From positions 1 through 64,000 of the forward strand of contig JADCFN010000012.1 in NCBI GenBank assembly GCA_020249505.1: a DNA stretch of 64,000 nucleotides, read 5' to 3'. The number at the start of each line of letters is the position of its first letter. Within the stretch, counting starts at the first letter, position 1. The position numbers and the translations under genes were made by a program. The notes under the pieces were generated by a model. That model had not been told where the DNA came from, did not search any database, and saw only the letters and a list, made by a program, of their open reading frames with translations. This stretch comes from Roseomonas sp. Its GTDB lineage: Bacteria; Pseudomonadota; Alphaproteobacteria; Acetobacterales; Acetobacteraceae. Below are positions 1 to 64,000 of this stretch, one piece after another.

Positions 1-98
1 AGGCCGCGAATAACGCGCAGCGGATGGTCAGGACGCACCCGCTTTTCAAGATCAACATAGCTGAACAAGGAACCAGCCACCGCGTCATTGCCACGCAT
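1..98 (-). CDS. IS5-like transposase, N-terminal fragment (runs off the left edge)
   Basis: The minus strand from ATG at 98 reads MRGNDAVAGSLFSYVDLE and continues KRVRPDHPLRVIRGL to the window edge without a stop. The GSLFSYVDLE...RVR.DHPLR pattern is typical of the first 30 residues of IS5/IS1182-type transposases, which cut and paste the element through a DDE catalytic core. That core is not in view. An upstream in-frame GTG exists, but ATG at 98 matches the usual family start. Only 32 codons are visible, so whether the gene is intact is unknown. Confidence 0.65.
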   Translation of the reverse strand, partial: MRGNDAVAGSLFSYVDLEKRVRPDHPLRVIRG

Positions 99-169
99 CG
101 CAACCTCGACCAAATGCAACAACAGTGAATCATGAATACGGAAATCAGGCTACGAATTTCAGCAGCCGG
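1..169 (-). mobile_element. End of an IS5-like insertion sequence, cut by the window edge
   Basis: This stretch holds the start of a transposase gene on the minus strand and about 70 nt of non-coding DNA leading to the element's outer end. The reading frame resembles the N-terminus of IS5/IS1182-type DDE transposases. The outer border is inferred: the plus-strand tetranucleotide CTAG at 170-173 fits the YTAR target duplicated by IS5-group elements, so the element probably ends at about 169. The other end, the full transposase and the second target copy lie outside the window, so neither family nor intactness can be settled here. Confidence 0.65.
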
Positions 170-301
170 CTAGGCGACCGCATGCCAGAGTGGATGTGCC
201 GCTGGTACAGGCTGGCGCGGATCAGGCCTCGGGTTAATGCCCGCCACCCGCGCCAAAGCGGGCGAGGCCAAACACAGCACTACCGCCAGAATCAGCCGCA
301 T
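170..301 (-). CDS. Small predicted secreted protein (43 aa) ending at the IS border
   Basis: ATG at 301 opens a 43-residue frame. It begins with a clear signal peptide, MRLILAVVLCLASPALA, followed by a short Pro/His-rich mature part (RVAGINPRPDPRQPVPAAHP...). The start overlaps the end of the sirtuin gene by 10 nt, which suggests translational coupling in one operon. Its TAG stop lies inside the CTAG tetranucleotide at 170-173, the likely IS target. If CTAG is the duplicated target, the stop is native and the protein is complete. If not, the IS truncated a longer gene. No family is recognised. The coupling and signal peptide support a real gene, but 43 codons is short. Confidence 0.45.
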   Translation of the reverse strand: MRLILAVVLCLASPALARVAGINPRPDPRQPVPAAHPLWHAVA

Positions 302-999
302 GAAGCGAGCATGCGCTCCACGAATGCCGGCACGATCTGCGTTGCCGGGCCGTGATGCGCCTCATGGAACAGCGCCGTGCCTTCGGTTTCTTCAAGGTTC
401 AATTCCACGCAGCGCGCATGCCGCCGTACGGCCTGCACAAAACCCGCGGCGGGATAGACTTGGCCCGAAGTGCCGATGGAAACAAACATGCCACAATCAT
501 GCAAAGCCGTTTCGATGCGTTCCATCTCAAGCGGGATTTCGCCGAACCAAACCACATGTGGCCGCAGCCGCCCTGATGCACCACAAGCCGGGCAGGCAGC
601 ATGCGCGGTGATGTCATGCTCCCAAACACTTACGGCGCCACAGGCAAGGCAGCGCGCCTTCAGCAATTCGCCGTGCATGGCTATCACATTGCGCGATCCC
701 GCGCGCTGATGCAGGCCATCTATATTCTGCGTCACCAGTGTCACCGGCGCGCGCCAGGCGGCTTCCAACCGCGCCAGGGCGAAATGCGCTGCGTTCGGTT
801 GGATCGCCGGATCACGCAACTGTGCGCGCCGAGCGTTATAGAAGCCCTGCACCAATTCCGGATTGCGCGCGAAGGCTTGCGGGGTTGCCACATCTTCAAT
901 CCTGTGGCGCGCCCAAATGCCATCGGCGTCGCGAAAGGTAGCGAGGCCGGATTCGCGGGAAATTCCCGCGCCGGTCAGGATCACAATCGGTGGCGCCAT
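292..999 (-). CDS. cobB: Sirtuin NAD-dependent protein deacylase (CobB-like)
   Basis: This 235-residue protein is a SIR2-family enzyme that removes acyl groups from lysines using NAD+, giving nicotinamide and O-acyl-ADP-ribose in the cytoplasm. Visible motifs are GAGISRESGLATFRD (residues 10-24, NAD loop), TQNIDGLH (90-97), the catalytic His in HGE (His109), four zinc cysteines (117, 120, 136, 139) and GTSGQVYPAAGF near the end. YNAR at 54-57 is the Tyr-x-x-Arg pair of class III sirtuins, which favours succinyl/malonyl-lysine over acetyl-lysine. The start codon overlaps the stop of the upstream small gene as TAATG, so the two are probably co-translated. Confidence 0.93.
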   Translation of the reverse strand: MAPPIVILTGAGISRESGLATFRDADGIWARHRIEDVATPQAFARNPELVQGFYNARRAQLRDPAIQPNAAHFALARLEAAWRAPVTLVTQNIDGLHQRAGSRNVIAMHGELLKARCLACGAVSVWEHDITAHAACPACGASGRLRPHVVWFGEIPLEMERIETALHDCGMFVSIGTSGQVYPAAGFVQAVRRHARCVELNLEETEGTALFHEAHHGPATQIVPAFVERMLASCG

Positions 1000-1157
1000 T
1001 AGCTTGTGGGCGGCGATGGCGGCGTGCAGCTACGCGGCGGGCGCGGCAAGGGTTGGTCCGGGCGCGGTGGCGCAGGGTTTTCGCTTTGCTGGGGCGTGGA
1101 TATCACCGGCGCATCAAGGCAGGGACCAAGAGCGAGTAGGGCGAGCATGATCAGCAT
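999..1157 (-). CDS. Small proline-rich exported protein (52 aa), coupled to cobB
   Basis: An ATG at 1157 preceded by AAGGAGG at 7-nt spacing starts a 52-residue frame with a hydrophobic N-terminus (MLIMLALLALGPCLDAP), then a Pro/Ser-rich tail. A longer frame from GTG at 1184 is possible but lacks a good ribosome-binding site. The Cys at position 13 follows GP, so this is a poor lipobox and lipoprotein status is doubtful. The TAA stop overlaps the cobB ATG (TAATG), the main argument that it is translated. It is the first gene of the apparent minus-strand unit with cobB and the 43-aa protein. No family is recognised. Confidence 0.5.
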   Translation of the reverse strand: MLIMLALLALGPCLDAPVISTPQQSENPAPPRPDQPLPRPPRSCTPPSPPTS

Positions 1158-1269
1158 GGCAGCCTCCTTCGCGTAGCTCAGCACAAAGAATGGCCCTTTC
1201 GCAATGCAGGGCTTGCGGTGCGGCGCGGCGTCGGGGAGTGTACTGGTAGAAGCAATAGGGAAACAGCGC

Positions 1270-2493
1270 GTGGCCGGACCGGATCAAGGCAGTATCGAGT
1301 CGCGCTATTCCTGGATTGTCGCCATGACGGCGGTGACCATGCTCTCGCTTGCCGCCGGCGGCCCGATCACCGTGGTTGTCGGCCTGGTACAAATCGCCGA
1401 GGATTTCGGCAGCGGGCGTTCCCTGCCATCGCTCGCCAATTCGCTGGCCTATTTCGGCACTGCCATTGGCGGCATGGTCTGCGGCGTGATGGTGGCGCGC
1501 TTCGGCCAAAGGCTGGTCGCGATGATTGGCGGCATCGCTGTGGCGCTTGGTTTGATGCTCGCTTCTTTTGGTGAAAGCTGGGCGCTGCTGGTCGGGCTTG
1601 GGCTGGGTGTTGGCCTTTTTGGCAATGGTGCCTTGTTCCCGCCAATGCTCGCTTATGTCTCGCTTTGGTTCGACCGGCGGCGCGGCACAGCACTCGCGCT
1701 GGTCGCTTCCGGCCAATATGTTGCTGGGTTTCTGTGGCCGCCGATTTTTGAGCGTGCCATCGCTACTTTCGGCTGGCAGCGCACCATGTTCGGCTATGGG
1801 ATACTGGTCGCGGCCATTGCGGTGCCCTTAGCCGCTTTGGTGCTGCGCGCACCGCCAGCCCAACCCACTACCGGGAATTTCGCTGAGAAGATGCAACCAG
1901 GCGGGCGCGTGCTCGGCATGAATGGCAATCTGGCCTTTTTCCTGCTCGCATTCTGTTCCTTCTTGTGCTGCATCCCCATGGCCATGCCGGCAGCGCATCT
2001 CGTCGCGTTTTGTGGTGATCTTGGCATTACCGCGTCCCGCGGTGCGCTCATGCTTTCCGTGCTCACCTTCGCCGCCTTCATGGCGCGGCAATTCTGGGGC
2101 TGGCTTTCGGATAAGATCGGTGGGCTATGGACGATTGTCTTTGGATCGCTCGCGCAAATCCTGGGCATGCTCGGTTTTCTGGCGACACAGGATGAGGCGG
2201 GGCTGTTCTTCGTCGCCGCCGCTTACGGGCTTGGCTTCAGCGGCATCATCCCTGCCTATGTGCTGACACTCCGCGCGCTATTCCCGGCGGCCGAGGCGCA
2301 TTGGCGTGTGCCGACGCTGTTATTCCTGAGCCTTTCCGGCATGGCGGCCGGCGCTTGGCTTGCGGGGTATATTTATGACTGGCTCGGCTTCTACGCTGCT
2401 GCCTGGTGGGCCGGCATTGGCTTTAATCTGGTGCAATTCGCCCTGATTGTCTTTTTGCTATTGCGCTGGCGGCAAGGTTTGACCACGGCCTGA
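1270..2493 (+). CDS. MFS transporter (oxalate/formate-antiporter-like)
   Basis: A membrane carrier of about 407 residues with around 12 hydrophobic segments, belonging to the major facilitator superfamily. The first segment carries AAGGPITVVVGL. After it come GGMVCGVMVARFGQR, a family loop A-like motif, and, in the second half, WGWLSDKIGG, the repeated loop motif. The start chosen is GTG 1270, because AGGGA lies 8 nt upstream. A longer frame from ATG 1204 has no ribosome-binding site and would add a non-hydrophobic tail. It is divergent from the cobB unit across a roughly 110-nt promoter region, and 72 nt separate it from the TRAP binding protein. Substrate unknown; a small organic anion is a reasonable guess. 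Confidence 0.85.
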   Translation: MAGPDQGSIESRYSWIVAMTAVTMLSLAAGGPITVVVGLVQIAEDFGSGRSLPSLANSLAYFGTAIGGMVCGVMVARFGQRLVAMIGGIAVALGLMLASFGESWALLVGLGLGVGLFGNGALFPPMLAYVSLWFDRRRGTALALVASGQYVAGFLWPPIFERAIATFGWQRTMFGYGILVAAIAVPLAALVLRAPPAQPTTGNFAEKMQPGGRVLGMNGNLAFFLLAFCSFLCCIPMAMPAAHLVAFCGDLGITASRGALMLSVLTFAAFMARQFWGWLSDKIGGLWTIVFGSLAQILGMLGFLATQDEAGLFFVAAAYGLGFSGIIPAYVLTLRALFPAAEAHWRVPTLLFLSLSGMAAGAWLAGYIYDWLGFYAAAWWAGIGFNLVQFALIVFLLLRWRQGLTTA

Positions 2494-2565
2494 TGGCGCT
2501 TGGTTTACGCCGCCAACGCCCGCGTCTAGCATCCAGGAAGCTTTGATATCCAACGGGAGGATTCC

Positions 2566-3579
2566 ATGCTGAAACGCAAACACCTGGTCGCCGCCGTAGC
2601 TGCTTTTGGCTTGGCATTACCGGGCATCGCCGCGGCGCAGGCGCCGCAATTCTTTCGCATCGGCACGGGCAGTGCCGGCGGTACCTATTATCCGGTGGGC
2701 GGCATTATCGCGAATGCCATTTCCTGCCCGCCCGGCGCGCCTTGTGGCCAGGCCGGCGGTACGGCCGGTGTGCCCGGCATGGTCGCGGTGGCGCAGGCCA
2801 CACAGGGCTCCGTGCAGAATGTCGCCATGGTGCAGGCAGGCAATGCAGAAGCAGGTTTCACGCAATCCGATGTTTCCCATTGGGCCTTTACCGCCACCGG
2901 CTTGTTTGAAGGCCGGCCCAAGACGGATCGGATTCGTTTTGTCGGGCATCTGTTCCCGGAACATATCCATGCCGCTGTCCGCCGTGACAGCGCCATCCGC
3001 AATTTTGAGGATCTGCGCGGCAAGCGCATCGCGATCGGCCTGCAGGCTTCCGGCGCGCGCATCGGGTCAGAGCTGATCCTTTCCGCCTTTGGTCTGAATG
3101 CCGGGCGCGAATATACGGCGGAATATTTGAACCAGGCGCAGGGTACAGAACGCATGCAGGATCGCGGTCTTGATGCGACCATTACAGTGGTGGGCTATCC
3201 GGCAGCGGCCTTCACAGAATTTTGTAGCCGCAGCGGCTGCCGCTTCCTGCCCATTCCGCCCGCACAAGCAGCGCGCGTGATTGAACGTGCCCCCTTCTAT
3301 GGCCAGGGTGTCATTCCCCGCAGCGCCTATGAAGGGTTGGAAGCTGATGTACCGACGCTGACCGTGGGTGCCGTGCTCGTGGTACGTGACAGCCTGCCGG
3401 ATGAGCTTGTCTATAACGTCACGCGCTCTTTGTGGTCTGATGTGACGCGCGGCCTGCTTGACCGTGGCCATGCCAAGGGCAAGGAGATCGTGAAGGAAAA
3501 CGCACTGCAAGGCCGTGGCGTTGTGCCCTTCCATCCGGGTGCTGAGCGTTTCTACCGCGAAGCCGGCATTCTGCGTTGA
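2566..3579 (+). CDS. TAXI-type TRAP transporter solute-binding protein
   Basis: A periplasmic ligand-binding protein of 337 residues that hands its substrate to the neighbouring TRAP permease. The signal peptide is residues 1-24 (ending GIAAA, cut before Gln25). The mature protein opens with the TAXI signature FRIGTGSAGGTYYPVGG and continues with TQSDVSHWA and LRGKRIAIGLQASGARIGSE, as in this family. A strong ribosome-binding site (GGGAGG) precedes ATG 2566. Four cysteines in the mature part may form disulfides. The permease starts 17 nt after the stop, so the two are one operon. TAXI systems commonly take glutamate, 2-oxoglutarate or other organic acids, but the ligand cannot be read from sequence. 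Confidence 0.92.
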   Translation: MLKRKHLVAAVAAFGLALPGIAAAQAPQFFRIGTGSAGGTYYPVGGIIANAISCPPGAPCGQAGGTAGVPGMVAVAQATQGSVQNVAMVQAGNAEAGFTQSDVSHWAFTATGLFEGRPKTDRIRFVGHLFPEHIHAAVRRDSAIRNFEDLRGKRIAIGLQASGARIGSELILSAFGLNAGREYTAEYLNQAQGTERMQDRGLDATITVVGYPAAAFTEFCSRSGCRFLPIPPAQAARVIERAPFYGQGVIPRSAYEGLEADVPTLTVGAVLVVRDSLPDELVYNVTRSLWSDVTRGLLDRGHAKGKEIVKENALQGRGVVPFHPGAERFYREAGILR

Positions 3580-3596
3580 ATAAAGGGTAATTGGCC

Positions 3597-5633
3597 GTGA
3601 CCGCGAAGAATGAAGGCGGCGCGGCCGCCCAAACCAAGCTCGACCTTGATGCCGCGGCCGAGCTTGAAAAGAAATATGACAGCGAAATGCAGTTCCGGAA
3701 CCTGTCGGGCTTCGCCGCGCGGCTGGTGCCGGCGCTGCTCGTGGCACTATCGTTTTTTCACTACTACACCGCTGGTTTCGGCATCCTGACCGAGCATTGG
3801 CACAAGGCAATCCATGTCGCTGCCGTGCTTGGCCTGATTTTCCTGATGTTCCCAACCAAGCGCAATTTTGGCCCGCTGGTCGGCGGTATTCCGCTTTATG
3901 ATTGGGCTTTCGCGCTGCTGGTTGCCGCTGCCTGTCTTTACTTGCCGATCATTTTCGATGAGCTCACCTTCCGTATCGGCATGCCCAATACTGCCGATAT
4001 GGTGATGGGCACGATCATGGTGGTGCTGCTGCTGGAAGCGACACGCCGCGCCATGGGTTGGGTGCTGCCGGCCATCGTAATTGTGTTCATTATCTACGGC
4101 CTCTACGGCAATCACCTGACCGGCGTGCTGGCGCATCCGGGCGCAAGCTGGGAAGGCTTCATCAGCCATGTCTATCTGACGCAGGAGGGCATTTTCGGCA
4201 TTCCTGTGAAAGTGGTCGCCACCTTCGTTTTTCACTTCGTGCTGTTTGGTGTGCTGGCGACGCGCATGGGCCTGGGCCAATTCTTCATTGATCTGGCGTC
4301 AATTGTGGCGGGGCGTTACCCGGGCGGGCCGGCCAAGGTCGCCGTGGTGTCCTCCGCCATGTTTGGCACCATCAGCGGTTCTTCCATTGCGAATACTGTC
4401 ACCACGGGATCGCTCACCATCCCTGCCATGAAGCGCATTGGCTATAAACCGCATTTTGCCGGGGCGGTGGAAGCGGCGGCAAGTGCGGGCGGGCAGATCA
4501 CGCCCCCCATCATGGGGGCTGCGGCCTTTGTGATGATTGAATTCCTCAATATCCCTCTGACGACTTTGCTGATCGCCGCGGCGATTCCAGCCTTCATGCA
4601 TTTCTGGGGCGTCTTTGTGCAGGTGCATTTCGAGGCCAAGCGGCTTGGCCTGCGCGGTATGCCGGAATCGGAAATTCCGAAGCTTTGGCCTACCATCAAG
4701 CATGGCTGGCCCACCGTTATTCCGCTTGTTCTGCTGGTGGGCGTCATTATCGAAGGCTTCACGCCCTATCTCGCGGCCTTCACCGGCATCACCGCCTGCA
4801 TTGTGGTGGGTTTCCTCAATCCGCGCCAGCGCCTGACGCTGCGCGATTTGTGGGATGCGTTTGATATCGGGTCGCGCTACGCGCTGGCCGTCGGCGCTGC
4901 TGCGGCGGCGGTTGGGATTGTGGTGGGTGTTGTGACACTCACCGGGGCGGGCTTTCGCATTTCCTTTATGGTAACGCAGGCAGCCGCGCAAACGGCAGAA
5001 TTCTTCAGGCCGATTGTTGAAATACTGCCTGCCGGCATGGCTTCCATGCAAGGCCTGACACTGTTCCTGACGCTGGTATTTGTAGCGTTGGTCTGCATCG
5101 CCATGGGCTGCGGCATTCCAACAACAGCGTTATACATTGTGCTTGCCGCGATTGCGGCGCCTGCGGTGCAGCAGCTTGGTGTGCCGCCACTCGCGGCGCA
5201 TCTTTTCATTTTATACTACGGGATTCTCGCTGACCTGACGCCACCTGTCTGTGTTGCGGCCTATGCAGCCGCCGGAATTGCAGGTTCAAACCCCTTCCGC
5301 ACCGGCATCACCGCGTTTCGGTTGGGGCTTGCCAAGGCAACCGTACCCTTTGTTTTCGCCTATTCGCCGGCCATGCTGATTATGGTGGATGGTTTCACCT
5401 GGGGCGATTTCCTCTTCACCACCATCAGCTGCGCCATTGGTGTTTTGGTGCTGGGCATTGGGATGACAGGCTATGCCTTTACTCATATGGGGCTTGGCGC
5501 CCAGGCAATCCTGGTGATTTCAGCGCTTTTGATGATTTCACCAAATATTCCCATGACCCTGACCGGGGCAGTGCTGGCCCTACCGGTATTCTTCCTGAAT
5601 TGGCGCCATTCACTGCGTAATGCGCCAAGCTGA
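3597..5633 (+). CDS. TRAP transporter fused permease (4TM + 12TM)
   Basis: This 678-residue inner-membrane protein carries the small (DctQ-like) and large (DctM-like) TRAP permease parts in one chain, as usual for TAXI-type systems. About 16 or more hydrophobic segments are visible. GTISGSSIANTVTTG, AAASAGGQITPPIMGAAAF and MGCGIPTTALYIVLAAI are hallmark DctM stretches. Uptake is driven by an ion gradient, not ATP. GTG 3597 is taken as the start because GGG lies 9 nt upstream; TTG 3591 is too close to it. The C-terminus meets the convergent metallo-hydrolase gene after only 3 nt. With the binding protein it forms a complete transporter. Confidence 0.93.
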   Translation: MTAKNEGGAAAQTKLDLDAAAELEKKYDSEMQFRNLSGFAARLVPALLVALSFFHYYTAGFGILTEHWHKAIHVAAVLGLIFLMFPTKRNFGPLVGGIPLYDWAFALLVAAACLYLPIIFDELTFRIGMPNTADMVMGTIMVVLLLEATRRAMGWVLPAIVIVFIIYGLYGNHLTGVLAHPGASWEGFISHVYLTQEGIFGIPVKVVATFVFHFVLFGVLATRMGLGQFFIDLASIVAGRYPGGPAKVAVVSSAMFGTISGSSIANTVTTGSLTIPAMKRIGYKPHFAGAVEAAASAGGQITPPIMGAAAFVMIEFLNIPLTTLLIAAAIPAFMHFWGVFVQVHFEAKRLGLRGMPESEIPKLWPTIKHGWPTVIPLVLLVGVIIEGFTPYLAAFTGITACIVVGFLNPRQRLTLRDLWDAFDIGSRYALAVGAAAAAVGIVVGVVTLTGAGFRISFMVTQAAAQTAEFFRPIVEILPAGMASMQGLTLFLTLVFVALVCIAMGCGIPTTALYIVLAAIAAPAVQQLGVPPLAAHLFILYYGILADLTPPVCVAAYAAAGIAGSNPFRTGITAFRLGLAKATVPFVFAYSPAMLIMVDGFTWGDFLFTTISCAIGVLVLGIGMTGYAFTHMGLGAQAILVISALLMISPNIPMTLTGAVLALPVFFLNWRHSLRNAPS

Positions 5634-5636
5634 GTT

Positions 5637-7229
5637 TTACCTTTCTTCCAACACCGCGCGCAGCTTGTGCATCAGGGCTTCGCGCGCCGCGTCATCCCGC
5701 GCGTTTTCCGTGGCACTTTCAATCGCGAGCATGAGCGCCGCACGTTGATTATGCCAATCGGGCCCTACGCTCCGCACCGGATCGGCGCGGCGCCCTTTGG
5801 CATCCTGGCGCTTCGGGCGCGCGCCTTTGGGCAGCGACCAACCTTCATCCAGCACCGGCATGATTACCTGATCCGCCGCAGTGATGCCGCCTTCGGTCAG
5901 GCGCTTGGCAAGCGCTTCCATTGCCGGCGCTTCGCCATGCACCAGAAAGACGCCTCCCAAAACCTTGCCGCGCGCCGTAAGCCAGCGCACCAATTCACTT
6001 GCATCGGCATGACCAGAAAAATCACGGATTTCGGTGATATGCGCCTCCACGCGAATGGTTTCACCCTGAATGCGTACCTCCGGCTTGCCTTCCTGCAATA
6101 GTCGGCCGAGCGTGCCTTCCGCCTGATACCCAGTCAGCATAACCGTCGCGGCAGGGCTCCAGAGCCAGCGCTTCAAATGATGCCGAATGCGTCCGGCATC
6201 GCACATGCCAGAACCGGCGATGATGATATGAAACCCCTCGGCTTCCGCGATGCGGCGGCTTGCCTCCCCACTTTCCGTTGGGCGGATCAGGTGGGAACGC
6301 AAGGCGCGGCTGATAGAAGAACCATTTTCAAGCGTTGCCGCATGTTCCAAAAATACTTCCGTTGCACGGATCGCAAGTGGGCTATCCATGAAAATCGGCA
6401 CTTCAGGAATGGTGCCAGCTTGCATCAAGGTCACCAGATCCCAGCAGATTTCCTGGGTGCGTTCCACGGCAAAGGCGGGGATCAGCAGTACGCCTTCTGG
6501 CTTCGCCGCTTCCTGCACAATGGCTGCAAGCTTTGCGCGCCGTTCCACATGATCAACGCAAGGCTTATCCTCATCACCATAGGTGCTTTCGATGAACACA
6601 TGATCCAGCGCTGCTGGTGCTTCGCTTTCATGATGAAACACCGAACAATCAGGGCCCAAATCACCTGAGACCAATACGCGCACCGGCGCATCCTTGCCAT
6701 CAGCGCATTCGATTTCAATGGAAGCCGAACCCAGCATATGCCCAGCATTCCACCAGCGCGCCCGCACCCCGGGCACGGGTTCCACCCAGCGCCCGAAGGG
6801 CACCGCGCGAAAGGCTGAAAGCACCGCGGCCGCATCCGCAACGGTGTAAATCGGGTGTACCGGTGCGCGCCCGCGATGGCGGTTGCGGCGATTGAGCTGC
6901 GAGACCTCCATTTCCTGCACATGGCCGGAATCCGGCAGCATGACAGCGCACAGATCCGCCGTAGCGGCCGTAGCGTGGATCACGCCGCGAAAGCCGGCCG
7001 CCTTCAGCTTGGGCAACAATCCAGAATGGTCGATATGCGCATGGGTCAATAGCACCGCGTCAATCTCGCGCGGGTTGAAGGGAAACTCCTCCCAATTCAG
7101 GGATTTCAGGGTTTTCGGCCCCTGAAACATGCCGCAATCGACCAGAAAGCGGCTCTGCCCGGTGTCGAAAACCAGGCAATAGCCGGTCACCGTGCGTGCC
7201 GCGCCGCAAACCCTGACTGATAAGGCCAT
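5637..7229 (-). CDS. Beta-CASP metallo-beta-lactamase-fold RNase-like hydrolase
   Basis: A cytoplasmic protein of 530 residues. The N-terminal metallo-beta-lactamase core has the zinc motif HAHIDHSG at residues 63-70. A beta-CASP domain follows, then a C-terminal RMMBL segment with SGHADASE near residue 405. This architecture is that of CPSF/YSH1-like exo/endoribonucleases, so a role in RNA processing or decay is likely. The start is ATG 7229, preceded by GGGAGGAAAA; the longer frame to 7484 encodes a non-conserved tail. It is divergent from the FNR-type regulator across 190 nt. Linkage to an oxygen-responsive regulon is possible but unproven. Confidence 0.88.
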   Translation of the reverse strand: MALSVRVCGAARTVTGYCLVFDTGQSRFLVDCGMFQGPKTLKSLNWEEFPFNPREIDAVLLTHAHIDHSGLLPKLKAAGFRGVIHATAATADLCAVMLPDSGHVQEMEVSQLNRRNRHRGRAPVHPIYTVADAAAVLSAFRAVPFGRWVEPVPGVRARWWNAGHMLGSASIEIECADGKDAPVRVLVSGDLGPDCSVFHHESEAPAALDHVFIESTYGDEDKPCVDHVERRAKLAAIVQEAAKPEGVLLIPAFAVERTQEICWDLVTLMQAGTIPEVPIFMDSPLAIRATEVFLEHAATLENGSSISRALRSHLIRPTESGEASRRIAEAEGFHIIIAGSGMCDAGRIRHHLKRWLWSPAATVMLTGYQAEGTLGRLLQEGKPEVRIQGETIRVEAHITEIRDFSGHADASELVRWLTARGKVLGGVFLVHGEAPAMEALAKRLTEGGITAADQVIMPVLDEGWSLPKGARPKRQDAKGRRADPVRSVGPDWHNQRAALMLAIESATENARDDAAREALMHKLRAVLEER

Positions 7230-7325
7230 TTTTTCCTCCCCAGCATCCGCTCTGGGCTGTGCAAGAGCAAACCTTGTCCCTTGGCGGGGCTTTGTCCAGC
7301 ATTCCCGCACGGCTGCCGATTTGTA

Positions 7326-7339
7326 TTGATAAAAGACAA
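7326..7339. promoter_or_regulatory. Imperfect FNR/FixK-type box between RNase-like gene and fnr-like gene
   Basis: TTGAT-AAAA-GACAA matches the TTGAY-N4-RTCAA consensus with one mismatch (ACAA for TCAA). It lies in the divergent region upstream of the FNR-like regulator, 80 nt before its ATG. The spacing does not place it at -41.5 of an obvious -10, so autoregulation is only a possibility. Confidence 0.3.
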
Positions 7340-7419
7340 AAATAGGCAGAGAATGAAGGAAATGGACGGGGCCGCGCAAAGGTCCTCGCCATGAAGGCAA
7401 AGCGAGGAAGCAGGCAATC

Positions 7420-8172
7420 ATGAACCCGCTTGATGTCACGCGTTCGATGATGGATGGCCTTGGGGCCGAAGGCGATGTCTGCATGAAATGCGGATCACGC
7501 TCCCTTGGGCTTTGCGCGCCGCTGGACGCCGCCGCGCTGGATGATGTGGCCGCCGATAGCGAAAGGGTGGCGCTGGAAGCGCGCGCGCCGATTTTCCATC
7601 AGGGTGATGACGCACGCTATATTTATACGCTTACTGAAGGTATGGCGCGCTTGATGCGCGTGCTGCCGGATGGCCGACAAGCCGCGATAGGCTTTCGCTT
7701 TGCCGGCGATATTCTGGGTTTTACGCCTTCGGAAGAACATGCCTTCGGCGCGGAAATGCTGACCGATGGCAGGGTGTGCCGCATGGAACGGCGCAAGCTT
7801 GAACAATTATTCCGCCGCTACCCGTTGCTGGAACGCCGCTTTCTTGATCTTTGTGCGCGGGAATTGGCGCAAAGCCAAGAACACATCATGGCGCTGGGCC
7901 GCTTCACGGCGGAAGAACGCGTCGCCGCCTTTCTGCTTTCGCTGGTGGAAGCGCAGCGTCGGCGTGGCCATAAGGGACCGGTCTTTGACCTGCCCGCGAC
8001 CCGCGCCGATATCGGCGAATTCCTGGGCCTGACGCTGGAAACCGTGAGCCGCGCCATTTCTGGCTTTAGGCGGCGCGACCTGATCCGGCTGCATGGGCAG
8101 GGCGGCATTGAAATCCTGAATGAAGACGCGCTGACCGCCCTTGGCACCGGCGAGGGGCAGGACGCGGCCTGA
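7420..8172 (+). CDS. FNR-type Crp/Fnr family oxygen-responsive transcription regulator
   Basis: A cytoplasmic 250-residue regulator with an N-terminal cyclic-nucleotide-binding-like domain and a C-terminal helix-turn-helix. Cysteines 21, 24, 32 and 120 match the pattern of the four cysteines that hold the oxygen-labile 4Fe-4S cluster in FNR (20, 23, 29, 122 in E. coli). The recognition helix reads LTLETVSRAISGFRRR, with the E-x-x-S-R signature of proteins that read TTGAT/ATCAA boxes. It should therefore activate genes at low oxygen. Matching boxes lie upstream of the stress protein and the conserved gene at 11.7-12.3 kb. The start ATG 7420 keeps the cysteine cluster; no other start is better. 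Could be named FnrN or FixK-like. Confidence 0.9.
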   Translation: MNPLDVTRSMMDGLGAEGDVCMKCGSRSLGLCAPLDAAALDDVAADSERVALEARAPIFHQGDDARYIYTLTEGMARLMRVLPDGRQAAIGFRFAGDILGFTPSEEHAFGAEMLTDGRVCRMERRKLEQLFRRYPLLERRFLDLCARELAQSQEHIMALGRFTAEERVAAFLLSLVEAQRRRGHKGPVFDLPATRADIGEFLGLTLETVSRAISGFRRRDLIRLHGQGGIEILNEDALTALGTGEGQDAA

Positions 8173-8236
8173 ACCGCGCTGCATTCACGGCCGCGTAATG
8201 CTGCGATAGACTTCACGCAGCATAAGGAAGCAGCCC

Positions 8237-9196
8237 ATGACCGATTTGCCACGCCAGGTGGATATCGCCGAGGAAGGCCCGCGTGAGGGCTTTCAGATTG
8301 AGAAAAATCCGATCCCAAGCGCGGATAAGATCGCGCTGATTGATGCGCTTTCGGCAACCGGCCTCAAGCATATTCAGGTAGCCTCCTTTGTCTCGCCCAA
8401 GCTCGTGCCAGGTTGGGCCGATGCTGAAGCGGTTGTCGCAGGATTCACGCGAAACCCCGATATTCATTATACCGCGCTCTGGTTCAATGCGGCGGGGCTG
8501 GATCGTGCGATGGCCTTCAAGGATCGCTTGCATCTTTTTGGGTCCATCAGCCTTGCCGCATCTGAGGCGTTTTCGTTGAAGAACCTAAACCGTGATCGCG
8601 CCGGACAGATTGAAGCCATGCGCAAGCAAACGGCAGCACACGTAACCGTTGGCGTGCCGGTAACGCGCATTGGGCTGCAAGCGGCCTTTGGTTGCAATTA
8701 TGCCGGCGATGTCGCCCCCGCCCAGGTCATGGCAGCGATTACGGATGGCCTGAAAATTGCCACTGAAGCGGCTGTTGCGATCCGTGATTTGACCCTGGCC
8801 GACACCATGGGCTGGGCCAATCCACACCAGATCGAAACCGTGGTTGGTGAGGTACGCAATCGCTGGCCGGAATTGCGGCTTTCGCTGCATTTGCACGATA
8901 CGCGCGGCCTTGGCATTGCCAATGCCATGGCGGGTTTGCGCATGGGTGTGGCGCGTTTTGATGCCGCGGTGGGCGGCCTTGGCGGCTGCCCCTTTGCCGG
9001 CCAGCCAGGCGCGCCAGGCAATATCGCGACCGAGGAATTGGCGCTGCTCTGTGCCGAGCTTGGCATTGCAACCGGTATTGATCTCGAAGCGCTGGTGGAA
9101 GCGGGCAGGCTTGCGGAACGCATTCTGGATCGGCGCCTGCCAAGTGCCGTATTGCGCGGCGGGACTCTGGCACGGTTTCGCCCGCGCGCGGCTTGA
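8237..9196 (+). CDS. HMG-CoA lyase-like DRE-TIM metallolyase with altered catalytic pair
   Basis: A 319-residue TIM-barrel enzyme of the HMG-CoA lyase / isopropylmalate synthase superfamily, which makes or breaks C-C bonds next to a thioester or keto acid with a divalent metal. The N-terminal motif reads EEGPREGFQIE: Arg16 is kept, but the usual following Asp (R-D-G-x-Q) is Glu17. The metal-binding HLHDT (His218, His220) and the flexible-loop cysteine GGCPFAG (Cys251) are present. GAPGNIATEE replaces GATGNVATED. AAGGA lies upstream of ATG 8237. The Asp-to-Glu change means true HMG-CoA lyase activity is uncertain. Downstream genes are unrelated in function. Confidence 0.82.
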   Translation: MTDLPRQVDIAEEGPREGFQIEKNPIPSADKIALIDALSATGLKHIQVASFVSPKLVPGWADAEAVVAGFTRNPDIHYTALWFNAAGLDRAMAFKDRLHLFGSISLAASEAFSLKNLNRDRAGQIEAMRKQTAAHVTVGVPVTRIGLQAAFGCNYAGDVAPAQVMAAITDGLKIATEAAVAIRDLTLADTMGWANPHQIETVVGEVRNRWPELRLSLHLHDTRGLGIANAMAGLRMGVARFDAAVGGLGGCPFAGQPGAPGNIATEELALLCAELGIATGIDLEALVEAGRLAERILDRRLPSAVLRGGTLARFRPRAA

Positions 9197-9247
9197 GTTT
9201 CTGGGCCGGGATGATGCCATGACGAGATGTTTTCGAAAGGCGAAGAG

Positions 9248-10213
9248 ATGGTAAGCGTGGAGTTTATCTTGGAAGACCCACAAATGCCGCGTACCATCTT
9301 TTGGGAGCGGACCCTGGCTATCCTGCACGCCATCCCGCAATCCGGCGGGTCGCGCATCCATATCCCTGGCGAGGATGTCGCCATGGAAACCAATTGGCCG
9401 CGTTATGCCAATATGGGTTCCGCCTATGTTCGTGGTCTGGGTCATGATCTTTCAGCGTCTGGCGTTGTAATTCGATACTACACGCAGCTTGCGGATTGGG
9501 CGCACAGACACCCCCATGAGACTATATTGATGATCAATATGCATCCGTTCATTCGGATACCCAGGATGTTACGAGGTATTAGTAATTTGTATATTGCCGA
9601 TGGCTGCTTGTCTGAGTTGGATCGTTCGGTCAATCCGCGCTGCATTTCCATGCCGGCTTTACCGATCCAGACTTCAGATCAGGATTACACGGCAGAAGGT
9701 CGGCGCAAGTATCTTGCAAGCTTTCAGGGGGTGCTTTCCCATCCCGTACGCGCATCACTAGGTCAGTTTCACGAGCACCAAAAAATCCCTATCAGGATAA
9801 TCGAAAAAGCGCGCCACGCAACCCTGCAACTGGATGCAATCAGCGGGCGTGCCGATGAAGATTATAGGGACTTAATGGAAAACGCAGACTTTGCCTTTAT
9901 CCCCAGGGGTGATGCGCTTTTTTCATACAGATTGCTTGAAGCAATGTCCTTCGGCAGCATCCCCATCGTCCTTGCTGACAATTGGGTCCTGCCTTTTGAT
10001 CGCCTGATCGATTGGTCTTCTTGCGCATTGCGGCCCAGAGAAGACGAAATCGGCACATGTATTGAATTAATCAAGACCTTGTCCGATGCGGAAGTCTTTC
10101 AGCGCAAACAGAAAGTTTTGGAAGTCTATCGGCAGCATTTTGCGTCTCTGGAACAAATTCTGGTTGGAGGTTTACTGACCGAATTGGAAAAATGCCGCAC
10201 CAGAGTTTCATAG
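9248..10213 (+). CDS. Exostosin-like (GT47-type) glycosyltransferase
   Basis: This protein of about 321 residues matches the exostosin family in its C-terminal half. DFAFIPRGDALFSYRLLEAM, then FGSIPIVLADNWVLPF and DRLIDWSSCALRP reproduce the PRG...S.RL.EA...G.IPV...D...LPF...W pattern of the nucleotide-sugar-binding domain. No membrane anchor or signal peptide is seen, so it would act on a cytoplasmic acceptor. ATG 9248 is preferred over ATG 9227 because AAGG sits 7 nt upstream. The coding sequence has visibly lower GC and more AT-rich codons than its neighbours, which suggests horizontal acquisition. It stands alone, not in a capsule or LPS cluster. Acceptor and sugar unknown. Confidence 0.75.
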   Translation: MVSVEFILEDPQMPRTIFWERTLAILHAIPQSGGSRIHIPGEDVAMETNWPRYANMGSAYVRGLGHDLSASGVVIRYYTQLADWAHRHPHETILMINMHPFIRIPRMLRGISNLYIADGCLSELDRSVNPRCISMPALPIQTSDQDYTAEGRRKYLASFQGVLSHPVRASLGQFHEHQKIPIRIIEKARHATLQLDAISGRADEDYRDLMENADFAFIPRGDALFSYRLLEAMSFGSIPIVLADNWVLPFDRLIDWSSCALRPREDEIGTCIELIKTLSDAEVFQRKQKVLEVYRQHFASLEQILVGGLLTELEKCRTRVS

Positions 10214-10226
10214 CGTGTGTAGTACG

Positions 10227-10832
10227 ATGGAAGATTCCCGCCGATTCGCGCCAGCAGTCGCCCGCAACAGGGCCGTCATTAAAGAAGTCCTGGCGCGCCA
10301 TTTGCCTGCATCAGGTCTGGTTTTGGAAATTGCAAGCGGCTCCGGCGAACACGCTGTGCATTTTGCCACGCACTTCCCGGCACTGACCTTTCAACCGACA
10401 GACCCGGACGCGGCTGCCCTTGCCAGCATCACGGCATGGCAGGCTGAAGCGCAGCTTACCAATCTTCTTCCGCCAATATTGCTGGATGTGATGTCTGATG
10501 ACTGGCCGGTGCGAGATGCTGACGCAGTGATTTGCATCAATATGATTCATATCGCGCCCTGGGAAGCGACAGCGGCGCTTACTCGCGGCGCGGCGCGGAT
10601 CTTGCCGCCCGGTGCCATGCTTTTTCTTTACGGCCCCTTCAAGCGTGGCGGGCAACACACCGCGCCCAGCAATGCTGAATTCGATGAAAGCTTGCGCGCC
10701 CAGGATGCGCGCTGGGGCGTGCGAGACCTGGAAGCAGTTGCTGAAATCGCCCGCGCGGCAGGCTTCACCGCGCCGGTGGTGGAAGCGATGCCGGCGAATA
10801 ACCTATCCGTGATTTTTCGCCGGCAGTCGTAA
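10227..10832 (+). CDS. DUF938-type SAM-dependent methyltransferase
   Basis: A class I methyltransferase fold of about 201 residues. Motif I reads VLEIASGSGEHAVHFA, followed by PTDPD (acidic loop after strand 2) and AVICINMIHIAPWEA (motif IV region). FLYGPFKRGG and SNAEFDESLRAQDARWGVRD are typical of the DUF938 family, sometimes called methyltransferase-like 26. The natural substrate of this family is unknown. ATG 10227 is used; an upstream GTG at 10215 lacks a ribosome-binding site. It starts 13 nt after the glycosyltransferase stop, so the two may be co-transcribed. The 3' end converges on the stress-protein gene with only a 4-nt gap. Confidence 0.85.
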   Translation: MEDSRRFAPAVARNRAVIKEVLARHLPASGLVLEIASGSGEHAVHFATHFPALTFQPTDPDAAALASITAWQAEAQLTNLLPPILLDVMSDDWPVRDADAVICINMIHIAPWEATAALTRGAARILPPGAMLFLYGPFKRGGQHTAPSNAEFDESLRAQDARWGVRDLEAVAEIARAAGFTAPVVEAMPANNLSVIFRRQS

Positions 10833-10836
10833 TTCT

Positions 10837-11676
10837 TTAGTGTGAAAGCAACACCGGCACCGTCATTTCGCGGAGCAAGCTGCGCGTGACGCCGCCCAGG
10901 ATGAATTCGCGTAAGCGTGAATGCCCATAAGCACCCATCACCAGCAAATCTGCGCCCATGTCACTCGCGTGATTGAGCAGCAGTGCAGAATCCGCCAGAT
11001 CATCCGCGACCGCCTTGGCCACTTCAACCTTCAGCCCATGGCGCGCCAAATGCCGCGCGATATCGGCACCCGGTTCTTCACCATGCCCATCCAGACCGCG
11101 CATGGGATTGGCAAGGAACACCGTCGCTGTTTCTGCCTTGGCAATCAGCGGCAAGGCATCATGCAGGGCACGCGATGCTTCGCGGCTGGCATTCCAACCT
11201 ACCAGTACGCGCTTGCCGATGGACTTGAAATCGCCTGCGAAGGGAATAGCCAAAACGGGGCGCCCGGAATCGAATACCACTGTTTCCAGAAGCCCGGCAT
11301 TGTCACTTTCCGGATCATCCTGCCCCAGCACGATCAGATCGGCATAACGGCCATGAAGTGCCAGGATTTCCGGTGTGGTGCCTTCCACCTGGCGCCATTC
11401 ACCCATGATACCCTCACGCGCCAGCGCTGCCTCGAAGCTTGCTTTCAGCTTCACGCCGGCAGCCAGCGCCGATTGGCGCATCTGTTCCATCAGCTCCGCG
11501 ATGACCGCGCCACCGCCACCGCCATCGCCCATGGCCATGACCGGGATCGCGACATCAATGACCTGAAGCGCGGTCAAATGCGCGCCATGCTGGCGTGCAA
11601 GCGATGCCGCGATATCAAGCCGCACCTGTGCGCGCGGCGATTGATCCAAATGGACGAGAATTTCACAGAGCTTCAT
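10837..11676 (-). CDS. Universal stress protein, tandem UspA domains
   Basis: A 279-residue cytoplasmic protein made of two UspA domains. The N-terminal one starts MKLCEILVHLDQSP. The C-terminal one starts KRVLVGWNASREASRAL and ends GAYGHSRLREFILGGVTRSL, the nucleotide-binding G-x2-G-x9-G-S/T loop in near-canonical form. Such proteins support survival under hypoxia, stationary phase or starvation. ATG 11676 is preceded by GGGAGGAAGC; the frame extends to 11745 but those codons overlap the promoter. A perfect FNR-type box lies 56-69 nt upstream, predicting induction at low oxygen. It forms a neighbouring, separately promoted pair with the 151-aa gene upstream. Confidence 0.92.
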   Translation of the reverse strand: MKLCEILVHLDQSPRAQVRLDIAASLARQHGAHLTALQVIDVAIPVMAMGDGGGGGAVIAELMEQMRQSALAAGVKLKASFEAALAREGIMGEWRQVEGTTPEILALHGRYADLIVLGQDDPESDNAGLLETVVFDSGRPVLAIPFAGDFKSIGKRVLVGWNASREASRALHDALPLIAKAETATVFLANPMRGLDGHGEEPGADIARHLARHGLKVEVAKAVADDLADSALLLNHASDMGADLLVMGAYGHSRLREFILGGVTRSLLREMTVPVLLSH

Positions 11677-11705
11677 CTCAGCTTCCTCCCGAGGAATGGC
11701 GCCTG

Positions 11706-11745
11706 AATAGACGGGTTGGTCAGGCGTTGACTTGATCAATGTCAA
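11706..11745 (-). promoter_or_regulatory. FNR-activated class II promoter of the universal stress gene
   Basis: The box TTGAT-CAAT-GTCAA (11732-11745) matches TTGAY-N4-RTCAA exactly and is read on both strands. On the minus strand a -10-like TCTATT lies at 11711-11706. This puts the expected start near 11698 and the box centre about 41 nt upstream, the spacing of FNR class II activation. The 5' leader would be only about 20 nt, enough for the GGGAGG ribosome-binding site. Confidence 0.7.
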
Positions 11746-11757
11746 GTTTAGCGTGCT

Positions 11758-12213
11758 TCAATCCTCCTCTGGGCGCTTCCAGGTGATGAACCAACCGACA
11801 TCCCCAGGAATTCCGCACGGCCAATCAAGGATTTGCACCTTGATCTGAAAGCCGCGCGGCGCCAGTTCGCGTTCATAAAAATCATAGGCGCGCTTTGGAA
11901 AGCCGCTAAGCCTTTCCCGCCAGGCAGGATCATGGCTGGTGATGGACCGCCCCTGATCGGGCAGCCATTCGGACGGAAAGCGCATGACCAGCGCTTCCTT
12001 TTCACCGGCATCCACAGCGCGCCGCACCAGGGTGGCGATGCGGTCCAAGGTGTCGGGCGCTACGTCCCGCGCCTCAAACGCCTCGCGCAGCTTTTCCTGT
12101 TCCGCGCGCCGCGCCGCCGCTTCGGCACGCTCAGCGGCCTCAGCAGCACGTTTCTTGCCATCCACATAATCCCAAATGGATTGGGCGCTGAGATTCTGAG
12201 TGGATAAGGTCAT
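11758..12213 (-). CDS. Conserved hypothetical protein, charged N-terminal helix (151 aa)
   Basis: A soluble 151-residue protein. Residues 20-50 are a highly charged Ala/Glu/Arg helix (KKRAAEAAERAEAAARRAEQ), probably a coiled coil. The C-terminal half is a compact domain with RFPSEWLPDQGRSI, FYERELAPRGFQIKVQILDW and GDVGWFITWKR. It is recognised only as a conserved alphaproteobacterial unknown. ATG 12213 has AAGGA upstream. A one-mismatch FNR box and a short 5' hairpin lie in its leader, so it looks like an oxygen-regulated gene alongside the stress protein, whose own promoter begins just after this stop. No catalytic motif is visible. Confidence 0.75.
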   Translation of the reverse strand: MTLSTQNLSAQSIWDYVDGKKRAAEAAERAEAAARRAEQEKLREAFEARDVAPDTLDRIATLVRRAVDAGEKEALVMRFPSEWLPDQGRSITSHDPAWRERLSGFPKRAYDFYERELAPRGFQIKVQILDWPCGIPGDVGWFITWKRPEED

Positions 12214-12231
12214 GATCGTGTCCTTCTTCCT

Positions 12232-12251
12232 TTGGCGCGTTATTGCGCCAA
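12232..12251 (-). promoter_or_regulatory. 5'-leader hairpin of the 151-aa gene
   Basis: TTGGCGC (12232-12238) and GCGCCAA (12245-12251) form a perfect 7-bp stem around a 6-nt loop, just upstream of the ribosome-binding site for ATG 12213. The loop also contains the -10-like CAATAA (12245-12240, minus strand). As DNA it may be part of the promoter; as RNA only its downstream half would be transcribed from the predicted start near 12233. Function uncertain. Confidence 0.35.
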
Positions 12252-12267
12252 GGCCTGAGACACGTTC

Positions 12268-12281
12268 TTGATCTACATCAC
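12268..12281 (-). promoter_or_regulatory. FNR-type box upstream of the 151-aa conserved gene
   Basis: TTGAT-CTAC-ATCAC matches the TTGAT-N4-ATCAA consensus with a single mismatch at the last base. Its centre is 41.5 nt upstream of a start predicted from the -10-like CAATAA at 12245-12240 on the minus strand. This is the same geometry as the perfect box before the stress gene. It starts only a few nucleotides beyond the stop of the enoyl-CoA hydratase-like gene. Confidence 0.5.
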
Positions 12282-12285
12282 AATT

Positions 12286-13089
12286 TCATCTGCCCTCAAA
12301 ACTTGGCGCGCGTTTTTCCAGCATGGCATCCACCGCTTCGCGATGATCCCGCGTGCCATGCGCAAGCGCCTGATAAGCTGCCGACATTTCAAGCAGGGTG
12401 GATAGCCGGGTGTGCTGGCTTTCGCGCAGCAGCCGCTTGGTCAGCCGCACCGCTTGCGGCGGATTGGCGGCGATTTTCGCGGCAATAGCGCGTGCCGCAT
12501 CCAATAGCGCTTCCGGCGCCACCACCTTCGAAACCATGCCGCAAGCCAAAGCCTCGGCCGGGCCGATGGTCTCACCGGTGAGTGACAATTCCAAAGCCTT
12601 CGACATGCCAACCACTTTCGGCAGCAAATAAGCCCCACCATCACCGGGCACGATGCCAACCTTCACAAAGCTTTCGGCAAAAAGCGCTTTCTCACTAGCC
12701 ACGCGAATATCGCACATCAACGCCAGATCAAGCCCCGCACCAATCGCCGGCCCGTTCACGGCGGCAATGGTCGGGATATCCAATTCATAAAGCGCGAGGG
12801 GAATCAATTGAATGCCGCGACGATAGCTTTCGCGAATCTCTGCCCCCGTGCCGCCGCCGGTAATGCCGGTTTTGTCCCGCATGCCCTTCAAATCACCACC
12901 GGCGCAAAAGGCGGAACCCGCGCCGGTCACGATCACGCAGCGTACCGAATCATCACGTGACAGGCTACGGCAGGCGGCTTCCACTTCCTCACATTCGGCG
13001 CGCGTGGAAATCGCATTGCGCTTATCCGGGCGGTTCAGCGTCAGGGTAACGATGCCGCCATCACGTTCGATATTCAGAAATGGGCTCAT
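12286..13089 (-). CDS. Enoyl-CoA hydratase/isomerase-family (crotonase) protein
   Basis: A 267-residue crotonase-fold enzyme acting on CoA thioesters. The oxyanion-hole segments FCAGGDLKGM (61-70) and NGPAIGAGLDLALMCDIR (112-129) are clear. Aligned to the classical hydratase, the first catalytic Glu is Asp121 and the second (P-E-I-L-L-G-T-I-P-G) is Phe141. Simple hydration of a double bond is therefore doubtful, and isomerase, hydrolase or lyase activity is as likely. ATG 13089 follows AGGA and overlaps the upstream acyl-CoA dehydrogenase stop as ATGA. It is the last gene of the nine-gene operon that starts at 21433. Confidence 0.85.
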   Translation of the reverse strand: MSPFLNIERDGGIVTLTLNRPDKRNAISTRAECEEVEAACRSLSRDDSVRCVIVTGAGSAFCAGGDLKGMRDKTGITGGGTGAEIRESYRRGIQLIPLALYELDIPTIAAVNGPAIGAGLDLALMCDIRVASEKALFAESFVKVGIVPGDGGAYLLPKVVGMSKALELSLTGETIGPAEALACGMVSKVVAPEALLDAARAIAAKIAANPPQAVRLTKRLLRESQHTRLSTLLEMSAAYQALAHGTRDHREAVDAMLEKRAPSFEGR

Positions 13090-14096
13090 GGGATGATTTC
13101 CTCCTCGCGCGCAGTGATGAAGGGCCAAAGTGCACCCGGCAGCGCTTGCGCTTCCTGCCCAATCCGTTTGGCCCAAAAGGCTTCGCTGCCACCTTCCTCG
13201 CGCCAGGACCAAAGCCGGCGCGTGAAATGATGCAGCTGATGTTCTTCCGTAATGCCCATGGCGGCGAAAACCTGATGCGCAATGGCGGCTCCGCGCGTGG
13301 CGGCTTCACCGACCGTAATCTTGGCGCAACCAATCTCAAACGCCGCTGCCGCCAGGCCACGCCGATCCACCGCACGCGCGGCCGCAGCAGCGGCAACGGA
13401 CGCGGCCGAAGTCTCTGCCGCAAAAACCGCGAGCTGCTGTTGGATGGCCTGAAAGCGCCCGATGGGCCGACCGAATTGCTTGCGCGTATTGGCGTGATCC
13501 ACCGCCAAGGCCAGCGCTGCCTGCATCGCTCCTGCAATCTGTGCTGAGCGCATGAGTGCGGTACACAGCAAGCCCGCTTCCGCGCCCCAGCTATTGGGCA
13601 AAACCGCTTCCGCAATGGGTGCGCCGATGATGCGCGCCCAATCCCGCGCCTCATGGCCGATATTGCCGCCTTCTTCCCAAGCGAGCGCGGCAGCCAGGTA
13701 AAGCGCAATACGCGCCCCATCCAGCAGCGCGACATGGCCAGCATGGCGCCCCCAGGGAATGGCGCCATTGCGGCTGCCAAAACTCATTGCGCCTTCGGGC
13801 GGCGTGATGCCCGAAGCTGCCAGCAAAGCACTGCCAAAAATGCTCTCGGCGAGTGGTACCGGTGCTGCATGGCGACCCAGCACTTCCAGCAAGGGCGCCA
13901 CATCCGCAAAGCCAAGCCCGACACCGCCCGCTGCTTCCGGAACCAGCGCGCCATTCAGGCCAAGTGCCGCCATGGCATCCCATGTGGCGGCAGGCCAAAC
14001 GCCCGCTTCAACCGCGCGCAGCACCGCAACATCGGCCGCATCTGTCAGCGCGCGATCCGCCTGTTCGGCGAGCTCCGTTACAATCTCGCTTACCAT
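13086..14096 (-). CDS. Acyl-CoA dehydrogenase, second (smaller) subunit-like
   Basis: A flavoprotein-family member of 336 residues, shorter than the usual 380-400. The N-terminal helices (EIVTELAEQADRAL) and GVGLGFADVAPLLEVLGRHA are dehydrogenase-like. The middle is eroded compared with full enzymes, while the C-terminal helical domain is kept (DHANTRKQFGRPIGRFQAIQ, then MGITEEHQLHHFTRRLW). Such short members usually pair with a full-length partner in heteromeric enzymes, and one lies directly upstream with a 1-nt gap. ATG 14096 is used; frames further upstream overlap the partner gene. It likely oxidises an acyl-CoA at the alpha-beta bond together with its partner. Substrate unknown. Confidence 0.82.
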   Translation of the reverse strand: MVSEIVTELAEQADRALTDAADVAVLRAVEAGVWPAATWDAMAALGLNGALVPEAAGGVGLGFADVAPLLEVLGRHAAPVPLAESIFGSALLAASGITPPEGAMSFGSRNGAIPWGRHAGHVALLDGARIALYLAAALAWEEGGNIGHEARDWARIIGAPIAEAVLPNSWGAEAGLLCTALMRSAQIAGAMQAALALAVDHANTRKQFGRPIGRFQAIQQQLAVFAAETSAASVAAAAAARAVDRRGLAAAAFEIGCAKITVGEAATRGAAIAHQVFAAMGITEEHQLHHFTRRLWSWREEGGSEAFWAKRIGQEAQALPGALWPFITAREEEIIP

Positions 14097-14097
14097 G

Positions 14098-15237
14098 TCA
14101 GCGCAGCCCCAATTCGCGCGCGATAATGCCGCGCATGATTTCCCGTGTGCCACCACGCAAGGAAAAGGTCGGGACAATCTGCGTCAGATAAGCATGCATA
14201 CGGCGCATATCCTCTGGCATATCTTCGGTCGCGATCAGGTCGCGCACCACATTGGGCAGAGCCTGTTCGAAGTCATTGCCCAAATCCTTGACCAGCGCTG
14301 CTTGCCGCACCGGGTCCTGCCCATCTTCCAACATGCCAGCGACGGCGACTGACATATTGCGCAAAGCCCAAAGCCGCGCGACTTGGCGCCCCAGTGCGGG
14401 TGCCGCCGCGCCATCCTGCTTCAGCGTTGTCATCGCTGCTTCCAGCAAGGGGTGTGATGACAAATACCGATCCGGCCCACTGCGTTCAAACGCCAATTCG
14501 CTGGTCGCCTGCGCCCAGCCCGCACCTTCCTGACCAACCAGCGCATCTTCTGGCAGCATCACAGCATCGAAGGTGATTTCATTGAAGCCCTTCTCCCCCA
14601 CCAGGTCACGGATCGGGCGGATATGCACACCCGGCGCGCGCAAATTCACCAGCACTTGCGAAAGCCCGATATGCCGCGCGCCCCCTTCCGGCGCCGGTGA
14701 GGTACGCACCAGCGCAATCATCCAATCGCAAAGATGGCCGAAGGTGGTCCAGATCTTGCGGCCATTCAGCTTCCAGCCGCCATCCACCTTTTCTGCCTTG
14801 GTGCGGAGTGACGCGAGGTCACTGCCCGAATCAGGTTCGGAAAGGCCGATGCAAAACGCGTATTCGCCGCTTGCGATGCGCGGCAGGAAATGGCGCTTCT
14901 GTTCTTCCGTGCCGAGCCGCAGGATCAGCGGGCCGGATTGCCGATCCCCGATCCAATGCGCCCCCACCGGCGCACCGGCGGCGAGCATTTCTTCCAGCAC
15001 GATATTGCGTTCCAGAAAGCTGCGTTCCGCGCCGCCATATTCACGCGGCCAGCACATGCCAATCCAGCCCCTGGCGCCGACAGCGCGGGTGAAATCGCGG
15101 TCAAAACCCATCCAGGATCGAGCGCGGATTTCTGGCGTGAAGTTTGGCGCATGTTCCGCCAGAAATGCACGCACTTCCGCACGTAGCGGCGCCGCGCCAT
15201 CCGGCGCATCGCGCAAATCAAAACGAAGCCCAGCCAT
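14098..15237 (-). CDS. Acyl-CoA dehydrogenase, larger subunit-like
   Basis: A 379-residue FAD-dependent acyl-CoA dehydrogenase. FCIGLSEPDSGSDLASLRTKA is the FAD/substrate-binding beta segment (first 20 residues typical), and KLNGRKIWTTFGHLCDW follows. The C-terminal end reads LRGGTREIMRGIIARELGLR, close to the family's G-G-T-x-E-I signature. The following gene is a shorter homologue 1 nt away, suggesting an alpha-beta enzyme of the kind used for bulky or branched acyl-CoAs. The upstream neighbour is a class III CoA-transferase, 12 nt away. Electrons would pass to ETF and the quinone pool. Substrate unknown. Confidence 0.9.
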   Translation of the reverse strand: MAGLRFDLRDAPDGAAPLRAEVRAFLAEHAPNFTPEIRARSWMGFDRDFTRAVGARGWIGMCWPREYGGAERSFLERNIVLEEMLAAGAPVGAHWIGDRQSGPLILRLGTEEQKRHFLPRIASGEYAFCIGLSEPDSGSDLASLRTKAEKVDGGWKLNGRKIWTTFGHLCDWMIALVRTSPAPEGGARHIGLSQVLVNLRAPGVHIRPIRDLVGEKGFNEITFDAVMLPEDALVGQEGAGWAQATSELAFERSGPDRYLSSHPLLEAAMTTLKQDGAAAPALGRQVARLWALRNMSVAVAGMLEDGQDPVRQAALVKDLGNDFEQALPNVVRDLIATEDMPEDMRRMHAYLTQIVPTFSLRGGTREIMRGIIARELGLR

Positions 15238-15249
15238 GGCGTAGCCCCC

Positions 15250-16476
15250 TTACAAGACGCCGGCGGCACGTGCCGCGGCGATTTCTTCTTCTGTCATCTC
15301 AGCAAATTCGCGCAGCACCGCATCCGTATGCTCACCAGGTGCGGGTATACCGTAGCGATAGGTCACTGGCGTCGCGGTAAGATGGAGCGGTGAGGCCGGC
15401 ACGCGGACCTGCCCGCCGGCATGATGCGGCACTTCCACAATCAGCCCACGCGCCTTGGTATGCGGATCAGCCGCTACATCAGCGGCAGTATTGATGGGGC
15501 CGGAGGTGATCTTGGCGTCTTCCAAAATTGCCAACCAATCAGCTCTTGGTCTTTGGCGTAACACATCATGCATCATGCCAAGCAGCAGATCGCGATTGGT
15601 CGCGCGATCCCTGGCGCGACGAAAACGCTCATCCTCCGCCCATTCGGCACGACCCAATGCCGCCGCAAGCCTTACAAACTCTCGATCATTCAAAACGCCA
15701 ATGACGAATTTGGCATCCGAGCCCTGGAACACACCATAAGGCACCGCCACCACCGCATCATTGCCGGTACGCTGCATCAGGTTGCCGGCATTGAGCCAGG
15801 ATGCCATGGGTGCCTGCATCAATGACACCATCGTCTCATAGAGCGAGACTTCACAGTATTGCCCTTCGCCGGTCTGATCGCGATGCCTGAGCGCGGCCAG
15901 GATTGAAACCGTTGCGGCAAAGCCTGTGAACATATCCGCCACCGGCACGCCAACGCGCTGCGGGCCGCCACCTAGCTTGCCATCAGGCTCACCGGTCACC
16001 TCCATCAGCCCAGCCATCGCCTGCGCCACAAAATCATAGCCAGAACGATGCGCGTAAGGCCCATCCTGACCGAAGCCCGTGACGGAACAATAGATCAGCC
16101 GCGGATTGATGGCGCGCAAATCCTGATAACCGAGGCCATAACGCGCCAGCGTGCCGGTGCGGAAATTCTCGATCAGCACATCCGCCTTCGCCACCATGCG
16201 TTTCAGAATGACGGCACCTTCGGCTTGCGTAAAATCCAGGCTGAGCGAGCGCTTGTTCCGATTGAGCGAGACGAAATAGGTACTGTCATCACTGCCGGCG
16301 ACAAAGGGTGGGCCAAGGGCGCGCAGATCATCGCCATTGCCTTGGCGTTCCAGCTTGACGATTTCCGCCCCCAGATCGCCCAGCATTTGCGCGCAAAGCG
16401 GGCCTGCCACCACGCGGGTCAGATCGATCACGCGAAGCCCAGTCAGCGCGCCGGGCTTTGGGGTTTCTGTCATCAT
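15250..16476 (-). CDS. Class III (CaiB/BaiF family) CoA-transferase
   Basis: A cytoplasmic enzyme of 408 residues that moves CoA from an acyl-CoA donor to a free acid. The N-terminus has the family signature GLRVIDLTRVVAGPLCAQML with DLGAEIVKLE after it. NRNKRSLSLDF and VLIENFRTGTL are also typical. Asp181 in PVADMFTG corresponds to the catalytic aspartate that forms the mixed anhydride. The gene begins ATGATG, so 16476 or 16473 is the start, 3 nt after the acyl-CoA ligase stop. In this operon it could activate the pathway acid or recycle CoA from a product; partner acids are unknown. Confidence 0.92.
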   Translation of the reverse strand: MMTETPKPGALTGLRVIDLTRVVAGPLCAQMLGDLGAEIVKLERQGNGDDLRALGPPFVAGSDDSTYFVSLNRNKRSLSLDFTQAEGAVILKRMVAKADVLIENFRTGTLARYGLGYQDLRAINPRLIYCSVTGFGQDGPYAHRSGYDFVAQAMAGLMEVTGEPDGKLGGGPQRVGVPVADMFTGFAATVSILAALRHRDQTGEGQYCEVSLYETMVSLMQAPMASWLNAGNLMQRTGNDAVVAVPYGVFQGSDAKFVIGVLNDREFVRLAAALGRAEWAEDERFRRARDRATNRDLLLGMMHDVLRQRPRADWLAILEDAKITSGPINTAADVAADPHTKARGLIVEVPHHAGGQVRVPASPLHLTATPVTYRYGIPAPGEHTDAVLREFAEMTEEEIAAARAAGVL

Positions 16477-16479
16477 GCC

Positions 16480-18090
16480 TCAGCCACCGCGCACACGGGC
16501 GCGCAATTCAAATTTCTGGATTTTGCCGGTTGCGGTTTTCGGCAAGGGGCCGAAGGTGATGTGGCGCGGCACCTTATACCCCGCCAGATTGGCGCGGCAG
16601 AAGGCAATGATACCATCACGGTTTTCCGTCGCCCCCGGCTTTAGTGTGATGAAGGCATGCGGCACCTCGCCCCATTTTTCATCCGGGTGCGCCACCACCG
16701 CAGCTTCCATTACATCGGTGTGGCGATACAGTGCTTCTTCGACTTCCAGGCTGCTGATGTTTTCCCCGCCAGAGATCACAATATCCTTGGCGCGGTCTTT
16801 CACCTCAATATATCCATCCGGATGTAGTACCCCAAGATCACCAGTGCGGAACCAGCCATCCACGAAAACTGCTGCATTGGCTTTGGGGTTGCGGAGATAG
16901 CCCTTCATTACCGTATTGCCGCGAATGGCAATCTCACCAATTGTTGCGCCATCGGCGGGCACAGCCGCACCCGTTTCGGTATTGATTACCGTGGCTTCTT
17001 CCAGCGTCGGTAAGGCCACCCCCTGCCGCGCCATGAAGGCGGCCTTTTCCGGCAAGGGCAGGTCATGCAGGCCGGGCTGCCAGGCGCATAGCAGCGAAGG
17101 GCCGTAGCACTCCGTCAGGCCATAAAGATGCGTAACATCAAAGCCAAGATTTTCCATGGCCGCGATTACCGGCGAAGGTGGCGCCGCGCCGCCAGTCGCG
17201 ATGCCAACACGATGCGCGAAGCTGCGGCGTTGATCTTCCGGCGCATGGATCAGCATGGTCAGCACCACCGGTGCGGCGCAGAGATGCGTCACCCCATGTT
17301 CGGCAATCAGCGCAAAAATCCGCGCAGGCTCCACGCGTCGCAGGCAAACATGCGTGCCGCCTTGCAGCGTTACCGCCCAGGTATAGGTCCAACCATTGCA
17401 ATGAAACATCGGCAGCGTCCAGAGATAGACGCTCTGCGCCGTCAACCCAAAAGACAGCGCATTGCCGCAGGCATTCAGATAGGCGCCGCGATGATGCGCG
17501 ACCACGCCCTTGGGATCACCCGTGGTGCCAGAGGTATAGGAGAGCGAGATTGCGGCCCATTCATCTGATGGTGGCGTCACAGGAAAGGTGGGGTCACCGC
17601 CCGCAATGAATTCCTCATAAGGTGTCGCTTCAATCGCGGCGCCACCTGGGCCTTCGGGATCATCGATGATGATAATGCGCGGCGGGTTTTCCATCCCGTC
17701 CAAGGCTGCATTCGTCAGCGCGGCAAATTCACGGTCCAGCAGCAGGATTTTTGCGCCCGAATGTCCCAGGATGAAGCGCACTGTTGCCGCATCCAGCCGC
17801 GTATTGATGGGGCAAAGCACGGCATGCGCCATGGGCACGCCATTATGCGCTTCCAGCATTTCTGGAATATTCGGCAGCAGTGCCGCCACCACATCGCCCG
17901 GCGCGATACCCGCCTGACGTAGCGCAGAAGCTAAGCGCCGGCTGCGGTCCAGAAACTGCGCATAGGTGATGCGCCTGGCGCCATGAATAATGGCCACGCG
18001 CTTGCCCCAGATATGCGCCGCACGCGGCAGGAAGGAAACTGGGGAAAGCGGTACGTGATTCGCGGCGGTTTTCGGCAGATCATCCTGCAT
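16480..18090 (-). CDS. Acyl-CoA ligase (AMP-forming), LvaE-like candidate
   Basis: A 536-residue adenylate-forming ligase that activates a carboxylic acid to its CoA thioester using ATP. The P-loop is YTSGTTGDPKG (185-195). YGLTECYGP, WFRTGDLGVLHPDGYIEVKDR (acceptor-domain hinge region, first part) and PKTATGKIQK at the C-terminus, with the catalytic Lys, are all present. It starts 3 nt after the DUF6285 gene. In the Pseudomonas levulinate pathway the ligase LvaE activates the acid at the first step, and the other lva-type partners are all here in the same operon. The overall sequence is also close to medium-chain fatty-acid ligases, so the substrate is open. Confidence 0.9.
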   Translation of the reverse strand: MQDDLPKTAANHVPLSPVSFLPRAAHIWGKRVAIIHGARRITYAQFLDRSRRLASALRQAGIAPGDVVAALLPNIPEMLEAHNGVPMAHAVLCPINTRLDAATVRFILGHSGAKILLLDREFAALTNAALDGMENPPRIIIIDDPEGPGGAAIEATPYEEFIAGGDPTFPVTPPSDEWAAISLSYTSGTTGDPKGVVAHHRGAYLNACGNALSFGLTAQSVYLWTLPMFHCNGWTYTWAVTLQGGTHVCLRRVEPARIFALIAEHGVTHLCAAPVVLTMLIHAPEDQRRSFAHRVGIATGGAAPPSPVIAAMENLGFDVTHLYGLTECYGPSLLCAWQPGLHDLPLPEKAAFMARQGVALPTLEEATVINTETGAAVPADGATIGEIAIRGNTVMKGYLRNPKANAAVFVDGWFRTGDLGVLHPDGYIEVKDRAKDIVISGGENISSLEVEEALYRHTDVMEAAVVAHPDEKWGEVPHAFITLKPGATENRDGIIAFCRANLAGYKVPRHITFGPLPKTATGKIQKFELRARVRGG

Positions 18091-18093
18091 GCT

Positions 18094-18453
18094 TCAGCCC
18101 TTTCCCAAAACCCGAGGCGCGCTGATGGCGCAACGCCTCCGCGCAGCCTCCCGCAGCAGCGCCGCCGCTTCCGTATGATGCGCGCTACCCGGATCAAAAG
18201 CACCCGCTCGAATAGCGGCAGCCAAGGCACGGTCCGGCGCCTCAGTCGCGCCCGTCAGGCGGTGGATGGAGGCGCGTGTTTCTTCCACCCACATCGCATC
18301 CTGCGCGGCCTCTCGCGCTGCAATCGCCATGGCATTGGCGATCATGCGCGCGGTAAACGCATCCGCGGCGGAAAGCTTCGGCAGAATCTCCTGCAACAGC
18401 GCATCGCGTGCGGTGGCCAATAGGCTTGCGCCCTCCGGCGCTTCACGCTGCAT
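18094..18453 (-). CDS. DUF6285 protein (LvaB-like partner of the kinase)
   Basis: A 119-residue, mostly helical cytoplasmic protein with conserved ATARDALLQEILPKL, then FTARMIANAMAIAAREA, a pattern of the DUF6285 family. In Pseudomonas putida the similar-sized LvaB is needed with the kinase LvaA to phosphorylate 4-hydroxyacyl-CoA. The start overlaps the kinase gene's stop by 11 nt, so the two are translationally coupled, as expected for subunits of one enzyme. No catalytic motif is visible. Assignment as LvaB rests on family and gene order, not on residue-level evidence. Confidence 0.8.
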   Translation of the reverse strand: MQREAPEGASLLATARDALLQEILPKLSAADAFTARMIANAMAIAAREAAQDAMWVEETRASIHRLTGATEAPDRALAAAIRAGAFDPGSAHHTEAAALLREAARRRCAISAPRVLGKG

Positions 18454-19450
18454 GGGGCACCCCTGTCATGTTCAGGATTTCCCATTCAAGCTCCGGCACA
18501 ATGTGGCCGGTCAGCGCCAGTTCCAGGCTGGTTTCCTTGCCGGAAAGATGCCGCGCGGCCTGGTCAATCGCAATCACTGCCCAGCGAATATGCGCGGCCA
18601 ATTCCCACCAGGTCACACGCGCCGCATCCACGGCATGGCCCGCTTCTGCGGCATAGCCGGCATAGAAGGCATCACGCGCGCCAATACCGCCTGCCTCGTA
18701 AGCGCTGCCAAAGCGCCAGCATTTGGCACAGAACCAGCCGAGGTCAGCATGCGGTTCGCCCCAGGCAGCAAACTCCCAATCCAGCACGGCTGTCACACCA
18801 GCATCTGACAACATCAGATTGCCGGTGCGGAAATCATTATGGTTCAACACAGGCGGCAAGGGCGGCGGCGCGGTGCGTTCCAAATGTCGCAAACCCCATT
18901 CCAAAACAGGGCGCGGCAGCACTTGCCGATCCAAAGCACGGCGTTGCTCTGCCACGAAAGCCAGACAGGCATCAGCTGGCGGCGCACCTAAAAACGCCAA
19001 ATCCGCGCGCGGCGGCGTGATGCGATGAATGCGCGCCAATTCGCGCCCCAAAGCCGCCACCGCCGCATCACGCCCGCCGCAGAGCGTTTCGCCTTTCACC
19101 ACGCGATGCCCAGCGGCAATGCCCTGCACACGACGCATAATGAAGAACGGCGCACCCAGAATGCCGGTATCGTCACACAGATAAAGCGGTTCCGGCACTG
19201 TCACGCACGCGGCAAAAGCAGCCTGCAACAGCGCAAATTCCGCTGATCGAGGCAAGGAAACCGCCAAGGTCGCGGCATTATCGGTGCGAAGCACCCAGGC
19301 CTCACTACGGCCTACCAGCGTTACATCCAAGGCCCAATTCTGCTGAATGGCACCACCCGAAAGCAGCGCCATGGCGCCAAGTTCAAGATCAGCCGCGCCG
19401 GTTGCCCCGCGCAGCCAATCCTTCAGCTTTGCGCGCCGCGCCTCATCCAT
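18443..19450 (-). CDS. APH-type phosphotransferase (LvaA / ACAD10-11 kinase-like)
   Basis: A protein-kinase-like fold enzyme of 335 residues from the aminoglycoside phosphotransferase superfamily. The catalytic loop is HNDFRTGN (around residue 203) and the metal-binding Asp lies in VLDWEFAAWG. LSGGAIQQNW near the N-terminus is the nucleotide-binding glycine-rich segment. Relatives in P. putida (LvaA) and fused in human ACAD10/11 phosphorylate the 4-hydroxyl of hydroxyacyl-CoAs, not drugs. ATG 19450 overlaps the upstream dehydrogenase stop by 8 nt (ATGGATGA). The adjacent dehydrogenase and DUF6285 genes make this the strongest part of the lva-like assignment. Antibiotic resistance is not suggested. 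Confidence 0.88.
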   Translation of the reverse strand: MDEARRAKLKDWLRGATGAADLELGAMALLSGGAIQQNWALDVTLVGRSEAWVLRTDNAATLAVSLPRSAEFALLQAAFAACVTVPEPLYLCDDTGILGAPFFIMRRVQGIAAGHRVVKGETLCGGRDAAVAALGRELARIHRITPPRADLAFLGAPPADACLAFVAEQRRALDRQVLPRPVLEWGLRHLERTAPPPLPPVLNHNDFRTGNLMLSDAGVTAVLDWEFAAWGEPHADLGWFCAKCWRFGSAYEAGGIGARDAFYAGYAAEAGHAVDAARVTWWELAAHIRWAVIAIDQAARHLSGKETSLELALTGHIVPELEWEILNMTGVPHAA

Positions 19451-20654
19451 GCTTGGGCGGACCCCAGGCGAAGAAGGAAGAACCCTCTGCCCGCAAGGTA
19501 TTGGCCAACACCATGCGATGCACTTCAGATGCGCCGTCCACCAGCCGCGCCTGGCGGGCATAGCGATACATCCATTCAATTACTGTATCCTTGGAATAGC
19601 CGCGCGCCCCCAGCAATTGAAGCGCCGTATCCACGGATTTGTGCAAAGCATCCGCGACCACGATCTTCGCCATGGAAACTTCTTTCCGCGCGAAGCCGCC
19701 CTGGTCCAGAATCCAGGCCGCCTTCATGGTGAGCAGCCGACCGATTTCAATTTCCATCGCCGCCTGGCCCACAAGCCCCTGCACGCTTTCGCGGTCAATC
19801 AGCTTCATGCCGAAGGAATCGCGTTGCGCGATGCGTTCCATGGCAATTTCCAAAGCACGCCGAGACAAGCCCAGCCAGCGCATGCAGTGCGTCAGCCGCG
19901 CCACGCCCAGGCGCATTTGCGTCAGCTTCAGCCCATCGCCTTCATTCATCAAAAGGTGTTCATTCGGGACTTCCAGCCCGTCGAATTCTAATTCGCAATG
20001 CCCGCCATGTTCTTCCGGACCCATGATCGGAATGCGGCGCACAATCTTCCATCCCGGCTGATCGGCACTGAACAGAAAAGCGGAAAGCCCCTTGCGCGGA
20101 TCATCCGAGGTACGCGCCAGAATAATGAAAATCTTCGCATTGCCGGCACCGGTGATGAACCATTTGCGCCCGGTAATGCGCCAGCGGTCATTCCCAACCC
20201 GTTCCGCCTTGGTATAGGTCAGATTGGGGTCTGAACCGCAGCCATCCGGTTCGGTCATGGCGAAGGCGGATTGCACATCGCCATTCACAATCGGCTGCAA
20301 CCAGCGCGGCTTCATCGCTTCCGGCAAAACGCGATCCAGGATCATCATATTGCCGTCATCCGGCGCGGCGCTATTGAACACCACGGGCCCGAAGATGGAG
20401 CGATTCATTTCCTCATAACAGGCGGCCATGCCTATGCGTGGCAACTCCTGCCCGCCTAGGCGCTTTGGCATTTGCAAAGCCCAAAGCCCTTCCGCCTTCG
20501 CAGCCTTGCGCATCTTGGAAAGCACATGGGGCGCGATGTTTTCATGCTCATCGAAATTCGCGCGGTCGGATTCCAGAGGAATCAGTTTTTCATCGACAAA
20601 GCGGCGAATGCGCCGGCGCATATCATCAATTTCGGGGGGCAGAGAAAATTCCAT
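19443..20654 (-). CDS. Acyl-CoA dehydrogenase family protein (LvaC / ACAD11-like)
   Basis: A 403-residue FAD-dependent acyl-CoA dehydrogenase fold. SAFAMTEPDGCGSDPNLTYT and WRITGRKWFITGAGNAK form the FAD and substrate segments; LLGARGYSKDTVIEWMYR and HRMVLANTLR close the C-terminal domain. ACAD11-like members act on 4-phosphoacyl-CoA made by a partner kinase, eliminating phosphate, and the kinase gene follows here with an 8-nt overlap. It starts 11 nt after the SDR gene. Alternatively it is an ordinary branched-chain dehydrogenase; the kinase and DUF6285 partners argue for the 4-hydroxyacid route. Confidence 0.88.
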   Translation of the reverse strand: MEFSLPPEIDDMRRRIRRFVDEKLIPLESDRANFDEHENIAPHVLSKMRKAAKAEGLWALQMPKRLGGQELPRIGMAACYEEMNRSIFGPVVFNSAAPDDGNMMILDRVLPEAMKPRWLQPIVNGDVQSAFAMTEPDGCGSDPNLTYTKAERVGNDRWRITGRKWFITGAGNAKIFIILARTSDDPRKGLSAFLFSADQPGWKIVRRIPIMGPEEHGGHCELEFDGLEVPNEHLLMNEGDGLKLTQMRLGVARLTHCMRWLGLSRRALEIAMERIAQRDSFGMKLIDRESVQGLVGQAAMEIEIGRLLTMKAAWILDQGGFARKEVSMAKIVVADALHKSVDTALQLLGARGYSKDTVIEWMYRYARQARLVDGASEVHRMVLANTLRAEGSSFFAWGPPKHG

Positions 20655-20665
20655 GACAGCAAAAC

Positions 20666-21433
20666 CTAAAGCGGGTTGATCGAATGGCCGCCATCCACTG
20701 TCACCACCGCGCCGGTTATATGCGCCCCGGCTTCGGAAGCGAGCAGCAATAGCGGCCCGGTAAGGTCCTCGGCAGCGCCCAGCCGGCGCTGCGGGATGCG
20801 CTTGATCATCGCCTGCCCAGCATCGGAGGCGAAGAAATCACGATTGATATCGGTGGCGATATAGCCAGGCGCGATGGCATTCACGCGAATGCCATGCCGC
20901 GCCCATTCCACCGCCAAATGGCGCGTCATGTGCAAAAGCCCGGCCTTGGCGGCAGTATAGCCGACCACACCCGGAATGATGCGCTCCCCAAGGACGGAAG
21001 CGATATTCACCACCACGCCCGGGCACTTCGCCGCCACTAGACGCTTGGCGGCTTCCTGCGCCACCAGAAAACAGCCGCGCAAATTCACATCCAGCACGGC
21101 ATCCCAGTCTTCCGCGCTTTGCTGCAAAGCGGGCTTCGTCACGGCGATGCCGGCATTGTTGACCAGAATATCGCAGGGCGCGCCGAAGGCGGCTCCCGCT
21201 GCGGCAAAGGCGGGTGCGATGCTCTCCGGTGCGGTTACATCCAAAGGCACGGAAACCGCGCGCGCGCCCAATTCGCTGGCCAGCGCTGCCGTCGCGGCTT
21301 CCCGCCGCGCGCCCAAGGCCACGGAGGCACCCGCGCCATGCAAAACCCTGGCAAAATGCGCGCCCAAAACGCCAGACGCACCAGTCACCAGCGCCACGCG
21401 CCCCTGCAACGAGAACATTACAGCAATATCCAC
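20666..21433 (-). CDS. SDR-family oxidoreductase (LvaD-like position)
   Basis: A 255-residue classical short-chain dehydrogenase. The nucleotide-binding TGASGVLG, the NNAG motif, the catalytic YTAAK with upstream Ser in NIASVLG, and the C-terminal ITGAVVTVDGGHSINP are all present. NAD(P)H would reduce a keto group or oxidise an alcohol. GTG 21433 is taken as the start because GGGAGG lies 7 nt upstream; ATG 21418 would also work. It opens the nine-gene operon. In the lva pathway a reductase converts 4-oxoacyl-CoA to 4-hydroxyacyl-CoA before phosphorylation, which would fit, though SDRs are too broad for a firm call. Confidence 0.88.
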   Translation of the reverse strand: MDIAVMFSLQGRVALVTGASGVLGAHFARVLHGAGASVALGARREAATAALASELGARAVSVPLDVTAPESIAPAFAAAGAAFGAPCDILVNNAGIAVTKPALQQSAEDWDAVLDVNLRGCFLVAQEAAKRLVAAKCPGVVVNIASVLGERIIPGVVGYTAAKAGLLHMTRHLAVEWARHGIRVNAIAPGYIATDINRDFFASDAGQAMIKRIPQRRLGAAEDLTGPLLLLASEAGAHITGAVVTVDGGHSINPL

Positions 21434-21547
21434 TGCGCCGCCTCCCTCTCTGACAAGGGGTGCCACCGGGCGGGCGCCGGGGCAAGCCCTCAAGACAAGC
21501 CAGCTTTTTGCGCCTAGCCTGCCCACTGAAATCGGGGGGTTCGGACC

Positions 21548-22297
21548 ATGGCAAGCGAAACAAGGGTGGCGCTGGTAACCGGCGCGCAGCAAGGCATCGG
21601 GGCTGCGGCAGCGCGCGCCCTGGCGGCGGCGGGCCATGATGTCGCGATCAATTGGCTGGATGATCAGGCCCAGGCTGAAGCCGTGGCAGCCGAAATCCGC
21701 GCTTCAGGCCGCAAAGCCGCGCTGATCCGGGGCGATGTCGGCTCCGCCGCTGGCGCTGCCGCCCTGGTGGAACAGACCATCGCCGCACTCGGGCGGATTG
21801 ATGTGCTGGTGAATAATGCCGGCATTTTCCCCCGCGTTGAATTCCTGGACATGACCGAAGCCGAATGGGATCTGGTGATCGCCGTGAACCTGAAGGGCAG
21901 CGCCTTTTGCGCCCAGGCGGCGGCGCGGGGCATGGTGGCGGCGGGGATCAAGGGGGTGATCATCAACCTTTCTTCCTCCTCCGTCCGGGGGGCGCCGCTT
22001 GGGGTGCATTACACCGCGACCAAGGCCGGCATTATCGGCATGACGCGGTCAATGGCCCTGTCGCTTGCTTCCAAGGGCATTCGCGTGAATGCCATCGCGC
22101 CCGGCCTGACCGATACTGCGCAGCCGCGCTACGGCAATAGTGAAGCGGAGCTTGCGGTCATGGCGCAGCAAATCCCGCTCGGCCGGATGGGACGGCCGGA
22201 AGAAATCGCCGGCCTGATGGTCTATCTTGCGTCTGATCAAGCCGCCTGGATCACAGGTCAGGTTTATCACATCAATGGGGGCAATTACCTTGCCTGA
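21548..22297 (+). CDS. SDR-family oxidoreductase (glucose 1-DH/FabG-like)
   Basis: A 249-residue short-chain dehydrogenase with TGAQQGIG (cofactor loop), NNAG, the active-site Ser in NLSSSS, YTATK, and the C-terminal WITGQVYHINGGNYL. It is divergent from the acyl-CoA operon across 114 nt, with a G-rich ribosome-binding site before ATG 21548. The mature frame ends 22 nt before a cytochrome c gene. The pairing of a dehydrogenase with a secreted cytochrome is common in this group but need not be functional, since the SDR is cytoplasmic. Substrate unknown; sugar or acyl carbonyls are possible. Confidence 0.9.
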   Translation: MASETRVALVTGAQQGIGAAAARALAAAGHDVAINWLDDQAQAEAVAAEIRASGRKAALIRGDVGSAAGAAALVEQTIAALGRIDVLVNNAGIFPRVEFLDMTEAEWDLVIAVNLKGSAFCAQAAARGMVAAGIKGVIINLSSSSVRGAPLGVHYTATKAGIIGMTRSMALSLASKGIRVNAIAPGLTDTAQPRYGNSEAELAVMAQQIPLGRMGRPEEIAGLMVYLASDQAAWITGQVYHINGGNYLA

Positions 22298-22319
22298 GTC
22301 CCGAAGCAGGAGGATTACA

Positions 22320-22637
22320 ATGCGCCATTGGCTGATCGCATGCGTATTGGCGGCTTTGCCGGGTGCAGCCCTGGCGCAAATGGAACCTGGTGATCCCGTT
22401 GCCGGCCAGCGCCTGGCCGCCACCTGGTGCGCCAATTGCCACCGCATTGCGCCTGCCGGCCCCGGCCCTGCCACGGATATCGCGCCAAGCTTTGCCGCCA
22501 TTGCGGCACTGCCTTCCACAACTTCCATGTCGCTCCGCGCGTATTTGCGTACGCCGCATGCGAATATGCCGGATTACCGCCTGAGCCGGGAGGAGTTGGA
22601 TGACATCGTGGCTTATCTGCTGACGGTCAGGCGTTAA
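22320..22637 (+). CDS. Small periplasmic monohaem cytochrome c
   Basis: A 105-residue secreted protein. ATG 22320 follows GGAGGATT. The signal peptide ends ALPGAALA|Q at about residue 19. The mature part holds one haem site, WCANCH, and a Met ligand is likely in ANMPDY. The remainder (LSREELDDIVAYLLTVRR) is the closing helix of class I cytochromes. It would carry electrons in the periplasm, possibly to a terminal oxidase. It is co-oriented with the SDR gene 22 nt upstream. The 52-nt gap to the next gene leaves operon membership open. Confidence 0.88.
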   Translation: MRHWLIACVLAALPGAALAQMEPGDPVAGQRLAATWCANCHRIAPAGPGPATDIAPSFAAIAALPSTTSMSLRAYLRTPHANMPDYRLSREELDDIVAYLLTVRR

Positions 22638-22689
22638 GCCCCGGCTTGGCGTAAGCGCGATACCGGGTCTAGCATCCCCGCATTGAGAA

Positions 22690-23763
22690 ATGGGGGAAGT
22701 GAACTTGTCCGCAGTCAATAAGCCATTCCGCGTTGCCTATCTGGAACGCGTGCCGCATCCAAGCTTTCTGGAAACCGCCACCGCCGATCCGGCCCTGGAA
22801 GTGGTCCGGCTTTCCCTGGAAAATGGGGAAGAAGCCGCGCTCGCCGAACTCGCCACCTGTGATGGCTATTATGTGCGCGCATCACGCGATGAATTGCCCA
22901 AGGCTTTTCACGTAAATGATGCGCTTTTGCAGCGCCTGCCCAATCTGCTGATGGTGGCGTCCCAGGGCGCGGGGTACGACACGATCAACCCGGAATCCTG
23001 CACCAAGGCCGGCGTGCTGCTGGTGAACCAGGCCGGCGGCAATGCCGAAGCCGTGGCGGAACACGCCGTTGGCATGATGCTGGCGCTGATCAAGAAAATG
23101 CCGCAGACCCATGCCGCCATGCGCGCGGGGGAAGCCAAGAAGCGCGAAGTGTTTATGGGCAATAATCTGCTCAATAAGACGGTTGGCGTGATTGGCATTG
23201 GCAATGTGGGGTCGCGTACCACCGCGATTGTAAAGGCCGCCTTCAACTGCCGCGTGCTGGCCTATGACCCCTATGTGGATGCCGCAACCGTCGCCAAGCG
23301 CGGTGCGGAGAAAGTGGAATTGGCCGAATTGCTGGCGCAGTCCGATATCGTCAGCGTGCACTGCCCGCTCACGCCCCAAAGCCGCGCCATTATTGATGCC
23401 AAGGCGCTTGGCATGATGAAGAAGGGCGCCATTCTGGTGACGACCGCACGCGGTTCCATCCATGATGAAAACGCTGTGCTGGCGGCGCTGGAATCCGGCC
23501 AATTAGCCTCGGCCGGCTTGGATGTTTGGGAACAGGAACCGCCGCCCAAGGAACACCCGCTTTTGTGGCACCCGGCCGTGATCTGCACGCAGCACACCGC
23601 GGGGGTCACGCATGAAAGCCGGTCCATGATCACGCGCATTGCGGCGGAAGCCTTTTCGGCCTGCGCCGCCGCCAAAATGCCGCCGCGCATCATTAATCCT
23701 GAAGTGAAGGACCGCTTCGCGGAGCGCTACGCCGTCGCGCGCGGCCGCGCCATTACGGATTGA
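22690..23763 (+). CDS. D-isomer-specific 2-hydroxyacid dehydrogenase
   Basis: A 357-residue NAD(P)-dependent dehydrogenase of the 3-phosphoglycerate dehydrogenase / D-lactate family. The Rossmann motif is VGVIGIGNVGSRT. The catalytic Arg is in TTARGSIHDE, the Glu in DVWEQEPP and the His in QHTAGVTHES. It oxidises a D-2-hydroxyacid or reduces a 2-oxoacid in the cytoplasm. No C-terminal ACT or regulatory domain is present, so it is not a full SerA. ATG 22690 has no good ribosome-binding site; TTG 22705, with a G-rich site 7 nt upstream, is a strong alternative start. An MFS carrier follows 22 nt later and may supply the substrate. Confidence 0.87.
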   Translation: MGEVNLSAVNKPFRVAYLERVPHPSFLETATADPALEVVRLSLENGEEAALAELATCDGYYVRASRDELPKAFHVNDALLQRLPNLLMVASQGAGYDTINPESCTKAGVLLVNQAGGNAEAVAEHAVGMMLALIKKMPQTHAAMRAGEAKKREVFMGNNLLNKTVGVIGIGNVGSRTTAIVKAAFNCRVLAYDPYVDAATVAKRGAEKVELAELLAQSDIVSVHCPLTPQSRAIIDAKALGMMKKGAILVTTARGSIHDENAVLAALESGQLASAGLDVWEQEPPPKEHPLLWHPAVICTQHTAGVTHESRSMITRIAAEAFSACAAAKMPPRIINPEVKDRFAERYAVARGRAITD

Positions 23764-23785
23764 TCGCGCGCTTGGGCCTTTTTCC

Positions 23786-24949
23786 GTGAGCGCGACCGCT
23801 TCCAAGGCCAGGGTGGTGACGGTGCTTGGCACCACGCAGACCCTGGCCTGGGGGTCTTCCTATTACCTTCCAGCGATTCTGGCCGCACCAATCGCCGAAG
23901 ATCTTGGCCTGTCACGCGCCATGGTCTTTGGCGTGTTTTCGGGCTCCCTACTGCTGACCGCGCTACTTGGCCCCGCAGCGGGCCGCGCGATTGATCAGCG
24001 TGGTGGGCGCGATGTGCTGGCGATATCAAACCTGATTTTCATTTTGGGCCTGCTGATCATGGCTTTTGCCAATGGCCTGCCTTTGCTGATCCTAAGCTGG
24101 TTCATCATTGGCATTGCCATGGCGATGGGGCTTTATGATGCGGCCTTCGCGACTCTTGCCGGGCTTTACGGCAAGGATGCGCGCAATAGCATCACTGGCA
24201 TTACGCTGATTGCAGGCTTCGCCAGCACGGTTGGCTGGCCGCTTTCCGCGTTGATGGAAGCGGAATGGGGCTGGCGTGGCGCCTGCCTTGGCTGGGTGGC
24301 CTTGCATCTGTTCATCTGCCTGCCGCTCAATCGCTTGCTGATCCCAAAAGCACCGCCGCCACCACCAAAGGAAGCCGCGGCACCGCTATCCGCCGAGGAA
24401 ACGCGTGATCGTAAACGCGATATGATCCTGCTTGCATTCGTGTTGGCGACGGCGAGTTTCAGCTCCACCGCGCTTGGTGCGCATCTGCCGGGCTTGTTGC
24501 AATCTGCCGGCACATCGCTGGCCGCAGCGATTGCCGCTGGCGCGCTGATGGGCCCGGCGCAGGTGGCGGCGCGCGTGGTGGAATTCACCATCATGCGCAA
24601 GATGAACCCGCTTTTTTCGGCGCGGATTGCCGCCGGCGCGCATCCGGTGGCGGTCGCGGTACTGATGGCGCTCGGCGCGCCCTTTGCCGCGCTGTTTGTG
24701 ATCATCCATGGCGCAGGCAATGGCTTGCTGACGATCACGCGCGGAACTTTGCCGCTCGCGCTATTCGGTCCCATTGGCTATGGCCAGCGCCAGGGCTTCA
24801 TCACCGCGCCCGCACGCGCTTCCCAGGCTTTCGCCCCCTTGTTGTTTGGGCTGCTGCTCGATGATTTTGGCGCGGCTTCCTTGTGGTTCACGGCCTTGCT
24901 GGGCGTGGCGGCGGTTGGCGCGCTCATGCTCATGCGGGTACGACAATAG
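23786..24949 (+). CDS. MFS transporter
   Basis: A 387-residue membrane protein with about 12 hydrophobic segments. Typical major-facilitator features are AGRAIDQRGGRDVL between segments 2 and 3 and ASTVGWPLSALMEAEWGWR in the first half. A charged central loop rich in Pro/Glu (APPPPPKEAAAPLSAEETRD) joins the two six-helix bundles. The start is GTG 23786. It follows the 2-hydroxyacid dehydrogenase by 22 nt and precedes gamma-glutamyltransferase by 13 nt, so it may belong to either unit. Substrate unknown; co-location suggests an organic acid or amino-acid derivative. Confidence 0.85.
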   Translation: MSATASKARVVTVLGTTQTLAWGSSYYLPAILAAPIAEDLGLSRAMVFGVFSGSLLLTALLGPAAGRAIDQRGGRDVLAISNLIFILGLLIMAFANGLPLLILSWFIIGIAMAMGLYDAAFATLAGLYGKDARNSITGITLIAGFASTVGWPLSALMEAEWGWRGACLGWVALHLFICLPLNRLLIPKAPPPPPKEAAAPLSAEETRDRKRDMILLAFVLATASFSSTALGAHLPGLLQSAGTSLAAAIAAGALMGPAQVAARVVEFTIMRKMNPLFSARIAAGAHPVAVAVLMALGAPFAALFVIIHGAGNGLLTITRGTLPLALFGPIGYGQRQGFITAPARASQAFAPLLFGLLLDDFGAASLWFTALLGVAAVGALMLMRVRQ

Positions 24950-24962
24950 AAAGAAAACTCTC

Positions 24963-26651
24963 ATGACCCAGGATTGGCGCGCACGCGCAGCTTCGCGCTT
25001 CACCACGGAAAAGCGCCCCGCCATTGGTACACGCGGCATGGTGGTGACGAACCATCCGCTCGCCTCGGCTGCAGGGGCCGAGATGCTGGCCGCCGGTGGC
25101 AATGCAGTGGATGGCGCCATCGCCGCGCTATTCGCGCTGACGGTGGTGGAACCCATGATGGTCGGCATTCTGGGCGGCGGCATGGCGCATCTGCGCCTGC
25201 CCGATGGGCGACACACCGTGATTGATGGGCTTTCCACCGCGCCGGCCGCCGCGCGCGCCGATATGTTCACGCCTGCCGAACCCGCCAATGCGATGAATTT
25301 CGAAGCGACGGGCCGCGCCAATATCGTGGGCCCACTTTCCGTCGCGGTGCCTGGCAATTTGCGCGCCTGGTGCGAAACGCTGGAACGCTTCGGCAGCATG
25401 TCACTCGCGGATGTGATGGCGCCCGCCATCCGCCACGCGGCGCGGGGTTTTGCCGTGACACCCTATCTCGCGGAATGCATCAAGGAAGCCGCGCATGATC
25501 TGGCGCGCGATCCTGCCATTGCCGCGCTGCTGTTGCCTGATGGCGCACCGATCAAGCCAGGGGCGCGACTGATCCAGGCCGAGTATGCCGAAACCCTCAC
25601 GCTGATTGCGCGCGAAGGGCCGGGCGTGCTGAAGGGCGCTTTGGGCAGCGTAATTGCCGATGGCATCGGGAAGGCAGGCGGCATTGTCTCCGCCGCCGAT
25701 ATCGCGGATTTCGCAACGATTGAACGGGCACCCTTGCGCGGCGCCTATCGCGGTTATGAGGTTTTGCTGCCACCACCCCCGGCATCTTCCGGCGTACATG
25801 TGCTGCAAATGCTGAATATCCTGGAAGGCTTCGATCTGCGCGGCCTGGGTTTCGGCAGCGCCGATACGCTGCATCTGCTGGCCGAGGCCTTGAAGATTGC
25901 CTTCGCCGATCGCGCCGCCGCCACCGCTGACCCTGCCTTTGTCGATGTCCCCGTCGCGCGGCTGATTTCGCGCGCTTATGGCGATGAACGCCGCGCCGCC
26001 TTGGATATGACGCGCGCGCAAGCCTGGGGGCCGGGTGTCAGCCCGGGCGAGAGCGCCAATACCACCCATGTCACGGTGGCGGATGATCAAGGTAATATCG
26101 TTTGCTCTACCCAGACCATCAATTCGCTGTTCGGCGCGCGCTTCCTGGTGCCAGGTACGGGGCTTATCCCGAATAACTACATGGCGCTGTTTGACCCGCG
26201 CCCCGGCAAGGCTTTGTCAGTGGTACCCGGCAAGCGCATCACCACATCTCAGGCGCCGCTGATTGCGCTAAAGGATGGCAAGCCCGCCTATGCGCTTGGC
26301 ATGCCGGGCGGCTTGCGGATTTTTGGTTCGGTCATGCAGGGTTTCCTCAATTTGGTGGATCACGGCATGTCGTTGCAGGAAGCGGTGGAAGCGCCGCGGC
26401 TTTGGACACAGGGCGCTGCGGTGGAAGTGGAACCGGCTTTTGACGCAGCGGTGCTGGAAGCACTGGCGAAGCGCAAACACAATGTCTCACTCATGCCGCA
26501 TGTGGGTGGCGGGATGAATGCCATCGCCTTCCACGCTGATGGCAGTATGGAAGGCGCGGCTTGCTGGCGTGCGGATGGCACGGCGATTGGTCTTGGCGGT
26601 GGCCTTGCGCGCGCCGGCGTACGCTTCTGGCCTGATCGGGCACATACATGA
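24963..26651 (+). CDS. Gamma-glutamyltransferase family protein
   Basis: A 562-residue Ntn-hydrolase. The chain is expected to cleave itself before the Thr of ANTTHVTVAD, which becomes the nucleophile of the small subunit. GNAVDGAIAALFALTVVEP and the C-terminal PGGLRIFGSVMQ are family signatures. These enzymes cut gamma-glutamyl bonds of glutathione and related compounds. No signal peptide is visible at ATG 24963, so a cytoplasmic role (as in GGT-like acylases) is more likely than the usual periplasmic one. The longer frame from 24774 overlaps the MFS gene and is not used. The stop overlaps the next start as ATGA. Confidence 0.9.
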   Translation: MTQDWRARAASRFTTEKRPAIGTRGMVVTNHPLASAAGAEMLAAGGNAVDGAIAALFALTVVEPMMVGILGGGMAHLRLPDGRHTVIDGLSTAPAAARADMFTPAEPANAMNFEATGRANIVGPLSVAVPGNLRAWCETLERFGSMSLADVMAPAIRHAARGFAVTPYLAECIKEAAHDLARDPAIAALLLPDGAPIKPGARLIQAEYAETLTLIAREGPGVLKGALGSVIADGIGKAGGIVSAADIADFATIERAPLRGAYRGYEVLLPPPPASSGVHVLQMLNILEGFDLRGLGFGSADTLHLLAEALKIAFADRAAATADPAFVDVPVARLISRAYGDERRAALDMTRAQAWGPGVSPGESANTTHVTVADDQGNIVCSTQTINSLFGARFLVPGTGLIPNNYMALFDPRPGKALSVVPGKRITTSQAPLIALKDGKPAYALGMPGGLRIFGSVMQGFLNLVDHGMSLQEAVEAPRLWTQGAAVEVEPAFDAAVLEALAKRKHNVSLMPHVGGGMNAIAFHADGSMEGAACWRADGTAIGLGGGLARAGVRFWPDRAHT

Positions 26652-28246
26652 ATACCGCAGAGTATTTGCTGGCAGCGCTGGCCCGGCGCGGCACCAGGCG
26701 CATCTATGGCGTGCCGGGTGGTGGTTCTTCGCTTGATATCATTGCGGCGGCCGAGCGTTTCGGCATTCGCTTCATCCTGGCGCGTCATGAGGGCAATGCC
26801 GCGATGATGGCGGTGGCGGATGCAGAAGTGACCGGCGCGCCTGGCGTGGTGCTGACCACCAAGGGCCCGGGGCTGATGAATGCGCTGAATGGCATTGCCT
26901 GTGCCGCGTTGGAACGCGCGCCGGTGCTGCTGCTGACCGATGGCTTCACCGAAAAGCAACTCAGCTACATCACCCATCAGGTGTTTGATCAGCGCGCCGC
27001 CAGCGCGGAACTGGTGAAGGGCTATGCGCAAGCGCGCAGCGAAAACCCAGCGGCTGAGATCGAAGCCCTGCTTGATCTTGCGATGCAGGCGCCCATCGGC
27101 CCGATGCATCTGGATTTGACCAGCGAAGCCGCCCGCCGCCCGGCGGGCGAATTGCTGCCTTCGCCTTCAAACACCGCAACCTCGCTTGATGCCGATGCGC
27201 TGGCGAAAGCGCGCGCCATGCTGGCGGCAGCGCGCAAACCCGTGATCCTGGCGGGTGTGGAAGCCGTGGCGGCAGCCGAACCCCTGCGTGCCTTGGTCGC
27301 AGCGCTTGGCTGCCCCGCGCTGGTAACTTACAAGGCCAAGGGTGTGATCGCAGATGCCGATCCGCATTTCGTGGGTATTTTCACTGGCGGATCTTTGGAA
27401 GCGGCCTGCGTGCAGGATGCGGATTTGATCATCCTCGCGGGGCTCGATCCGGTGGAACTGATCCTGCAACCCTGGCGCTACAAGGCGCCGGTATTGGATA
27501 TCGGCTTGCGCGCGCATCCCGTGCATTACGTGACACCAAGCGCTGCCCTGCATGACGCGTTGGCGCCGGCTTTTGCAGCGCTAACGCAAAGCGCCCAGCG
27601 CAGTGCCTGGAAGGCTGAGGAAATCACCACGCATCGGGATACGATGCGCGATGCACTCACCTGGCAAGGCTCTGGCGGTGTCGCGCCGCCGCGTATCGTG
27701 ACCCTGGCGCAGGAAGCCGCCCGCCGCGCCGGGCGCCGCCCGCGCATCAGTGTGGATGCGGGCGCGCATATGTTCTCGGCCACCGCCTTCTGGGAATGCG
27801 CCGCACCGCGCGATGTGCTGATCTCGAACGGGCTAGCTTCCATGGGTTTTGCGCTCCCCGCCGCGGTAGCTACGGCGTTGGAAAACCCAACCGATGGCGC
27901 CATTGCCTTTACCGGCGACGGCGGCTTGATGATGTGCGTCGCGGAACTCGCCACCGCCGCTGAAGCCGGTGCACCCTGCATCACCATTGTCTTCAATGAT
28001 GGCGCGCTATCGCTGATTGATATCAAGCAGCAGCAGCGGCAATTGCCACCCGAAGGCGTGCGCTGGGCGCGGCCGGATTTCGCCGCCATCGCGGAAGGCT
28101 TCGGCGCCAAGGGTTTTGCCGCCGCGACCGAGGCTGACTACATCACCGCACTCGATGCCGCCTTCGCCCATAAAGGCCCAAGCCTGATTGACGTGATGGT
28201 AAATCCCGCCGGCTACTCCGCGCAACTGCAAGCCATGCGCGGCTGA
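26648..28246 (+). CDS. Thiamine diphosphate-dependent enzyme (acetolactate synthase-like)
   Basis: A 532-residue three-domain ThDP enzyme. The catalytic Glu is Glu48 in RHEGNAA. A central domain follows, and the ThDP/metal motif is GDGGLMMCVAELA...FNDG near residue 423. This set covers acetolactate synthase, benzoylformate decarboxylase and related carboligases. The operon is ggt-like, this gene, hyuB-like, hyuA-like, with ATGA overlaps at several joints. A role on a keto acid from the same pathway is likely, but the sequence does not name it. The start is the ATG of the ATGA overlap at 26648. Confidence 0.9.
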   Translation: MNTAEYLLAALARRGTRRIYGVPGGGSSLDIIAAAERFGIRFILARHEGNAAMMAVADAEVTGAPGVVLTTKGPGLMNALNGIACAALERAPVLLLTDGFTEKQLSYITHQVFDQRAASAELVKGYAQARSENPAAEIEALLDLAMQAPIGPMHLDLTSEAARRPAGELLPSPSNTATSLDADALAKARAMLAAARKPVILAGVEAVAAAEPLRALVAALGCPALVTYKAKGVIADADPHFVGIFTGGSLEAACVQDADLIILAGLDPVELILQPWRYKAPVLDIGLRAHPVHYVTPSAALHDALAPAFAALTQSAQRSAWKAEEITTHRDTMRDALTWQGSGGVAPPRIVTLAQEAARRAGRRPRISVDAGAHMFSATAFWECAAPRDVLISNGLASMGFALPAAVATALENPTDGAIAFTGDGGLMMCVAELATAAEAGAPCITIVFNDGALSLIDIKQQQRQLPPEGVRWARPDFAAIAEGFGAKGFAAATEADYITALDAAFAHKGPSLIDVMVNPAGYSAQLQAMRG

Positions 28247-28259
28247 AGGAGAATACGCC

Positions 28260-29858
28260 ATGTCCAGCTTTTCCGCCCTTCGGCTTGGCACCGCCTGGCA
28301 GCGCATTGCGGGGTTGATGGATGAAACGGCGCAGAGTTTTGTCCGTACCTCCTTCTCCTCCGTCGTGCGCGATAATTGGGATATGGCGATTGGGCTGATG
28401 GACAGTGCCGGGCGGCAATTCGCGCAATCATCTCGTTCTGTGCCGTCTTTCGTCGGCACCATGCCGCGTACACTCGCGATCATGCTGCAACGCTACCCCG
28501 TGGCGCGGCTTTCGCTTGGCGATGTGCTGATTTCCAATGATGGCTATTACGGCACCGGTCATTTGAACGACATCACCATGATCAAGCCCATCTTCGCCAA
28601 GGGCCGCGTGATTTCCTGGCTGGGCAGCACCTTTCATTCCACTGATATCGGCGGTGCGCCTTCCGTGGATGCGCGCGATTCTTGGGAAGAAGGCCTGACC
28701 ATTCCCATCACCCGCATCCTGAAAGGTGGCGTGGAAAATGAGGATGTAATTGCCTTCATGGAAGCCAATCTGCGCCAGCCGGATGAAACGCTCGGCGATA
28801 TCCGCGCGCAATTCGCGGCCTATGAGCAGGCAGAAAAGCGCCTGGCGCGCATCATGGCGGAAGAAGGCATTGATGATCTGGATGCGCTGGCCGCAGAAAT
28901 CTTCACCCGTTCCGAACGCGCCATGCGTGATGCCATTGCCGCCGCCCCGGATGGGGTGGTGGAAGATGAAGTCACCGCTGATGGCTTTGAACACCCTGTC
29001 ACGATTCGCTTGAAACTGACCATCAAGGGCAGTGAATTGATCCTGGATTTCACCGGCACGGATGGGCAGATTGCGCGGCCGGTGAATGCACCGCTCAATT
29101 TCACGCGCGCCTATTCCAATTACGCGGTGAAATGCGCCTTTGATCCCGCGACCCCGAATAATGATGGTTCCTTCCGGCCGATCACCTTCATCGCGCCGGA
29201 AGGCTCTATCGTGAATCCGCGCCGGCCCGCACCGGTTTGGGGTCGGCACCTCACGGGCCATTATTTGCCGATGTTGGTGCTGGCGGCACTCGCGAAACTT
29301 ATTCCTGATCGCGTGATCGCGGAAAGCGGCAGCCCGCTTTGGAATGTCTATTTCACTGGGGAGAACGCGCAAGGCCGCCGCTATGTCCGCATGTTCTTCA
29401 TGAATGGCGGCCATGGCGCGGCACCTGCCCATGATGGCCCCGCCTGCCTTTCCTTCCCATCCAATGTCGCGACGCAAGCGGTAGAGCAGTTCGAAAACGC
29501 GGTGCCGATGCTGATGACGGAGAAGGAACTCATCCCCAATTCCGGTGGCGCCGGGCGTACACGCGGCGGGCTTTCGCAGCGGCTTTCCTTCGAAGTGGTC
29601 GGTGAAAAACCCGTCACCGCCACCTATCGCCATGAACGTGTGCAGCACCCGCCGCGCGGTGTTTTGGGTGGCGCGGCGGGGCGCGGCGGGCGTGATTTGG
29701 TGAATGGCAAACCTGTCGCTGCCAAGGCGCGGATCGTTTTGCAACCAGGTGATGTCATTACCTATGAAACACCAGGCGGCGGCGGCATGGGGCCGGTAGC
29801 AGAACGAGATCCGGCCGCCATCGCCCGCGATATCAAGGAAGGCTATGTCACGCCATGA
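28260..29858 (+). CDS. Hydantoinase B / oxoprolinase-type subunit
   Basis: A 532-residue protein of the HyuB family, the catalytic partner of HyuA in ATP-dependent ring opening of hydantoins or 5-oxoproline, or in acetone/acetophenone carboxylation. SNDGYYGTGHLNDITMIKPIF, shown here in part, and ARPVNAPLNFTRAYSNYAVK-like segments are typical. The C-terminal YETPGGGGMGP closes the family. ATG 28260 follows GGAG. The next gene starts inside its stop (ATGA at 29855), so the two subunits are coupled. Pairing with a gamma-glutamyltransferase suggests 5-oxoproline or glutamyl compounds as substrate, but this is inference. Confidence 0.9.
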   Translation: MSSFSALRLGTAWQRIAGLMDETAQSFVRTSFSSVVRDNWDMAIGLMDSAGRQFAQSSRSVPSFVGTMPRTLAIMLQRYPVARLSLGDVLISNDGYYGTGHLNDITMIKPIFAKGRVISWLGSTFHSTDIGGAPSVDARDSWEEGLTIPITRILKGGVENEDVIAFMEANLRQPDETLGDIRAQFAAYEQAEKRLARIMAEEGIDDLDALAAEIFTRSERAMRDAIAAAPDGVVEDEVTADGFEHPVTIRLKLTIKGSELILDFTGTDGQIARPVNAPLNFTRAYSNYAVKCAFDPATPNNDGSFRPITFIAPEGSIVNPRRPAPVWGRHLTGHYLPMLVLAALAKLIPDRVIAESGSPLWNVYFTGENAQGRRYVRMFFMNGGHGAAPAHDGPACLSFPSNVATQAVEQFENAVPMLMTEKELIPNSGGAGRTRGGLSQRLSFEVVGEKPVTATYRHERVQHPPRGVLGGAAGRGGRDLVNGKPVAAKARIVLQPGDVITYETPGGGGMGPVAERDPAAIARDIKEGYVTP

Positions 29859-31936
29859 ATACGGCCCCCTGGCGTATTGGTGTTGATATTGGCGGCACCT
29901 TCACTGATCTGGTCATGCTCGATTCCCGCGATGGGCGGATTTTCAATGGCAAGGTGCTCACCACGCCCCATGCCCCGGAAGAAGCCGTGCTGGAAGGCGT
30001 GCGCGATTTGCTGGCGCGCACCGGTGCGCGGGCAGAGGAAGTGCGCCATGTCATTCACGGCACCACGCTGGTCGCCAATGCGCTGATCGAACGGCGCGGC
30101 GTGCCAACGGGCCTGATCACCACCAAGGGTTTTCGTGATATCCTGGAAATCGGGACGGAACTCCGCCACGATACTTATGATCTTTTCATGCGCGTTCCGG
30201 AACCGCTCGTGCCGCGCCATCGCCGGCTTGGGGTCGCTGAACGCCTGCTGCCTGATGGATCGGTACGCGAAGAGCTTGATGAAGCCGGCGCGCGCGAAGC
30301 AGTGCGGGCGTTGCGCGCTGCCGGGGCCAACGCGGTTGCTGTCTGTTTCCTGCATGCCTTCCGCAACCCCGCGCATGAACTGCGCATGCGCGACATCCTG
30401 GCCGAAGAAGCGCCTGAACTCACCATCTGTCTGTCATCCGAAGTCGTGCCGGAAATCGGCGAATATGAACGTGCTTCCACCACTGTCTGCAACGCCTATG
30501 TGCAGCCGGTGTTTGAACGCTATCTGCGCCGGCTGAGTGATGGCTTGCGCGGCTTTGGCCTGACTGGCCCGCTTTTTCTGATGCTGTCCGATGGCGGCAC
30601 CGTTGCGGAGGAAACCGCCGCGCGTCACCCGATCCGCCTGGTGCAATCAGGCCCCGCGGGCGGCGTGGAAGCCACCGGCATTTACGGTGCTGCCGCCGGC
30701 GCGCGCGATATCCTGTGCTTTGACATGGGCGGCACCACCGCCAAGGCCGCGCTGATTGACAATGGCGAGGCGCAGCGCAGCCTTGATTTCGAAGTCGCGC
30801 GCGTGGATCGCTTTCGCAAGGGCAGCGGCCTACCGCTCAAGGTGCCGGTCATTGACATGATCGAAATCGGCGCCGGTGGAGGTTCCATCGCGCGGGTGGA
30901 TCGCTTGGGTCTGGTGCGTGTGGGCCCGGAAAGCGCGAGTTCCGATCCCGGCCCCGCCTGTTACGGGCTTGGCGGCGCGCGGCCCACTGTCACGGATGCA
31001 GATTTGGTGCTGGGTTATCTTGGCGCTGAAAGCTTCCTGGGTGGCGCGATGAAGCTGGATGTCGCGGCAGCAGAGGCAGCGCTGGCCGAACATATCGGCA
31101 AGCCGCTTGGCCTTTCCGTGCCGGAAGCGGCCTGGGCCATCCATGAAACCGTCAATGGCAATATGGCGCAGGCAGCGGCGATTCACGCGTTGGAAAAAGC
31201 CAAGCGCATTGATGCTTATGCGATGGTACCAATCGGCGGCGCGGGGCCGGTACATGCCTGCCATATCGGCATGAAGCTTGGCCTTCGCCGCATCATCGTG
31301 CCTTTGGGGGCGGGGGTTGCTTCTGCCTTTGGTTTCCTCGCCGCGCCGATTTCCTTTGCCTTTGTGCAAGGCTGGGTCGCCCCGCTGGCCGGCTTGGATT
31401 TCGCCAAGCTGCGAGAGATCACCGGCACCATGACCACCCAAGGCAAAGCAATGGCAGCAGCAGCGGGCGTCGCGCCGGAAGCGGCCTCAGCGCGCATCCT
31501 GGGTGCCATGCGCTATGCTGGGCAGGGGTTCCAGGTGGAAGCGGAAATCCCGGAAGACGCCATCACGCGTGGCGATGCGGCAGCTCTGCGCGCGAAATTC
31601 GAAGCCGCCTATCTGGCGCTTTACGGCCGCACGGAACCCAGCTTGCCGGTGGAATGCGTATCCTGGCAGGTAATTGTCGCGGGGCCTCGCCCGGTGGTGG
31701 ATCTGGCGCAGCAAGGCGCTGCCGCCGAAGGCACGCTACATCGCGGCACGCGCCGCGCCTGGTTTGGCGGGGCCTATATTGAAACGCCGGTGCTCAATCG
31801 CCTCGCGCTTCGTCCCGGCGAAAGCGTGCAAGGCCCGGTGCTCATTGAAGAACGCGAATGCACGCTGGTGCTGCCACCCGGCGCCACCGCGCGCTGCGAT
31901 GCCGCCCTTAACCTGGATGTGAGCCTGCCAAGCTAG
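29855..31936 (+). CDS. Hydantoinase A / oxoprolinase-type ATP-binding subunit
   Basis: A 693-residue HyuA-family protein. The N-terminal ATPase fold begins IGVDIGGTFTDLVMLD, and a second phosphate-binding stretch is CFDMGGTTAKAALID. HGTTLVANALIERRG and IGAGGGSIARVD are also family hallmarks. With HyuB it forms an ATP-dependent amidohydrolase/carboxylase. ATG 29855 overlaps the HyuB stop as ATGA. The gene ends in a hairpin and U-run terminator that covers its own stop. Compared with single-chain eukaryotic 5-oxoprolinase, the two halves are split here, as in most bacteria. Substrate not readable from sequence. Confidence 0.92.
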   Translation: MNTAPWRIGVDIGGTFTDLVMLDSRDGRIFNGKVLTTPHAPEEAVLEGVRDLLARTGARAEEVRHVIHGTTLVANALIERRGVPTGLITTKGFRDILEIGTELRHDTYDLFMRVPEPLVPRHRRLGVAERLLPDGSVREELDEAGAREAVRALRAAGANAVAVCFLHAFRNPAHELRMRDILAEEAPELTICLSSEVVPEIGEYERASTTVCNAYVQPVFERYLRRLSDGLRGFGLTGPLFLMLSDGGTVAEETAARHPIRLVQSGPAGGVEATGIYGAAAGARDILCFDMGGTTAKAALIDNGEAQRSLDFEVARVDRFRKGSGLPLKVPVIDMIEIGAGGGSIARVDRLGLVRVGPESASSDPGPACYGLGGARPTVTDADLVLGYLGAESFLGGAMKLDVAAAEAALAEHIGKPLGLSVPEAAWAIHETVNGNMAQAAAIHALEKAKRIDAYAMVPIGGAGPVHACHIGMKLGLRRIIVPLGAGVASAFGFLAAPISFAFVQGWVAPLAGLDFAKLREITGTMTTQGKAMAAAAGVAPEAASARILGAMRYAGQGFQVEAEIPEDAITRGDAAALRAKFEAAYLALYGRTEPSLPVECVSWQVIVAGPRPVVDLAQQGAAAEGTLHRGTRRAWFGGAYIETPVLNRLALRPGESVQGPVLIEERECTLVLPPGATARCDAALNLDVSLPS

Positions 31937-31949
31937 GCAGGCCAGTTTT
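31923..31949 (+). terminator. Terminator after the oxoprolinase A gene
   Basis: GCCTGCC (31923-31929), loop AAGCTA, GGCAGGC (31936-31942), then CAG and TTTT at 31946-31949. The stem overlaps the TAG stop of the gene. The converging gene's stop begins at 31948. Confidence 0.65.
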
Positions 31950-32628
31950 ACTGGCGCTGCAAGGGCAGGACCAGATTAGTGACGTCGCAAAGGTTCACGC
32001 CGCGCCGTTCATCCGCCTGACCATTCTCATAGACAAAGCGCACATCATGCAGGCAAGGGCCTTCCGGCAGGCGAATGGCGAAATTGCGCCCCGCCGGCAC
32101 CGTGTCATTACCCAGCCGATCCGGCCCCCATTCCTGCTCGGTCGAAAGCGACACATAGGCTTCCATCACCGTCACGCGCGATTGATTGACCAGGTTGAAG
32201 GAAGGATTGCCGGTGGGGCCGGCCTGCGTGCCGCGCTGCGGCGGGGCAGGCTGCGGGCGCTGCTGCGGCGCCGGCGCTTGCCCCGTCTGGCGGCCTTCAA
32301 ACACCACTTCCGTCACGGCGCATAGGTTGATGTTGCGCTTATCCTCGGCGGGGCCGCCTGCGCGCTCATAAACCACACGCAAATCCCACATGCAGGGGCC
32401 TTGCGGTAGGCGGAGCGTGAAGCTCCGCCCATTTGGAAGCGCATTATCGCCAAGCCTATCCCGGCCCCAATCCTGGTCCGTCGCAAGCGATGCATAAACC
32501 TCAAATATCAACCGACCAGAACGATTTACCAGGTTGAAGGAAGGATCGCCCTGCTGCGCCAGCGTGGGCGTGGCGGAAAGGGCAAAAAGACAGAGCGCCA
32601 CGGCACCCAAAAAACGACGGAACAGCAT
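31948..32628 (-). CDS. Secreted protein with two tandem copies of one domain
   Basis: A 226-residue exported protein. The signal peptide ends PTLA|QQG at about residue 24. Two domains of about 80 residues follow, joined by a Pro/Gln-rich linker. Each runs from [DN]PSFNLVN[RQ]S to N[IL]C[AD]VT..V[FL], with EVYASL/EAYVSL, WG.DRLG, LP.GPC and RVVYE/RFVYE in the same order. Each holds two cysteines, which may pair. ATG 32628 follows AGGAGA; the longer frame is upstream noise. It lies 46 nt after the type I adaptor gene in the same direction. Serralysin loci carry a small inhibitor here, so an inhibitor or chaperone role is an attractive guess. No sequence similarity to known Inh proteins is claimed. 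Confidence 0.78.
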   Translation of the reverse strand: MLFRRFLGAVALCLFALSATPTLAQQGDPSFNLVNRSGRLIFEVYASLATDQDWGRDRLGDNALPNGRSFTLRLPQGPCMWDLRVVYERAGGPAEDKRNINLCAVTEVVFEGRQTGQAPAPQQRPQPAPPQRGTQAGPTGNPSFNLVNQSRVTVMEAYVSLSTEQEWGPDRLGNDTVPAGRNFAIRLPEGPCLHDVRFVYENGQADERRGVNLCDVTNLVLPLQRQ

Positions 32629-32674
32629 AGTAACTCTCCTGAACTGGCGCGGCGATACCGCACTGATCGATAGT

Positions 32675-34012
32675 CTAGAACTCCCGGATGGATTTGGCGA
32701 AGCGATCCGCCAAGGGCCGCGCGAGGTAGGATGCAAAGGAACGCTCCCCACGCCGGATCAGGACCTCCGCATGCATGCCCGGCTGCAACCGCAAGGCCTC
32801 ATACTTGACCAATTCCTCGGGAGCAAAGCCAATGCGTGCCTCGAAATACGGCATGCCGGTGCGTTGATCCGTCATGCGGTCGGGCGAAATTCGCTCAACA
32901 AAGCCTTCCAGAACGGGGGTGGTGCGCGCCGCAGCATGGGAAAGCCGAATGGAAGCCGGCATGCCGATGCGCACCGTATCCACATCAATCGGCGTGATTT
33001 GTACCTCAACGACCAGCCTTTCTTCCTGGGGCACAATAGACGCAACTTGGGAACCCGGCGCAATGACGCCACCGCGCGTCGTGTAGCGCAAATCCATCAC
33101 CATGCCGGCTTCGGGCGAATCTATTGTCAGGCGCATCAATTGGTCATTGGCGCTGATTTCACGCTCACGCAGTTCCAAAGCCCGGCCCTGCAATTCGCGC
33201 AATTCCTTGGCGATTTCTTCCTGACGGGTACGCACCAATTGCGCGCGCTGCATCTCAGCCTCGCCTACCGCCTGCTGCGTGCGTGCGACATTCTCAATCG
33301 CCTCACCACGTTCACCAATCAGCCGGGCTTCTTCGCGTTGCAGGGAAAGCAAACGCGGCAGACGTTCCAGGCCCATGCGCACCAGCCCTTCGACGCCCAT
33401 GATTTCCTGACGCACCAGGGCAAGTTGCCGGTCATTGGAATCGATACGCACATTCAAGCCATCAATCTGCTTCTGCAATTGCAGCGCGCGTTGGGTCAGG
33501 ATTTCGATCTGCCCTTGCAGTGAAGCACGACGCGCCATGAATTCATCGCTTTGGACGGTTAGTATTTCAGCGACCTTGGGTTCGGCGCGGCGGGCCAAAA
33601 GTTCGGGTGGGAAAGTCGGCGCGGGCGCTTCCTCCCGCTCGGCCGTCAATACGGCAATGCGCGCACGCGTGCGGTCGGTTTCATCCAGTACCACATTCAG
33701 CCCAGCGCGCACGCGCGTATCATCAAGGCGAATAAGGGGCTGCCCGGCTACCACCATGGTACCGTTGCGCACCAGCACTTCGCCGACAATGCCGCCTTCC
33801 AAATGCTGCACATTGCGGCGATTGCCCTCTACCATCAGTGTTCCTGGGGCAACCACGGCGCTGTCGATCATGGCAAAAGCGCCCCAGCCAAATACGCCGC
33901 CCACACCGAAAAGAATCGTGAAAAGCGCAAGCCGGAGCGGCCGCCAAACAGGTGTCTTGGAAGCGGCAGCACCGGCATCAAGCGTCGTGTTTTTCTGTTC
34001 CATGGTCGTCAC
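32675..34012 (-). CDS. Type I secretion periplasmic adaptor (HlyD/PrtE family)
   Basis: A 445-residue membrane-fusion protein. One transmembrane segment near residues 28-48 (LALFTILFGVGGVFGWGAF) anchors it in the inner membrane. It is followed by the biotinyl-like VQHLEGGIVGEVLV segment, a long coiled coil with many Glu/Arg/Gln from about 100 to 290, and the C-terminal half, including VEVQITPIDVDTVRIGM and ending PLADRFAKSIREF. It bridges the ABC transporter and an outer-membrane TolC-type channel. It starts 2 nt after the ATPase stop. No tolC-like gene is in the window. Confidence 0.92.
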   Translation of the reverse strand: MTTMEQKNTTLDAGAAASKTPVWRPLRLALFTILFGVGGVFGWGAFAMIDSAVVAPGTLMVEGNRRNVQHLEGGIVGEVLVRNGTMVVAGQPLIRLDDTRVRAGLNVVLDETDRTRARIAVLTAEREEAPAPTFPPELLARRAEPKVAEILTVQSDEFMARRASLQGQIEILTQRALQLQKQIDGLNVRIDSNDRQLALVRQEIMGVEGLVRMGLERLPRLLSLQREEARLIGERGEAIENVARTQQAVGEAEMQRAQLVRTRQEEIAKELRELQGRALELREREISANDQLMRLTIDSPEAGMVMDLRYTTRGGVIAPGSQVASIVPQEERLVVEVQITPIDVDTVRIGMPASIRLSHAAARTTPVLEGFVERISPDRMTDQRTGMPYFEARIGFAPEELVKYEALRLQPGMHAEVLIRRGERSFASYLARPLADRFAKSIREF

Positions 34013-34014
34013 CC

Positions 34015-35751
34015 TTATTGATTGACGATCGCGCTGACAGGGCGCGGGGGCTGCGCGGGGCGTGTCAGCCGGGGCAGGATTTCATCGCGCCTGCCAAAGG
34101 CTTCCACCGCACCGGCGCGGAGCAGCAAAATCTTGTCCACCGCAGCCAGAATATTGGCGCGATGCGTGATGATGACAGTGGTGATACCGTCAATACGGAG
34201 CCTGCCAAGTGCCGCTGCCAAAGCCGCTTCCCCATCACTGTCCAGATTGGAATTGGGTTCGTCCAGCACCACGAGTTTGGGCGAGCCATAAAGCGCCCGT
34301 GCAAGCCCGATGCGTTGACGCTGCCCAGGCGAAAGCCCGCGCCCGCCAGGTCCAAGCGGCGTATCATAGCCTTCGGGTAGATGCAGGATAAGATCATGCA
34401 GCCCGGCATCCTTGGCTGCCGCTACGACTTTTTCAGAATCAACCGTGCCAAGCCGTGCGATGTTTTCGGCCACTGTTCCTTCAAACAATTCTACATCCTG
34501 CGGTAGATAGCCCAGATGGTCGCCTACCTGGTCACGCGGCATGCGCGCCATATCCGCGCCATCCAACCGTACCGCCCCGGCCCGTGGTGGCCAAATCCCC
34601 AAAAGCGCGCGCGCCAGACTGCTTTTACCCGCCGCACTTGGCCCAATGACGGCGAGTGATTCGCCGGGTTCCAGCGCAAGGCTAACACCACGTAGAACAA
34701 TGGTATCCGTGCCCGGTACAGCAAGAATAAGGTTTTCCACTGCCAGCGCGCCTTGCGGTGCCGGCAACTTCATGCCCTGTTTTTCTGCCGGCGCAGTCGC
34801 CAGGAATTCGCACAAGCGCCGATGGGCCGCGCGCGCGGTCATGGCTTGTTGCCAAAGCGCCACAACCTGCATGCTGGGCGCCAGCGCCCGCGCCAGGATG
34901 AAGGTCGCAACAATCATCGCGCCGGGCGTGATGGATTGTTCAATTACCAAAAGCGCGCCAAGCCCCAGCGTAAGTACGCCTGTCAGCGCCAATTGCAGGA
35001 ACCGGATAACCGCGGAAAAACTGCCCGCAATCTGGCTTGCCGTTTGTTGCTGATTTAGCATGGCCAGATGCCGCTGCTGCCAGCGCTGCCAAACGCCTTG
35101 CCGCATCCCCATGGCCTCCGCCGTTTCCGCATTGCGGATGCTGGCTTCCATGAAGGCATAGGCTTGCACATTCGTATTGGAAGCCTCCGCCAGCTTTTTG
35201 GTGGAAAGCAGCGCCTGAATGACCGCGCTGCCAATCACCATGAGCACCGCGATGGTACCAAAGGCCGCGAACCAGGGATGGACAACATAGAGAATGAGGA
35301 GAAACACCGGAATCCAAGGCGCATCGAGTGAGGTAGTCAGCCCCGTGGTTGAAATGAAATTACGCACCTGTTCCAGATCACGCAGCGGCTGCGCGCCCAC
35401 CCGATCACTGCCGCGCAGGCTGCCCTGAACAAAAAGCGCCTCAAAAACGCGCGATGACAGGCGCCGATCAATCAGCCGTCCAAGTCCAATCAGCGCAAAA
35501 CTGCGACAACCTTCAAGAAACCCATAAATCGCGATCAAAAAAAGCGAAATCAACGTGAGTGCCAGCAGGGTCGCTTCGCTTTGGCTTGCCAGGACGCGAT
35601 CATAGACCTGCATCATGTAAACCGAACCGGTCAGCTGCAGCAGATTGACTATGAAGCCAACCGCGAAAAGCAGCGCAAGCGCGCCCTTCATTTCGCCCAA
35701 AATGGCAAGAACAGGCGAAGTGGTCGCCTTATGCGGCATTGCCGGCTTCAT
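34015..35751 (-). CDS. Type I secretion ABC transporter (PrtD family)
   Basis: A 578-residue half-transporter. Six predicted membrane segments in the first 300 residues are followed by an ATPase with Walker A GPSAAGKSS (around residue 363), signature LSPGQRQRIGLARAL (Pro for the second Gly of LSGGQ, usual in PrtD-type proteins), Walker B LVVLDEPNSNLD and switch His in IITHR. It exports RTX proteins directly from the cytoplasm. The upstream gene, across 469 nt, is an RTX-tailed protease, its obvious cargo. ATG 35751 is used; ATG 35739 is possible. A candidate sigma70 promoter lies at 35918-35947. Confidence 0.93.
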   Translation of the reverse strand: MKPAMPHKATTSPVLAILGEMKGALALLFAVGFIVNLLQLTGSVYMMQVYDRVLASQSEATLLALTLISLFLIAIYGFLEGCRSFALIGLGRLIDRRLSSRVFEALFVQGSLRGSDRVGAQPLRDLEQVRNFISTTGLTTSLDAPWIPVFLLILYVVHPWFAAFGTIAVLMVIGSAVIQALLSTKKLAEASNTNVQAYAFMEASIRNAETAEAMGMRQGVWQRWQQRHLAMLNQQQTASQIAGSFSAVIRFLQLALTGVLTLGLGALLVIEQSITPGAMIVATFILARALAPSMQVVALWQQAMTARAAHRRLCEFLATAPAEKQGMKLPAPQGALAVENLILAVPGTDTIVLRGVSLALEPGESLAVIGPSAAGKSSLARALLGIWPPRAGAVRLDGADMARMPRDQVGDHLGYLPQDVELFEGTVAENIARLGTVDSEKVVAAAKDAGLHDLILHLPEGYDTPLGPGGRGLSPGQRQRIGLARALYGSPKLVVLDEPNSNLDSDGEAALAAALGRLRIDGITTVIITHRANILAAVDKILLLRAGAVEAFGRRDEILPRLTRPAQPPRPVSAIVNQ

Positions 35752-35917
35752 GACTTGCTTAAGCGCATGCTACGCCCCCCTTATTCCCAAACGCTACCTT
35801 GCCCGAAAGACAAGATCGTCGCCATCAAATCTTAGCAAGGTTGCGCCCTTACAAGACAAACCCGGCCCGGATAACTCTCAACCAGCGGATGATCATGATA
35901 CATAAAATACAACTCTT

Positions 35918-35947
35918 AATATATGGTCACTTTCAGGGGTGTGTCGA
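35918..35947 (-). promoter_or_regulatory. Candidate sigma70 promoter of the type I secretion operon
   Basis: On the minus strand TCGACA (35947-35942), 18 nt, then TATATT (35923-35918). This predicts a start near 35911 and a leader of about 160 nt before ATG 35751. It is the only AT-rich stretch in the gap, but promoter motifs this short are common by chance. Confidence 0.35.
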
Positions 35948-36166
35948 GAAAAAGTGTCAATCCTCAAGCCGCGCCCGAAGCCGGGAGGGAAGGGCGCGCG
36001 CGGGCCCCGCAATGCATGATTGGCGGCGACGGATCGCGCGATATGTATATTCTGGATGCTGTCTTTGGGCCAAGCGCCGGGGCTAGAGGCGCGATTCATG
36101 CTGACCTTCCCCGACCCAAAACTGCCCCCGCGCACCACGAGCCCTATAGTGGGACGGCCGCTTCAT

Positions 36167-36191
36167 GCTGCTGTCGGGAACCAACAGCAGC
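36167..36191 (-). other. Hairpin downstream of the RTX protease gene
   Basis: GCTGCTGT (36167-36174) and ACAGCAGC (36184-36191) form a perfect 8-bp stem with a 9-nt loop, 30-54 nt after the protease stop. No T-run follows on either strand, so it may stabilise the 3' end or act as a weak terminator. Confidence 0.4.
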
Positions 36192-36220
36192 GACCATACC
36201 GCTAGACCATCACGGATGCT

Positions 36221-38500
36221 CTAAAGGACGAAATCATTCGCCAACAGGGTCGAAACACCTTGCAGGGTCACTTCCATATCCGCACGCGCATCGCCATTCA
36301 CATCGGCCTGCAGCACACCGCCCGCAAAGCGAAGCTGACCGGCAACCCGCGTAAAGGTTGCGCCGCCAATAAATGCGAAGGCTTGATCACCGGCAAGACG
36401 CGTATTCGCGTCAATCCAGGAAAGATCAATACGGTCTCCCTCGCTGCGCACGAAGTCAGTGACCACATCCCGATTGATCCCCACTGCGCTGTCATTCAAC
36501 GCGGTGAAGCGAAACAGATCCGCCCCCGTCCCGCCCGTCAGGACATCGCGGCCGGCGCCACCAATCAGCCAATCATTGCCGGCACCACCATCAAGCGAGT
36601 CAGCACCGGTGAAGCCGGCAAGCGAATCATTACCGGCGCCACCGGTCAGCCGATCATTGCCGGCCTGCCCATTCAAGCTATCATTACCGCCGGCGCCATT
36701 CAAACTATCATTGCCCGTGGTGCCGTTCAGAACTCGGTCCGCCTCAACCGCGGTCATGGTCAGGCTGTAGCCACCGGTGGAAGCGGCATCGCCCTGCGCG
36801 CTCAGGAAATATGTTCCGCTGGTGGTGACGCTGAAGGATAGGCGCGCATTCAGGCCGCTTCCATCATCATTGAAGGCCAATTGCTGGCCTGTCGCCGTCA
36901 GCAACCGCAAGAGAGGATCAAGCCCTGAACCGGCCGCGGCATCCATCGCGAAACTGTAACGCCAGCCGGCGGTCAAGGTAAGCCGAAACCAATCCTGATC
37001 GCCGCCAAAATCAATATTGGAACCCTGCGGCGCGCTTGGAGAAAGCACAGCAATGGTTGAGGCATTACCGATAATCACGTCGCGCGGTGCGGAGGGGCTG
37101 GGCGCCGCATCCAGCAGCGCGTCAATATCAAGCCTGCCCCCTGTCACCACCAAACCACCAAGCGATGGGGTCGCGGTCGCACTGCCCAACAAGGCAGCGC
37201 GGATTTCTGCGGCACTCGCCTCCGGGTTCTCTGCTGCATAAAGCGCTACCGCGCCGGTGACATGCGGCGCCGCCATGGAGGTTCCGCTATAGGTGCCATA
37301 GCGCCCGCCTGGCAGGGTGGAAAGAATGCTCGATCCCGGCGCGGCGATATCCACCGTGGTCGCCCCGTAATTGGAAAAGGAGGAAAGGGAGCCTGCGCTG
37401 GTGAGTGACGCCACCGACACCACCGCATCATATCCGGCCACTGCGCTAGTCGAATAATTGGCTGGAAACTGTGCCTGCACATCATTGTTGCGGCTGGAAT
37501 TGCCGGCCGCCGCTATGAACAGGATATCCTGCTGTGCGGCGCGCCCGATCGCTTCATGCAAAAGCGTGGAGTAACTGCCCCCGCCCCAGGAAGCATTGAT
37601 GGCGATGAAATCTTCGGCATCAGTGGCGCGGATCGCCACATCCGTACAGTAATTCACGGCATTGACAGCCGACGAGGTGAAGCCCGTACCAGCCGCCGAT
37701 AGCGTTTTCAGCGCCACCATCTGGATGGTCCAATTCACACCCGCAACACCAACCCCATTGCCGCCAATGGCACCGATCGTGCCGCTGACATGCGTGCCAT
37801 GGCCGTGATCATCAAAGGGATCATTGTCCGCATTGGCGAAATCCCAGCCGATCAGGTCATCACGGTAGCCATTGCCATCCTCATCGGCGCCATTTTCCCA
37901 ACGCGCATCATTCAGCAAATCCCCAGCGTCAACTCTGCCGTTACCATTATAGTCAAGCACATAGGAGGCATTCGCCGCGCCATTCAGATCGCGGAAGGTA
38001 ATCAGATCATCGCCATCAATATCAGCAAGGCTCGCGCGAAGCGTCGTCGGGATTTCGCGCTGATTAAGCCAGATGTTCAAATAGAGATCGGGGTGCGTGT
38101 AATCTATGCCCGAATCAATCACGCCGACCACGCTGGAAGTGGACCCCGTCGCCCCTTCTGCCCAGGCTTCATTGGCCTGGCTGCCAAAGCTGTTTCGTAT
38201 CGGTCCCGTATCGCCGAGCATACCCCACAGCAGGCCTGAGGCGTAATGCGTATCATTGCTTGTGACGGCTATGCTGATCTCCTCGACGCGCACAGCATCG
38301 GGCGCCGCAACAGCATTGCTGGTCATCGATGTGCCAACGGATGGTGCGATGGTGATCGGCGTCGGCGTTGGAAGCTCTGCAATGGCGATTGGCGCCAGCC
38401 ACATGCCATCGCGCGCTTCAACTTCCTCGGATGGGAACCAGCCCTGGTCTTGAACGCTCGAACTGAAACGCCGATGCAACAGCGCGATTGTCACGTTCAT
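36221..38500 (-). CDS. RTX-tailed S8 (subtilisin-like) serine protease, type I secretion cargo
   Basis: A 759-residue protease without an N-terminal signal peptide. The catalytic triad is Asp129 (VIDSGIDYTHPDL), His234 (HGHGTHVSG) and Ser408 (YSGTSMAAPHV), with oxyanion Asn334. Between Asp and His, residues about 158-215 hold three EF-hand-like loops (DIDGDDLITFRDL, DYNGNGRVDAGDLL, DEDGNGYRDDL), an unusual calcium-binding insertion. A pre-peptidase-like beta domain (about 500-590) precedes GGxGxDxxx RTX repeats and a serralysin-type C-terminus ending DFVL, the usual type I export signal. ATG 38500 follows GGGGACGGGACC. The ABC and adaptor genes downstream are its likely exporter. Calcium outside the cell should fold and activate it. 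Confidence 0.92.
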   Translation of the reverse strand: MNVTIALLHRRFSSSVQDQGWFPSEEVEARDGMWLAPIAIAELPTPTPITIAPSVGTSMTSNAVAAPDAVRVEEISIAVTSNDTHYASGLLWGMLGDTGPIRNSFGSQANEAWAEGATGSTSSVVGVIDSGIDYTHPDLYLNIWLNQREIPTTLRASLADIDGDDLITFRDLNGAANASYVLDYNGNGRVDAGDLLNDARWENGADEDGNGYRDDLIGWDFANADNDPFDDHGHGTHVSGTIGAIGGNGVGVAGVNWTIQMVALKTLSAAGTGFTSSAVNAVNYCTDVAIRATDAEDFIAINASWGGGSYSTLLHEAIGRAAQQDILFIAAAGNSSRNNDVQAQFPANYSTSAVAGYDAVVSVASLTSAGSLSSFSNYGATTVDIAAPGSSILSTLPGGRYGTYSGTSMAAPHVTGAVALYAAENPEASAAEIRAALLGSATATPSLGGLVVTGGRLDIDALLDAAPSPSAPRDVIIGNASTIAVLSPSAPQGSNIDFGGDQDWFRLTLTAGWRYSFAMDAAAGSGLDPLLRLLTATGQQLAFNDDGSGLNARLSFSVTTSGTYFLSAQGDAASTGGYSLTMTAVEADRVLNGTTGNDSLNGAGGNDSLNGQAGNDRLTGGAGNDSLAGFTGADSLDGGAGNDWLIGGAGRDVLTGGTGADLFRFTALNDSAVGINRDVVTDFVRSEGDRIDLSWIDANTRLAGDQAFAFIGGATFTRVAGQLRFAGGVLQADVNGDARADMEVTLQGVSTLLANDFVL

Positions 38501-38744
38501 GGTCCCGTCCCCTGTGAAAAACTATGCGAAGCTAGGACGAGGCCCTTAAACGAAAGGTTAATCCCCGCCCCCACCTCAGACCTACCCCATAAAATCCTAA
38601 GGCTTTTGTAGCCTACTGCTGGTAGATTTGCAGCATGGAAATTCGCCCTCCCCCGCCGGGTTTGCGCCGCCTCCAGAGCGGTCAATCCGGGCGACCATGC
38701 CCAGCCTGCCGGTTTTTGTCGCATTCCCGCCGCAAGGGTCCTAT

Positions 38745-39320
38745 ATGTTAAATCAACGATTCGCAGCTACGGACCCGATGAGCAACTTCATCCGCCAAAT
38801 ACCTGAAGGCGACGACCGAGAGCGCTTGATGTGCCCGGATTGCGGGCATGTGGCCTATGAAAACCCGAAAGTGGTGGTGGGCAGCGTGATCGCGGAGGGT
38901 GAGTACATCCTTCTTTGCCGTCGCGCCATTGAACCGCGCTCGGGCTTCTGGACCATACCGGCTGGCTATATGGAATTGGGTGAGACAGTCGAAGAAGGTG
39001 CCGCGCGCGAAGCCTGGGAAGAAGCCCGGGTGCGCATTACGCTTGACGGGGTGCTCGCGGTCTATTCCATCGCCCGGATTGGGCAGGTGCAGGTTATTTT
39101 CCGTGCCCGCTTCGCCGAACCAGGCTTTGCCCCTGGGCCGGAAAGCCTGGAAGTGGCTTCCTTCCATTGGTCTGAGATTCCTTGGAATGAGCTCGCCTTC
39201 CCTTCCGTCCATTGGGCGCTCAAGGCATGGCGCGAAACGGCCCATGGCGCGCTAACCGCCGCCGTCCTGAACCCTTCGGAAGATCGGCGTGGCGTCCATC
39301 GCCTACCGGTGGCTGGGTAA
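38745..39320 (+). CDS. Nudix hydrolase with half a zinc ribbon
   Basis: A protein of about 191 residues. The Nudix box G-x5-E-x7-REAWEEA is complete (GYMELGETVEEGAAREAWEE in 20 residues), so pyrophosphatase activity is expected. Upstream, the segment IPEGDDRERLMCPDCGHVAYENPK aligns with the Zn ribbon plus linker of YfcD/NudC-like enzymes; only one CxxC pair (CPDC) is kept, and the usual first pair (NFC..CG) is missing. The start is ATG 38745 (AAGG 7 nt upstream); ATG 38778 is possible. The stop overlaps the next gene as TAATG. Substrate unknown; NADH, ADP-ribose or a nucleotide sugar are candidates. Confidence 0.85.
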   Translation: MLNQRFAATDPMSNFIRQIPEGDDRERLMCPDCGHVAYENPKVVVGSVIAEGEYILLCRRAIEPRSGFWTIPAGYMELGETVEEGAAREAWEEARVRITLDGVLAVYSIARIGQVQVIFRARFAEPGFAPGPESLEVASFHWSEIPWNELAFPSVHWALKAWRETAHGALTAAVLNPSEDRRGVHRLPVAG

Positions 39321-39703
39321 TGCTGGGGCGTCGCGCGCTGCTCATCGGCCTGCTGGCAAGCCTCTGCGCCGGCGCTGCCATGGCGCAGAATGCTGCGCCG
39401 GCATCAACCCGCCCTGCCACCCCACCGCGGCGCCTCACCCCGGAAGAACGCCGCCAGCGTCGCCAGGCCGAAAAAACCGTGACCACGCCGGAACCCCATG
39501 GCAAACCGGCCCCGGTTCCCAATCGTGACATCGAAGCCCCGCGCGGACTGAATGAGGCGCCGCGCGCCCGGCTCAGCCCAACGGTGATAGACCCAGCGCC
39601 CGCCCAGCCGCATCTTGGCGGTTCAGGCTTCGCCATGCAGGCCCAGGAAGACCGGCTGCTGCAAAAACCAATGCCAGGCGCGCGGTTGAACGTCCCTTTC
39701 TAG
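39320..39703 (+). CDS. Small exported Pro/Arg-rich protein
   Basis: A 127-residue protein. The signal peptide ends AGAAMA|QNAAP at about residue 22; the mature part is disordered-looking, rich in Pro, Ala, Arg and Glu (TPPRRLTPEERRQRRQAEK). No fold is recognised. Its ATG overlaps the Nudix stop as TAATG, so it is translated with it. Its TAG and the TAG of the converging bolA share one CTAG (39700-39703). Function unknown. Confidence 0.65.
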   Translation: MLGRRALLIGLLASLCAGAAMAQNAAPASTRPATPPRRLTPEERRQRRQAEKTVTTPEPHGKPAPVPNRDIEAPRGLNEAPRARLSPTVIDPAPAQPHLGGSGFAMQAQEDRLLQKPMPGARLNVPF

Positions 39704-39981
39704 GGCTCCGCGACCTCCTCCGGGCTTTGCAGCCGAAGCGCCAGCGCATGCAATCCGGTGGCGAATTCCCCCGCCAAGGCCTCATGCACCGCACGGGACC
39801 GCGCCACGCGCGAAACCCCGGCAAAAGCAGCCGAGACCATATGCACGGAATAATGCGTCTCCCCCCCGGGGCTGGCGCCGGCATGGCCCGCATGGCGGGC
39901 ACTGTCATCGGTGATATCGAGCAAGGCCGGCTGGAAGCGCGCTTCCAGTGTCAGCCGCATACGGTCCGCGCGTTGGGTCAT
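39700..39981 (-). CDS. bolA: BolA family protein
   Basis: A 93-residue cytoplasmic protein with the BolA class II KH-like fold. HYSVHMVSAAFAGVSRVARS precedes R-A-V-H-E-A-L and L-H-A-L-A-L-R, the family core. BolA proteins bind monothiol glutaredoxins with a 2Fe-2S cluster and affect iron handling and shape under stress. In alphaproteobacteria the gene usually sits next to a J-domain gene and cobST, as here. It is divergent from the J-domain gene across 83 nt. ATG 39981 is the only start that fits the family length. Confidence 0.9.
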   Translation of the reverse strand: MTQRADRMRLTLEARFQPALLDITDDSARHAGHAGASPGGETHYSVHMVSAAFAGVSRVARSRAVHEALAGEFATGLHALALRLQSPEEVAEP

Positions 39982-40064
39982 GATGTGTTTTTCCGCGCTT
40001 GTGACTTTTTTGCCAAGCCCTGTTCTGTCTTGCGGCTTCGCGCCACCGCCCCCATAACCGCCTG

Positions 40065-40649
40065 ATGTTCGCGCGCAAACGACGAAAGGCCTATGCCCCA
40101 GATGACGCAGCGCCCCCTGGGCGGCTTTGCGATGCGCCGGATTGCGCCGAACCGGGCCAATATCGCGCCCCCCGGGACCGGTCCTTGCGCGAATTTCACT
40201 GGTTCTGCCTGGATCATGTGCGCGCCTATAACGCGAGTTGGGATTTCTATAAGGGCATGGGCCCGGATGAGATCGAAGCCTGTCTGCGCGCCGATACGTC
40301 CTGGCAGCGCCCGACCTGGCCGCTTGGGCGTGTCGGGGGTTCCGGGCGCTTTGACCCCGAAATTCTGCGCGACCCGCTGGGCGTGCTGGGCGCGGAAGCC
40401 CCAACGCCGCGCCGCCAGCCGCCCGAAAGCGCCGTACCGCCAGAACTCCGCGCCGCTTTGGACCTTTTGGGCCTGAAATGGCCGCTGGGTTCAGCCGAAT
40501 TGCGTGCCCGCTACAAGGATTTGGCGAAGCAGCACCACCCGGATGCCACCGGCGGGGATAAACAGGCAGAGGAGCGTTTGAAGGATATCAACCGCGCCTA
40601 TAGCCTGCTGCGCCACCGCCTGGCCAAACAACCTGCCACGGCTGGGTAG
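40065..40649 (+). CDS. J-domain protein with N-terminal Cys motif
   Basis: A 194-residue protein whose C-terminal 70 residues are a J-domain (SAELRARYKDLAKQHHPDA) with the HPD motif. This should stimulate an Hsp70 ATPase. The N-terminal part has CDAPDC...FHWFCLDHVRAYN, a possible metal-binding or redox site, not the usual DnaJ zinc finger. There is no G/F region or client-binding domain. Such small J-proteins are fixed neighbours of cobS in alphaproteobacteria. It may act with the aerobic cobaltochelatase genes downstream, but no direct evidence exists. Confidence 0.88.
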   Translation: MFARKRRKAYAPDDAAPPGRLCDAPDCAEPGQYRAPRDRSLREFHWFCLDHVRAYNASWDFYKGMGPDEIEACLRADTSWQRPTWPLGRVGGSGRFDPEILRDPLGVLGAEAPTPRRQPPESAVPPELRAALDLLGLKWPLGSAELRARYKDLAKQHHPDATGGDKQAEERLKDINRAYSLLRHRLAKQPATAG

Positions 40650-40708
40650 CCGGATTGCTATTACGCGCCTAAACTCCCCCTTTCTCTTTGCACGGAACCT
40701 GAGCCGCG

Positions 40709-41716
40709 ATGAACAAAATCGCCCCCATTGCCGATATCAAACCGACTTCGGCGATTTCTGCCCCGGATACTACCGTCAAGGCGCGCGATGCCTTCGGCGT
40801 CGAGATTGACATGGATGTGCCCGCCTTTTCGGTGCGCACGGAACATGTGCCGGAAATTGACACCAGCTACCGCTTCGACAAGGAAACGACGCTGGCCATT
40901 ATTGCGGGCTTTGCCTTCAATCGCCGCGTGATGATCCAGGGCTATCACGGCACCGGGAAATCCACCCATATCGAACAGGTAGCGGCGCGGCTGAATTGGC
41001 CTTGCATTCGCGTCAATCTGGACAGCCACATCAGCCGTATTGACCTGATTGGCAAGGACGCCATCGTGCTGAAGGATGGCCAGCAGGTCACCGAATTCCG
41101 CGAAGGCATTCTGCCCTGGGCGCTGCAACATCCCTGCGCTTTGGTGTTTGACGAATATGATGCCGGCCGCCCGGATGTGATGTTCGTCATCCAGCGCGTG
41201 CTGGAAGTGGAAGGCAAGCTCACGCTGCTCGATCAAAGCCGCGTCATTCGCCCCAACCCGTATTTCCGGCTTTTCGCGACCGCGAATACCGTCGGGCTTG
41301 GCGATACCACCGGGCTTTATCACGGCACGCAGCAGATCAATCAGGGCCAGATGGACCGTTGGAACATCGTCGCCACCCTGAATTACCTGCCGCATAAGCA
41401 GGAAACCGAAATCGTGCTGGCCAAGCTTGGCGCCGAAGGCGATGCCAAGATGAAGAAGCAGGTCGAAGCCATGGTGGCCTTGGCGGATCTGACGCGCGCC
41501 GGCTTCATTGCGGGCGATATCAGCACCGTCATGTCGCCGCGCACCGTCATCACCTGGGCAGATAACGCCAAGATTTTTGGCGATGTCGGCTTCGCCTTCC
41601 GCCTTTCCTTCCTGAACAAATGCGATGAGGCGGAACGCAGCACGGTGGCTGAATACTACCAGCGCTGCTTCAATGAGGAATTGCCCTCAGGCTCCTTGCT
41701 CCGCAAGGCGGGCTGA
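40709..41716 (+). CDS. cobS: Cobaltochelatase subunit CobS
   Basis: A 335-residue MoxR-like AAA+ ATPase of the aerobic cobalt chelatase, which inserts Co2+ into hydrogenobyrinate a,c-diamide together with CobT and CobN. Walker A is GYHGTGKST (residues 79-86) and Walker [30 protein letters not shown] and [17 protein letters not shown] are highly conserved CobS stretches. It is followed by cobT after 57 nt with a GC-rich hairpin between. CobN is not in the window. This implies oxygen-dependent vitamin B12 synthesis. Confidence 0.95.
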
Positions 41717-41726
41717 ACCCAGTAAC

Positions 41727-41751
41727 GGCGGCGTCAGCCCCTGGCGCCGCC
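41727..41751 (+). other. Hairpin between cobS and cobT
   Basis: GGCGGCG (41727-41733) pairs with CGCCGCC (41745-41751) around an 11-nt loop, 10 nt after the cobS stop and 22 nt before the cobT ATG. There is no U-run, so it may set the relative amounts of the two subunits. Confidence 0.45.
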
Positions 41752-41773
41752 ATTGCATGCCAGAGAGAATTAC

Positions 41774-43648
41774 ATGAGCGGCAAGCAGGATCTGACGCGG
41801 CAGGAAGAATTCAAGCGCGCCACCGCGGGTGTGTTGCGCGCCATGGCGCATGCAGATGCGGAAGTGCAGGTGGCCTTCCAGCCCGGACCTTCCGGCGTTG
41901 CCGGCAAGCGCGTGCGCCTGCCGCTGCCAACCCGCGCTTTGCCGGCCAATGAAATGGCCAAGCTGCGTGGTGCGGCGGATGCTGCCGCGCTCAAGCTGCG
42001 CCATCATGATGAAGCGCTCCATGCCAGCCGCATCCCAACGCGGCGTGAAGCCAAGGAAGTATTCGACGCGCTTGAACAAGTGCGCGTGGAGGCCGTGGGG
42101 TCCCAGCATATGGCCGGCGTTGCCGCCAATTTGCGCGCCAAGCTGATCGAAGAATGCGAAGCCGAAGGCTATGATCGCATGACGCGCAAGGACCAGATGC
42201 CGCTGCCGGCAGCCTTGGGCCTGATTGCGCGTGAACGCCTGACCGGCCAAGCCGCGCCGGAAGCCGCGCATCGCGTGCTTGATTTGTGGCGCGACACGAT
42301 TGGTGAGGAAGCCGAACAGGCCCTTGCCGAAATGGCGACCACCGCCGAAGACCAAGGCGCCTTCGCCCGCGCTGCGCGCAAGCTGCTGACCGCACTCGAC
42401 CTCGCTGAGGCCGAGATGGAAGCGGAAAGCGAACAGCAGGACGAAGAAGGCGAAGAAGGCGGCGAAAGCACGCCCCAGCAGGATCAATCCGGCGAAGGGC
42501 AAAGCCAATCCGACCAGGAAGATGAAATGCTCGGCGCCCAGCCCGAGCAGATGCAGGGCGAAGCTTCGGACGAAGAGGCTGAAGAATCCGAAGAAGAAGG
42601 CGCCGCGGCGGATGGCGATGACAAGCCAGGCGGCCCGCAGCAGCGCCGCGAAGTGCCGCAGGTGGATGACACCACGCGCTACCACGCCTTCACCACGCAA
42701 TTCGATGAAGTCGTAGCCGCGGATGATCTTTGCGATGCGGATGAACTGACGCGGCTGCGCCAACAGCTTGACCAGCAGCTTTCCCATTTGCAGGGCGTTG
42801 TTTCCAAACTTGCCAATCGGCTTCAGCGGCGCTTGCTTGCGCAACAGCAGCGCGCCTGGGATTTCGACCTGGAAGAAGGCATTCTGGATGTCGCGCGGCT
42901 GGCGCGCATTGTCGCCAATCCGACCCATTCGCTCTCCTATAAGCGCGAACGTGAAACAGATTTCCGCGACACGGTGGTGACACTGCTGATTGATAATTCA
43001 GGGTCCATGCGCGGGCGCCCGATCACCGTTGCTGCCATGTGCAGCGATATCCTGGCGCGCACACTGGAACGCTGCGCGGTCAAAACCGAAATCCTTGGCT
43101 TCACCACGCGCGCCTGGAAGGGCGGGCAAAGCCGTGAACGCTGGGTGGCGGAAGGCAAGGCGCGTAACCCGGGCCGGCTGAATGATCTGCGCCATGTCAT
43201 CTATAAGCCCGCCGATGCGCCCTGGCGGCGTGCGCGCAAGAACCTCGGCCTGATGCTGCGCGAAGGTCTGCTCAAGGAAAACATTGATGGTGAGGCTTTG
43301 GAATGGGCCTATAAGCGCCTGCTCGCGCGGCCTGAACATCGCCGCATCCTGATGGTGATTTCCGATGGCGCGCCGGTGGATGACAGCATGCTTTCGGTCA
43401 ATCCCGGCAATTACCTGGAACGCCATTTGCGCAAAGTGATTGGCGAGATTGAAGGCCGCGGCGCGGTGGAACTGGTCGCGATTGGCATCGGCCATGATGT
43501 GACGCGCTATTACCGCCGCGCGGTGACGATTGTGGATGCCGAGGAATTGGGCGGCACCATGATGAAGAAGCTCGCGGAATTGTTTGACGAGGATGCGGCG
43601 GAAGCCTGGCAGCGGAGCGCGGCTGAGCGTTCCGCCATGGTGGCGTGA
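41774..43648 (+). CDS. cobT: Cobaltochelatase subunit CobT
   Basis: A 624-residue partner of CobS. The C-terminal von Willebrand A domain has [16 protein letters not shown], the D-x-S-x-S metal-binding site, and [17 protein letters not shown] long, very acidic Glu/Asp/Gln region (about residues 215-300) lies in the middle, typical of Cob[21 protein letters not shown] near the end is conserved. ATG 41774 (MSGKQDLTR) is chosen over ATG 41753. The chelatase works in the cytoplasm with CobS and CobN. Confidence 0.95.
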
Positions 43649-43664
43649 CGCGCTGAAGGCACCC

Positions 43665-44621
43665 ATGGGGCCGGCGCCTTTGCTGTCGCGCCGCGCCCTG
43701 CTTGCCGCTTGTCTTGCTGCAACTGCGCCGCCAGCCTTTGCGCAGAATGCCGCGCAGCCTTTCGCGCTGCCCGATATCCCCGGCCCCCTGCGCCCGCTTG
43801 GCGGGCTGGTAATTGACGCCAAGGCTTTGGGTGGCGGCGGTTTTTCCGGGGCGCATCTGGCGCCGGATTTGACCCTGACCCTGATCAGTGATCGCGGCCA
43901 TTGGGCCGAAGCGCGGCTGATGCTGGATGGCCTGACGCCGATTGGCCTACAACCGCTCCGCCACGGCCCCTTGCGCGATGAGGCTGGGCGGCCCCTGCCG
44001 CGCGGCTTCAACGCCGATGCCGAGGCGCTGGCGCGACTGCCCGATGGTACCTGGCTGGTGGCCTTTGAACGGCGGCATCGCATTCGCGCCTATCGCCGGC
44101 TGGATGGGCCGGGCGCCTATGTCGCGCCGCCGCCTGGCTTGGAAAACGCGCCAGCGAATGGCGGGCTTGAGAGCCTGGCCGTGCTGCCAGATGGCCGGCT
44201 TTTCGCCATTGCCGAGACCTTTGCCCCGCCTGACCGCCCTGAATTGCGCCATGCTTGGCTTGGTGCGCCGGGGCGCTGGGTGCCGCTTTACTGGCAGCCC
44301 GCACCTGGCTTTCACCCAACCGATGCGGCGATCCTGCCCGATGGCCGCGCGCTGGTTCTTGAACGACGCTTCAGCCTATTGGGCGGTTTTGCTGCCCGGC
44401 TGGTGCTGACCGCGCCCGCTGCGTTGCCCTCAGCACGCGAAGGCGCGGTGCTGCGTGGCGAGGCAATCCTGATGCTGGATGACGCGCCCTTGCCTGCCGA
44501 GAATTGGGAAGCCGTGGCGGTGACGCGCTTTGGGGATCAGACGCTGGTCGCGCTGATATCGGATGACAATGAAAGCCTCTTGCAGCGGAGCCTTTTGCTG
44601 CTGTTTGCGTGGCGCGGGTGA
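43665..44621 (+). CDS. Esterase-like activity of phytase family protein, Tat-exported
   Basis: A 318-residue protein with a Tat-type signal, LSRRALLAACLAATAPPAFA, at the N-terminus. The mature part has beta-propeller-like repeats with GGLVIDAKALGGGGFSGAHL, LISDRGHWAEARL, NADAEALARLPDG, GLESLAVLPDGRL and NWEAVAVTRFGD, as in the phytase-like esterase family (PF13449-type). The enzymatic role is not established for this family. ATG 43665 follows AAGG. It begins 17 nt after cobT, but this does not imply a B12 function. Confidence 0.82.
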   Translation: MGPAPLLSRRALLAACLAATAPPAFAQNAAQPFALPDIPGPLRPLGGLVIDAKALGGGGFSGAHLAPDLTLTLISDRGHWAEARLMLDGLTPIGLQPLRHGPLRDEAGRPLPRGFNADAEALARLPDGTWLVAFERRHRIRAYRRLDGPGAYVAPPPGLENAPANGGLESLAVLPDGRLFAIAETFAPPDRPELRHAWLGAPGRWVPLYWQPAPGFHPTDAAILPDGRALVLERRFSLLGGFAARLVLTAPAALPSAREGAVLRGEAILMLDDAPLPAENWEAVAVTRFGDQTLVALISDDNESLLQRSLLLLFAWRG

Positions 44622-44678
44622 GGCGTATGATCGGCGCAGTCGAAAGACCCTGGCGCCTCAGGGTTGAATAATGCCACG

Positions 44679-44759
44679 CTGCCGGGGCAGGGCCTTGCAG
44701 GGGAGAGCGATATGCCAAGCCTGACCCGGCGCGCATTTGGTTTGGCTGGCATGGGGGCG
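44679..44759 (+). repeat. Leader repeat, copy A (inverted partner at 57172-57252)
   Basis: An 81-nt stretch containing ribosome-binding site, ATG and Tat leader codons that matches 57172-57252 on the opposite strand at 75 of 81 positions. Weaker similarity extends upstream to 44661. The matching copy starts the WD40-like gene; here the downstream frame is short and diverged. Confidence 0.9.
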
Positions 44760-44828
44760 GCGGTCCCAGCCGCATGCCCGGCACGCACTGCCGCAATGGC
44801 GGAGCCGCCACCGGGATATAGACCGTAG
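44712..44828 (+). pseudogene. Truncated Tat-leader gene, paralogue of the WD40-like protein
   Basis: ATG 44712, with GGGGAG upstream, opens 38 codons: MPSLTRRAFGLAGMGA, then an unrelated stretch ending PPPGYRP and TAG. The leader is nearly identical to that of the WD40-like protein (MAGLTRRGFGLAGMGA), but no WD40 body follows. Reading through the TAG gives another 39 codons (FGLKLPAGYGNDPFRNGN...) to a second TAG at about 44946, so a short, different body with an amber stop is possible. It is most simply a decayed or body-swapped copy. Confidence 0.6.
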
Positions 44829-45010
44829 TTCGGCCTGAAGTTGCCTGCTGGGTACGGCAACGATCCTTTCAGGAATGGCAATTGCCCATGGCACCCGCGT
44901 AACGATTGGAAAGTCCGCCCGGCCATCTTTGCGCAATTGTTACTATAGATCACTGAGGGCGATTCAAAGTTTGTGGGCAGCTTAGGCGGGCGCCTGGTCT
45001 GTTTTCTTCT

Positions 45011-45361
45011 TCATCGTCTTGATGGGCAGGGGAAAGTCTCACGAAGCGCCGCGACGGTAAGCATTGCTGCATCTTCATGGCGGATTGCAGGATTTTGCTC
45101 AAGAAAGCTCACAACCACATCCACGGTTTGGTCTAAGGTGACGTTCGACGGGAGACAATACAGTCTATTGCGATCCCGGTCTCGAACTCCGAGGGTTTGC
45201 ACGATAGTGAATAAGGCGCCGACGGCTTGCACGTAAGAAAGGCACGAAGTTCTCTCGTCATTCTCCGCTTTGCATCGCGCCAGTAATTCATTTCCGGTAA
45301 GCTTTTGGGCTGAAGCCGGAAAAGCCATAACTAGGCCAATCAGCAAGACTGCCGATCTCAT
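45011..45361 (-). CDS. Rap1a/Tai-like exported protein
   Basis: A 116-residue protein with a signal peptide ending AFPASA|QK at about 19. The mature part carries ELLARCKAENDERTSCLSYV, YCLPSNVTLDQTVDVVVSFL and a final Cys, the cysteine pattern of the Rap1a/Tai family (immunity proteins against type VI amidase effectors, and orphan relatives). No effector or type VI gene is in the window. The gene has lower GC than the core genes and lies between copy A of the leader repeat and copy A of the terminator repeat. ATG 45361 is used. Confidence 0.75.
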   Translation of the reverse strand: MRSAVLLIGLVMAFPASAQKLTGNELLARCKAENDERTSCLSYVQAVGALFTIVQTLGVRDRDRNRLYCLPSNVTLDQTVDVVVSFLEQNPAIRHEDAAMLTVAALRETFPCPSRR

Positions 45362-45484
45362 GAGCCTAACTCCAAAGCCTCGATGCAGACTAAGCGTTTT
45401 GAAGCACTCGGAGCAAGCGGGATTGTAGTAGAAGCCTGCGATCGCCCGAAACGCGAAAACCCCCTCAACCCCGACACACCCCAC

Positions 45485-45533
45485 AAGGGCCAAGCGTCCC
45501 CGCTTGGCCCAACGCACCCTACCCCGGCCGCTT
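45485..45533 (-). repeat. Terminator repeat, copy A (inverted partner at 55914-55963)
   Basis: A 49-nt stretch nearly identical to 55914-55963 on the other strand: two substitutions and one single-base indel. It includes the last codons of rne (K-R-P-G-stop) and the hairpin 45487-45510. Weaker similarity continues about 40 nt further downstream. Confidence 0.9.
45487..45510 (-). terminator. Terminator hairpin after rne
   Basis: GGGCCAAGCG (45487-45496), TCCC loop, CGCTTGGCCC (45501-45510): a perfect 10-bp stem starting 9 nt after the rne stop on the minus strand. The tail is TTG, so the U-run is weak. The same hairpin with a TTTT tail is at 55938. Confidence 0.7.
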
Positions 45534-48278
45534 CCACCAGCCCTGCCGCTTGGGCCGCGCCACCTCAGCGCCATCACCCAGCACCACCGGCTGAATCGCC
45601 GGCCCAATCACCGGCTCCGCCTTTTCCGGCTGAGGTGCCGGGGCAGGTTCAGCGGCCACGGGCACAGGTACAGGTTCCGGCGCTGGCGGTTCAACGGGCG
45701 CCGGCGCTTCCGCGACCGGCACCGCTTCCGTCACCACAGGTGCCGCCTCAGCCACCGGGGCCGCTTCCGCCACAGGCTCCGGCGCGGGGGCTGCGGGCGC
45801 AATGCGCCGCGCGGTCGCGGCAGCGCGTTCCGCCGCTTCCTCGGCTGCGGCCATGGCAGCAAAGACATCATCAATTTGCCCGGCAAAGGGGTCTGCCGGG
45901 GTCGGGCCCACATAGCGCGGCGCGGGGGCATCTTCGGCCATTTCCGGCGCGGCGTCCTCAGTGCGGCGCTCACGCGGGCCATCCTCACGCCGACGGCGCC
46001 CACCACGGCGGCCACGACGACGCGGACGATCCTCACCCTCGGCGGCGCCTTCAGCGGCCTGGCCCTCACCCTCGGAGGCTTGGGCTTCGCCTTCCGGCGC
46101 TTCGCCCGCTTCTGCTGCGGCCTCAGCACCTTCTTCGCCCTCGCCATCACCCTCGGCACCCGCTTCACCACCCTGCGGCCCACCCTCACGCCGGCCACCA
46201 CGGCGGCGACGGCGGCGGCGGCGGCGGCGCTCACCTTCCTCGGCGGTTTCCTCACGCGCCTCTGCGCGCGGGCTATCGGCTTCCTCTTCCTCGGCCTCGG
46301 GCGCAATATCCTCAACCTCGGGCGCGTAATCCATGCGCAAGGCAGAAGGCGCAGAGGCAATCGCCATAGGTTCAGCCGCGCGCAGGCGTTCAATGCGCAG
46401 CGCCGGCCCCATCAGCTTTTCATCGGGCTGGAGGAAAACACTCATGCCGAAACGCGCTTCAATCTCAGAAAGCCGGTCGCGCTTGCGGTTCAGCAGCCAC
46501 AGCGCAACTTCGCTCGCGACATGCACACTGATTTCGGCGGCGCGGCGCTTCGCACCTTCTTCTTCAATCGCGCGCAGCACCTGCAGCGCGCTGCTTTCCA
46601 CCCCACGGATCGTGCCACGGCCCAGGCAATGCGGGCAGGTGATGAAGGTCTGTTCCGCGATGGAAGGGCGCAGGCGCTGGCGGCTCATTTCCAGCAGGCC
46701 GAAATGGCTGATGCGGCCCACCTGAATCCGCGCCCGGTCGTGGCGGAGTGATTCCTTCAGCCGCCTTTCCACCATGGCGTTGTTGCGGTTTGATTCCATA
46801 TCAATGAAATCGATCACAATCAGCCCAGCCAGATCCCGCAGGCGCAATTGGCGCGCGATTTCATCCGCCGCTTCCATATTCGTGCGCAAGGCCGTGTCTT
46901 CGATGTGCCTGTCACGCGTGGCGCGGCCGGAATTTACGTCAATCGCGACCAGCGCTTCGGTCTGATTGATCACGATGTAACCACCAGACCGCAGCTGCAC
47001 CACCGGCGAATGCATCGCATCCAATTGCTGGTCCACGTGATGGCGCGCGAAAAGCGGTACAGCTTCGCGGTGCAGCCGCACCTTATTCGCGTGCGATGGC
47101 ATCAGCATGCGCATGAATTCGCGCGCCTGCTGGAAGGCACCATCGCCTTCCACCATCACCTCATCAATATCGCGGCCATAAACATCGCGGATGGATCGCT
47201 TGATCAGATCCGCTTCCTCATAAATCAGGGCAGGCGCCGTGGAAGCCAGCGTCCTTTCGCGGATACCGTCCCAAAGCCGCAGCAGATATTCGCAATCGCG
47301 CTGAATTTCGGGCTTTGGCCGTTGCGCGCCGGCGGTGCGCACAATCAGCGACATGCCCTGGGGCAATTGCAGATCATCCATCACTTCACGGAGCCGCTTG
47401 CGATCGGCAGCCGAGGTGATCTTGCGCGAAACCCCGCCCCCGCGCGGGGAATTCGGCATCAGGACAGAAAAGCGCCCGGCAAGCGACATATAGGTTGTCA
47501 GTGCCGCACCCTTGCCGCCGCGTTCTTCCTTCACAACCTGCACCAGTATGATCTGGCGGCGGCGGATCACTTCCTGGATTTTGTAATGGCGCATGAAGCG
47601 CGGCGGGATACGGCGTTCGCGGCGTTCTTCTTCCGTCTCGGCCGGGCCTTCGCCACCAATGGTCTCGGGCGGGGCTTGGTCTTCGGCGGGCAATTCCTCA
47701 ACGCGGCCAAGATCGGCGGCTTCGGCCGCTTCCTCGCCTGGCGCTTCTGGCGCGGCGCTCAGGCTTTCGCTTTCAATCGCGAGTGGCTGCGCGGCAGCAG
47801 GGGCTTCGGGCTCCAGCGCATCTTGCGCAACCGCTTCAGCGTCAGACGCGGCTTCGCCATTGGGTTCTGAAGCAGGGGCTTCGCCAGCCGCATCTTCCCC
47901 CGGCTGCCAGGCTTCATTGCTTTCGCCATTCCAGGCGGCGCGGTCCATGGCACTTTCCGGCGGCAGGTCGGCATCATCCTCCGCACGGGCTTCTTCTTCC
48001 TGCATTTCAAGCAGGCGCTGACGGTCCGCCACGGGGATCTGGTAGTAATCTGGGTGGATCTCGCCAAAGGCCAGGAAGCCATGGCGATTGCCGCCATACT
48101 CCACAAAGGCCGCTTGCAGGCTGGGTTCCACCCGCACCACTTTGGCGAGGTAGATATTGCCCTTCAGGGCGCGGCGTTGCGCCGTTTCAAGATCAAATTC
48201 GTCGAGGCGATTGCCATCCATCACCACTACCCGGGTTTCCTCGGGGTGGGAGGCATCGATCAGCATACGCTTGGTCAT
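45519..48278 (-). CDS. rne: Ribonuclease E/G family endoribonuclease
   Basis: A 919-residue RNase E. The S1 domain begins after MTKRMLIDASHPEETRVVVM and is split by an acidic Ala/Glu/Pro insertion of more than 100 residues (from about LLEMQEEEARAEDD to TEEERRERR), a common feature of alphaproteobacterial enzymes. The DNase-I-like domain has the two metal Asp motifs VAIDVNSGRATR and LIVIDFIDM, and the zinc link is CPHCLGRG. The C-terminal third is disordered with Arg tracts ([10 protein letters not shown]) and Pro/Ala/Glu repeats for degradosome contacts. ATG 48278 is used; the longer frame is leader. It cuts mRNA and precursor rRNA. Confidence 0.95.
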   Translation of the reverse strand: MTKRMLIDASHPEETRVVVMDGNRLDEFDLETAQRRALKGNIYLAKVVRVEPSLQAAFVEYGGNRHGFLAFGEIHPDYYQIPVADRQRLLEMQEEEARAEDDADLPPESAMDRAAWNGESNEAWQPGEDAAGEAPASEPNGEAASDAEAVAQDALEPEAPAAAQPLAIESESLSAAPEAPGEEAAEAADLGRVEELPAEDQAPPETIGGEGPAETEEERRERRIPPRFMRHYKIQEVIRRRQIILVQVVKEERGGKGAALTTYMSLAGRFSVLMPNSPRGGGVSRKITSAADRKRLREVMDDLQLPQGMSLIVRTAGAQRPKPEIQRDCEYLLRLWDGIRERTLASTAPALIYEEADLIKRSIRDVYGRDIDEVMVEGDGAFQQAREFMRMLMPSHANKVRLHREAVPLFARHHVDQQLDAMHSPVVQLRSGGYIVINQTEALVAIDVNSGRATRDRHIEDTALRTNMEAADEIARQLRLRDLAGLIVIDFIDMESNRNNAMVERRLKESLRHDRARIQVGRISHFGLLEMSRQRLRPSIAEQTFITCPHCLGRGTIRGVESSALQVLRAIEEEGAKRRAAEISVHVASEVALWLLNRKRDRLSEIEARFGMSVFLQPDEKLMGPALRIERLRAAEPMAIASAPSALRMDYAPEVEDIAPEAEEEEADSPRAEAREETAEEGERRRRRRRRRRGGRREGGPQGGEAGAEGDGEGEEGAEAAAEAGEAPEGEAQASEGEGQAAEGAAEGEDRPRRRGRRGGRRRREDGPRERRTEDAAPEMAEDAPAPRYVGPTPADPFAGQIDDVFAAMAAAEEAAERAAATARRIAPAAPAPEPVAEAAPVAEAAPVVTEAVPVAEAPAPVEPPAPEPVPVPVAAEPAPAPQPEKAEPVIGPAIQPVVLGDGAEVARPKRQGWWKRPG

Positions 48279-48774
48279 GGGGTGAAGTCTCCGCGCCGGG
48301 GCTGAGCCGCGGGCGCAAATCTGTGGCAAGGCCCGAACAAGGATCACAAAGCGGCGTGGCGTGCTGTGGCATGCGACGGCGAAGACCTTCTTCGGTGGGA
48401 CCGGCGCCAAAGCGGCGCAGCGGCCCCAGGGTGGGCGCACCTGGATCCTGCCCCGGGAACCCTTGGACCACGAAGGTCACAGGCGCAGGCGGGACGGCGG
48501 GCGCGACGGGGGCCATGGCCATAAGGGCCGGACTTTCGCGCGCCTCGGGCCGCGCTGGCGAGAAGGAAGGGCTGTCCCCCGGCGAAACCGCAAGCCCGGC
48601 GCCAAAGGCGCGGACCCGGAGGCCGGGGAGCTGAACATCGAGGGCCGCGCTGCCCCAGGGGGCTTCATGCGCCAGGCGATGCCGCCGGAATTCTCGCCCG
48701 CAGCGGATGCCGCCGGGGCAGGGCACCTTAATGCCTGCCCGCAGGCACCACAAGGGTTATATGGAGCGCTTCGG
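48279..48774. other. 496-nt GC-rich divergent region between rne and amiC-like gene
   Basis: Both strands are open in some frames, but no start with ribosome-binding site and conserved protein is seen. A long rne 5' leader, often used for RNase E autoregulation, may lie here; no structure could be folded by eye with confidence. A GGAG at about 48762 serves the amidase. Confidence 0.4.
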
Positions 48775-49929
48775 ATGACAGCACCGGCCCTGCCCGGTAA
48801 GAAGACTGACATGGGCATAGGGCGCCGGCATTTCCTGGGCTTGGGCGGGGCTGTTTTTGGCGGCGCCCCATCGGCCATGGCCGCATCCGTGGGCGCGGCG
48901 AGCCTGACCACCGAAGGCCGCGCGGCGCGGCTTGCCCTGGCACTGGAAGGCCCGCTTTCCTGGGAATGGCGTGCACTGGCTGAGCCGCCTCGCCTTGTGC
49001 TTTCCCTGCCCGGTGTCACCTGGCAGGGTCCTTCGCGGCTTGGCTCGGCAGGGCCCATTGCCAGCGCGGTATTCGATGCCGAAGCCAAGGCCTTGCGCCT
49101 GAATCTGGCGCGCCCCGCCCTGCCGCGGCGCCTGCCCGGTCCGGCCGGGCGCTTGGTGGTCGAAATCGCCCCCGCGAGCACCGAAGCCTTCGCTGCCGCT
49201 TCGCGCCGCGATATGCCGCTTTCACAAGGCAGCGCCCCCGCCTTGCCGCTGGTGGTGATAGACCCCGGCCATGGCGGCTATGACCCCGGCGCTATTGGCC
49301 GGCGCGGCACGGAAGAAAAGCGCCTGACGCTGGCCGCCGCCCAGGCCCTTCGCCGCAAATTGCAAGAAGGCGGCAAATGCCGCGTGGCCATGACGCGGGA
49401 GCTTGATGAATTCATCTCCCTCGCGGATCGCGTTGCCTTCGCCCGGACGCGCGATGCCGCGCTGTTGATATCGCTCCATGCCGATTCAGCGCCGGGGGCC
49501 AAGGGGGCCAGCGTCTACACCCTGGCCGAGACCGCGAGTGACCCTTTCGCCGCAGCCCTCGCGCAGCGCGAAAACAACGCCGATTTGGCGGGTGGCCTTA
49601 GCCTGCCTTCTGTCCCGCCCGAAGTGCAGGCGATATTGCTGAGCCTGATGCGCCAGGAAACCCTTGGCGATTCTGCCCGCTTCGCGCGGGTGGCAGTGCG
49701 CGAATTGACCCGCGCCGTGTCTGTTCTGCACAAACCCCGGCGCGAAGCGGGCTTCATCGTGTTGAAGGCGCCGGAAGTGCCCTCCGTGCTGGTGGAAATG
49801 GGCTTTTTATCAGACCCGGAAGATGAAGCCGCGCTCCGCAAGCCCGAACACCGCGCGCTGATCGCGACAAGCCTGGCCCGGGCGGTGGAAACCTGGCTCG
49901 CTACCGCGCCACGCCCCGCGCCCGGCTAA
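48775..49929 (+). CDS. N-acetylmuramoyl-L-alanine amidase (AmiC-like), Tat-exported
   Basis: A 384-residue periplasmic zinc amidase that removes stem peptides from peptidoglycan during cell separation. The leader is Tat-type (GIGRRHFLGLGG). An AMIN-like domain follows, then Amidase_3 with zinc ligands in IDPGHGGYDPGAIG, GTEEKRLTL and SLHADS, and the catalytic Glu in VEMGFLSDPEDE. ATG 48775 (GGAG 8 nt upstream) is chosen; ATG 48811 also begins before the Tat motif. It is followed 57 nt later by the bifunctional penicillin-binding protein, a conserved alphaproteobacterial pair. Confidence 0.9.
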   Translation: MTAPALPGKKTDMGIGRRHFLGLGGAVFGGAPSAMAASVGAASLTTEGRAARLALALEGPLSWEWRALAEPPRLVLSLPGVTWQGPSRLGSAGPIASAVFDAEAKALRLNLARPALPRRLPGPAGRLVVEIAPASTEAFAAASRRDMPLSQGSAPALPLVVIDPGHGGYDPGAIGRRGTEEKRLTLAAAQALRRKLQEGGKCRVAMTRELDEFISLADRVAFARTRDAALLISLHADSAPGAKGASVYTLAETASDPFAAALAQRENNADLAGGLSLPSVPPEVQAILLSLMRQETLGDSARFARVAVRELTRAVSVLHKPRREAGFIVLKAPEVPSVLVEMGFLSDPEDEAALRKPEHRALIATSLARAVETWLATAPRPAPG

Positions 49930-49986
49930 AAAAACACTGGGTGACGCTGTCGCGCTTTCCGGTGGGAAAGTGTATCAAGCGCCATC

Positions 49987-52581
49987 ATGTCTTCCCCCGA
50001 ATTGCGCGCCGATTCACCGCTTGACCCAGAGCGTGCTGCCTCTGGCGCGGAGGCGCCGCGTGCCGAGCCGCCGCCCAAGAAGAAACGCGAAAAACGCCCC
50101 AAGCACCGCCGGCGCTTCGGCTTGTTTCGCTGGCTATTCAGCCTGGCTGCGGCGGTTCTGCTGGCCGGTGGTATCGCGGCCTATGGCGCCTATCATCACT
50201 TCGCGCAGGATTTGCCGGATTACGGCTGGCTCGCGGAATATGAACCCCCGCAAATGAGCCGAGTCTATGCCGCCGATAGCCGGCTGATGGCCGAATTGGC
50301 GCAGGAACGGCGCATCTTTGTCCCGATCGAAGCCATCCCGCAGCGCGTCCAGCAAGCCTTCATCTCGGCCGAGGACCAGCGCTTCCGCGAACATACCGGC
50401 ATTGACCCCTTGGGCATTCTGCGCGCCGTGATCCAGGCCGCCGAGCAATATGGCAGCGGCCGACGCATGAGTGGTGCTTCCACCATCACCCAGCAGGTGG
50501 CGAAAAACATGCTGGTCGGCGCTGACCGTTCTTTCACCCGCAAGGCGCGGGAGGCGATCTTGGCAATGCGCATCGAAAAGGCGCTGAGCAAGGATCGCAT
50601 CCTTGAATTGTATTTGAACGAGATTTTTCTTGGCCAGCAGGCTTATGGCGTGGCTGCCGCCGCGCAGGTCTATTTCAACAAGAGCCTCGATGAATTGAAT
50701 GTCGCGGATGTCGCTTACCTCGCCGCGCTGCCCAAGGCACCGAATAATTATCACCCCATCCGCCGCGCCGATGCTGCCAAGGCCAGGCGCGATTGGGTGA
50801 TTGAACGCATGCTGGAAGACCGCGCAATCACCGCGGAAGAAGCCCGCGCGGCGCGTGCCGAACCACTGCTGGCGCGGCCCATGCGCCGGCAGGATCAATT
50901 GCAAGTCGGCCAGCATTTCACTGAAGAAGTGCGGCGCGAAATGATCCAGCGCTTCGGCGTGGAGCAAACCACCATGGGTGGCTTGGTGGCGCGCACCAGC
51001 CTTGACCCCACCATCCAGGCCGCTGCCGAACGTTCCTTGCGCGAAGGGCTGATGAGCTATGATCGCCGGCGTGGCGGTTGGCGTGGCCCGGTCGCGCGCA
51101 TTTCGGCGAGCACGACGGAATGGATGCCGGCCCTTGCCGATACGCCGCGCCCGGCCGGGGCCTTGCCCGAATGGCGCCTGGCCGTGGTGCTGGAAGTCAG
51201 GCCGCAAGAAGCGCGGCTCGGCTGGCTGGAACGGCGCGACCCGCGCCGCCCGGCGGAACCGCAACAGGGTACGCTTTACCTGGAGGAATTGCGCCCCTGG
51301 GCGCGGCCCGTTTTGCCCGATGGCCGCCTGGGGGCCGAGCCGCGTCGCGTGCAGGATGTAGTGAATATCGGCGATGTCGTGATGGTGGAAACCCTGCCGG
51401 CGGAAGCCGCGCAGCGCAATCGCCCCGCGCGGCCGGAACGCTTGACGCTCAAGCAAATTCCCTTGGCCGAAGGTGCGGTGGTGGCACTGGATCCGCAAAC
51501 CGGGCGAGTCATGGCCATGGTCGGCGGCTGGGCGCTGGAAAAATCCTGGTTCAATCGCGCAACCCAGGCGCAGCGCCAGCCTGGGTCTTCCTTCAAGCCC
51601 TTTGTTTATATCGCGGCGCTGGAAAAAGGCATTCCACCCAATCAGGAAATCCCTGATGAGCCTGTGGAAATCATGACGCCGCAAGGGCTTTGGAAGCCGC
51701 AAAACTACAACGCCAATACCTATAATGGCTGGGTGACCATGCGCAGCGCCATGGAACGCAGCCTTAATCTGGTGACGGTGCGCCTTGCGGATCATGTCGG
51801 CATGGCTTCGGTTTCCGATGCAGCGCGCCGCTTTGGCGTGATTGACAATATGCCGCGCTATTTGGCGATGTCGCTTGGCGCTGGAGAGACAACCGTGCTC
51901 CGCATGGCCACAGCCTATGGCGCCTTTGCCAATGGCGGTTTTCGCTTGACCCCGACGCTGATTGATTCAGTGCAGGATAGGCGCGGGCGCGTGATTTGGC
52001 GCGCCGACCAGCGCGCCTGCGCCGCTTGCGCTTCCGGGCCGGAAGCCGGGCCGCCGCGCCTTGAAGCGGGTGAAAGGCAACGCGCGACCGACCCGATTTC
52101 GGCCTATCAGATGGTGAGTATTCTGGAAGGTGTGGTGCAGCGCGGCACCGCAGCCGGCACCATCGGGTCACGTCTTGGCCGGCCGGTGGCGGGCAAAACG
52201 GGCACCACGGATGATTTCAAGGATAATTGGTTCGTGGGCTTCACGCCCGATATCGTTGTTGCGGTTTGGATCGGCTTTGATGATCCGCGCAGCCTTGGCA
52301 ATAACGAAACCGGCGGCAGCAATGCCGCGCCGATTTTCCGCGAAGTGGTCGGTGCTGCGCTCACCGGCAGCCCGCCCGTGCCCTTCCGCCGACCCCCTGG
52401 CATTACGCTGATGCGCGTTGCGACTGGCACCGGCAGCATCATGGAACCCTTCCGCCCAGGTACGGAAAACAGCGCACAGCGTTGGCGCGATGAATTCATC
52501 ACGGAACGCGCCGATGGTTCCGCGACACCGGGCTCACCAGGGGCGAACCGCCTCGACAGGGACCTCGGCGGGCTCTATTAG
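49987..52581 (+). CDS. mrcA: Penicillin-binding protein 1A (bifunctional)
   Basis: An 864-residue class A penicillin-binding protein. One membrane anchor lies at about 53-73 after a Lys/Arg/Pro-rich cytoplasmic tail. The glycosyltransferase (GT51) has EDQRFREHTGID, GASTITQQVAKN and LELYLNEIFLGQQAYGVAAA. The transpeptidase has SSFK (about residue 535), SxN in SAMERSLN and KTGTTD (about 736). An OB-like insert lies between. It builds and cross-links peptidoglycan at the inner membrane. The next gene, prfB, begins 9 nt later. Confidence 0.95.
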   Translation: MSSPELRADSPLDPERAASGAEAPRAEPPPKKKREKRPKHRRRFGLFRWLFSLAAAVLLAGGIAAYGAYHHFAQDLPDYGWLAEYEPPQMSRVYAADSRLMAELAQERRIFVPIEAIPQRVQQAFISAEDQRFREHTGIDPLGILRAVIQAAEQYGSGRRMSGASTITQQVAKNMLVGADRSFTRKAREAILAMRIEKALSKDRILELYLNEIFLGQQAYGVAAAAQVYFNKSLDELNVADVAYLAALPKAPNNYHPIRRADAAKARRDWVIERMLEDRAITAEEARAARAEPLLARPMRRQDQLQVGQHFTEEVRREMIQRFGVEQTTMGGLVARTSLDPTIQAAAERSLREGLMSYDRRRGGWRGPVARISASTTEWMPALADTPRPAGALPEWRLAVVLEVRPQEARLGWLERRDPRRPAEPQQGTLYLEELRPWARPVLPDGRLGAEPRRVQDVVNIGDVVMVETLPAEAAQRNRPARPERLTLKQIPLAEGAVVALDPQTGRVMAMVGGWALEKSWFNRATQAQRQPGSSFKPFVYIAALEKGIPPNQEIPDEPVEIMTPQGLWKPQNYNANTYNGWVTMRSAMERSLNLVTVRLADHVGMASVSDAARRFGVIDNMPRYLAMSLGAGETTVLRMATAYGAFANGGFRLTPTLIDSVQDRRGRVIWRADQRACAACASGPEAGPPRLEAGERQRATDPISAYQMVSILEGVVQRGTAAGTIGSRLGRPVAGKTGTTDDFKDNWFVGFTPDIVVAVWIGFDDPRSLGNNETGGSNAAPIFREVVGAALTGSPPVPFRRPPGITLMRVATGTGSIMEPFRPGTENSAQRWRDEFITERADGSATPGSPGANRLDRDLGGLY

Positions 52582-52590
52582 CCACGCATC

Positions 52591-53722
52591 ATGCGCGCTG
52601 ACGCCCTTTCCCTGCACGAGCAGATCACCGCTTCGGTGTCCCTGCTGAGGAGGCATCTTTGACTGGGATGCCTCTGTCCGTCGTCTCGAAGAACTGAACG
52701 CGCGGGTCGAAGACCCGTCGCTCTGGAATAATGCTGATGAAGCGGGGCGCGTCATGCGCGAACGCGGCCGGCTGTCCGAACAGATTGATGGCGTGAAGCG
52801 CCTGGAACGCGATGTGGAAGACGCGCTTGGCCTGATTGAATTGGCCGAGGCTGAGGGCGATGCCGATACCGCCAATGCCGCCACCGCGGATTTGCAGCGA
52901 CTGGCGGTGGAGGCGAAGAAGCGTGAGATTGAAAGCCTGCTCTCCGGCGAAGCGGATGCCAATGACGCCTTCCTGGAAGTGAATTCCGGCAGCGGCGGGA
53001 CCGAGGCGCAGGATTGGGCGGAAATGCTGCTGCGCATGTATTCCCGCTGGGCGGAACAGCATGGCTATAAGGTGGTGTTGACTGAAGAAAGCGCCGGCGA
53101 ACAGGCGGGGCTGAAATCTGCGACCATTCAGATCAGCGGTCCCAATGCCTATGGCTGGCTCAAGACCGAAAGCGGCGTGCATCGGCTGGTACGCATCAGC
53201 CCCTTTGATTCGGCCGCGCGCCGGCACACCAGCTTTGCCTCCGTCTACGTCTATCCGGTGGTGGATGATAAGATCGAGATTGAGGTCAACCCTGCCGATT
53301 TGAAGACCGACACCTTCCGCGCTTCCGGCGCCGGTGGGCAGCATGTGAACAAGACCGAATCGGGCGTGCGCTTCACCCATATCCCGACCGGGATTGTGGT
53401 GGCCTCCACCCAGGATCGCAGCCAGCATCGCAACCGCGCCATTGCCATGGGCATGCTCAAGGCGCGTTTGTATGAATTGGAATTGTCGAAGCGCGAAGCC
53501 GTGAATGCCGCCACCGAAGCCGGCAAGACCGATATCGGCTGGGGCCACCAGATCCGCAGCTACGTGTTGCAGCCCTATCAGATGGTGAAGGATCTGAGGA
53601 CCGGGGTTGAAAAGGGCAATCCGGCGGCGGTGCTGGATGGGGAGTTGGATGATTTCCTCGCGGCGTCGCTTGCATCGCGCGTCGGCGCAACGCGCAGCGA
53701 AGCCAGCGCCAAGGCGCAATAG
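52591..53722 (+). CDS. prfB: Peptide chain release factor 2 (programmed +1 frameshift)
   Basis: RF2 reads UGA and UAA and releases the finished chain. The gene is in two frames: ATG 52591 to CTT 52657-52659 (23 codons, [19 protein letters not shown] then RRHL), an in-frame TGA at 52660-52662, and after skipping one base, GAC at 52661 to the stop at 53722, total about 376 residues. Downstream are SPF (codon-recognition, near residue 203, in [12 protein letters not shown]) and GGQ (GAGGQHVNK, near 248). The N-terminal extension matches the start of E. coli RF2 up to its frameshift. Low RF2 promotes the shift, giving autoregulation. Confidence 0.96.
52648..52663 (+). promoter_or_regulatory. prfB programmed frameshift signal
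   Basis: AGGAGG (52648-52653), a 3-nt spacer, then the slippery CTT-TGA-C (52657-52663). This matches the E. coli arrangement of a Shine-Dalgarno-like element 3 nt before CUU-UGA-C, which pushes ribosomes +1 when RF2 is scarce. Confidence 0.95.
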
Positions 53723-53767
53723 CCGTATGTTTCGCGGCGCGGCTGATCCGGGTTAGTCTCCTCAGCC

Positions 53768-54706
53768 GTGCTTGCCTTCCTTGCCCTTTGCCTGCCGATT
53801 TTCGCGGTGGTGGCCTTTGGTTTCGCCGCGGCGAAGCGCAAATGGATGCCGCCGACCGCGATGGAAGCGATTGGGCTTTTCAGCTTCAACGTCGCCTTGC
53901 CCGCGATGTTGTTCAAGCTGATGGCAGCACAGCCTTTGCGCGAAAGTTTTGATGCCATTTATTTCGCAGGTTATCTGGGTGCCTGCCTAAGTATCTTCGC
54001 CGTGGTGATGCTGATCGGGCGCGTCGCGCGCGGCAATATCCGCATCGGTTCTGCCTTTGGCGCGGCTGCCGCCATGGGCAATGTTGGCTATCTGGCGCCA
54101 CCACTCATGCTGCCCATGCTCGGGCCACGCATTGCGGGGCCGGTTGCCATGGCGATTGTTGCGGAAGTGGCGGTAATTATCGCGCTTGGGTCCATGCTGA
54201 TGGCGCCTTCCGCAAAGGGTGAGGGCCTTAAAGCCGTGATGGCAGGCTTGCGCGGCTTGCTACGGAACCCGGTGATCCTTTCCATCGCGCTTGGCGCGCT
54301 TTCCGCTGGGTTGGAGCTGCCCATCCCCGCGCCAATCGAACGCTTCCTGTCCTTCCTGGGCAACGCTGCCGGGCCAACGGCACTATTCGCGCTGGGCGGT
54401 ACCCTCGCGAGGCTCAAAATTGGCGGGCAGCTTTTCGCGGTGGCTTTCGGCATTACGGCGGCGAAGCTGTTCATCTACCCCGCGCTGGTGTGGTTTGTGC
54501 TGGGAAGCTGGCTGGCGCTTGACCCGTTTTGGGTGATTTGCGGCGTGCTGCTAGCCGCCATGCCCACCGCGACCAATGCCTATCTGCTCGCGCAACGCCA
54601 AGGCGTGGGGGCTGAGGAAGCCTCAGCCGCCGTGCTGTTCACCACCATCATCGCATCCATCGCCTTCCCGGCCACGGCCTGGCTGTTGGATGTGCCGGTG
54701 CCGTGA
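53768..54706 (+). CDS. AEC family (auxin efflux carrier-like) transporter
   Basis: A 312-residue membrane protein with about 10 hydrophobic segments in two inverted halves. FGFAAAKRKWMPPTAMEAIG and FNVALPAMLFKLMAAQP are in the N-terminal half, and LLAAMPTATNAYLLAQRQ, with the conserved P-x-A/T-N motif, is in the C-terminal half. Family members move malate, malonate or other weak acids. The start is GTG 53768. A split ThDP decarboxylase begins 75 nt later; import or export of its keto acid substrate is possible. Confidence 0.85.
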   Translation: MLAFLALCLPIFAVVAFGFAAAKRKWMPPTAMEAIGLFSFNVALPAMLFKLMAAQPLRESFDAIYFAGYLGACLSIFAVVMLIGRVARGNIRIGSAFGAAAAMGNVGYLAPPLMLPMLGPRIAGPVAMAIVAEVAVIIALGSMLMAPSAKGEGLKAVMAGLRGLLRNPVILSIALGALSAGLELPIPAPIERFLSFLGNAAGPTALFALGGTLARLKIGGQLFAVAFGITAAKLFIYPALVWFVLGSWLALDPFWVICGVLLAAMPTATNAYLLAQRQGVGAEEASAAVLFTTIIASIAFPATAWLLDVPVP

Positions 54707-54781
54707 CCTGGGTCACGCTTGGCGGGCGCGCGGCTTGGTCATAGACTCAGCCCTTCTTACTGCAACGGAGACTTCCCCATT

Positions 54782-55309
54782 ATGTCGAGTGCCGCCGAAA
54801 GCGCGCCAAGCTGGCATGGCATTATTCGCCAGGCCTTGAAGGACCATGATGTCCGGCTGGTCACCTATGTGCCGGATAATGTGCTGCGCCCCCTGATTGA
54901 GGGCTGCCATGCCGATCCCTTCTTCACCACCTTCGCCGCCGCGCGAGAGGAAGAAGCCATCGGCATTGTCGCCGGCGCCACCATGGCCGGCATGCGCGGC
55001 ATTGTGCTGATGCAGACATCGGGTTTCGCGACGCTGCCCAATGTTCTCGCCTCCCTTGTGGTGGCCAGCCAAATCCCGGTGCTGATGATGGTGAGCGAAC
55101 GCGGCACACTCGGTGAATTCAATCCCGGCCAGGCTATTGTCTGCCGCACCATGCGCCCGATCCTGGACAGCATGGGCATTGAACACCACACCCTGTCGCG
55201 CATGGATGAAGCCGCCTTCATCGCGGATCGCACCATGCGCCAGGCCTTTGCCACGCGTTGGCCGGCTTGCCTTATTGTCTCGCCATTGATCTCAGGGGGG
55301 CGCAAGTGA
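54782..55309 (+). CDS. Split ThDP decarboxylase, alpha (Pyr) subunit
   Basis: A 175-residue protein matching the pyrimidine-binding domain of sulfopyruvate/phosphonopyruvate decarboxylases. The catalytic Glu lies in AAAREEEAIGIVAGA. YVPDNVLRPLIEG and MQTSGFATLPNVLASLVVAS are typical. It works only with the beta subunit, whose gene starts inside its stop (TGATG at 55307). Substrate may be sulfopyruvate, phosphonopyruvate or another 3-substituted pyruvate. No comA-C or phosphonate genes are nearby to decide. Confidence 0.85.
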   Translation: MSSAAESAPSWHGIIRQALKDHDVRLVTYVPDNVLRPLIEGCHADPFFTTFAAAREEEAIGIVAGATMAGMRGIVLMQTSGFATLPNVLASLVVASQIPVLMMVSERGTLGEFNPGQAIVCRTMRPILDSMGIEHHTLSRMDEAAFIADRTMRQAFATRWPACLIVSPLISGGRK

Positions 55310-55908
55310 TGGAAGACCGTCGCAATACGCAGGTGATGAATCGTGCGGCGCTGACCAAGCGCGTGGTGGGCAAACTCACCAAGCAGGAAGCCGTGATTGG
55401 CGGCATCGGTAATTCCAACTGGGATTTATGGGCCGCCGGCCATCGTGCCGAGAATTTCTACATGCTGGGCAGCATGGGATTGGCCGCGCCGATTGCTATG
55501 GGTGTAGCCATTGCTCAGCCGGAACGGCGCGTTTTCGCGCTGGAAGGCGATGGGTCACTGCTGATGCAGCTTGGCTGCCTTTCCACCATTGCCGCGCAGG
55601 CGCCGAAGAATCTGATTGTGATCATTTGGGACAATGGCATTTATCAGATCACCGGCGGCCAGGGCACGCCGGCCGCGAAAGCCGGCACCGATCTGGTGGC
55701 GATTGCGCGCGCCTCCGGCATTGCTTCCGCCCATTGGGCGGCGGATGAGGCGGAGTTCGATGCGCTGATTGATCGCGCCCTTGCCACCGATGGCCCGCAT
55801 GTGATCGGCGCGCGGATTGATAATGAACCCGGCAAGACACAAACGGACCGCGACCCGATCCGCTTCCGTGAGACCTTTATGCGCGGGATGGCGGCGCAAC
55901 TGGGTTAA
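55309..55908 (+). CDS. Split ThDP decarboxylase, beta (PP) subunit
   Basis: A 199-residue protein matching the diphosphate-binding domain. The ThDP motif runs GDGSLLMQLGCLSTIA and ends IIWDNGIYQITGGQ, with NG for the usual metal Asn. ATG 55309 overlaps the alpha stop as TGATG, so the subunits are made in equal amounts. A terminator with a repeat copy follows 29-57 nt after the stop. Together with the AEC carrier it may form a small keto-acid utilisation unit. Confidence 0.87.
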   Translation: MEDRRNTQVMNRAALTKRVVGKLTKQEAVIGGIGNSNWDLWAAGHRAENFYMLGSMGLAAPIAMGVAIAQPERRVFALEGDGSLLMQLGCLSTIAAQAPKNLIVIIWDNGIYQITGGQGTPAAKAGTDLVAIARASGIASAHWAADEAEFDALIDRALATDGPHVIGARIDNEPGKTQTDRDPIRFRETFMRGMAAQLG

Positions 55909-55913
55909 GTGCC

Positions 55914-55963
55914 AAGCGGCCGGGATAGGGTGCGTTTGGGCCAAGCGGAGACGCTTGGCCCTT
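55914..55963 (+). repeat. Terminator repeat, copy B (inverted partner at 45485-45533)
   Basis: A 50-nt stretch starting 5 nt after the ThDP beta stop. It contains what in copy A are the last rne codons plus stop, followed by the hairpin. No rne gene is here, so this is a dispersed copy. The similarity weakens but continues about 40 nt further. Confidence 0.9.
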
Positions 55964-55965
55964 TT
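55938..55965 (+). terminator. Terminator after the split ThDP enzyme
   Basis: GGGCCAAGCG (55938-55947), GAGA loop, CGCTTGGCCC (55952-55961), then TTTT. A strong intrinsic terminator, identical in its stem to the one after rne. Confidence 0.85.
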
Positions 55966-56007
55966 GGTGCGTGTTGGGGTTGGGGTGGTTTGTGGCGCGC
56001 TGGCGCG

Positions 56008-57219
56008 TCAGAGGCCTTGGATTTCGTGAATCAGAATTTGCCCTTGCTGAAACCACGCAAGCCGACCGGTGCGTGGGCAAAAGCAAGGTCCATTGATGAC
56101 AACGCGATCAGGCGCAAAATGTTGCAAAAGTGGCGCGCCGCCACTTGCAGGAAAAAGCTGCACCAAAGCACCAATCTCTCCCGTTCCTTTGGCTGAAGAT
56201 GTAAGTACGAAACGTCCGCTTGGATGCCAGCTCAAATAGGCGATAGGTTCAAACTCCCCCGAAAACCCAGCCATCTGCTCGCCTGTTGAAGTATCCCAAA
56301 CCCGAATGGGTTCAGCTTCGCGTGGGGGGACCGTGGCACTCGAACCACTCGCCAAACGATCACCAGTTGGCGACCAAGCTAGAGATCGAACTCCACGAAC
56401 ATGAGCACGAAAGCTCATCCGCTCAGTGAGCGACGGAAGATCAAAAATCGCTATTTCGTCACTGAAGCCAAGTCTTGTTGCACTTGTTGCTACAGCAAGA
56501 CGATTGTCCCGACTTATACTCGGCAGCAACCAGTTTCGTCCTTCACCTTGGCCGAGGAGCCTTCCGTTACTGCTATCAAACACTAAGCCAAAAAAACGAT
56601 GCGTTGTATTGCCCCTGCCACCAATTGCCGAAAACGATAGAAACACATAGTTACCATCGGGGGAAACCGTAAGAGACTGGCCGCCCCTTCGCTGCTGCAA
56701 GAATAAATCTTGGGGCCTACCTAATAGCTCGGGTAGGAACACGGGCAATAAGTCGGACTCACGCAGTAGCTTTCCTGTATCGGTTTCAAAAGCTGAGAAA
56801 GCCGGCGGATTTTCTGTACTGCCTGATGAAATATGCCTGGACGCGATCATTTCCCGACCGCCTGCTGCAAATCCAAAAAGTCTCGCCCCTCTTGCCTGCA
56901 TAACACGGAAACGCGTGAGCAACTGCCAAGAGGCGGTATCAATCACGTTCAAGAAACTTCCATCGCCAGACTCTGCGACCAGCCGACTACCATCGGGGCT
57001 CCAGGCCATTGAGGAAACATGCCAAGCAAATGCATTTTCTTCCTTACGAAAATCAACGCTGGCAATTTGCTTCAGCCTCACCCGGCCCGGATATATCGTG
57101 CCGCGCGGGCTGGTCAGCGGATTGAGTAAATTCGAAGCGCCCGCCGGGCGCACCGCGCCCGCACCTGCCAGCGCCCCCATGCCAGCCAAACCAAATCCGC
57201 GCCGGGTCAGGCCTGCCAT
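56008..57219 (-). CDS. Tat-exported WD40-like beta-propeller protein
   Basis: A 403-residue protein. The Tat leader is MAGLTRRGFGLAGMGALAG. WD40-like repeats include SMAWSPDGSRLVAESGD, GVRSLAWSPTGDRLASGSS, WDTSTGEQMAGFSGE and YLSWHPSGRFVLTSSAKG. It should be a periplasmic beta-propeller scaffold. The codons after the leader are visibly lower in GC than the neighbours, which suggests that the body came from elsewhere. ATG 57219 is used; the GTG 9 nt upstream is absent in the related leader at 44.7 kb. It is bounded by the leader repeat and the terminator repeat. Confidence 0.75.
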   Translation of the reverse strand: MAGLTRRGFGLAGMGALAGAGAVRPAGASNLLNPLTSPRGTIYPGRVRLKQIASVDFRKEENAFAWHVSSMAWSPDGSRLVAESGDGSFLNVIDTASWQLLTRFRVMQARGARLFGFAAGGREMIASRHISSGSTENPPAFSAFETDTGKLLRESDLLPVFLPELLGRPQDLFLQQRRGGQSLTVSPDGNYVFLSFSAIGGRGNTTHRFFGLVFDSSNGRLLGQGEGRNWLLPSISRDNRLAVATSATRLGFSDEIAIFDLPSLTERMSFRAHVRGVRSLAWSPTGDRLASGSSATVPPREAEPIRVWDTSTGEQMAGFSGEFEPIAYLSWHPSGRFVLTSSAKGTGEIGALVQLFPASGGAPLLQHFAPDRVVINGPCFCPRTGRLAWFQQGQILIHEIQGL

Positions 57220-57252
57220 ATCGCTCACCCCTGCAAGGCTCTGCCCTGGCAG
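57172..57252 (-). repeat. Leader repeat, copy B (inverted partner at 44679-44759)
   Basis: 81 nt covering the promoter-proximal leader, ATG and first codons of the WD40-like gene; 75 of 81 positions match copy A on the opposite strand. It begins just after the PrpF-type gene's stop. Confidence 0.9.
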
Positions 57253-57264
57253 GAAGGCATCACC

Positions 57265-58356
57265 TCAACCCCAAGCGCGGGCGGGGACATAAACCTCGCC
57301 CGCCATCAACCGCCGCGCGGTGCGTAGCGTACCGCCCGAAATCACCTCGCGCGATCCATCCGCCGCAAGCCGCGTGGTGATCACCGCTTCCATGCTGCCT
57401 GTCGGGTGTTCCAGCACAATCGTCTCCCGATCCGCGCCGGTGATTTGCGCCACACCTTCCGCCACCGTGCCCGGCAGCACGCAAGCACTCGCGATGCAAA
57501 TCCCGCCTGTCACCGCCATGGCTTCATGGCAGGCGAGCGGCGTGAAATAGCGCGCCGCGACACCGCCCTGCCCACCAGCCGGCTCCGCGATAATGGCGAA
57601 TTTCGGAATGACACGGCCTTCCGCATCGCCCATGCCCATGGCAAGGCTCGCCTTGCGGCGAATGGCCTCAATCCGCGCCATGAAGTCCTTGTCGGCGTCC
57701 AATTCCTTCGCCGTCTCACGCGCGGTTTTGCCGAAATCCCGCGCGCGCGCGATCACCACCGGCATGCAGATATCAAGGCAGGTCACTTCCACGCCATCAA
57801 TCACATCAATCGCATTGCCGGTCGGCATCAGCTTGCCAGTTGCTCCGCCCACCGCATCGGCGAAATTCAGTACAATGGGGGCAGCCGTGCCGGGCACGCC
57901 GGCAATCGCGGTATCACCTTCGTAATTCACGCGCTTGCCTGGCGTTTGCACCACGGCTTCGATCATCGCACCCGTATTCACCGCGCGGATCATCACGCGG
58001 GTTTCGCCTTCCTCGGCTGGCACCAGCCCGCTTTCAATCGCGAAAGGGCCGACGCCCGCCAGCATATTTCCGCACGTCGGCCCCCAATCCACAAAGGCGC
58101 GATCCACGGAAACCTGCGCAAACAGATAATCCACCTGCTGCGCTTCACCCGCTACGGCGCGAGAGACAATGCAGACCTTGCTGGTGAGCGTGGTTGCCCC
58201 ACCCAGCCCATCAATCTGCCTTGCATCCGGTGAACCCATGGCGGCGAGCAAGACGCGGCCCATGGCTTCCCGATCCTCGGGCAGATCGTGGCGCAGGAAA
58301 TAGGGGCCGCGGCTGGTGCCGCCGCGCATCAGCGTGCAGGGAATGGCTTTCTGCAT
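57265..58356 (-). CDS. PrpF/GalD-type isomerase (4-oxalomesaconate tautomerase-like)
   Basis: A 363-residue protein of the PrpF family, diaminopimelate-epimerase-like fold. PCTLMRGGTSRGPYF, WGPTCGNMLAGVGPFAIE (with the catalytic Cys), PTGNAIDVIDG and the C-terminal HPTGSMEAVI are hallmarks. Known members isomerise methylaconitate or tautomerise 4-oxalomesaconate (gallate route). It is the last gene of the tctC - tctAB unit, 11 nt after the transporter, which fits a tri- or dicarboxylate substrate. Confidence 0.9.
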   Translation of the reverse strand: MQKAIPCTLMRGGTSRGPYFLRHDLPEDREAMGRVLLAAMGSPDARQIDGLGGATTLTSKVCIVSRAVAGEAQQVDYLFAQVSVDRAFVDWGPTCGNMLAGVGPFAIESGLVPAEEGETRVMIRAVNTGAMIEAVVQTPGKRVNYEGDTAIAGVPGTAAPIVLNFADAVGGATGKLMPTGNAIDVIDGVEVTCLDICMPVVIARARDFGKTARETAKELDADKDFMARIEAIRRKASLAMGMGDAEGRVIPKFAIIAEPAGGQGGVAARYFTPLACHEAMAVTGGICIASACVLPGTVAEGVAQITGADRETIVLEHPTGSMEAVITTRLAADGSREVISGGTLRTARRLMAGEVYVPARAWG

Positions 58357-58367
58357 GGTCTTATCCG

Positions 58368-60329
58368 TCAGCGTAAGGGCCAGGGGAGGTCGAAGAAATG
58401 CTGCAATAGCCCCTGCGGGAAGTCCAGCGTCAGCAATTGCGCCACCACAATCAGGCCAATGGTTGCGATGGACGTTAAAAATAATGTCATCCGCCAGGTG
58501 CAGCCCGCCGCATAACGCAGGAAGGACAGGAAGAAGATGGTATTGGCCAACAAGAAGCCAACCAAAGCGGAAAGCCCGACCAGCCCAATCACCCAGCCAA
58601 GATGTGCCCAGAAGCTGCCATCCTCGGGCTTCGCCTTGGCTTCCGCATCATGGAATAGCGAACCGCCGACGCGCCCGAAATTCAGCCGTAACAATACGGG
58701 CACGCTGATCAGCAGCATGGCGCCGGCAATCATCATCGGGAAGACCGCGCCTAGGAAGCTGTGGCGCATGGCATCAACGAAGACGGCCGCGAAAAGCGCC
58801 ACCGGAATCACGGCGAAAATCGCCTGAGGCTGGCGCCGGCCCGTATCCGTGCTGCCGCCATCTTCTTCCGTATCCGCCAAGCGGCGCTTGCGGATACCAA
58901 GCCCGGCAAATACCACGATCAGTGCGGCGATGATCATCACGCCCGGCCGCGTCAAGAAATCCCAGCCATAGAATTGCACAGCTTGGTAAAGATAGGTTTC
59001 CATCGGCAGCGCCAGCACAAAGCCTACCACGAAGGGCGGGCGCGGCCAGCCAAAGCGGCGCATCAACAAGCCGAGCAGGCCAATACCCAGCAGCAGCAGC
59101 AAATCCGCCAATTCGCGGTTATTGTTGAAGGCGCCAAAGCACACCACCATCATCATGAAGGGCGCCAGCAGCCCAAAGCGCACCGTGGTCAGCCGCGCAA
59201 TCAGGGGCGATGTCGCGAAGCACAGCAAGGTGCCCATGACATTGGCTATGGCCAGCGACCAGATGATCGCATAGGTCAGATCAAGTCGTGATCCCACCAG
59301 CGCCGGACCGGCTTCAATGCCAAGCAGCGTCATGCCGCCCAAAAACACCGCCATGGACCCTGATGAAGGAATGCCGAAGAACAGGGTCGGCACCAGCGCA
59401 CCACCTTCGCGCGCATTATTCGATGCCTCCACGGCAATCACGCCGCGCACATCACCCTTGCCGAATTGGCCGTTCTTTTCGGTTTGAATCGCGTGGCCAT
59501 AGACAATCCAATCGGTCACGCTGCCACCAAGCCCCGGGATCGCCCCCAACACGGACCCGATGGAAGATGTACGTAGCACCAGCCACCAATGGGTCATGAT
59601 GTCGCGCATGCCCGTGATCCAACCGCGGCCCAAATCCGCCGAGCGCGAAATCGTCCCCCCACCGCGCGCCAGATCAATGATTTCCGGCAACGCAAAAATC
59701 GCCAGTACCAAAACGGGCAGCGGCAAACCATCCGAAAGATAGATCAGCCCGAAATCCAACCGATATTCCGCTGTTGCCGGCGCGGTGCCGACCGTGCCAA
59801 GCGCCAAACCCATGCCGCAAGCAATCAGGCCCTTGGCGAAGCTTTTGCCCGCCAGCACGCCCACCATGGAAAGCCCCAGCAGCGCCAGCATGAATAATTC
59901 CGCGGTGCCAAGCGCCAGAATCAAAGGCCGCGCAATCAGCACCGCGCCGGTCAAAATCACCGCGCCAATCAAGCCGCCGATCATGGAAGCAAGGAAGGAT
60001 GCCGATAGCGCGCGCGCGGCCTCTCCTCGTCGGGCCATGGGGAAGCCATCCAGGATCGTCGCCTGACTTGCCGATGATCCAGGTATGCCCATAAGGATGG
60101 AACTGAATGTATCCGCTGTCGCCGCCACCGCAACCAAGCCGACCAGCATGGCGAGTGCCGATACCTGATCGAGGCCGTAGATGAACGGCATCACCAGCGA
60201 AAGCCCGGCCAGGCCACCAAGCGCGGGCAGCACGCCAATCGCGTAACCAATCAGCACGCCCAGCGCCATATAGCCAAGGCGCTCAGGGCTCGCGAGCGCG
60301 GTCAGCGCCATCAGCAGCGCGTCAAGCAT
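58368..60329 (-). CDS. Tripartite tricarboxylate transporter permease, TctA-TctB fusion
   Basis: A 653-residue inner-membrane protein. The first 500 residues are TctA, with GIPGSSASQATILDGFPMAR, IPGLGGSVTDWIVYGHA and FFGIPSSGSMAVFLGGMTLLG. The remaining 150 residues, from about AIFAVIPVALFAAVFVDAM, form four hydrophobic segments like the small subunit TctB. Separate tctB genes are the rule, so this is a fusion. It takes up the ligand of the TctC-type protein made from the upstream gene 38 nt away, driven by an ion gradient. Confidence 0.9.
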   Translation of the reverse strand: MLDALLMALTALASPERLGYMALGVLIGYAIGVLPALGGLAGLSLVMPFIYGLDQVSALAMLVGLVAVAATADTFSSILMGIPGSSASQATILDGFPMARRGEAARALSASFLASMIGGLIGAVILTGAVLIARPLILALGTAELFMLALLGLSMVGVLAGKSFAKGLIACGMGLALGTVGTAPATAEYRLDFGLIYLSDGLPLPVLVLAIFALPEIIDLARGGGTISRSADLGRGWITGMRDIMTHWWLVLRTSSIGSVLGAIPGLGGSVTDWIVYGHAIQTEKNGQFGKGDVRGVIAVEASNNAREGGALVPTLFFGIPSSGSMAVFLGGMTLLGIEAGPALVGSRLDLTYAIIWSLAIANVMGTLLCFATSPLIARLTTVRFGLLAPFMMMVVCFGAFNNNRELADLLLLLGIGLLGLLMRRFGWPRPPFVVGFVLALPMETYLYQAVQFYGWDFLTRPGVMIIAALIVVFAGLGIRKRRLADTEEDGGSTDTGRRQPQAIFAVIPVALFAAVFVDAMRHSFLGAVFPMMIAGAMLLISVPVLLRLNFGRVGGSLFHDAEAKAKPEDGSFWAHLGWVIGLVGLSALVGFLLANTIFFLSFLRYAAGCTWRMTLFLTSIATIGLIVVAQLLTLDFPQGLLQHFFDLPWPLR

Positions 60330-60367
60330 GCAGCCTTACTCCTATCCCCGCGCTGCGCGTGGGTTGA

Positions 60368-61465
60368 TCAGCCCAGGCGATGGTTGAAGCGGCGCAGCAA
60401 CCATTCCTTGATCCATTCGCGCGTCGCTTCACTGATGACGGTGCCGGCGGCATAGGCTTTTTCGGCGGCTTCGCCGACAACCTCATCATATTCGCCAATC
60501 ACCGTACCGCGCTTTTCCTTGTATTCCGGATCGGCGAAGATGCGCGTGAAGGCAGTGCGATAAAGGTCTTGCACAGCGCGCGGCGTTTCCTTCGGCACGA
60601 CCACGAATTTCTGCGCGGCAAAGCCCGCGACGAATAGCGTGCGATAGGCATCCCAGGCCGGGCCTGACGGTTCCTGCCCCGTTGCCGCGCGCAGGAATTC
60701 CGGGAAGGTCGGCAAATCCGGGAAATTCGGATCGCGCACGATATCGCCCGCAGCATTCATGATGCCATAGGAAAACAGCGGCACGGCCTTGCCTTCACGC
60801 ACCAGCGGCAGAACCTGGCTCGTATAGGCTGAGGATGTTTGATAATCGATCGGCGTCTCGCCACGCTCAAAGGCAAGCCGCCCCTGGCCGCGCCCCTGCA
60901 TGCCAAAGACAATCTGCACATTCAGATTCATCAGCTCAAAGGCCAGCGTCGGCACGATATCGAGCGAGGTCGGGCCCTGGCTACCGAACCTCAAGCCCTG
61001 TGCGGCTTGCAGCTTCGCCAGATCAGCCGGGCCGCGCACGCCCAATTCCGGGCGTACATACAGCACGCCGCCGGTCGGGCTCGCCATCAGCACACTCCAG
61101 GCGCGGTAGTCGTAGCGCACGCGCGGATCGCCCATCAGGAAGGGGAATTGTGTCGAGCCACTGGTGCCAAGGATGGTCAGCCCATCAGGCCGTGTGCGTT
61201 GCGCGAATTGATTGGCGCCATTGATGCTGCCGCCACCGGTAACATTGCGGATCACCACGGTTGGGTTGCCCGGCATGTGGCGTTGCAACAGCGGCAAATG
61301 AAACCGCGCCCAGACATCCGAACCGCCACCCACCGCGAAGGGGATGATCCATTCAATGGTCTTGCCGGCCATATCCTGCGCGCGTGCAGAGCCCGTCGCG
61401 GCCAGGCCAAGGCCAAGCCCGCCAAGGGCGCGGCGCGTGATTGGGAATTGTGAAGCTTTGGTCAT
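60368..61465 (-). CDS. Tripartite tricarboxylate transporter binding protein (TctC/Bug)
   Basis: A 365-residue periplasmic binding protein. The leader is Tat-like (PITRRALGGLGLGLA). KTIEWIIPFAVGGGSDVWAR and VTGGGSINGANQFAQRTRPD fit the Bug family, whose ligand loops bind carboxylates. It starts the operon with the fused permease and the PrpF-type isomerase. The divergent pseudouridine synthase gene begins 121 nt away. Ligand unknown. Confidence 0.9.
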   Translation of the reverse strand: MTKASQFPITRRALGGLGLGLAATGSARAQDMAGKTIEWIIPFAVGGGSDVWARFHLPLLQRHMPGNPTVVIRNVTGGGSINGANQFAQRTRPDGLTILGTSGSTQFPFLMGDPRVRYDYRAWSVLMASPTGGVLYVRPELGVRGPADLAKLQAAQGLRFGSQGPTSLDIVPTLAFELMNLNVQIVFGMQGRGQGRLAFERGETPIDYQTSSAYTSQVLPLVREGKAVPLFSYGIMNAAGDIVRDPNFPDLPTFPEFLRAATGQEPSGPAWDAYRTLFVAGFAAQKFVVVPKETPRAVQDLYRTAFTRIFADPEYKEKRGTVIGEYDEVVGEAAEKAYAAGTVISEATREWIKEWLLRRFNHRLG

Positions 61466-61585
61466 GAAACCCTCCCCGGTCAGATTTTGGCTTCCCTTAA
61501 AGCAGAAGCGGGGGCGATGGAACCAGCGAAATCGCGCCCTGCATTTGCCGCTTTCAGAACCGCGCGCCCCCTGTTACGGATTGGC

Positions 61586-62557
61586 ATGCCCGTCACCCAA
61601 CGCACCATCACCGCGGCCGAGGCCGATATCCGGCTTGATCGCTGGTTTCATCGGCACTACCCGAACCTCACCCAGGGCGCTTTGCAGAAAATGCTGCGCA
61701 CGGGGCAGATCCGGCTGGATGGCGCGCGGGTGGAAGCGAATGCGCGGCTCAAGCCCGGGCAGCAATTGCGCATCCCGCCCATGCCGGCTGAAGCGTCCAA
61801 ACCGCCTTCAGCCCGCCCGGTGTCAGACCGGGATGCAGCCGCGCTTGAACGCATGGTGATCTACCGCGATGCCTCCGTGATCGCGATTGATAAGCCGCAG
61901 GGCCTGCCAGTGCAGGGGGGGCCAGGGATTACGCGGCATGTGGATGGCATGCTGGATGCGCTCCGCTTTGGGTATGAGGAACGCCCGCGCCTGGTGCATC
62001 GGCTGGACAAGGACACATCCGGCGTTCTGATCCTGGGGCGTACCGCCGCCGCTGCTTCACGATTGGCCGCCGCGTTCCGTGGCCGCGATGCCGAGAAAAC
62101 CTATTGGGCTGTCGTGATTGGCCGCCCGCATCCGCTGGAAGGCCGCATTGACCTGCCGCTCGCCAAGCTTGGCGGGCAGCGCGGCGAACGCGTAGCCGGG
62201 GTTGCGGATGGTGAGGGCACGCGCGCCGTCACGCTTTATCGCGTGGTGGATTCCGCGCAGCGTCAGGCGGCGATGCTGGAATTGCGCCCGCTTACGGGCC
62301 GCACCCATCAGCTGCGTGTACATTGCGCCGAGGCCCTACACTGCCCCATCATGGGTGATGGCAAATATGGCGGGCAGGCCGCGCATCTGGAAGGCTTCGG
62401 CAATACGCTCCATCTGCATGCCCGGGCCTTGCGGCTGCCGCATCCGGAAGGTGGTATGCTGGAACTCGCCGCCCCCTTGCCAGCGCATATGAAGGATACC
62501 TTCGCCATGCTCGGCTTTGATCGCCCGAAGACACCGCCATGTCGGCATCTGCGCTGA
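61586..62557 (+). CDS. RluA-family 23S rRNA pseudouridine synthase (RluC/D-like)
   Basis: A 323-residue enzyme that turns uridine into pseudouridine in rRNA. An S4 RNA-binding domain (LDRWFHRHYPNLTQGALQKM) comes first. The catalytic motif is HRLDKDTSGVLILGRTAAAA, with the catalytic Asp in RLD. LRPLTGRTHQLRVH and DGKYGG are also family motifs. ATG 61586 is taken; the longer frame from 61487 has no conserved content. The next gene starts within its last 19 nt. Confidence 0.92.
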   Translation: MPVTQRTITAAEADIRLDRWFHRHYPNLTQGALQKMLRTGQIRLDGARVEANARLKPGQQLRIPPMPAEASKPPSARPVSDRDAAALERMVIYRDASVIAIDKPQGLPVQGGPGITRHVDGMLDALRFGYEERPRLVHRLDKDTSGVLILGRTAAAASRLAAAFRGRDAEKTYWAVVIGRPHPLEGRIDLPLAKLGGQRGERVAGVADGEGTRAVTLYRVVDSAQRQAAMLELRPLTGRTHQLRVHCAEALHCPIMGDGKYGGQAAHLEGFGNTLHLHARALRLPHPEGGMLELAAPLPAHMKDTFAMLGFDRPKTPPCRHLR

Positions 62558-64000
62558 AACCCGCCCGGCGCTGGCCGCGCTATCTGGCGGGCGGGTTTGC
62601 GCTGCTTTTTCTGCTGCTGATTGGCGGTGTTTTCGCGCTGCGCGCCGCTTTGGAATCCGGCCGCTTCACGCCGCGCATCAAGGCCGAGATCGAAAACGCC
62701 ACCGGCTATCGCGCCAGCATCGGCGGGCTTGGTCTGGCGCTGGGGCTGATCCCCAAGCTTGAACTCCGCGATGTGACGCTCAGCACCCCGGGCAGCGCCG
62801 CGCCCGGCCTGGCGGCGCCCAGGCTGGCGGCGAGTATTTCGCTGCGCTCCCTGATTTCCGGCGGCATCGAAATCCCGGTTGTGGAAGCGGATGGGCTGAA
62901 GCTCAACCTTGATCCGGCGCTTTGGGCGCTGCCTGCCCCGGAAAGGCCCGCGCGGGACGCCACCGCGCCGCCATCAGCACCCAGGTCCGCAGCCACCATG
63001 CCCCATATCGGGCTTGTCCGGCTGCATGATGCACATGTGATCCTGCCTGGCAGCAAGGGGCGGGATATCGAAATCCCTTCGCTTTCCATCCGCAATGTCA
63101 GCGCCACTAGCACTAGTGATCTGGCGGCGGAGTGGCGCTTCCGGGGAATTACCTTCACCTTGACCGGGAAGGCCGGGCCGCTGTTGGGCGCGGCCCCCGG
63201 CACGCTGCCGCCACTCGGCGCGCTGAGTTTCAAGGCCGGCGCGGGTGATCTTGGCTGGCTACTGCCGGGTCTCAGGCTTGATGGGCTGGAATTGATCGCG
63301 CCACCAGACGGCGAGGCCAAGCTCTCCGGCGCGCTGACCCGCGCCGGCAATACCGCGCAGCTTGATGCGAATTTGGGGGAGATTGGCAAGCTGCTTTATG
63401 GCTTCACCGGGCCATTGCCGATGGAAGCCCGGCTTGCTTCTGCCGATGCCAGCATCACGCTGAAGGGCGCCGTGGCACGCCCGCTGGAATTGGCCGATGG
63501 CCAATTCGATCTGACGGTGGATGTGCCGGATGCGGCAGGGCTTTCCGGCTTTCCAGCCTTGCCTCCTGGGCTGCGCGGCTCGGCGCGGGTTGAATGGCGC
63601 GATCCGCGAGATATCAGCCTGCCCCGCTTCCAACTCACCAGCCCGGCACTTGTCGCCAATGCAGCGCTGACGCTTGGCCTGGCCGGGCGACCCAATCTGA
63701 CTGGGCAGATTGAAGTCACGCGGCTTGATCTGGATGCGCTGAGCCGAGCCCCCACGGCAGGTCCCGCGCCCGCCGCGCCTTCAGCGCCGCCTGCTTCCGC
63801 GGGCGATGGCCGCGTCATTCCCGATATCGCCGTGCCTGTCGCATCGCTGATGGCGCTGGATGCAGAGCTGCGGCTTGCCATCAGCGGCGTCACCTCTCGC
63901 AATCTGCGGCAAGCGGCGATACAGACCAATCTTCGCCTCAACAATGGCGCCTTGGCACTCGCCCCCTTCAATCTGACCATTCCAGCCGGGCGGCTTGCGG
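62539..64000 (+). CDS. AsmA-family protein, N-terminal part (runs off the right edge)
   Basis: ATG 62539 begins MSASALKPARRWPRY and a single N-terminal membrane segment (LAGGFALLFLLLIGGVFALR). About 487 codons are visible without a stop to 64000. The continuing chain (RIKAEIENATGYRASIGGL, LIPKLELRDVTLSTPGSA, then repeats of beta strands) matches AsmA-like proteins that form lipid-transport bridges across the periplasm. The start overlaps the upstream gene by 19 nt. The C-terminal domain is outside the window. Confidence 0.85.
   Translation, partial: MSASALKPARRWPRYLAGGFALLFLLLIGGVFALRAALESGRFTPRIKAEIENATGYRASIGGLGLALGLIPKLELRDVTLSTPGSAAPGLAAPRLAASISLRSLISGGIEIPVVEADGLKLNLDPALWALPAPERPARDATAPPSAPRSAATMPHIGLVRLHDAHVILPGSKGRDIEIPSLSIRNVSATSTSDLAAEWRFRGITFTLTGKAGPLLGAAPGTLPPLGALSFKAGAGDLGWLLPGLRLDGLELIAPPDGEAKLSGALTRAGNTAQLDANLGEIGKLLYGFTGPLPMEARLASADASITLKGAVARPLELADGQFDLTVDVPDAAGLSGFPALPPGLRGSARVEWRDPRDISLPRFQLTSPALVANAALTLGLAGRPNLTGQIEVTRLDLDALSRAPTAGPAPAAPSAPPASAGDGRVIPDIAVPVASLMALDAELRLAISGVTSRNLRQAAIQTNLRLNNGALALAPFNLTIPAGRLA

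Follow-up and report, generated by a model that had tools for sequence, protein, structure and literature searches.

The nine genes described here probably form a variant lva-type operon, which would allow a bacterium of the Roseomonas group to feed 4-oxo and 4-hydroxy acids into beta-oxidation. They lie within a window of 64,000 nucleotides (the whole stretch of DNA that was analysed) as nine minus-strand open reading frames (ORFs) at 12286-21433, in the order given by a first-pass annotation made from the sequence alone. In transcription order, the features are as follows.

20666..21433, minus strand: SDR oxidoreductase, the LvaD counterpart, a predicted 4-oxoacyl-CoA reductase; start at GTG 21433, with an alternative ATG downstream.
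19443..20654, minus strand: dehydrogenase of the ACAD10/11-LvaC family, clade A; a predicted 4-phosphoacyl-CoA phosphate eliminase.
18443..19450, minus strand: APH-fold kinase, the LvaA counterpart, a putative 4-hydroxyacyl-CoA kinase.
18094..18453, minus strand: DUF6285 protein, the LvaB counterpart, a putative partner subunit of the kinase.
16480..18090, minus strand: acyl-CoA ligase, the LvaE counterpart.
15250..16476, minus strand: class III (CaiB/BaiF) CoA-transferase (PF02515, 427.6 bits).
14098..15237, minus strand: ACADa, predicted first subunit of a heteromeric acyl-CoA dehydrogenase.
13086..14096, minus strand: ACADb, predicted second subunit of the same heteromer.
12286..13089, minus strand: crotonase-fold protein (ECH; NF006699, 414.8 bits, above the cut-off).

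The Pfam families in the same order were SDR, ACAD, APH, DUF6285, AMP-binding, CoA-transferase III, ACAD, ACAD and ECH, and the junctions ranged from -11 to +12 nt: 11 nt for SDR/ACAD, -8 nt for ACAD/kinase, -11 nt for kinase/DUF6285, 3 nt each for DUF6285/ligase and ligase/CoA-transferase, 12 nt for CoA-transferase/ACADa and -4 nt for ACADb/ECH. From the start-codon list, the ACADa/ACADb gap is 1 nt if ACADb begins with ATG 14096, which lies one base past the end of ACADa and is the most likely start. ORFs, Pfam families and junctions thus agree with the earlier description of a nine-gene run joined by short gaps and overlaps, and we infer that the nine genes are co-transcribed. A divergent SDR gene lies upstream, and downstream are a 151-aa ORF, which matched no Pfam family, and a gene for a Usp protein; therefore, no regulator adjoins the operon.

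In the pathway that we propose, the ligase (or the CoA-transferase) would form the CoA thioester, the SDR would reduce the 4-oxo group to a 4-hydroxy group, and the kinase, together with its DUF6285 partner, would phosphorylate the 4-hydroxyl. The clade-A ACAD would then eliminate the phosphate, using FAD transiently, to yield a 2-enoyl-CoA. The last four genes appear to be a separable acyl-CoA set, consisting of a CoA-transferase, a candidate heteromeric ACAD and an atypical crotonase, which probably serves another alpha,beta-dehydrogenation and C=C step on the same substrate or on one that co-occurs with it. Given the distinct ACAD clade and this second set, the operon is best regarded as a variant of the lva operon, not a copy.

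The lva operon of Pseudomonas putida KT2440 is lvaABCDE-FG with lvaR, and the window has counterparts of A to E in one run. As the reference operon, we used the annotated copy on plasmid p12939-PER (locus L167), which contains a PrpR-type regulator, a phosphotransferase, lvaB, an ACAD, an SDR, an acyl-CoA synthetase, a DUF485 protein and a cation acetate symporter. Identities to the L167 proteins were 50% for SDR/LvaD, 41% for ACAD/LvaC, 46% for kinase/LvaA and 60% for ligase/LvaE; the match of the DUF6285 protein to LvaB was weak (39% over 115 residues; E 2.8e-6). When the source genome (a 4.06-Mb assembly, used for all own-genome searches) was searched with LvaD, the operon SDR ranked first of 56 matches, with 227.2 bits versus 157.2 bits for the next. 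Likewise, the operon ligase ranked first of 17 LvaE matches, with 730.5 bits, the second being a paralogue (53%, 581.5 bits), and it also exceeded the NF006020 cut-off; the orthology of SDR and ligase to LvaD and LvaE is taken from these one-way best matches. Identities, LvaD and LvaE best matches, residues and the kinase tree all agree with the first-pass equation of SDR, ACAD, kinase, DUF6285 protein and ligase with LvaD, LvaC, LvaA, LvaB and LvaE, and at the level of sequence, the case for an lva-type assignment of these five genes is strong.

The APH domain of the kinase scored 127.2 bits in Pfam. The protein retains the catalytic Asp, a position occupied by Ala in 8v3u (one of two solved full-length ACAD11 chains), as well as an Asn five residues on, and both residues were conserved in 16 of the 16 kinases compared. 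In the accessible part of a study of ACAD10 and ACAD11, Arg176 of the ACAD11 kinase was proposed, from modelling, as a CoA contact (PMC12440821). An alignment with ACAD11 places an Ala at this position in the window kinase, and LvaA of L167 is likewise without the Arg. The kinase tree, which was midpoint rooted and had its long branches flagged, covered 43 of 44 hand-picked loci (L057 yielded no kinase). It placed the window kinase in a 39-row group (100/99) with those of the lva-type loci L157, L160, L167 and L170; the kinases of L051-L053 and a Thermus kinase lay on the opposite side. The best named matches of the kinase were metagenome-assembled genomes called Roseomonas sp., Alphaproteobacteria or Rhodospirillales, followed by Roseomonas and Neoroseomonas strains.

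The DUF6285 protein matched PF19802 with 62.7 bits (cut-off 28.1) and was the sole match in its own genome; an NCBIfam search with it returned no family. Of the 80 named kinase loci, 77 contain a DUF6285-type ORF, whose start lies between -30 and +101 nt from the end of the kinase match in 77/77, and the window protein was aligned with 59 of these 77 ORFs. In another family, a 496-aa frame is a natural kinase-DUF6285 fusion, which gives a handle on the role of LvaB. We did not find DUF6285 named in the literature searched.

APH and SDR proteins form very large families, whose members Pfam alone would not separate, and it could be argued that the kinase and the DUF6285 protein belong to another APH family and that their likeness to Lva proteins is superficial. 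Against this, identities, own-genome best matches, residues and trees concur, and the kinase falls inside the LvaA group; we regard an APH artefact as ruled out for practical purposes. The first-pass annotation had allowed for its own refutation by a kinase and a DUF6285 protein lying outside the lva/ACAD10-11 clade. No such placement was seen at the sequence level, since the kinase belongs to the group that holds LvaA and the neighbouring ACAD carries the ACAD10/11-LvaC residues.

That ACAD had been taken as the equivalent of LvaC. Its family and its residues match; however, our tree places it outside the LvaC clade, in a separate sister clade (clade A), and this placement is new. The tree was built from 36 chosen family rows and nine ordinary ACADs. 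Clade A (20 rows, including the window) and clade B (15 rows, including LvaC) were each separated from the remaining rows by a 100/99 branch that recurred in 100% of the 200 bootstrap trees. Because the ACAD lies outside the LvaC clade, its substrate range may differ. On the kinase tree, each of the two ACAD labels (A and B) requires four changes, so the kinase is not cleanly split by ACAD type. The bacterial relatives of ACAD10/11 are thereby placed in two sister ACAD clades with one common kinase group. Among the 80 named kinase loci, a clade-A ACAD was present in 57 and a clade-B ACAD in 17; six had no full-length ACAD of either kind, one of which (L087) holds a cut clade-A ACAD. A search of the literature for lva terms and bacterial ACAD10-type operons found the clade-A set in no title or abstract.

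The residues expected of the family are in place. The stretch QMRLGVARLTHCMR of the window ACAD carries the equivalents of mouse R626, R631, H634 and R637, and the equivalent of mouse D753 is also present. The two solved full-length ACAD11 chains, 8v3u and 8v3v, differ at one aligned place, Asp versus Asn; we read this as the catalytic Asp and a mutant form of it, and the corresponding residue of the window ACAD is Asp. Pro463 is named as the pocket Pro of human ACAD11 in the accessible part of one report (PMC11342911), and its equivalent was found in the window ACAD (2wbi numbering, counted by eye). All six residues (three Arg, one His, one Asp and one Pro) were conserved in 19 of the 19 aligned ACAD rows, and 18 rows had an HCMR motif, L057 having HSMR. 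According to the accessible text of the ACAD10/11 study, mutational tests covered R626, H634, R637 and the catalytic Asp (PMC12440821). The window proteins therefore share with mammalian ACAD10 and ACAD11 the kinase and ACAD chemistry, as predicted, and the equivalents of R626, R631, H634, R637, D753 (mouse) and P463 (human); they differ in being separate polypeptides, in having a DUF6285 partner and in that R176 of the kinase is not conserved.

Could this simply be a levulinate operon, with the same substrate as in P. putida? The full set of LvaABCDE counterparts and the 60% identity of the LvaE counterpart would fit, and the predicted chemistry and the ACAD signature residues are alike in the two operons. 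However, the window differs in its gene order (D-C-A-B-E), its sister-clade ACAD (41%) and its four further genes. In addition, an LvaR-type query (the ORF at 6646-8607 of L157, divergent from lvaA and taken as LvaR by position) gave six partial matches in the source genome, within residues 334-651 of 653, and no full-length LvaR; the earlier statement that no LvaR-like regulator is adjacent thus agrees with the flanks and extends to a full-length LvaR in the genome. A scan of the nine genes and of ten flanking proteins did not reveal either member of LvaFG (DUF485 protein and cation acetate symporter). With no full-length LvaR and no lva-type symporter in the scanned flanks, levulinate itself is doubtful as the substrate, and with the ACAD coming from another clade, we consider a strict levulinate operon unlikely and reject it. 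Our preferred reading, a variant operon for 4-oxo and 4-hydroxy acids, leaves room for other substrates.

Diverged lva-type gene sets have precedents. According to the accessible part of PMC6692424, which cites Rand et al. 2017 on this point, Alpha-, Beta- and Gammaproteobacteria contain lvaABCD homologues; the paper also describes a levulinate cluster in Pseudomonas citronellolis LA18T with LvaA, LvaC and LvaD homologues and a histidine phosphatase, in which no lvaB was found. As far as that text goes, the window is alike in having LvaA, LvaC and LvaD homologues in a diverged gene set and differs in having DUF6285, with no phosphatase after it.

The core arrangement is not due to chance. SDR, ACAD, kinase and DUF6285 genes occur together in all 20 same-genus neighbourhoods surveyed (L031-L050), and the ligase is also present in 19 of them, being absent in L042. 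Genomes with a DUF6285 match numbered 33 of 34 within the genus (the exception, G009, is 78% complete), 88 of 385 within the class and 8 of 149 within the genus of P. agarici. In the Falsiroseomonas-type loci L089, L091-L093, L095-L097 and L099-L101, no ligase homologue was detected next to the set, which counts against a fixed five-gene set. As found in the window, the compact set of five genes, in a different lineage, offers a test case for the entry of 4-hydroxy acids into beta-oxidation.

The near-universal presence of the core in the genus would also suit a general role in salvaging 4-hydroxyacyl-CoAs that derive from lipids or gamma-lactones, a role that has been proposed for ACAD10/11, with a ligase of broad specificity and with the second set as a neighbour merged by loss of spacer genes. 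The window ACAD scored 244.7 bits against ACAD11 (2wbi) versus 198.5 bits for LvaC of L167, and in some congeners, spacer genes do lie between the sets: a DUF1311-like or Bug gene separates the ligase from the CoA-transferase, and a DUF808-like gene separates the latter from ACADa (the DUF1311-like and DUF808-like names were read from ORFs). However, bit scores are no test of substrate, and both sets are also clustered in P. agarici; we regard such a salvage role as quite conceivable, if short of probable.

The variant-operon reading that we prefer treats the last four genes as a set of their own. The nearest solved relatives of the CoA-transferase are 4ed9, 10uh and 9br7; its GYD motif was present in 9/9 rows and ADMFTG in 8/9, with ADLMTG in P. 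agarici. In Pfam, ACADa had strong N and M domains and a weak C domain, and ACADb had a matched C domain and an unmatched M domain. Two adjacent, complementary ACAD genes are what a heteromeric acyl-CoA dehydrogenase would show at the gene level, and we predict that ACADa and ACADb form one. The best solved relatives of ACADa were 4x28, 8hk0 and Tcur3483 (6wy9/6wy8). We take 4x28 and Tcur3483 to be heteromeric acyl-CoA dehydrogenases, the former presumably one subunit of an enzyme that acts on steroid side chains; the likeness to them, which is one of sequence, lies in two adjacent ACAD genes, of which one has a weak C domain and the other no match to the M domain.

The crotonase had been described as altered, and it does lack the classical glutamate pair: at the hydratase positions, which we take from the rat enzyme, Asp and Phe were read by eye in 9/9 rows. 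A classical enoyl-CoA hydratase was rejected on the absence of these two catalytic glutamates. In the column where 6sla has Asn, the crotonase has Gly, with an Asp one residue later; a PaaG-type isomerase (6sl9 and 6slb are, we assume, PaaG) was rejected because the required Asp is absent from that column. Much of the pattern of the protein is nevertheless that of its nearest solved relative, 7mcm, FAESF...PGDGG being common to both, and the crotonase therefore represents a known sub-type.

Whether the two sets work together bears on a further reading, in which all nine enzymes form one dedicated pathway for a longer, branched or cyclic 4-hydroxy or 4-oxo acid. The tight packing of the nine genes in the window favours this, as does the presumed steroid side-chain role of 4x28, which ACADa resembles. 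In P. agarici, both sets are clustered in one run of CoA-transferase (40% identity), ACADa (55%), ACADb (34%), crotonase (58%), SDR (52%), an MFS-like gene (read from the ORF; no identity given), LvaC-type ACAD (40%), kinase (54%) and DUF6285 (35%), with no ligase match within the 21 kb around the cluster. Similarly, a Massilia plasmid joins adjacent ACAD genes to SDR, LvaC-type ACAD, kinase, DUF6285, thiolase and ligase genes. A survey of ACADa relatives, which took 17 of 18 chosen loci (L112 was left out) at E 1e-90, found one at 48-58% in four of the five clade-B genomes searched and a close ACADa (68-76%) in four of 12 further clade-A genomes.

However, at E 1e-90, an ACADa match was absent from the other eight of these clade-A genomes, and the two sets are often apart within the genus. 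All 34 same-genus genomes (34/34) had a crotonase match of at least 82%, two of these matches being cut. In 34 genomes, including the source genome and leaving out G009 (no DUF6285), the distance between crotonase and DUF6285 was below 10 kb in 15 and 138 kb in one; the two lay on different contigs in 18, although several of these cases may reflect breaks in the assembly. Eight congeners were chosen because the crotonase and DUF6285 sets lay apart; in these, ACADa, ACADb and ECH were together in 8/8, with the CoA-transferase near in 5/8, and no ACAD11-type, kinase, DUF6285 or ligase match was found beside the trio in those stretches. At L044 and L045, the CoA-transferase adjoins the lva-type set and the trio is absent there. 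Since the last four genes are separable from the lva-type set, the nine-gene run appears to be lineage specific, and the earlier suggestion that the extra genes point to a longer or branched substrate is left unproven. A functional link between the two sets is plausible; a single dedicated nine-enzyme pathway is possible but, in our judgement, rather doubtful.

More tentatively still, clade-A operons could be envisioned as a second lineage of bacterial 4-hydroxyacyl-CoA deoxygenation, as yet undescribed and serving a substrate class of its own. The CoA-transferase, the heteromeric ACAD and a non-hydratase crotonase would then act on a 4-oxo acid, branched or cyclic, either ahead of the kinase step or following it.

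The surroundings of the second set vary elsewhere. ACADa relatives on three plasmids had thiolase/MaoC, TRAP and FAD-oxidoreductase neighbours, with no common substrate, and Bug-type binding proteins were scattered and gave no substrate clue. In Siccirubricoccus (L195) and at two Roseococcus loci, where ORFs were read by eye, the second set lies near a molybdopterin dehydrogenase subunit.

A histidine phosphatase gene, lying approximately 360 to 450 nt past the kinase gene and behind that for DUF6285, the LvaB counterpart, was found at 18 of the 167 loci with room for it; three of these 18 repeat positions already counted, and duplicates occur among the 167 as well. The loci concerned are L114, L116, L122, L133-L136, L138-L140, L160, L165, L169, L172, and L173. 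The window was among the loci checked, and no histidine phosphatase gene follows DUF6285 at its locus. ACAD10 carries a HAD domain; by analogy with that domain, the histidine phosphatase may serve to remove stray 4-phospho intermediates. A histidine phosphatase is likewise described for P. citronellolis (PMC6692424).

In one class genome (G052, locus L055), an APH kinase and DUF6285 are naturally fused, with a single 496-aa frame spanning the DUF6285 match; open frames of comparable size lie at this match in several other class genomes.

On a Massilia putida plasmid (L174), the lva-type kinase, DUF6285, ACAD, and SDR genes lie within a large catabolic cluster, in which ACAD genes next to one another, thiolases, ETF, and prp genes are also found. 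An Azotobacter salinestris plasmid (L170) carries the kinase gene twice, with approximately 8.7 kb between the copies and one protein accession for both; the second copy is followed by a short ORF, annotated as hypothetical, where DUF6285 would stand.

On either side of the window's operon lie the following features:

8237-9196, downstream: hydroxymethylglutaryl-CoA lyase family gene, scoring above the NCBIfam cut-off
21548-31936, upstream, divergent run: SDR, D-2-hydroxyacid dehydrogenase, MFS, gamma-glutamyltranspeptidase, TPP enzyme, and hydantoinase/oxoprolinase B and A subunits

Close relatives have a 92 to 94% match to the lyase family gene near the operon. At Falsiroseomonas-type loci (e.g., L091, L093, and L095), a homologue of approximately 50% identity follows the set on the opposite strand, accompanied by a CaiB-type gene (36 to 38%). 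The D-2-hydroxyacid dehydrogenase of the divergent run has a 67% relative near the second set (CoA-transferase, paired ACADs, and crotonase) in Siccirubricoccus (L195).
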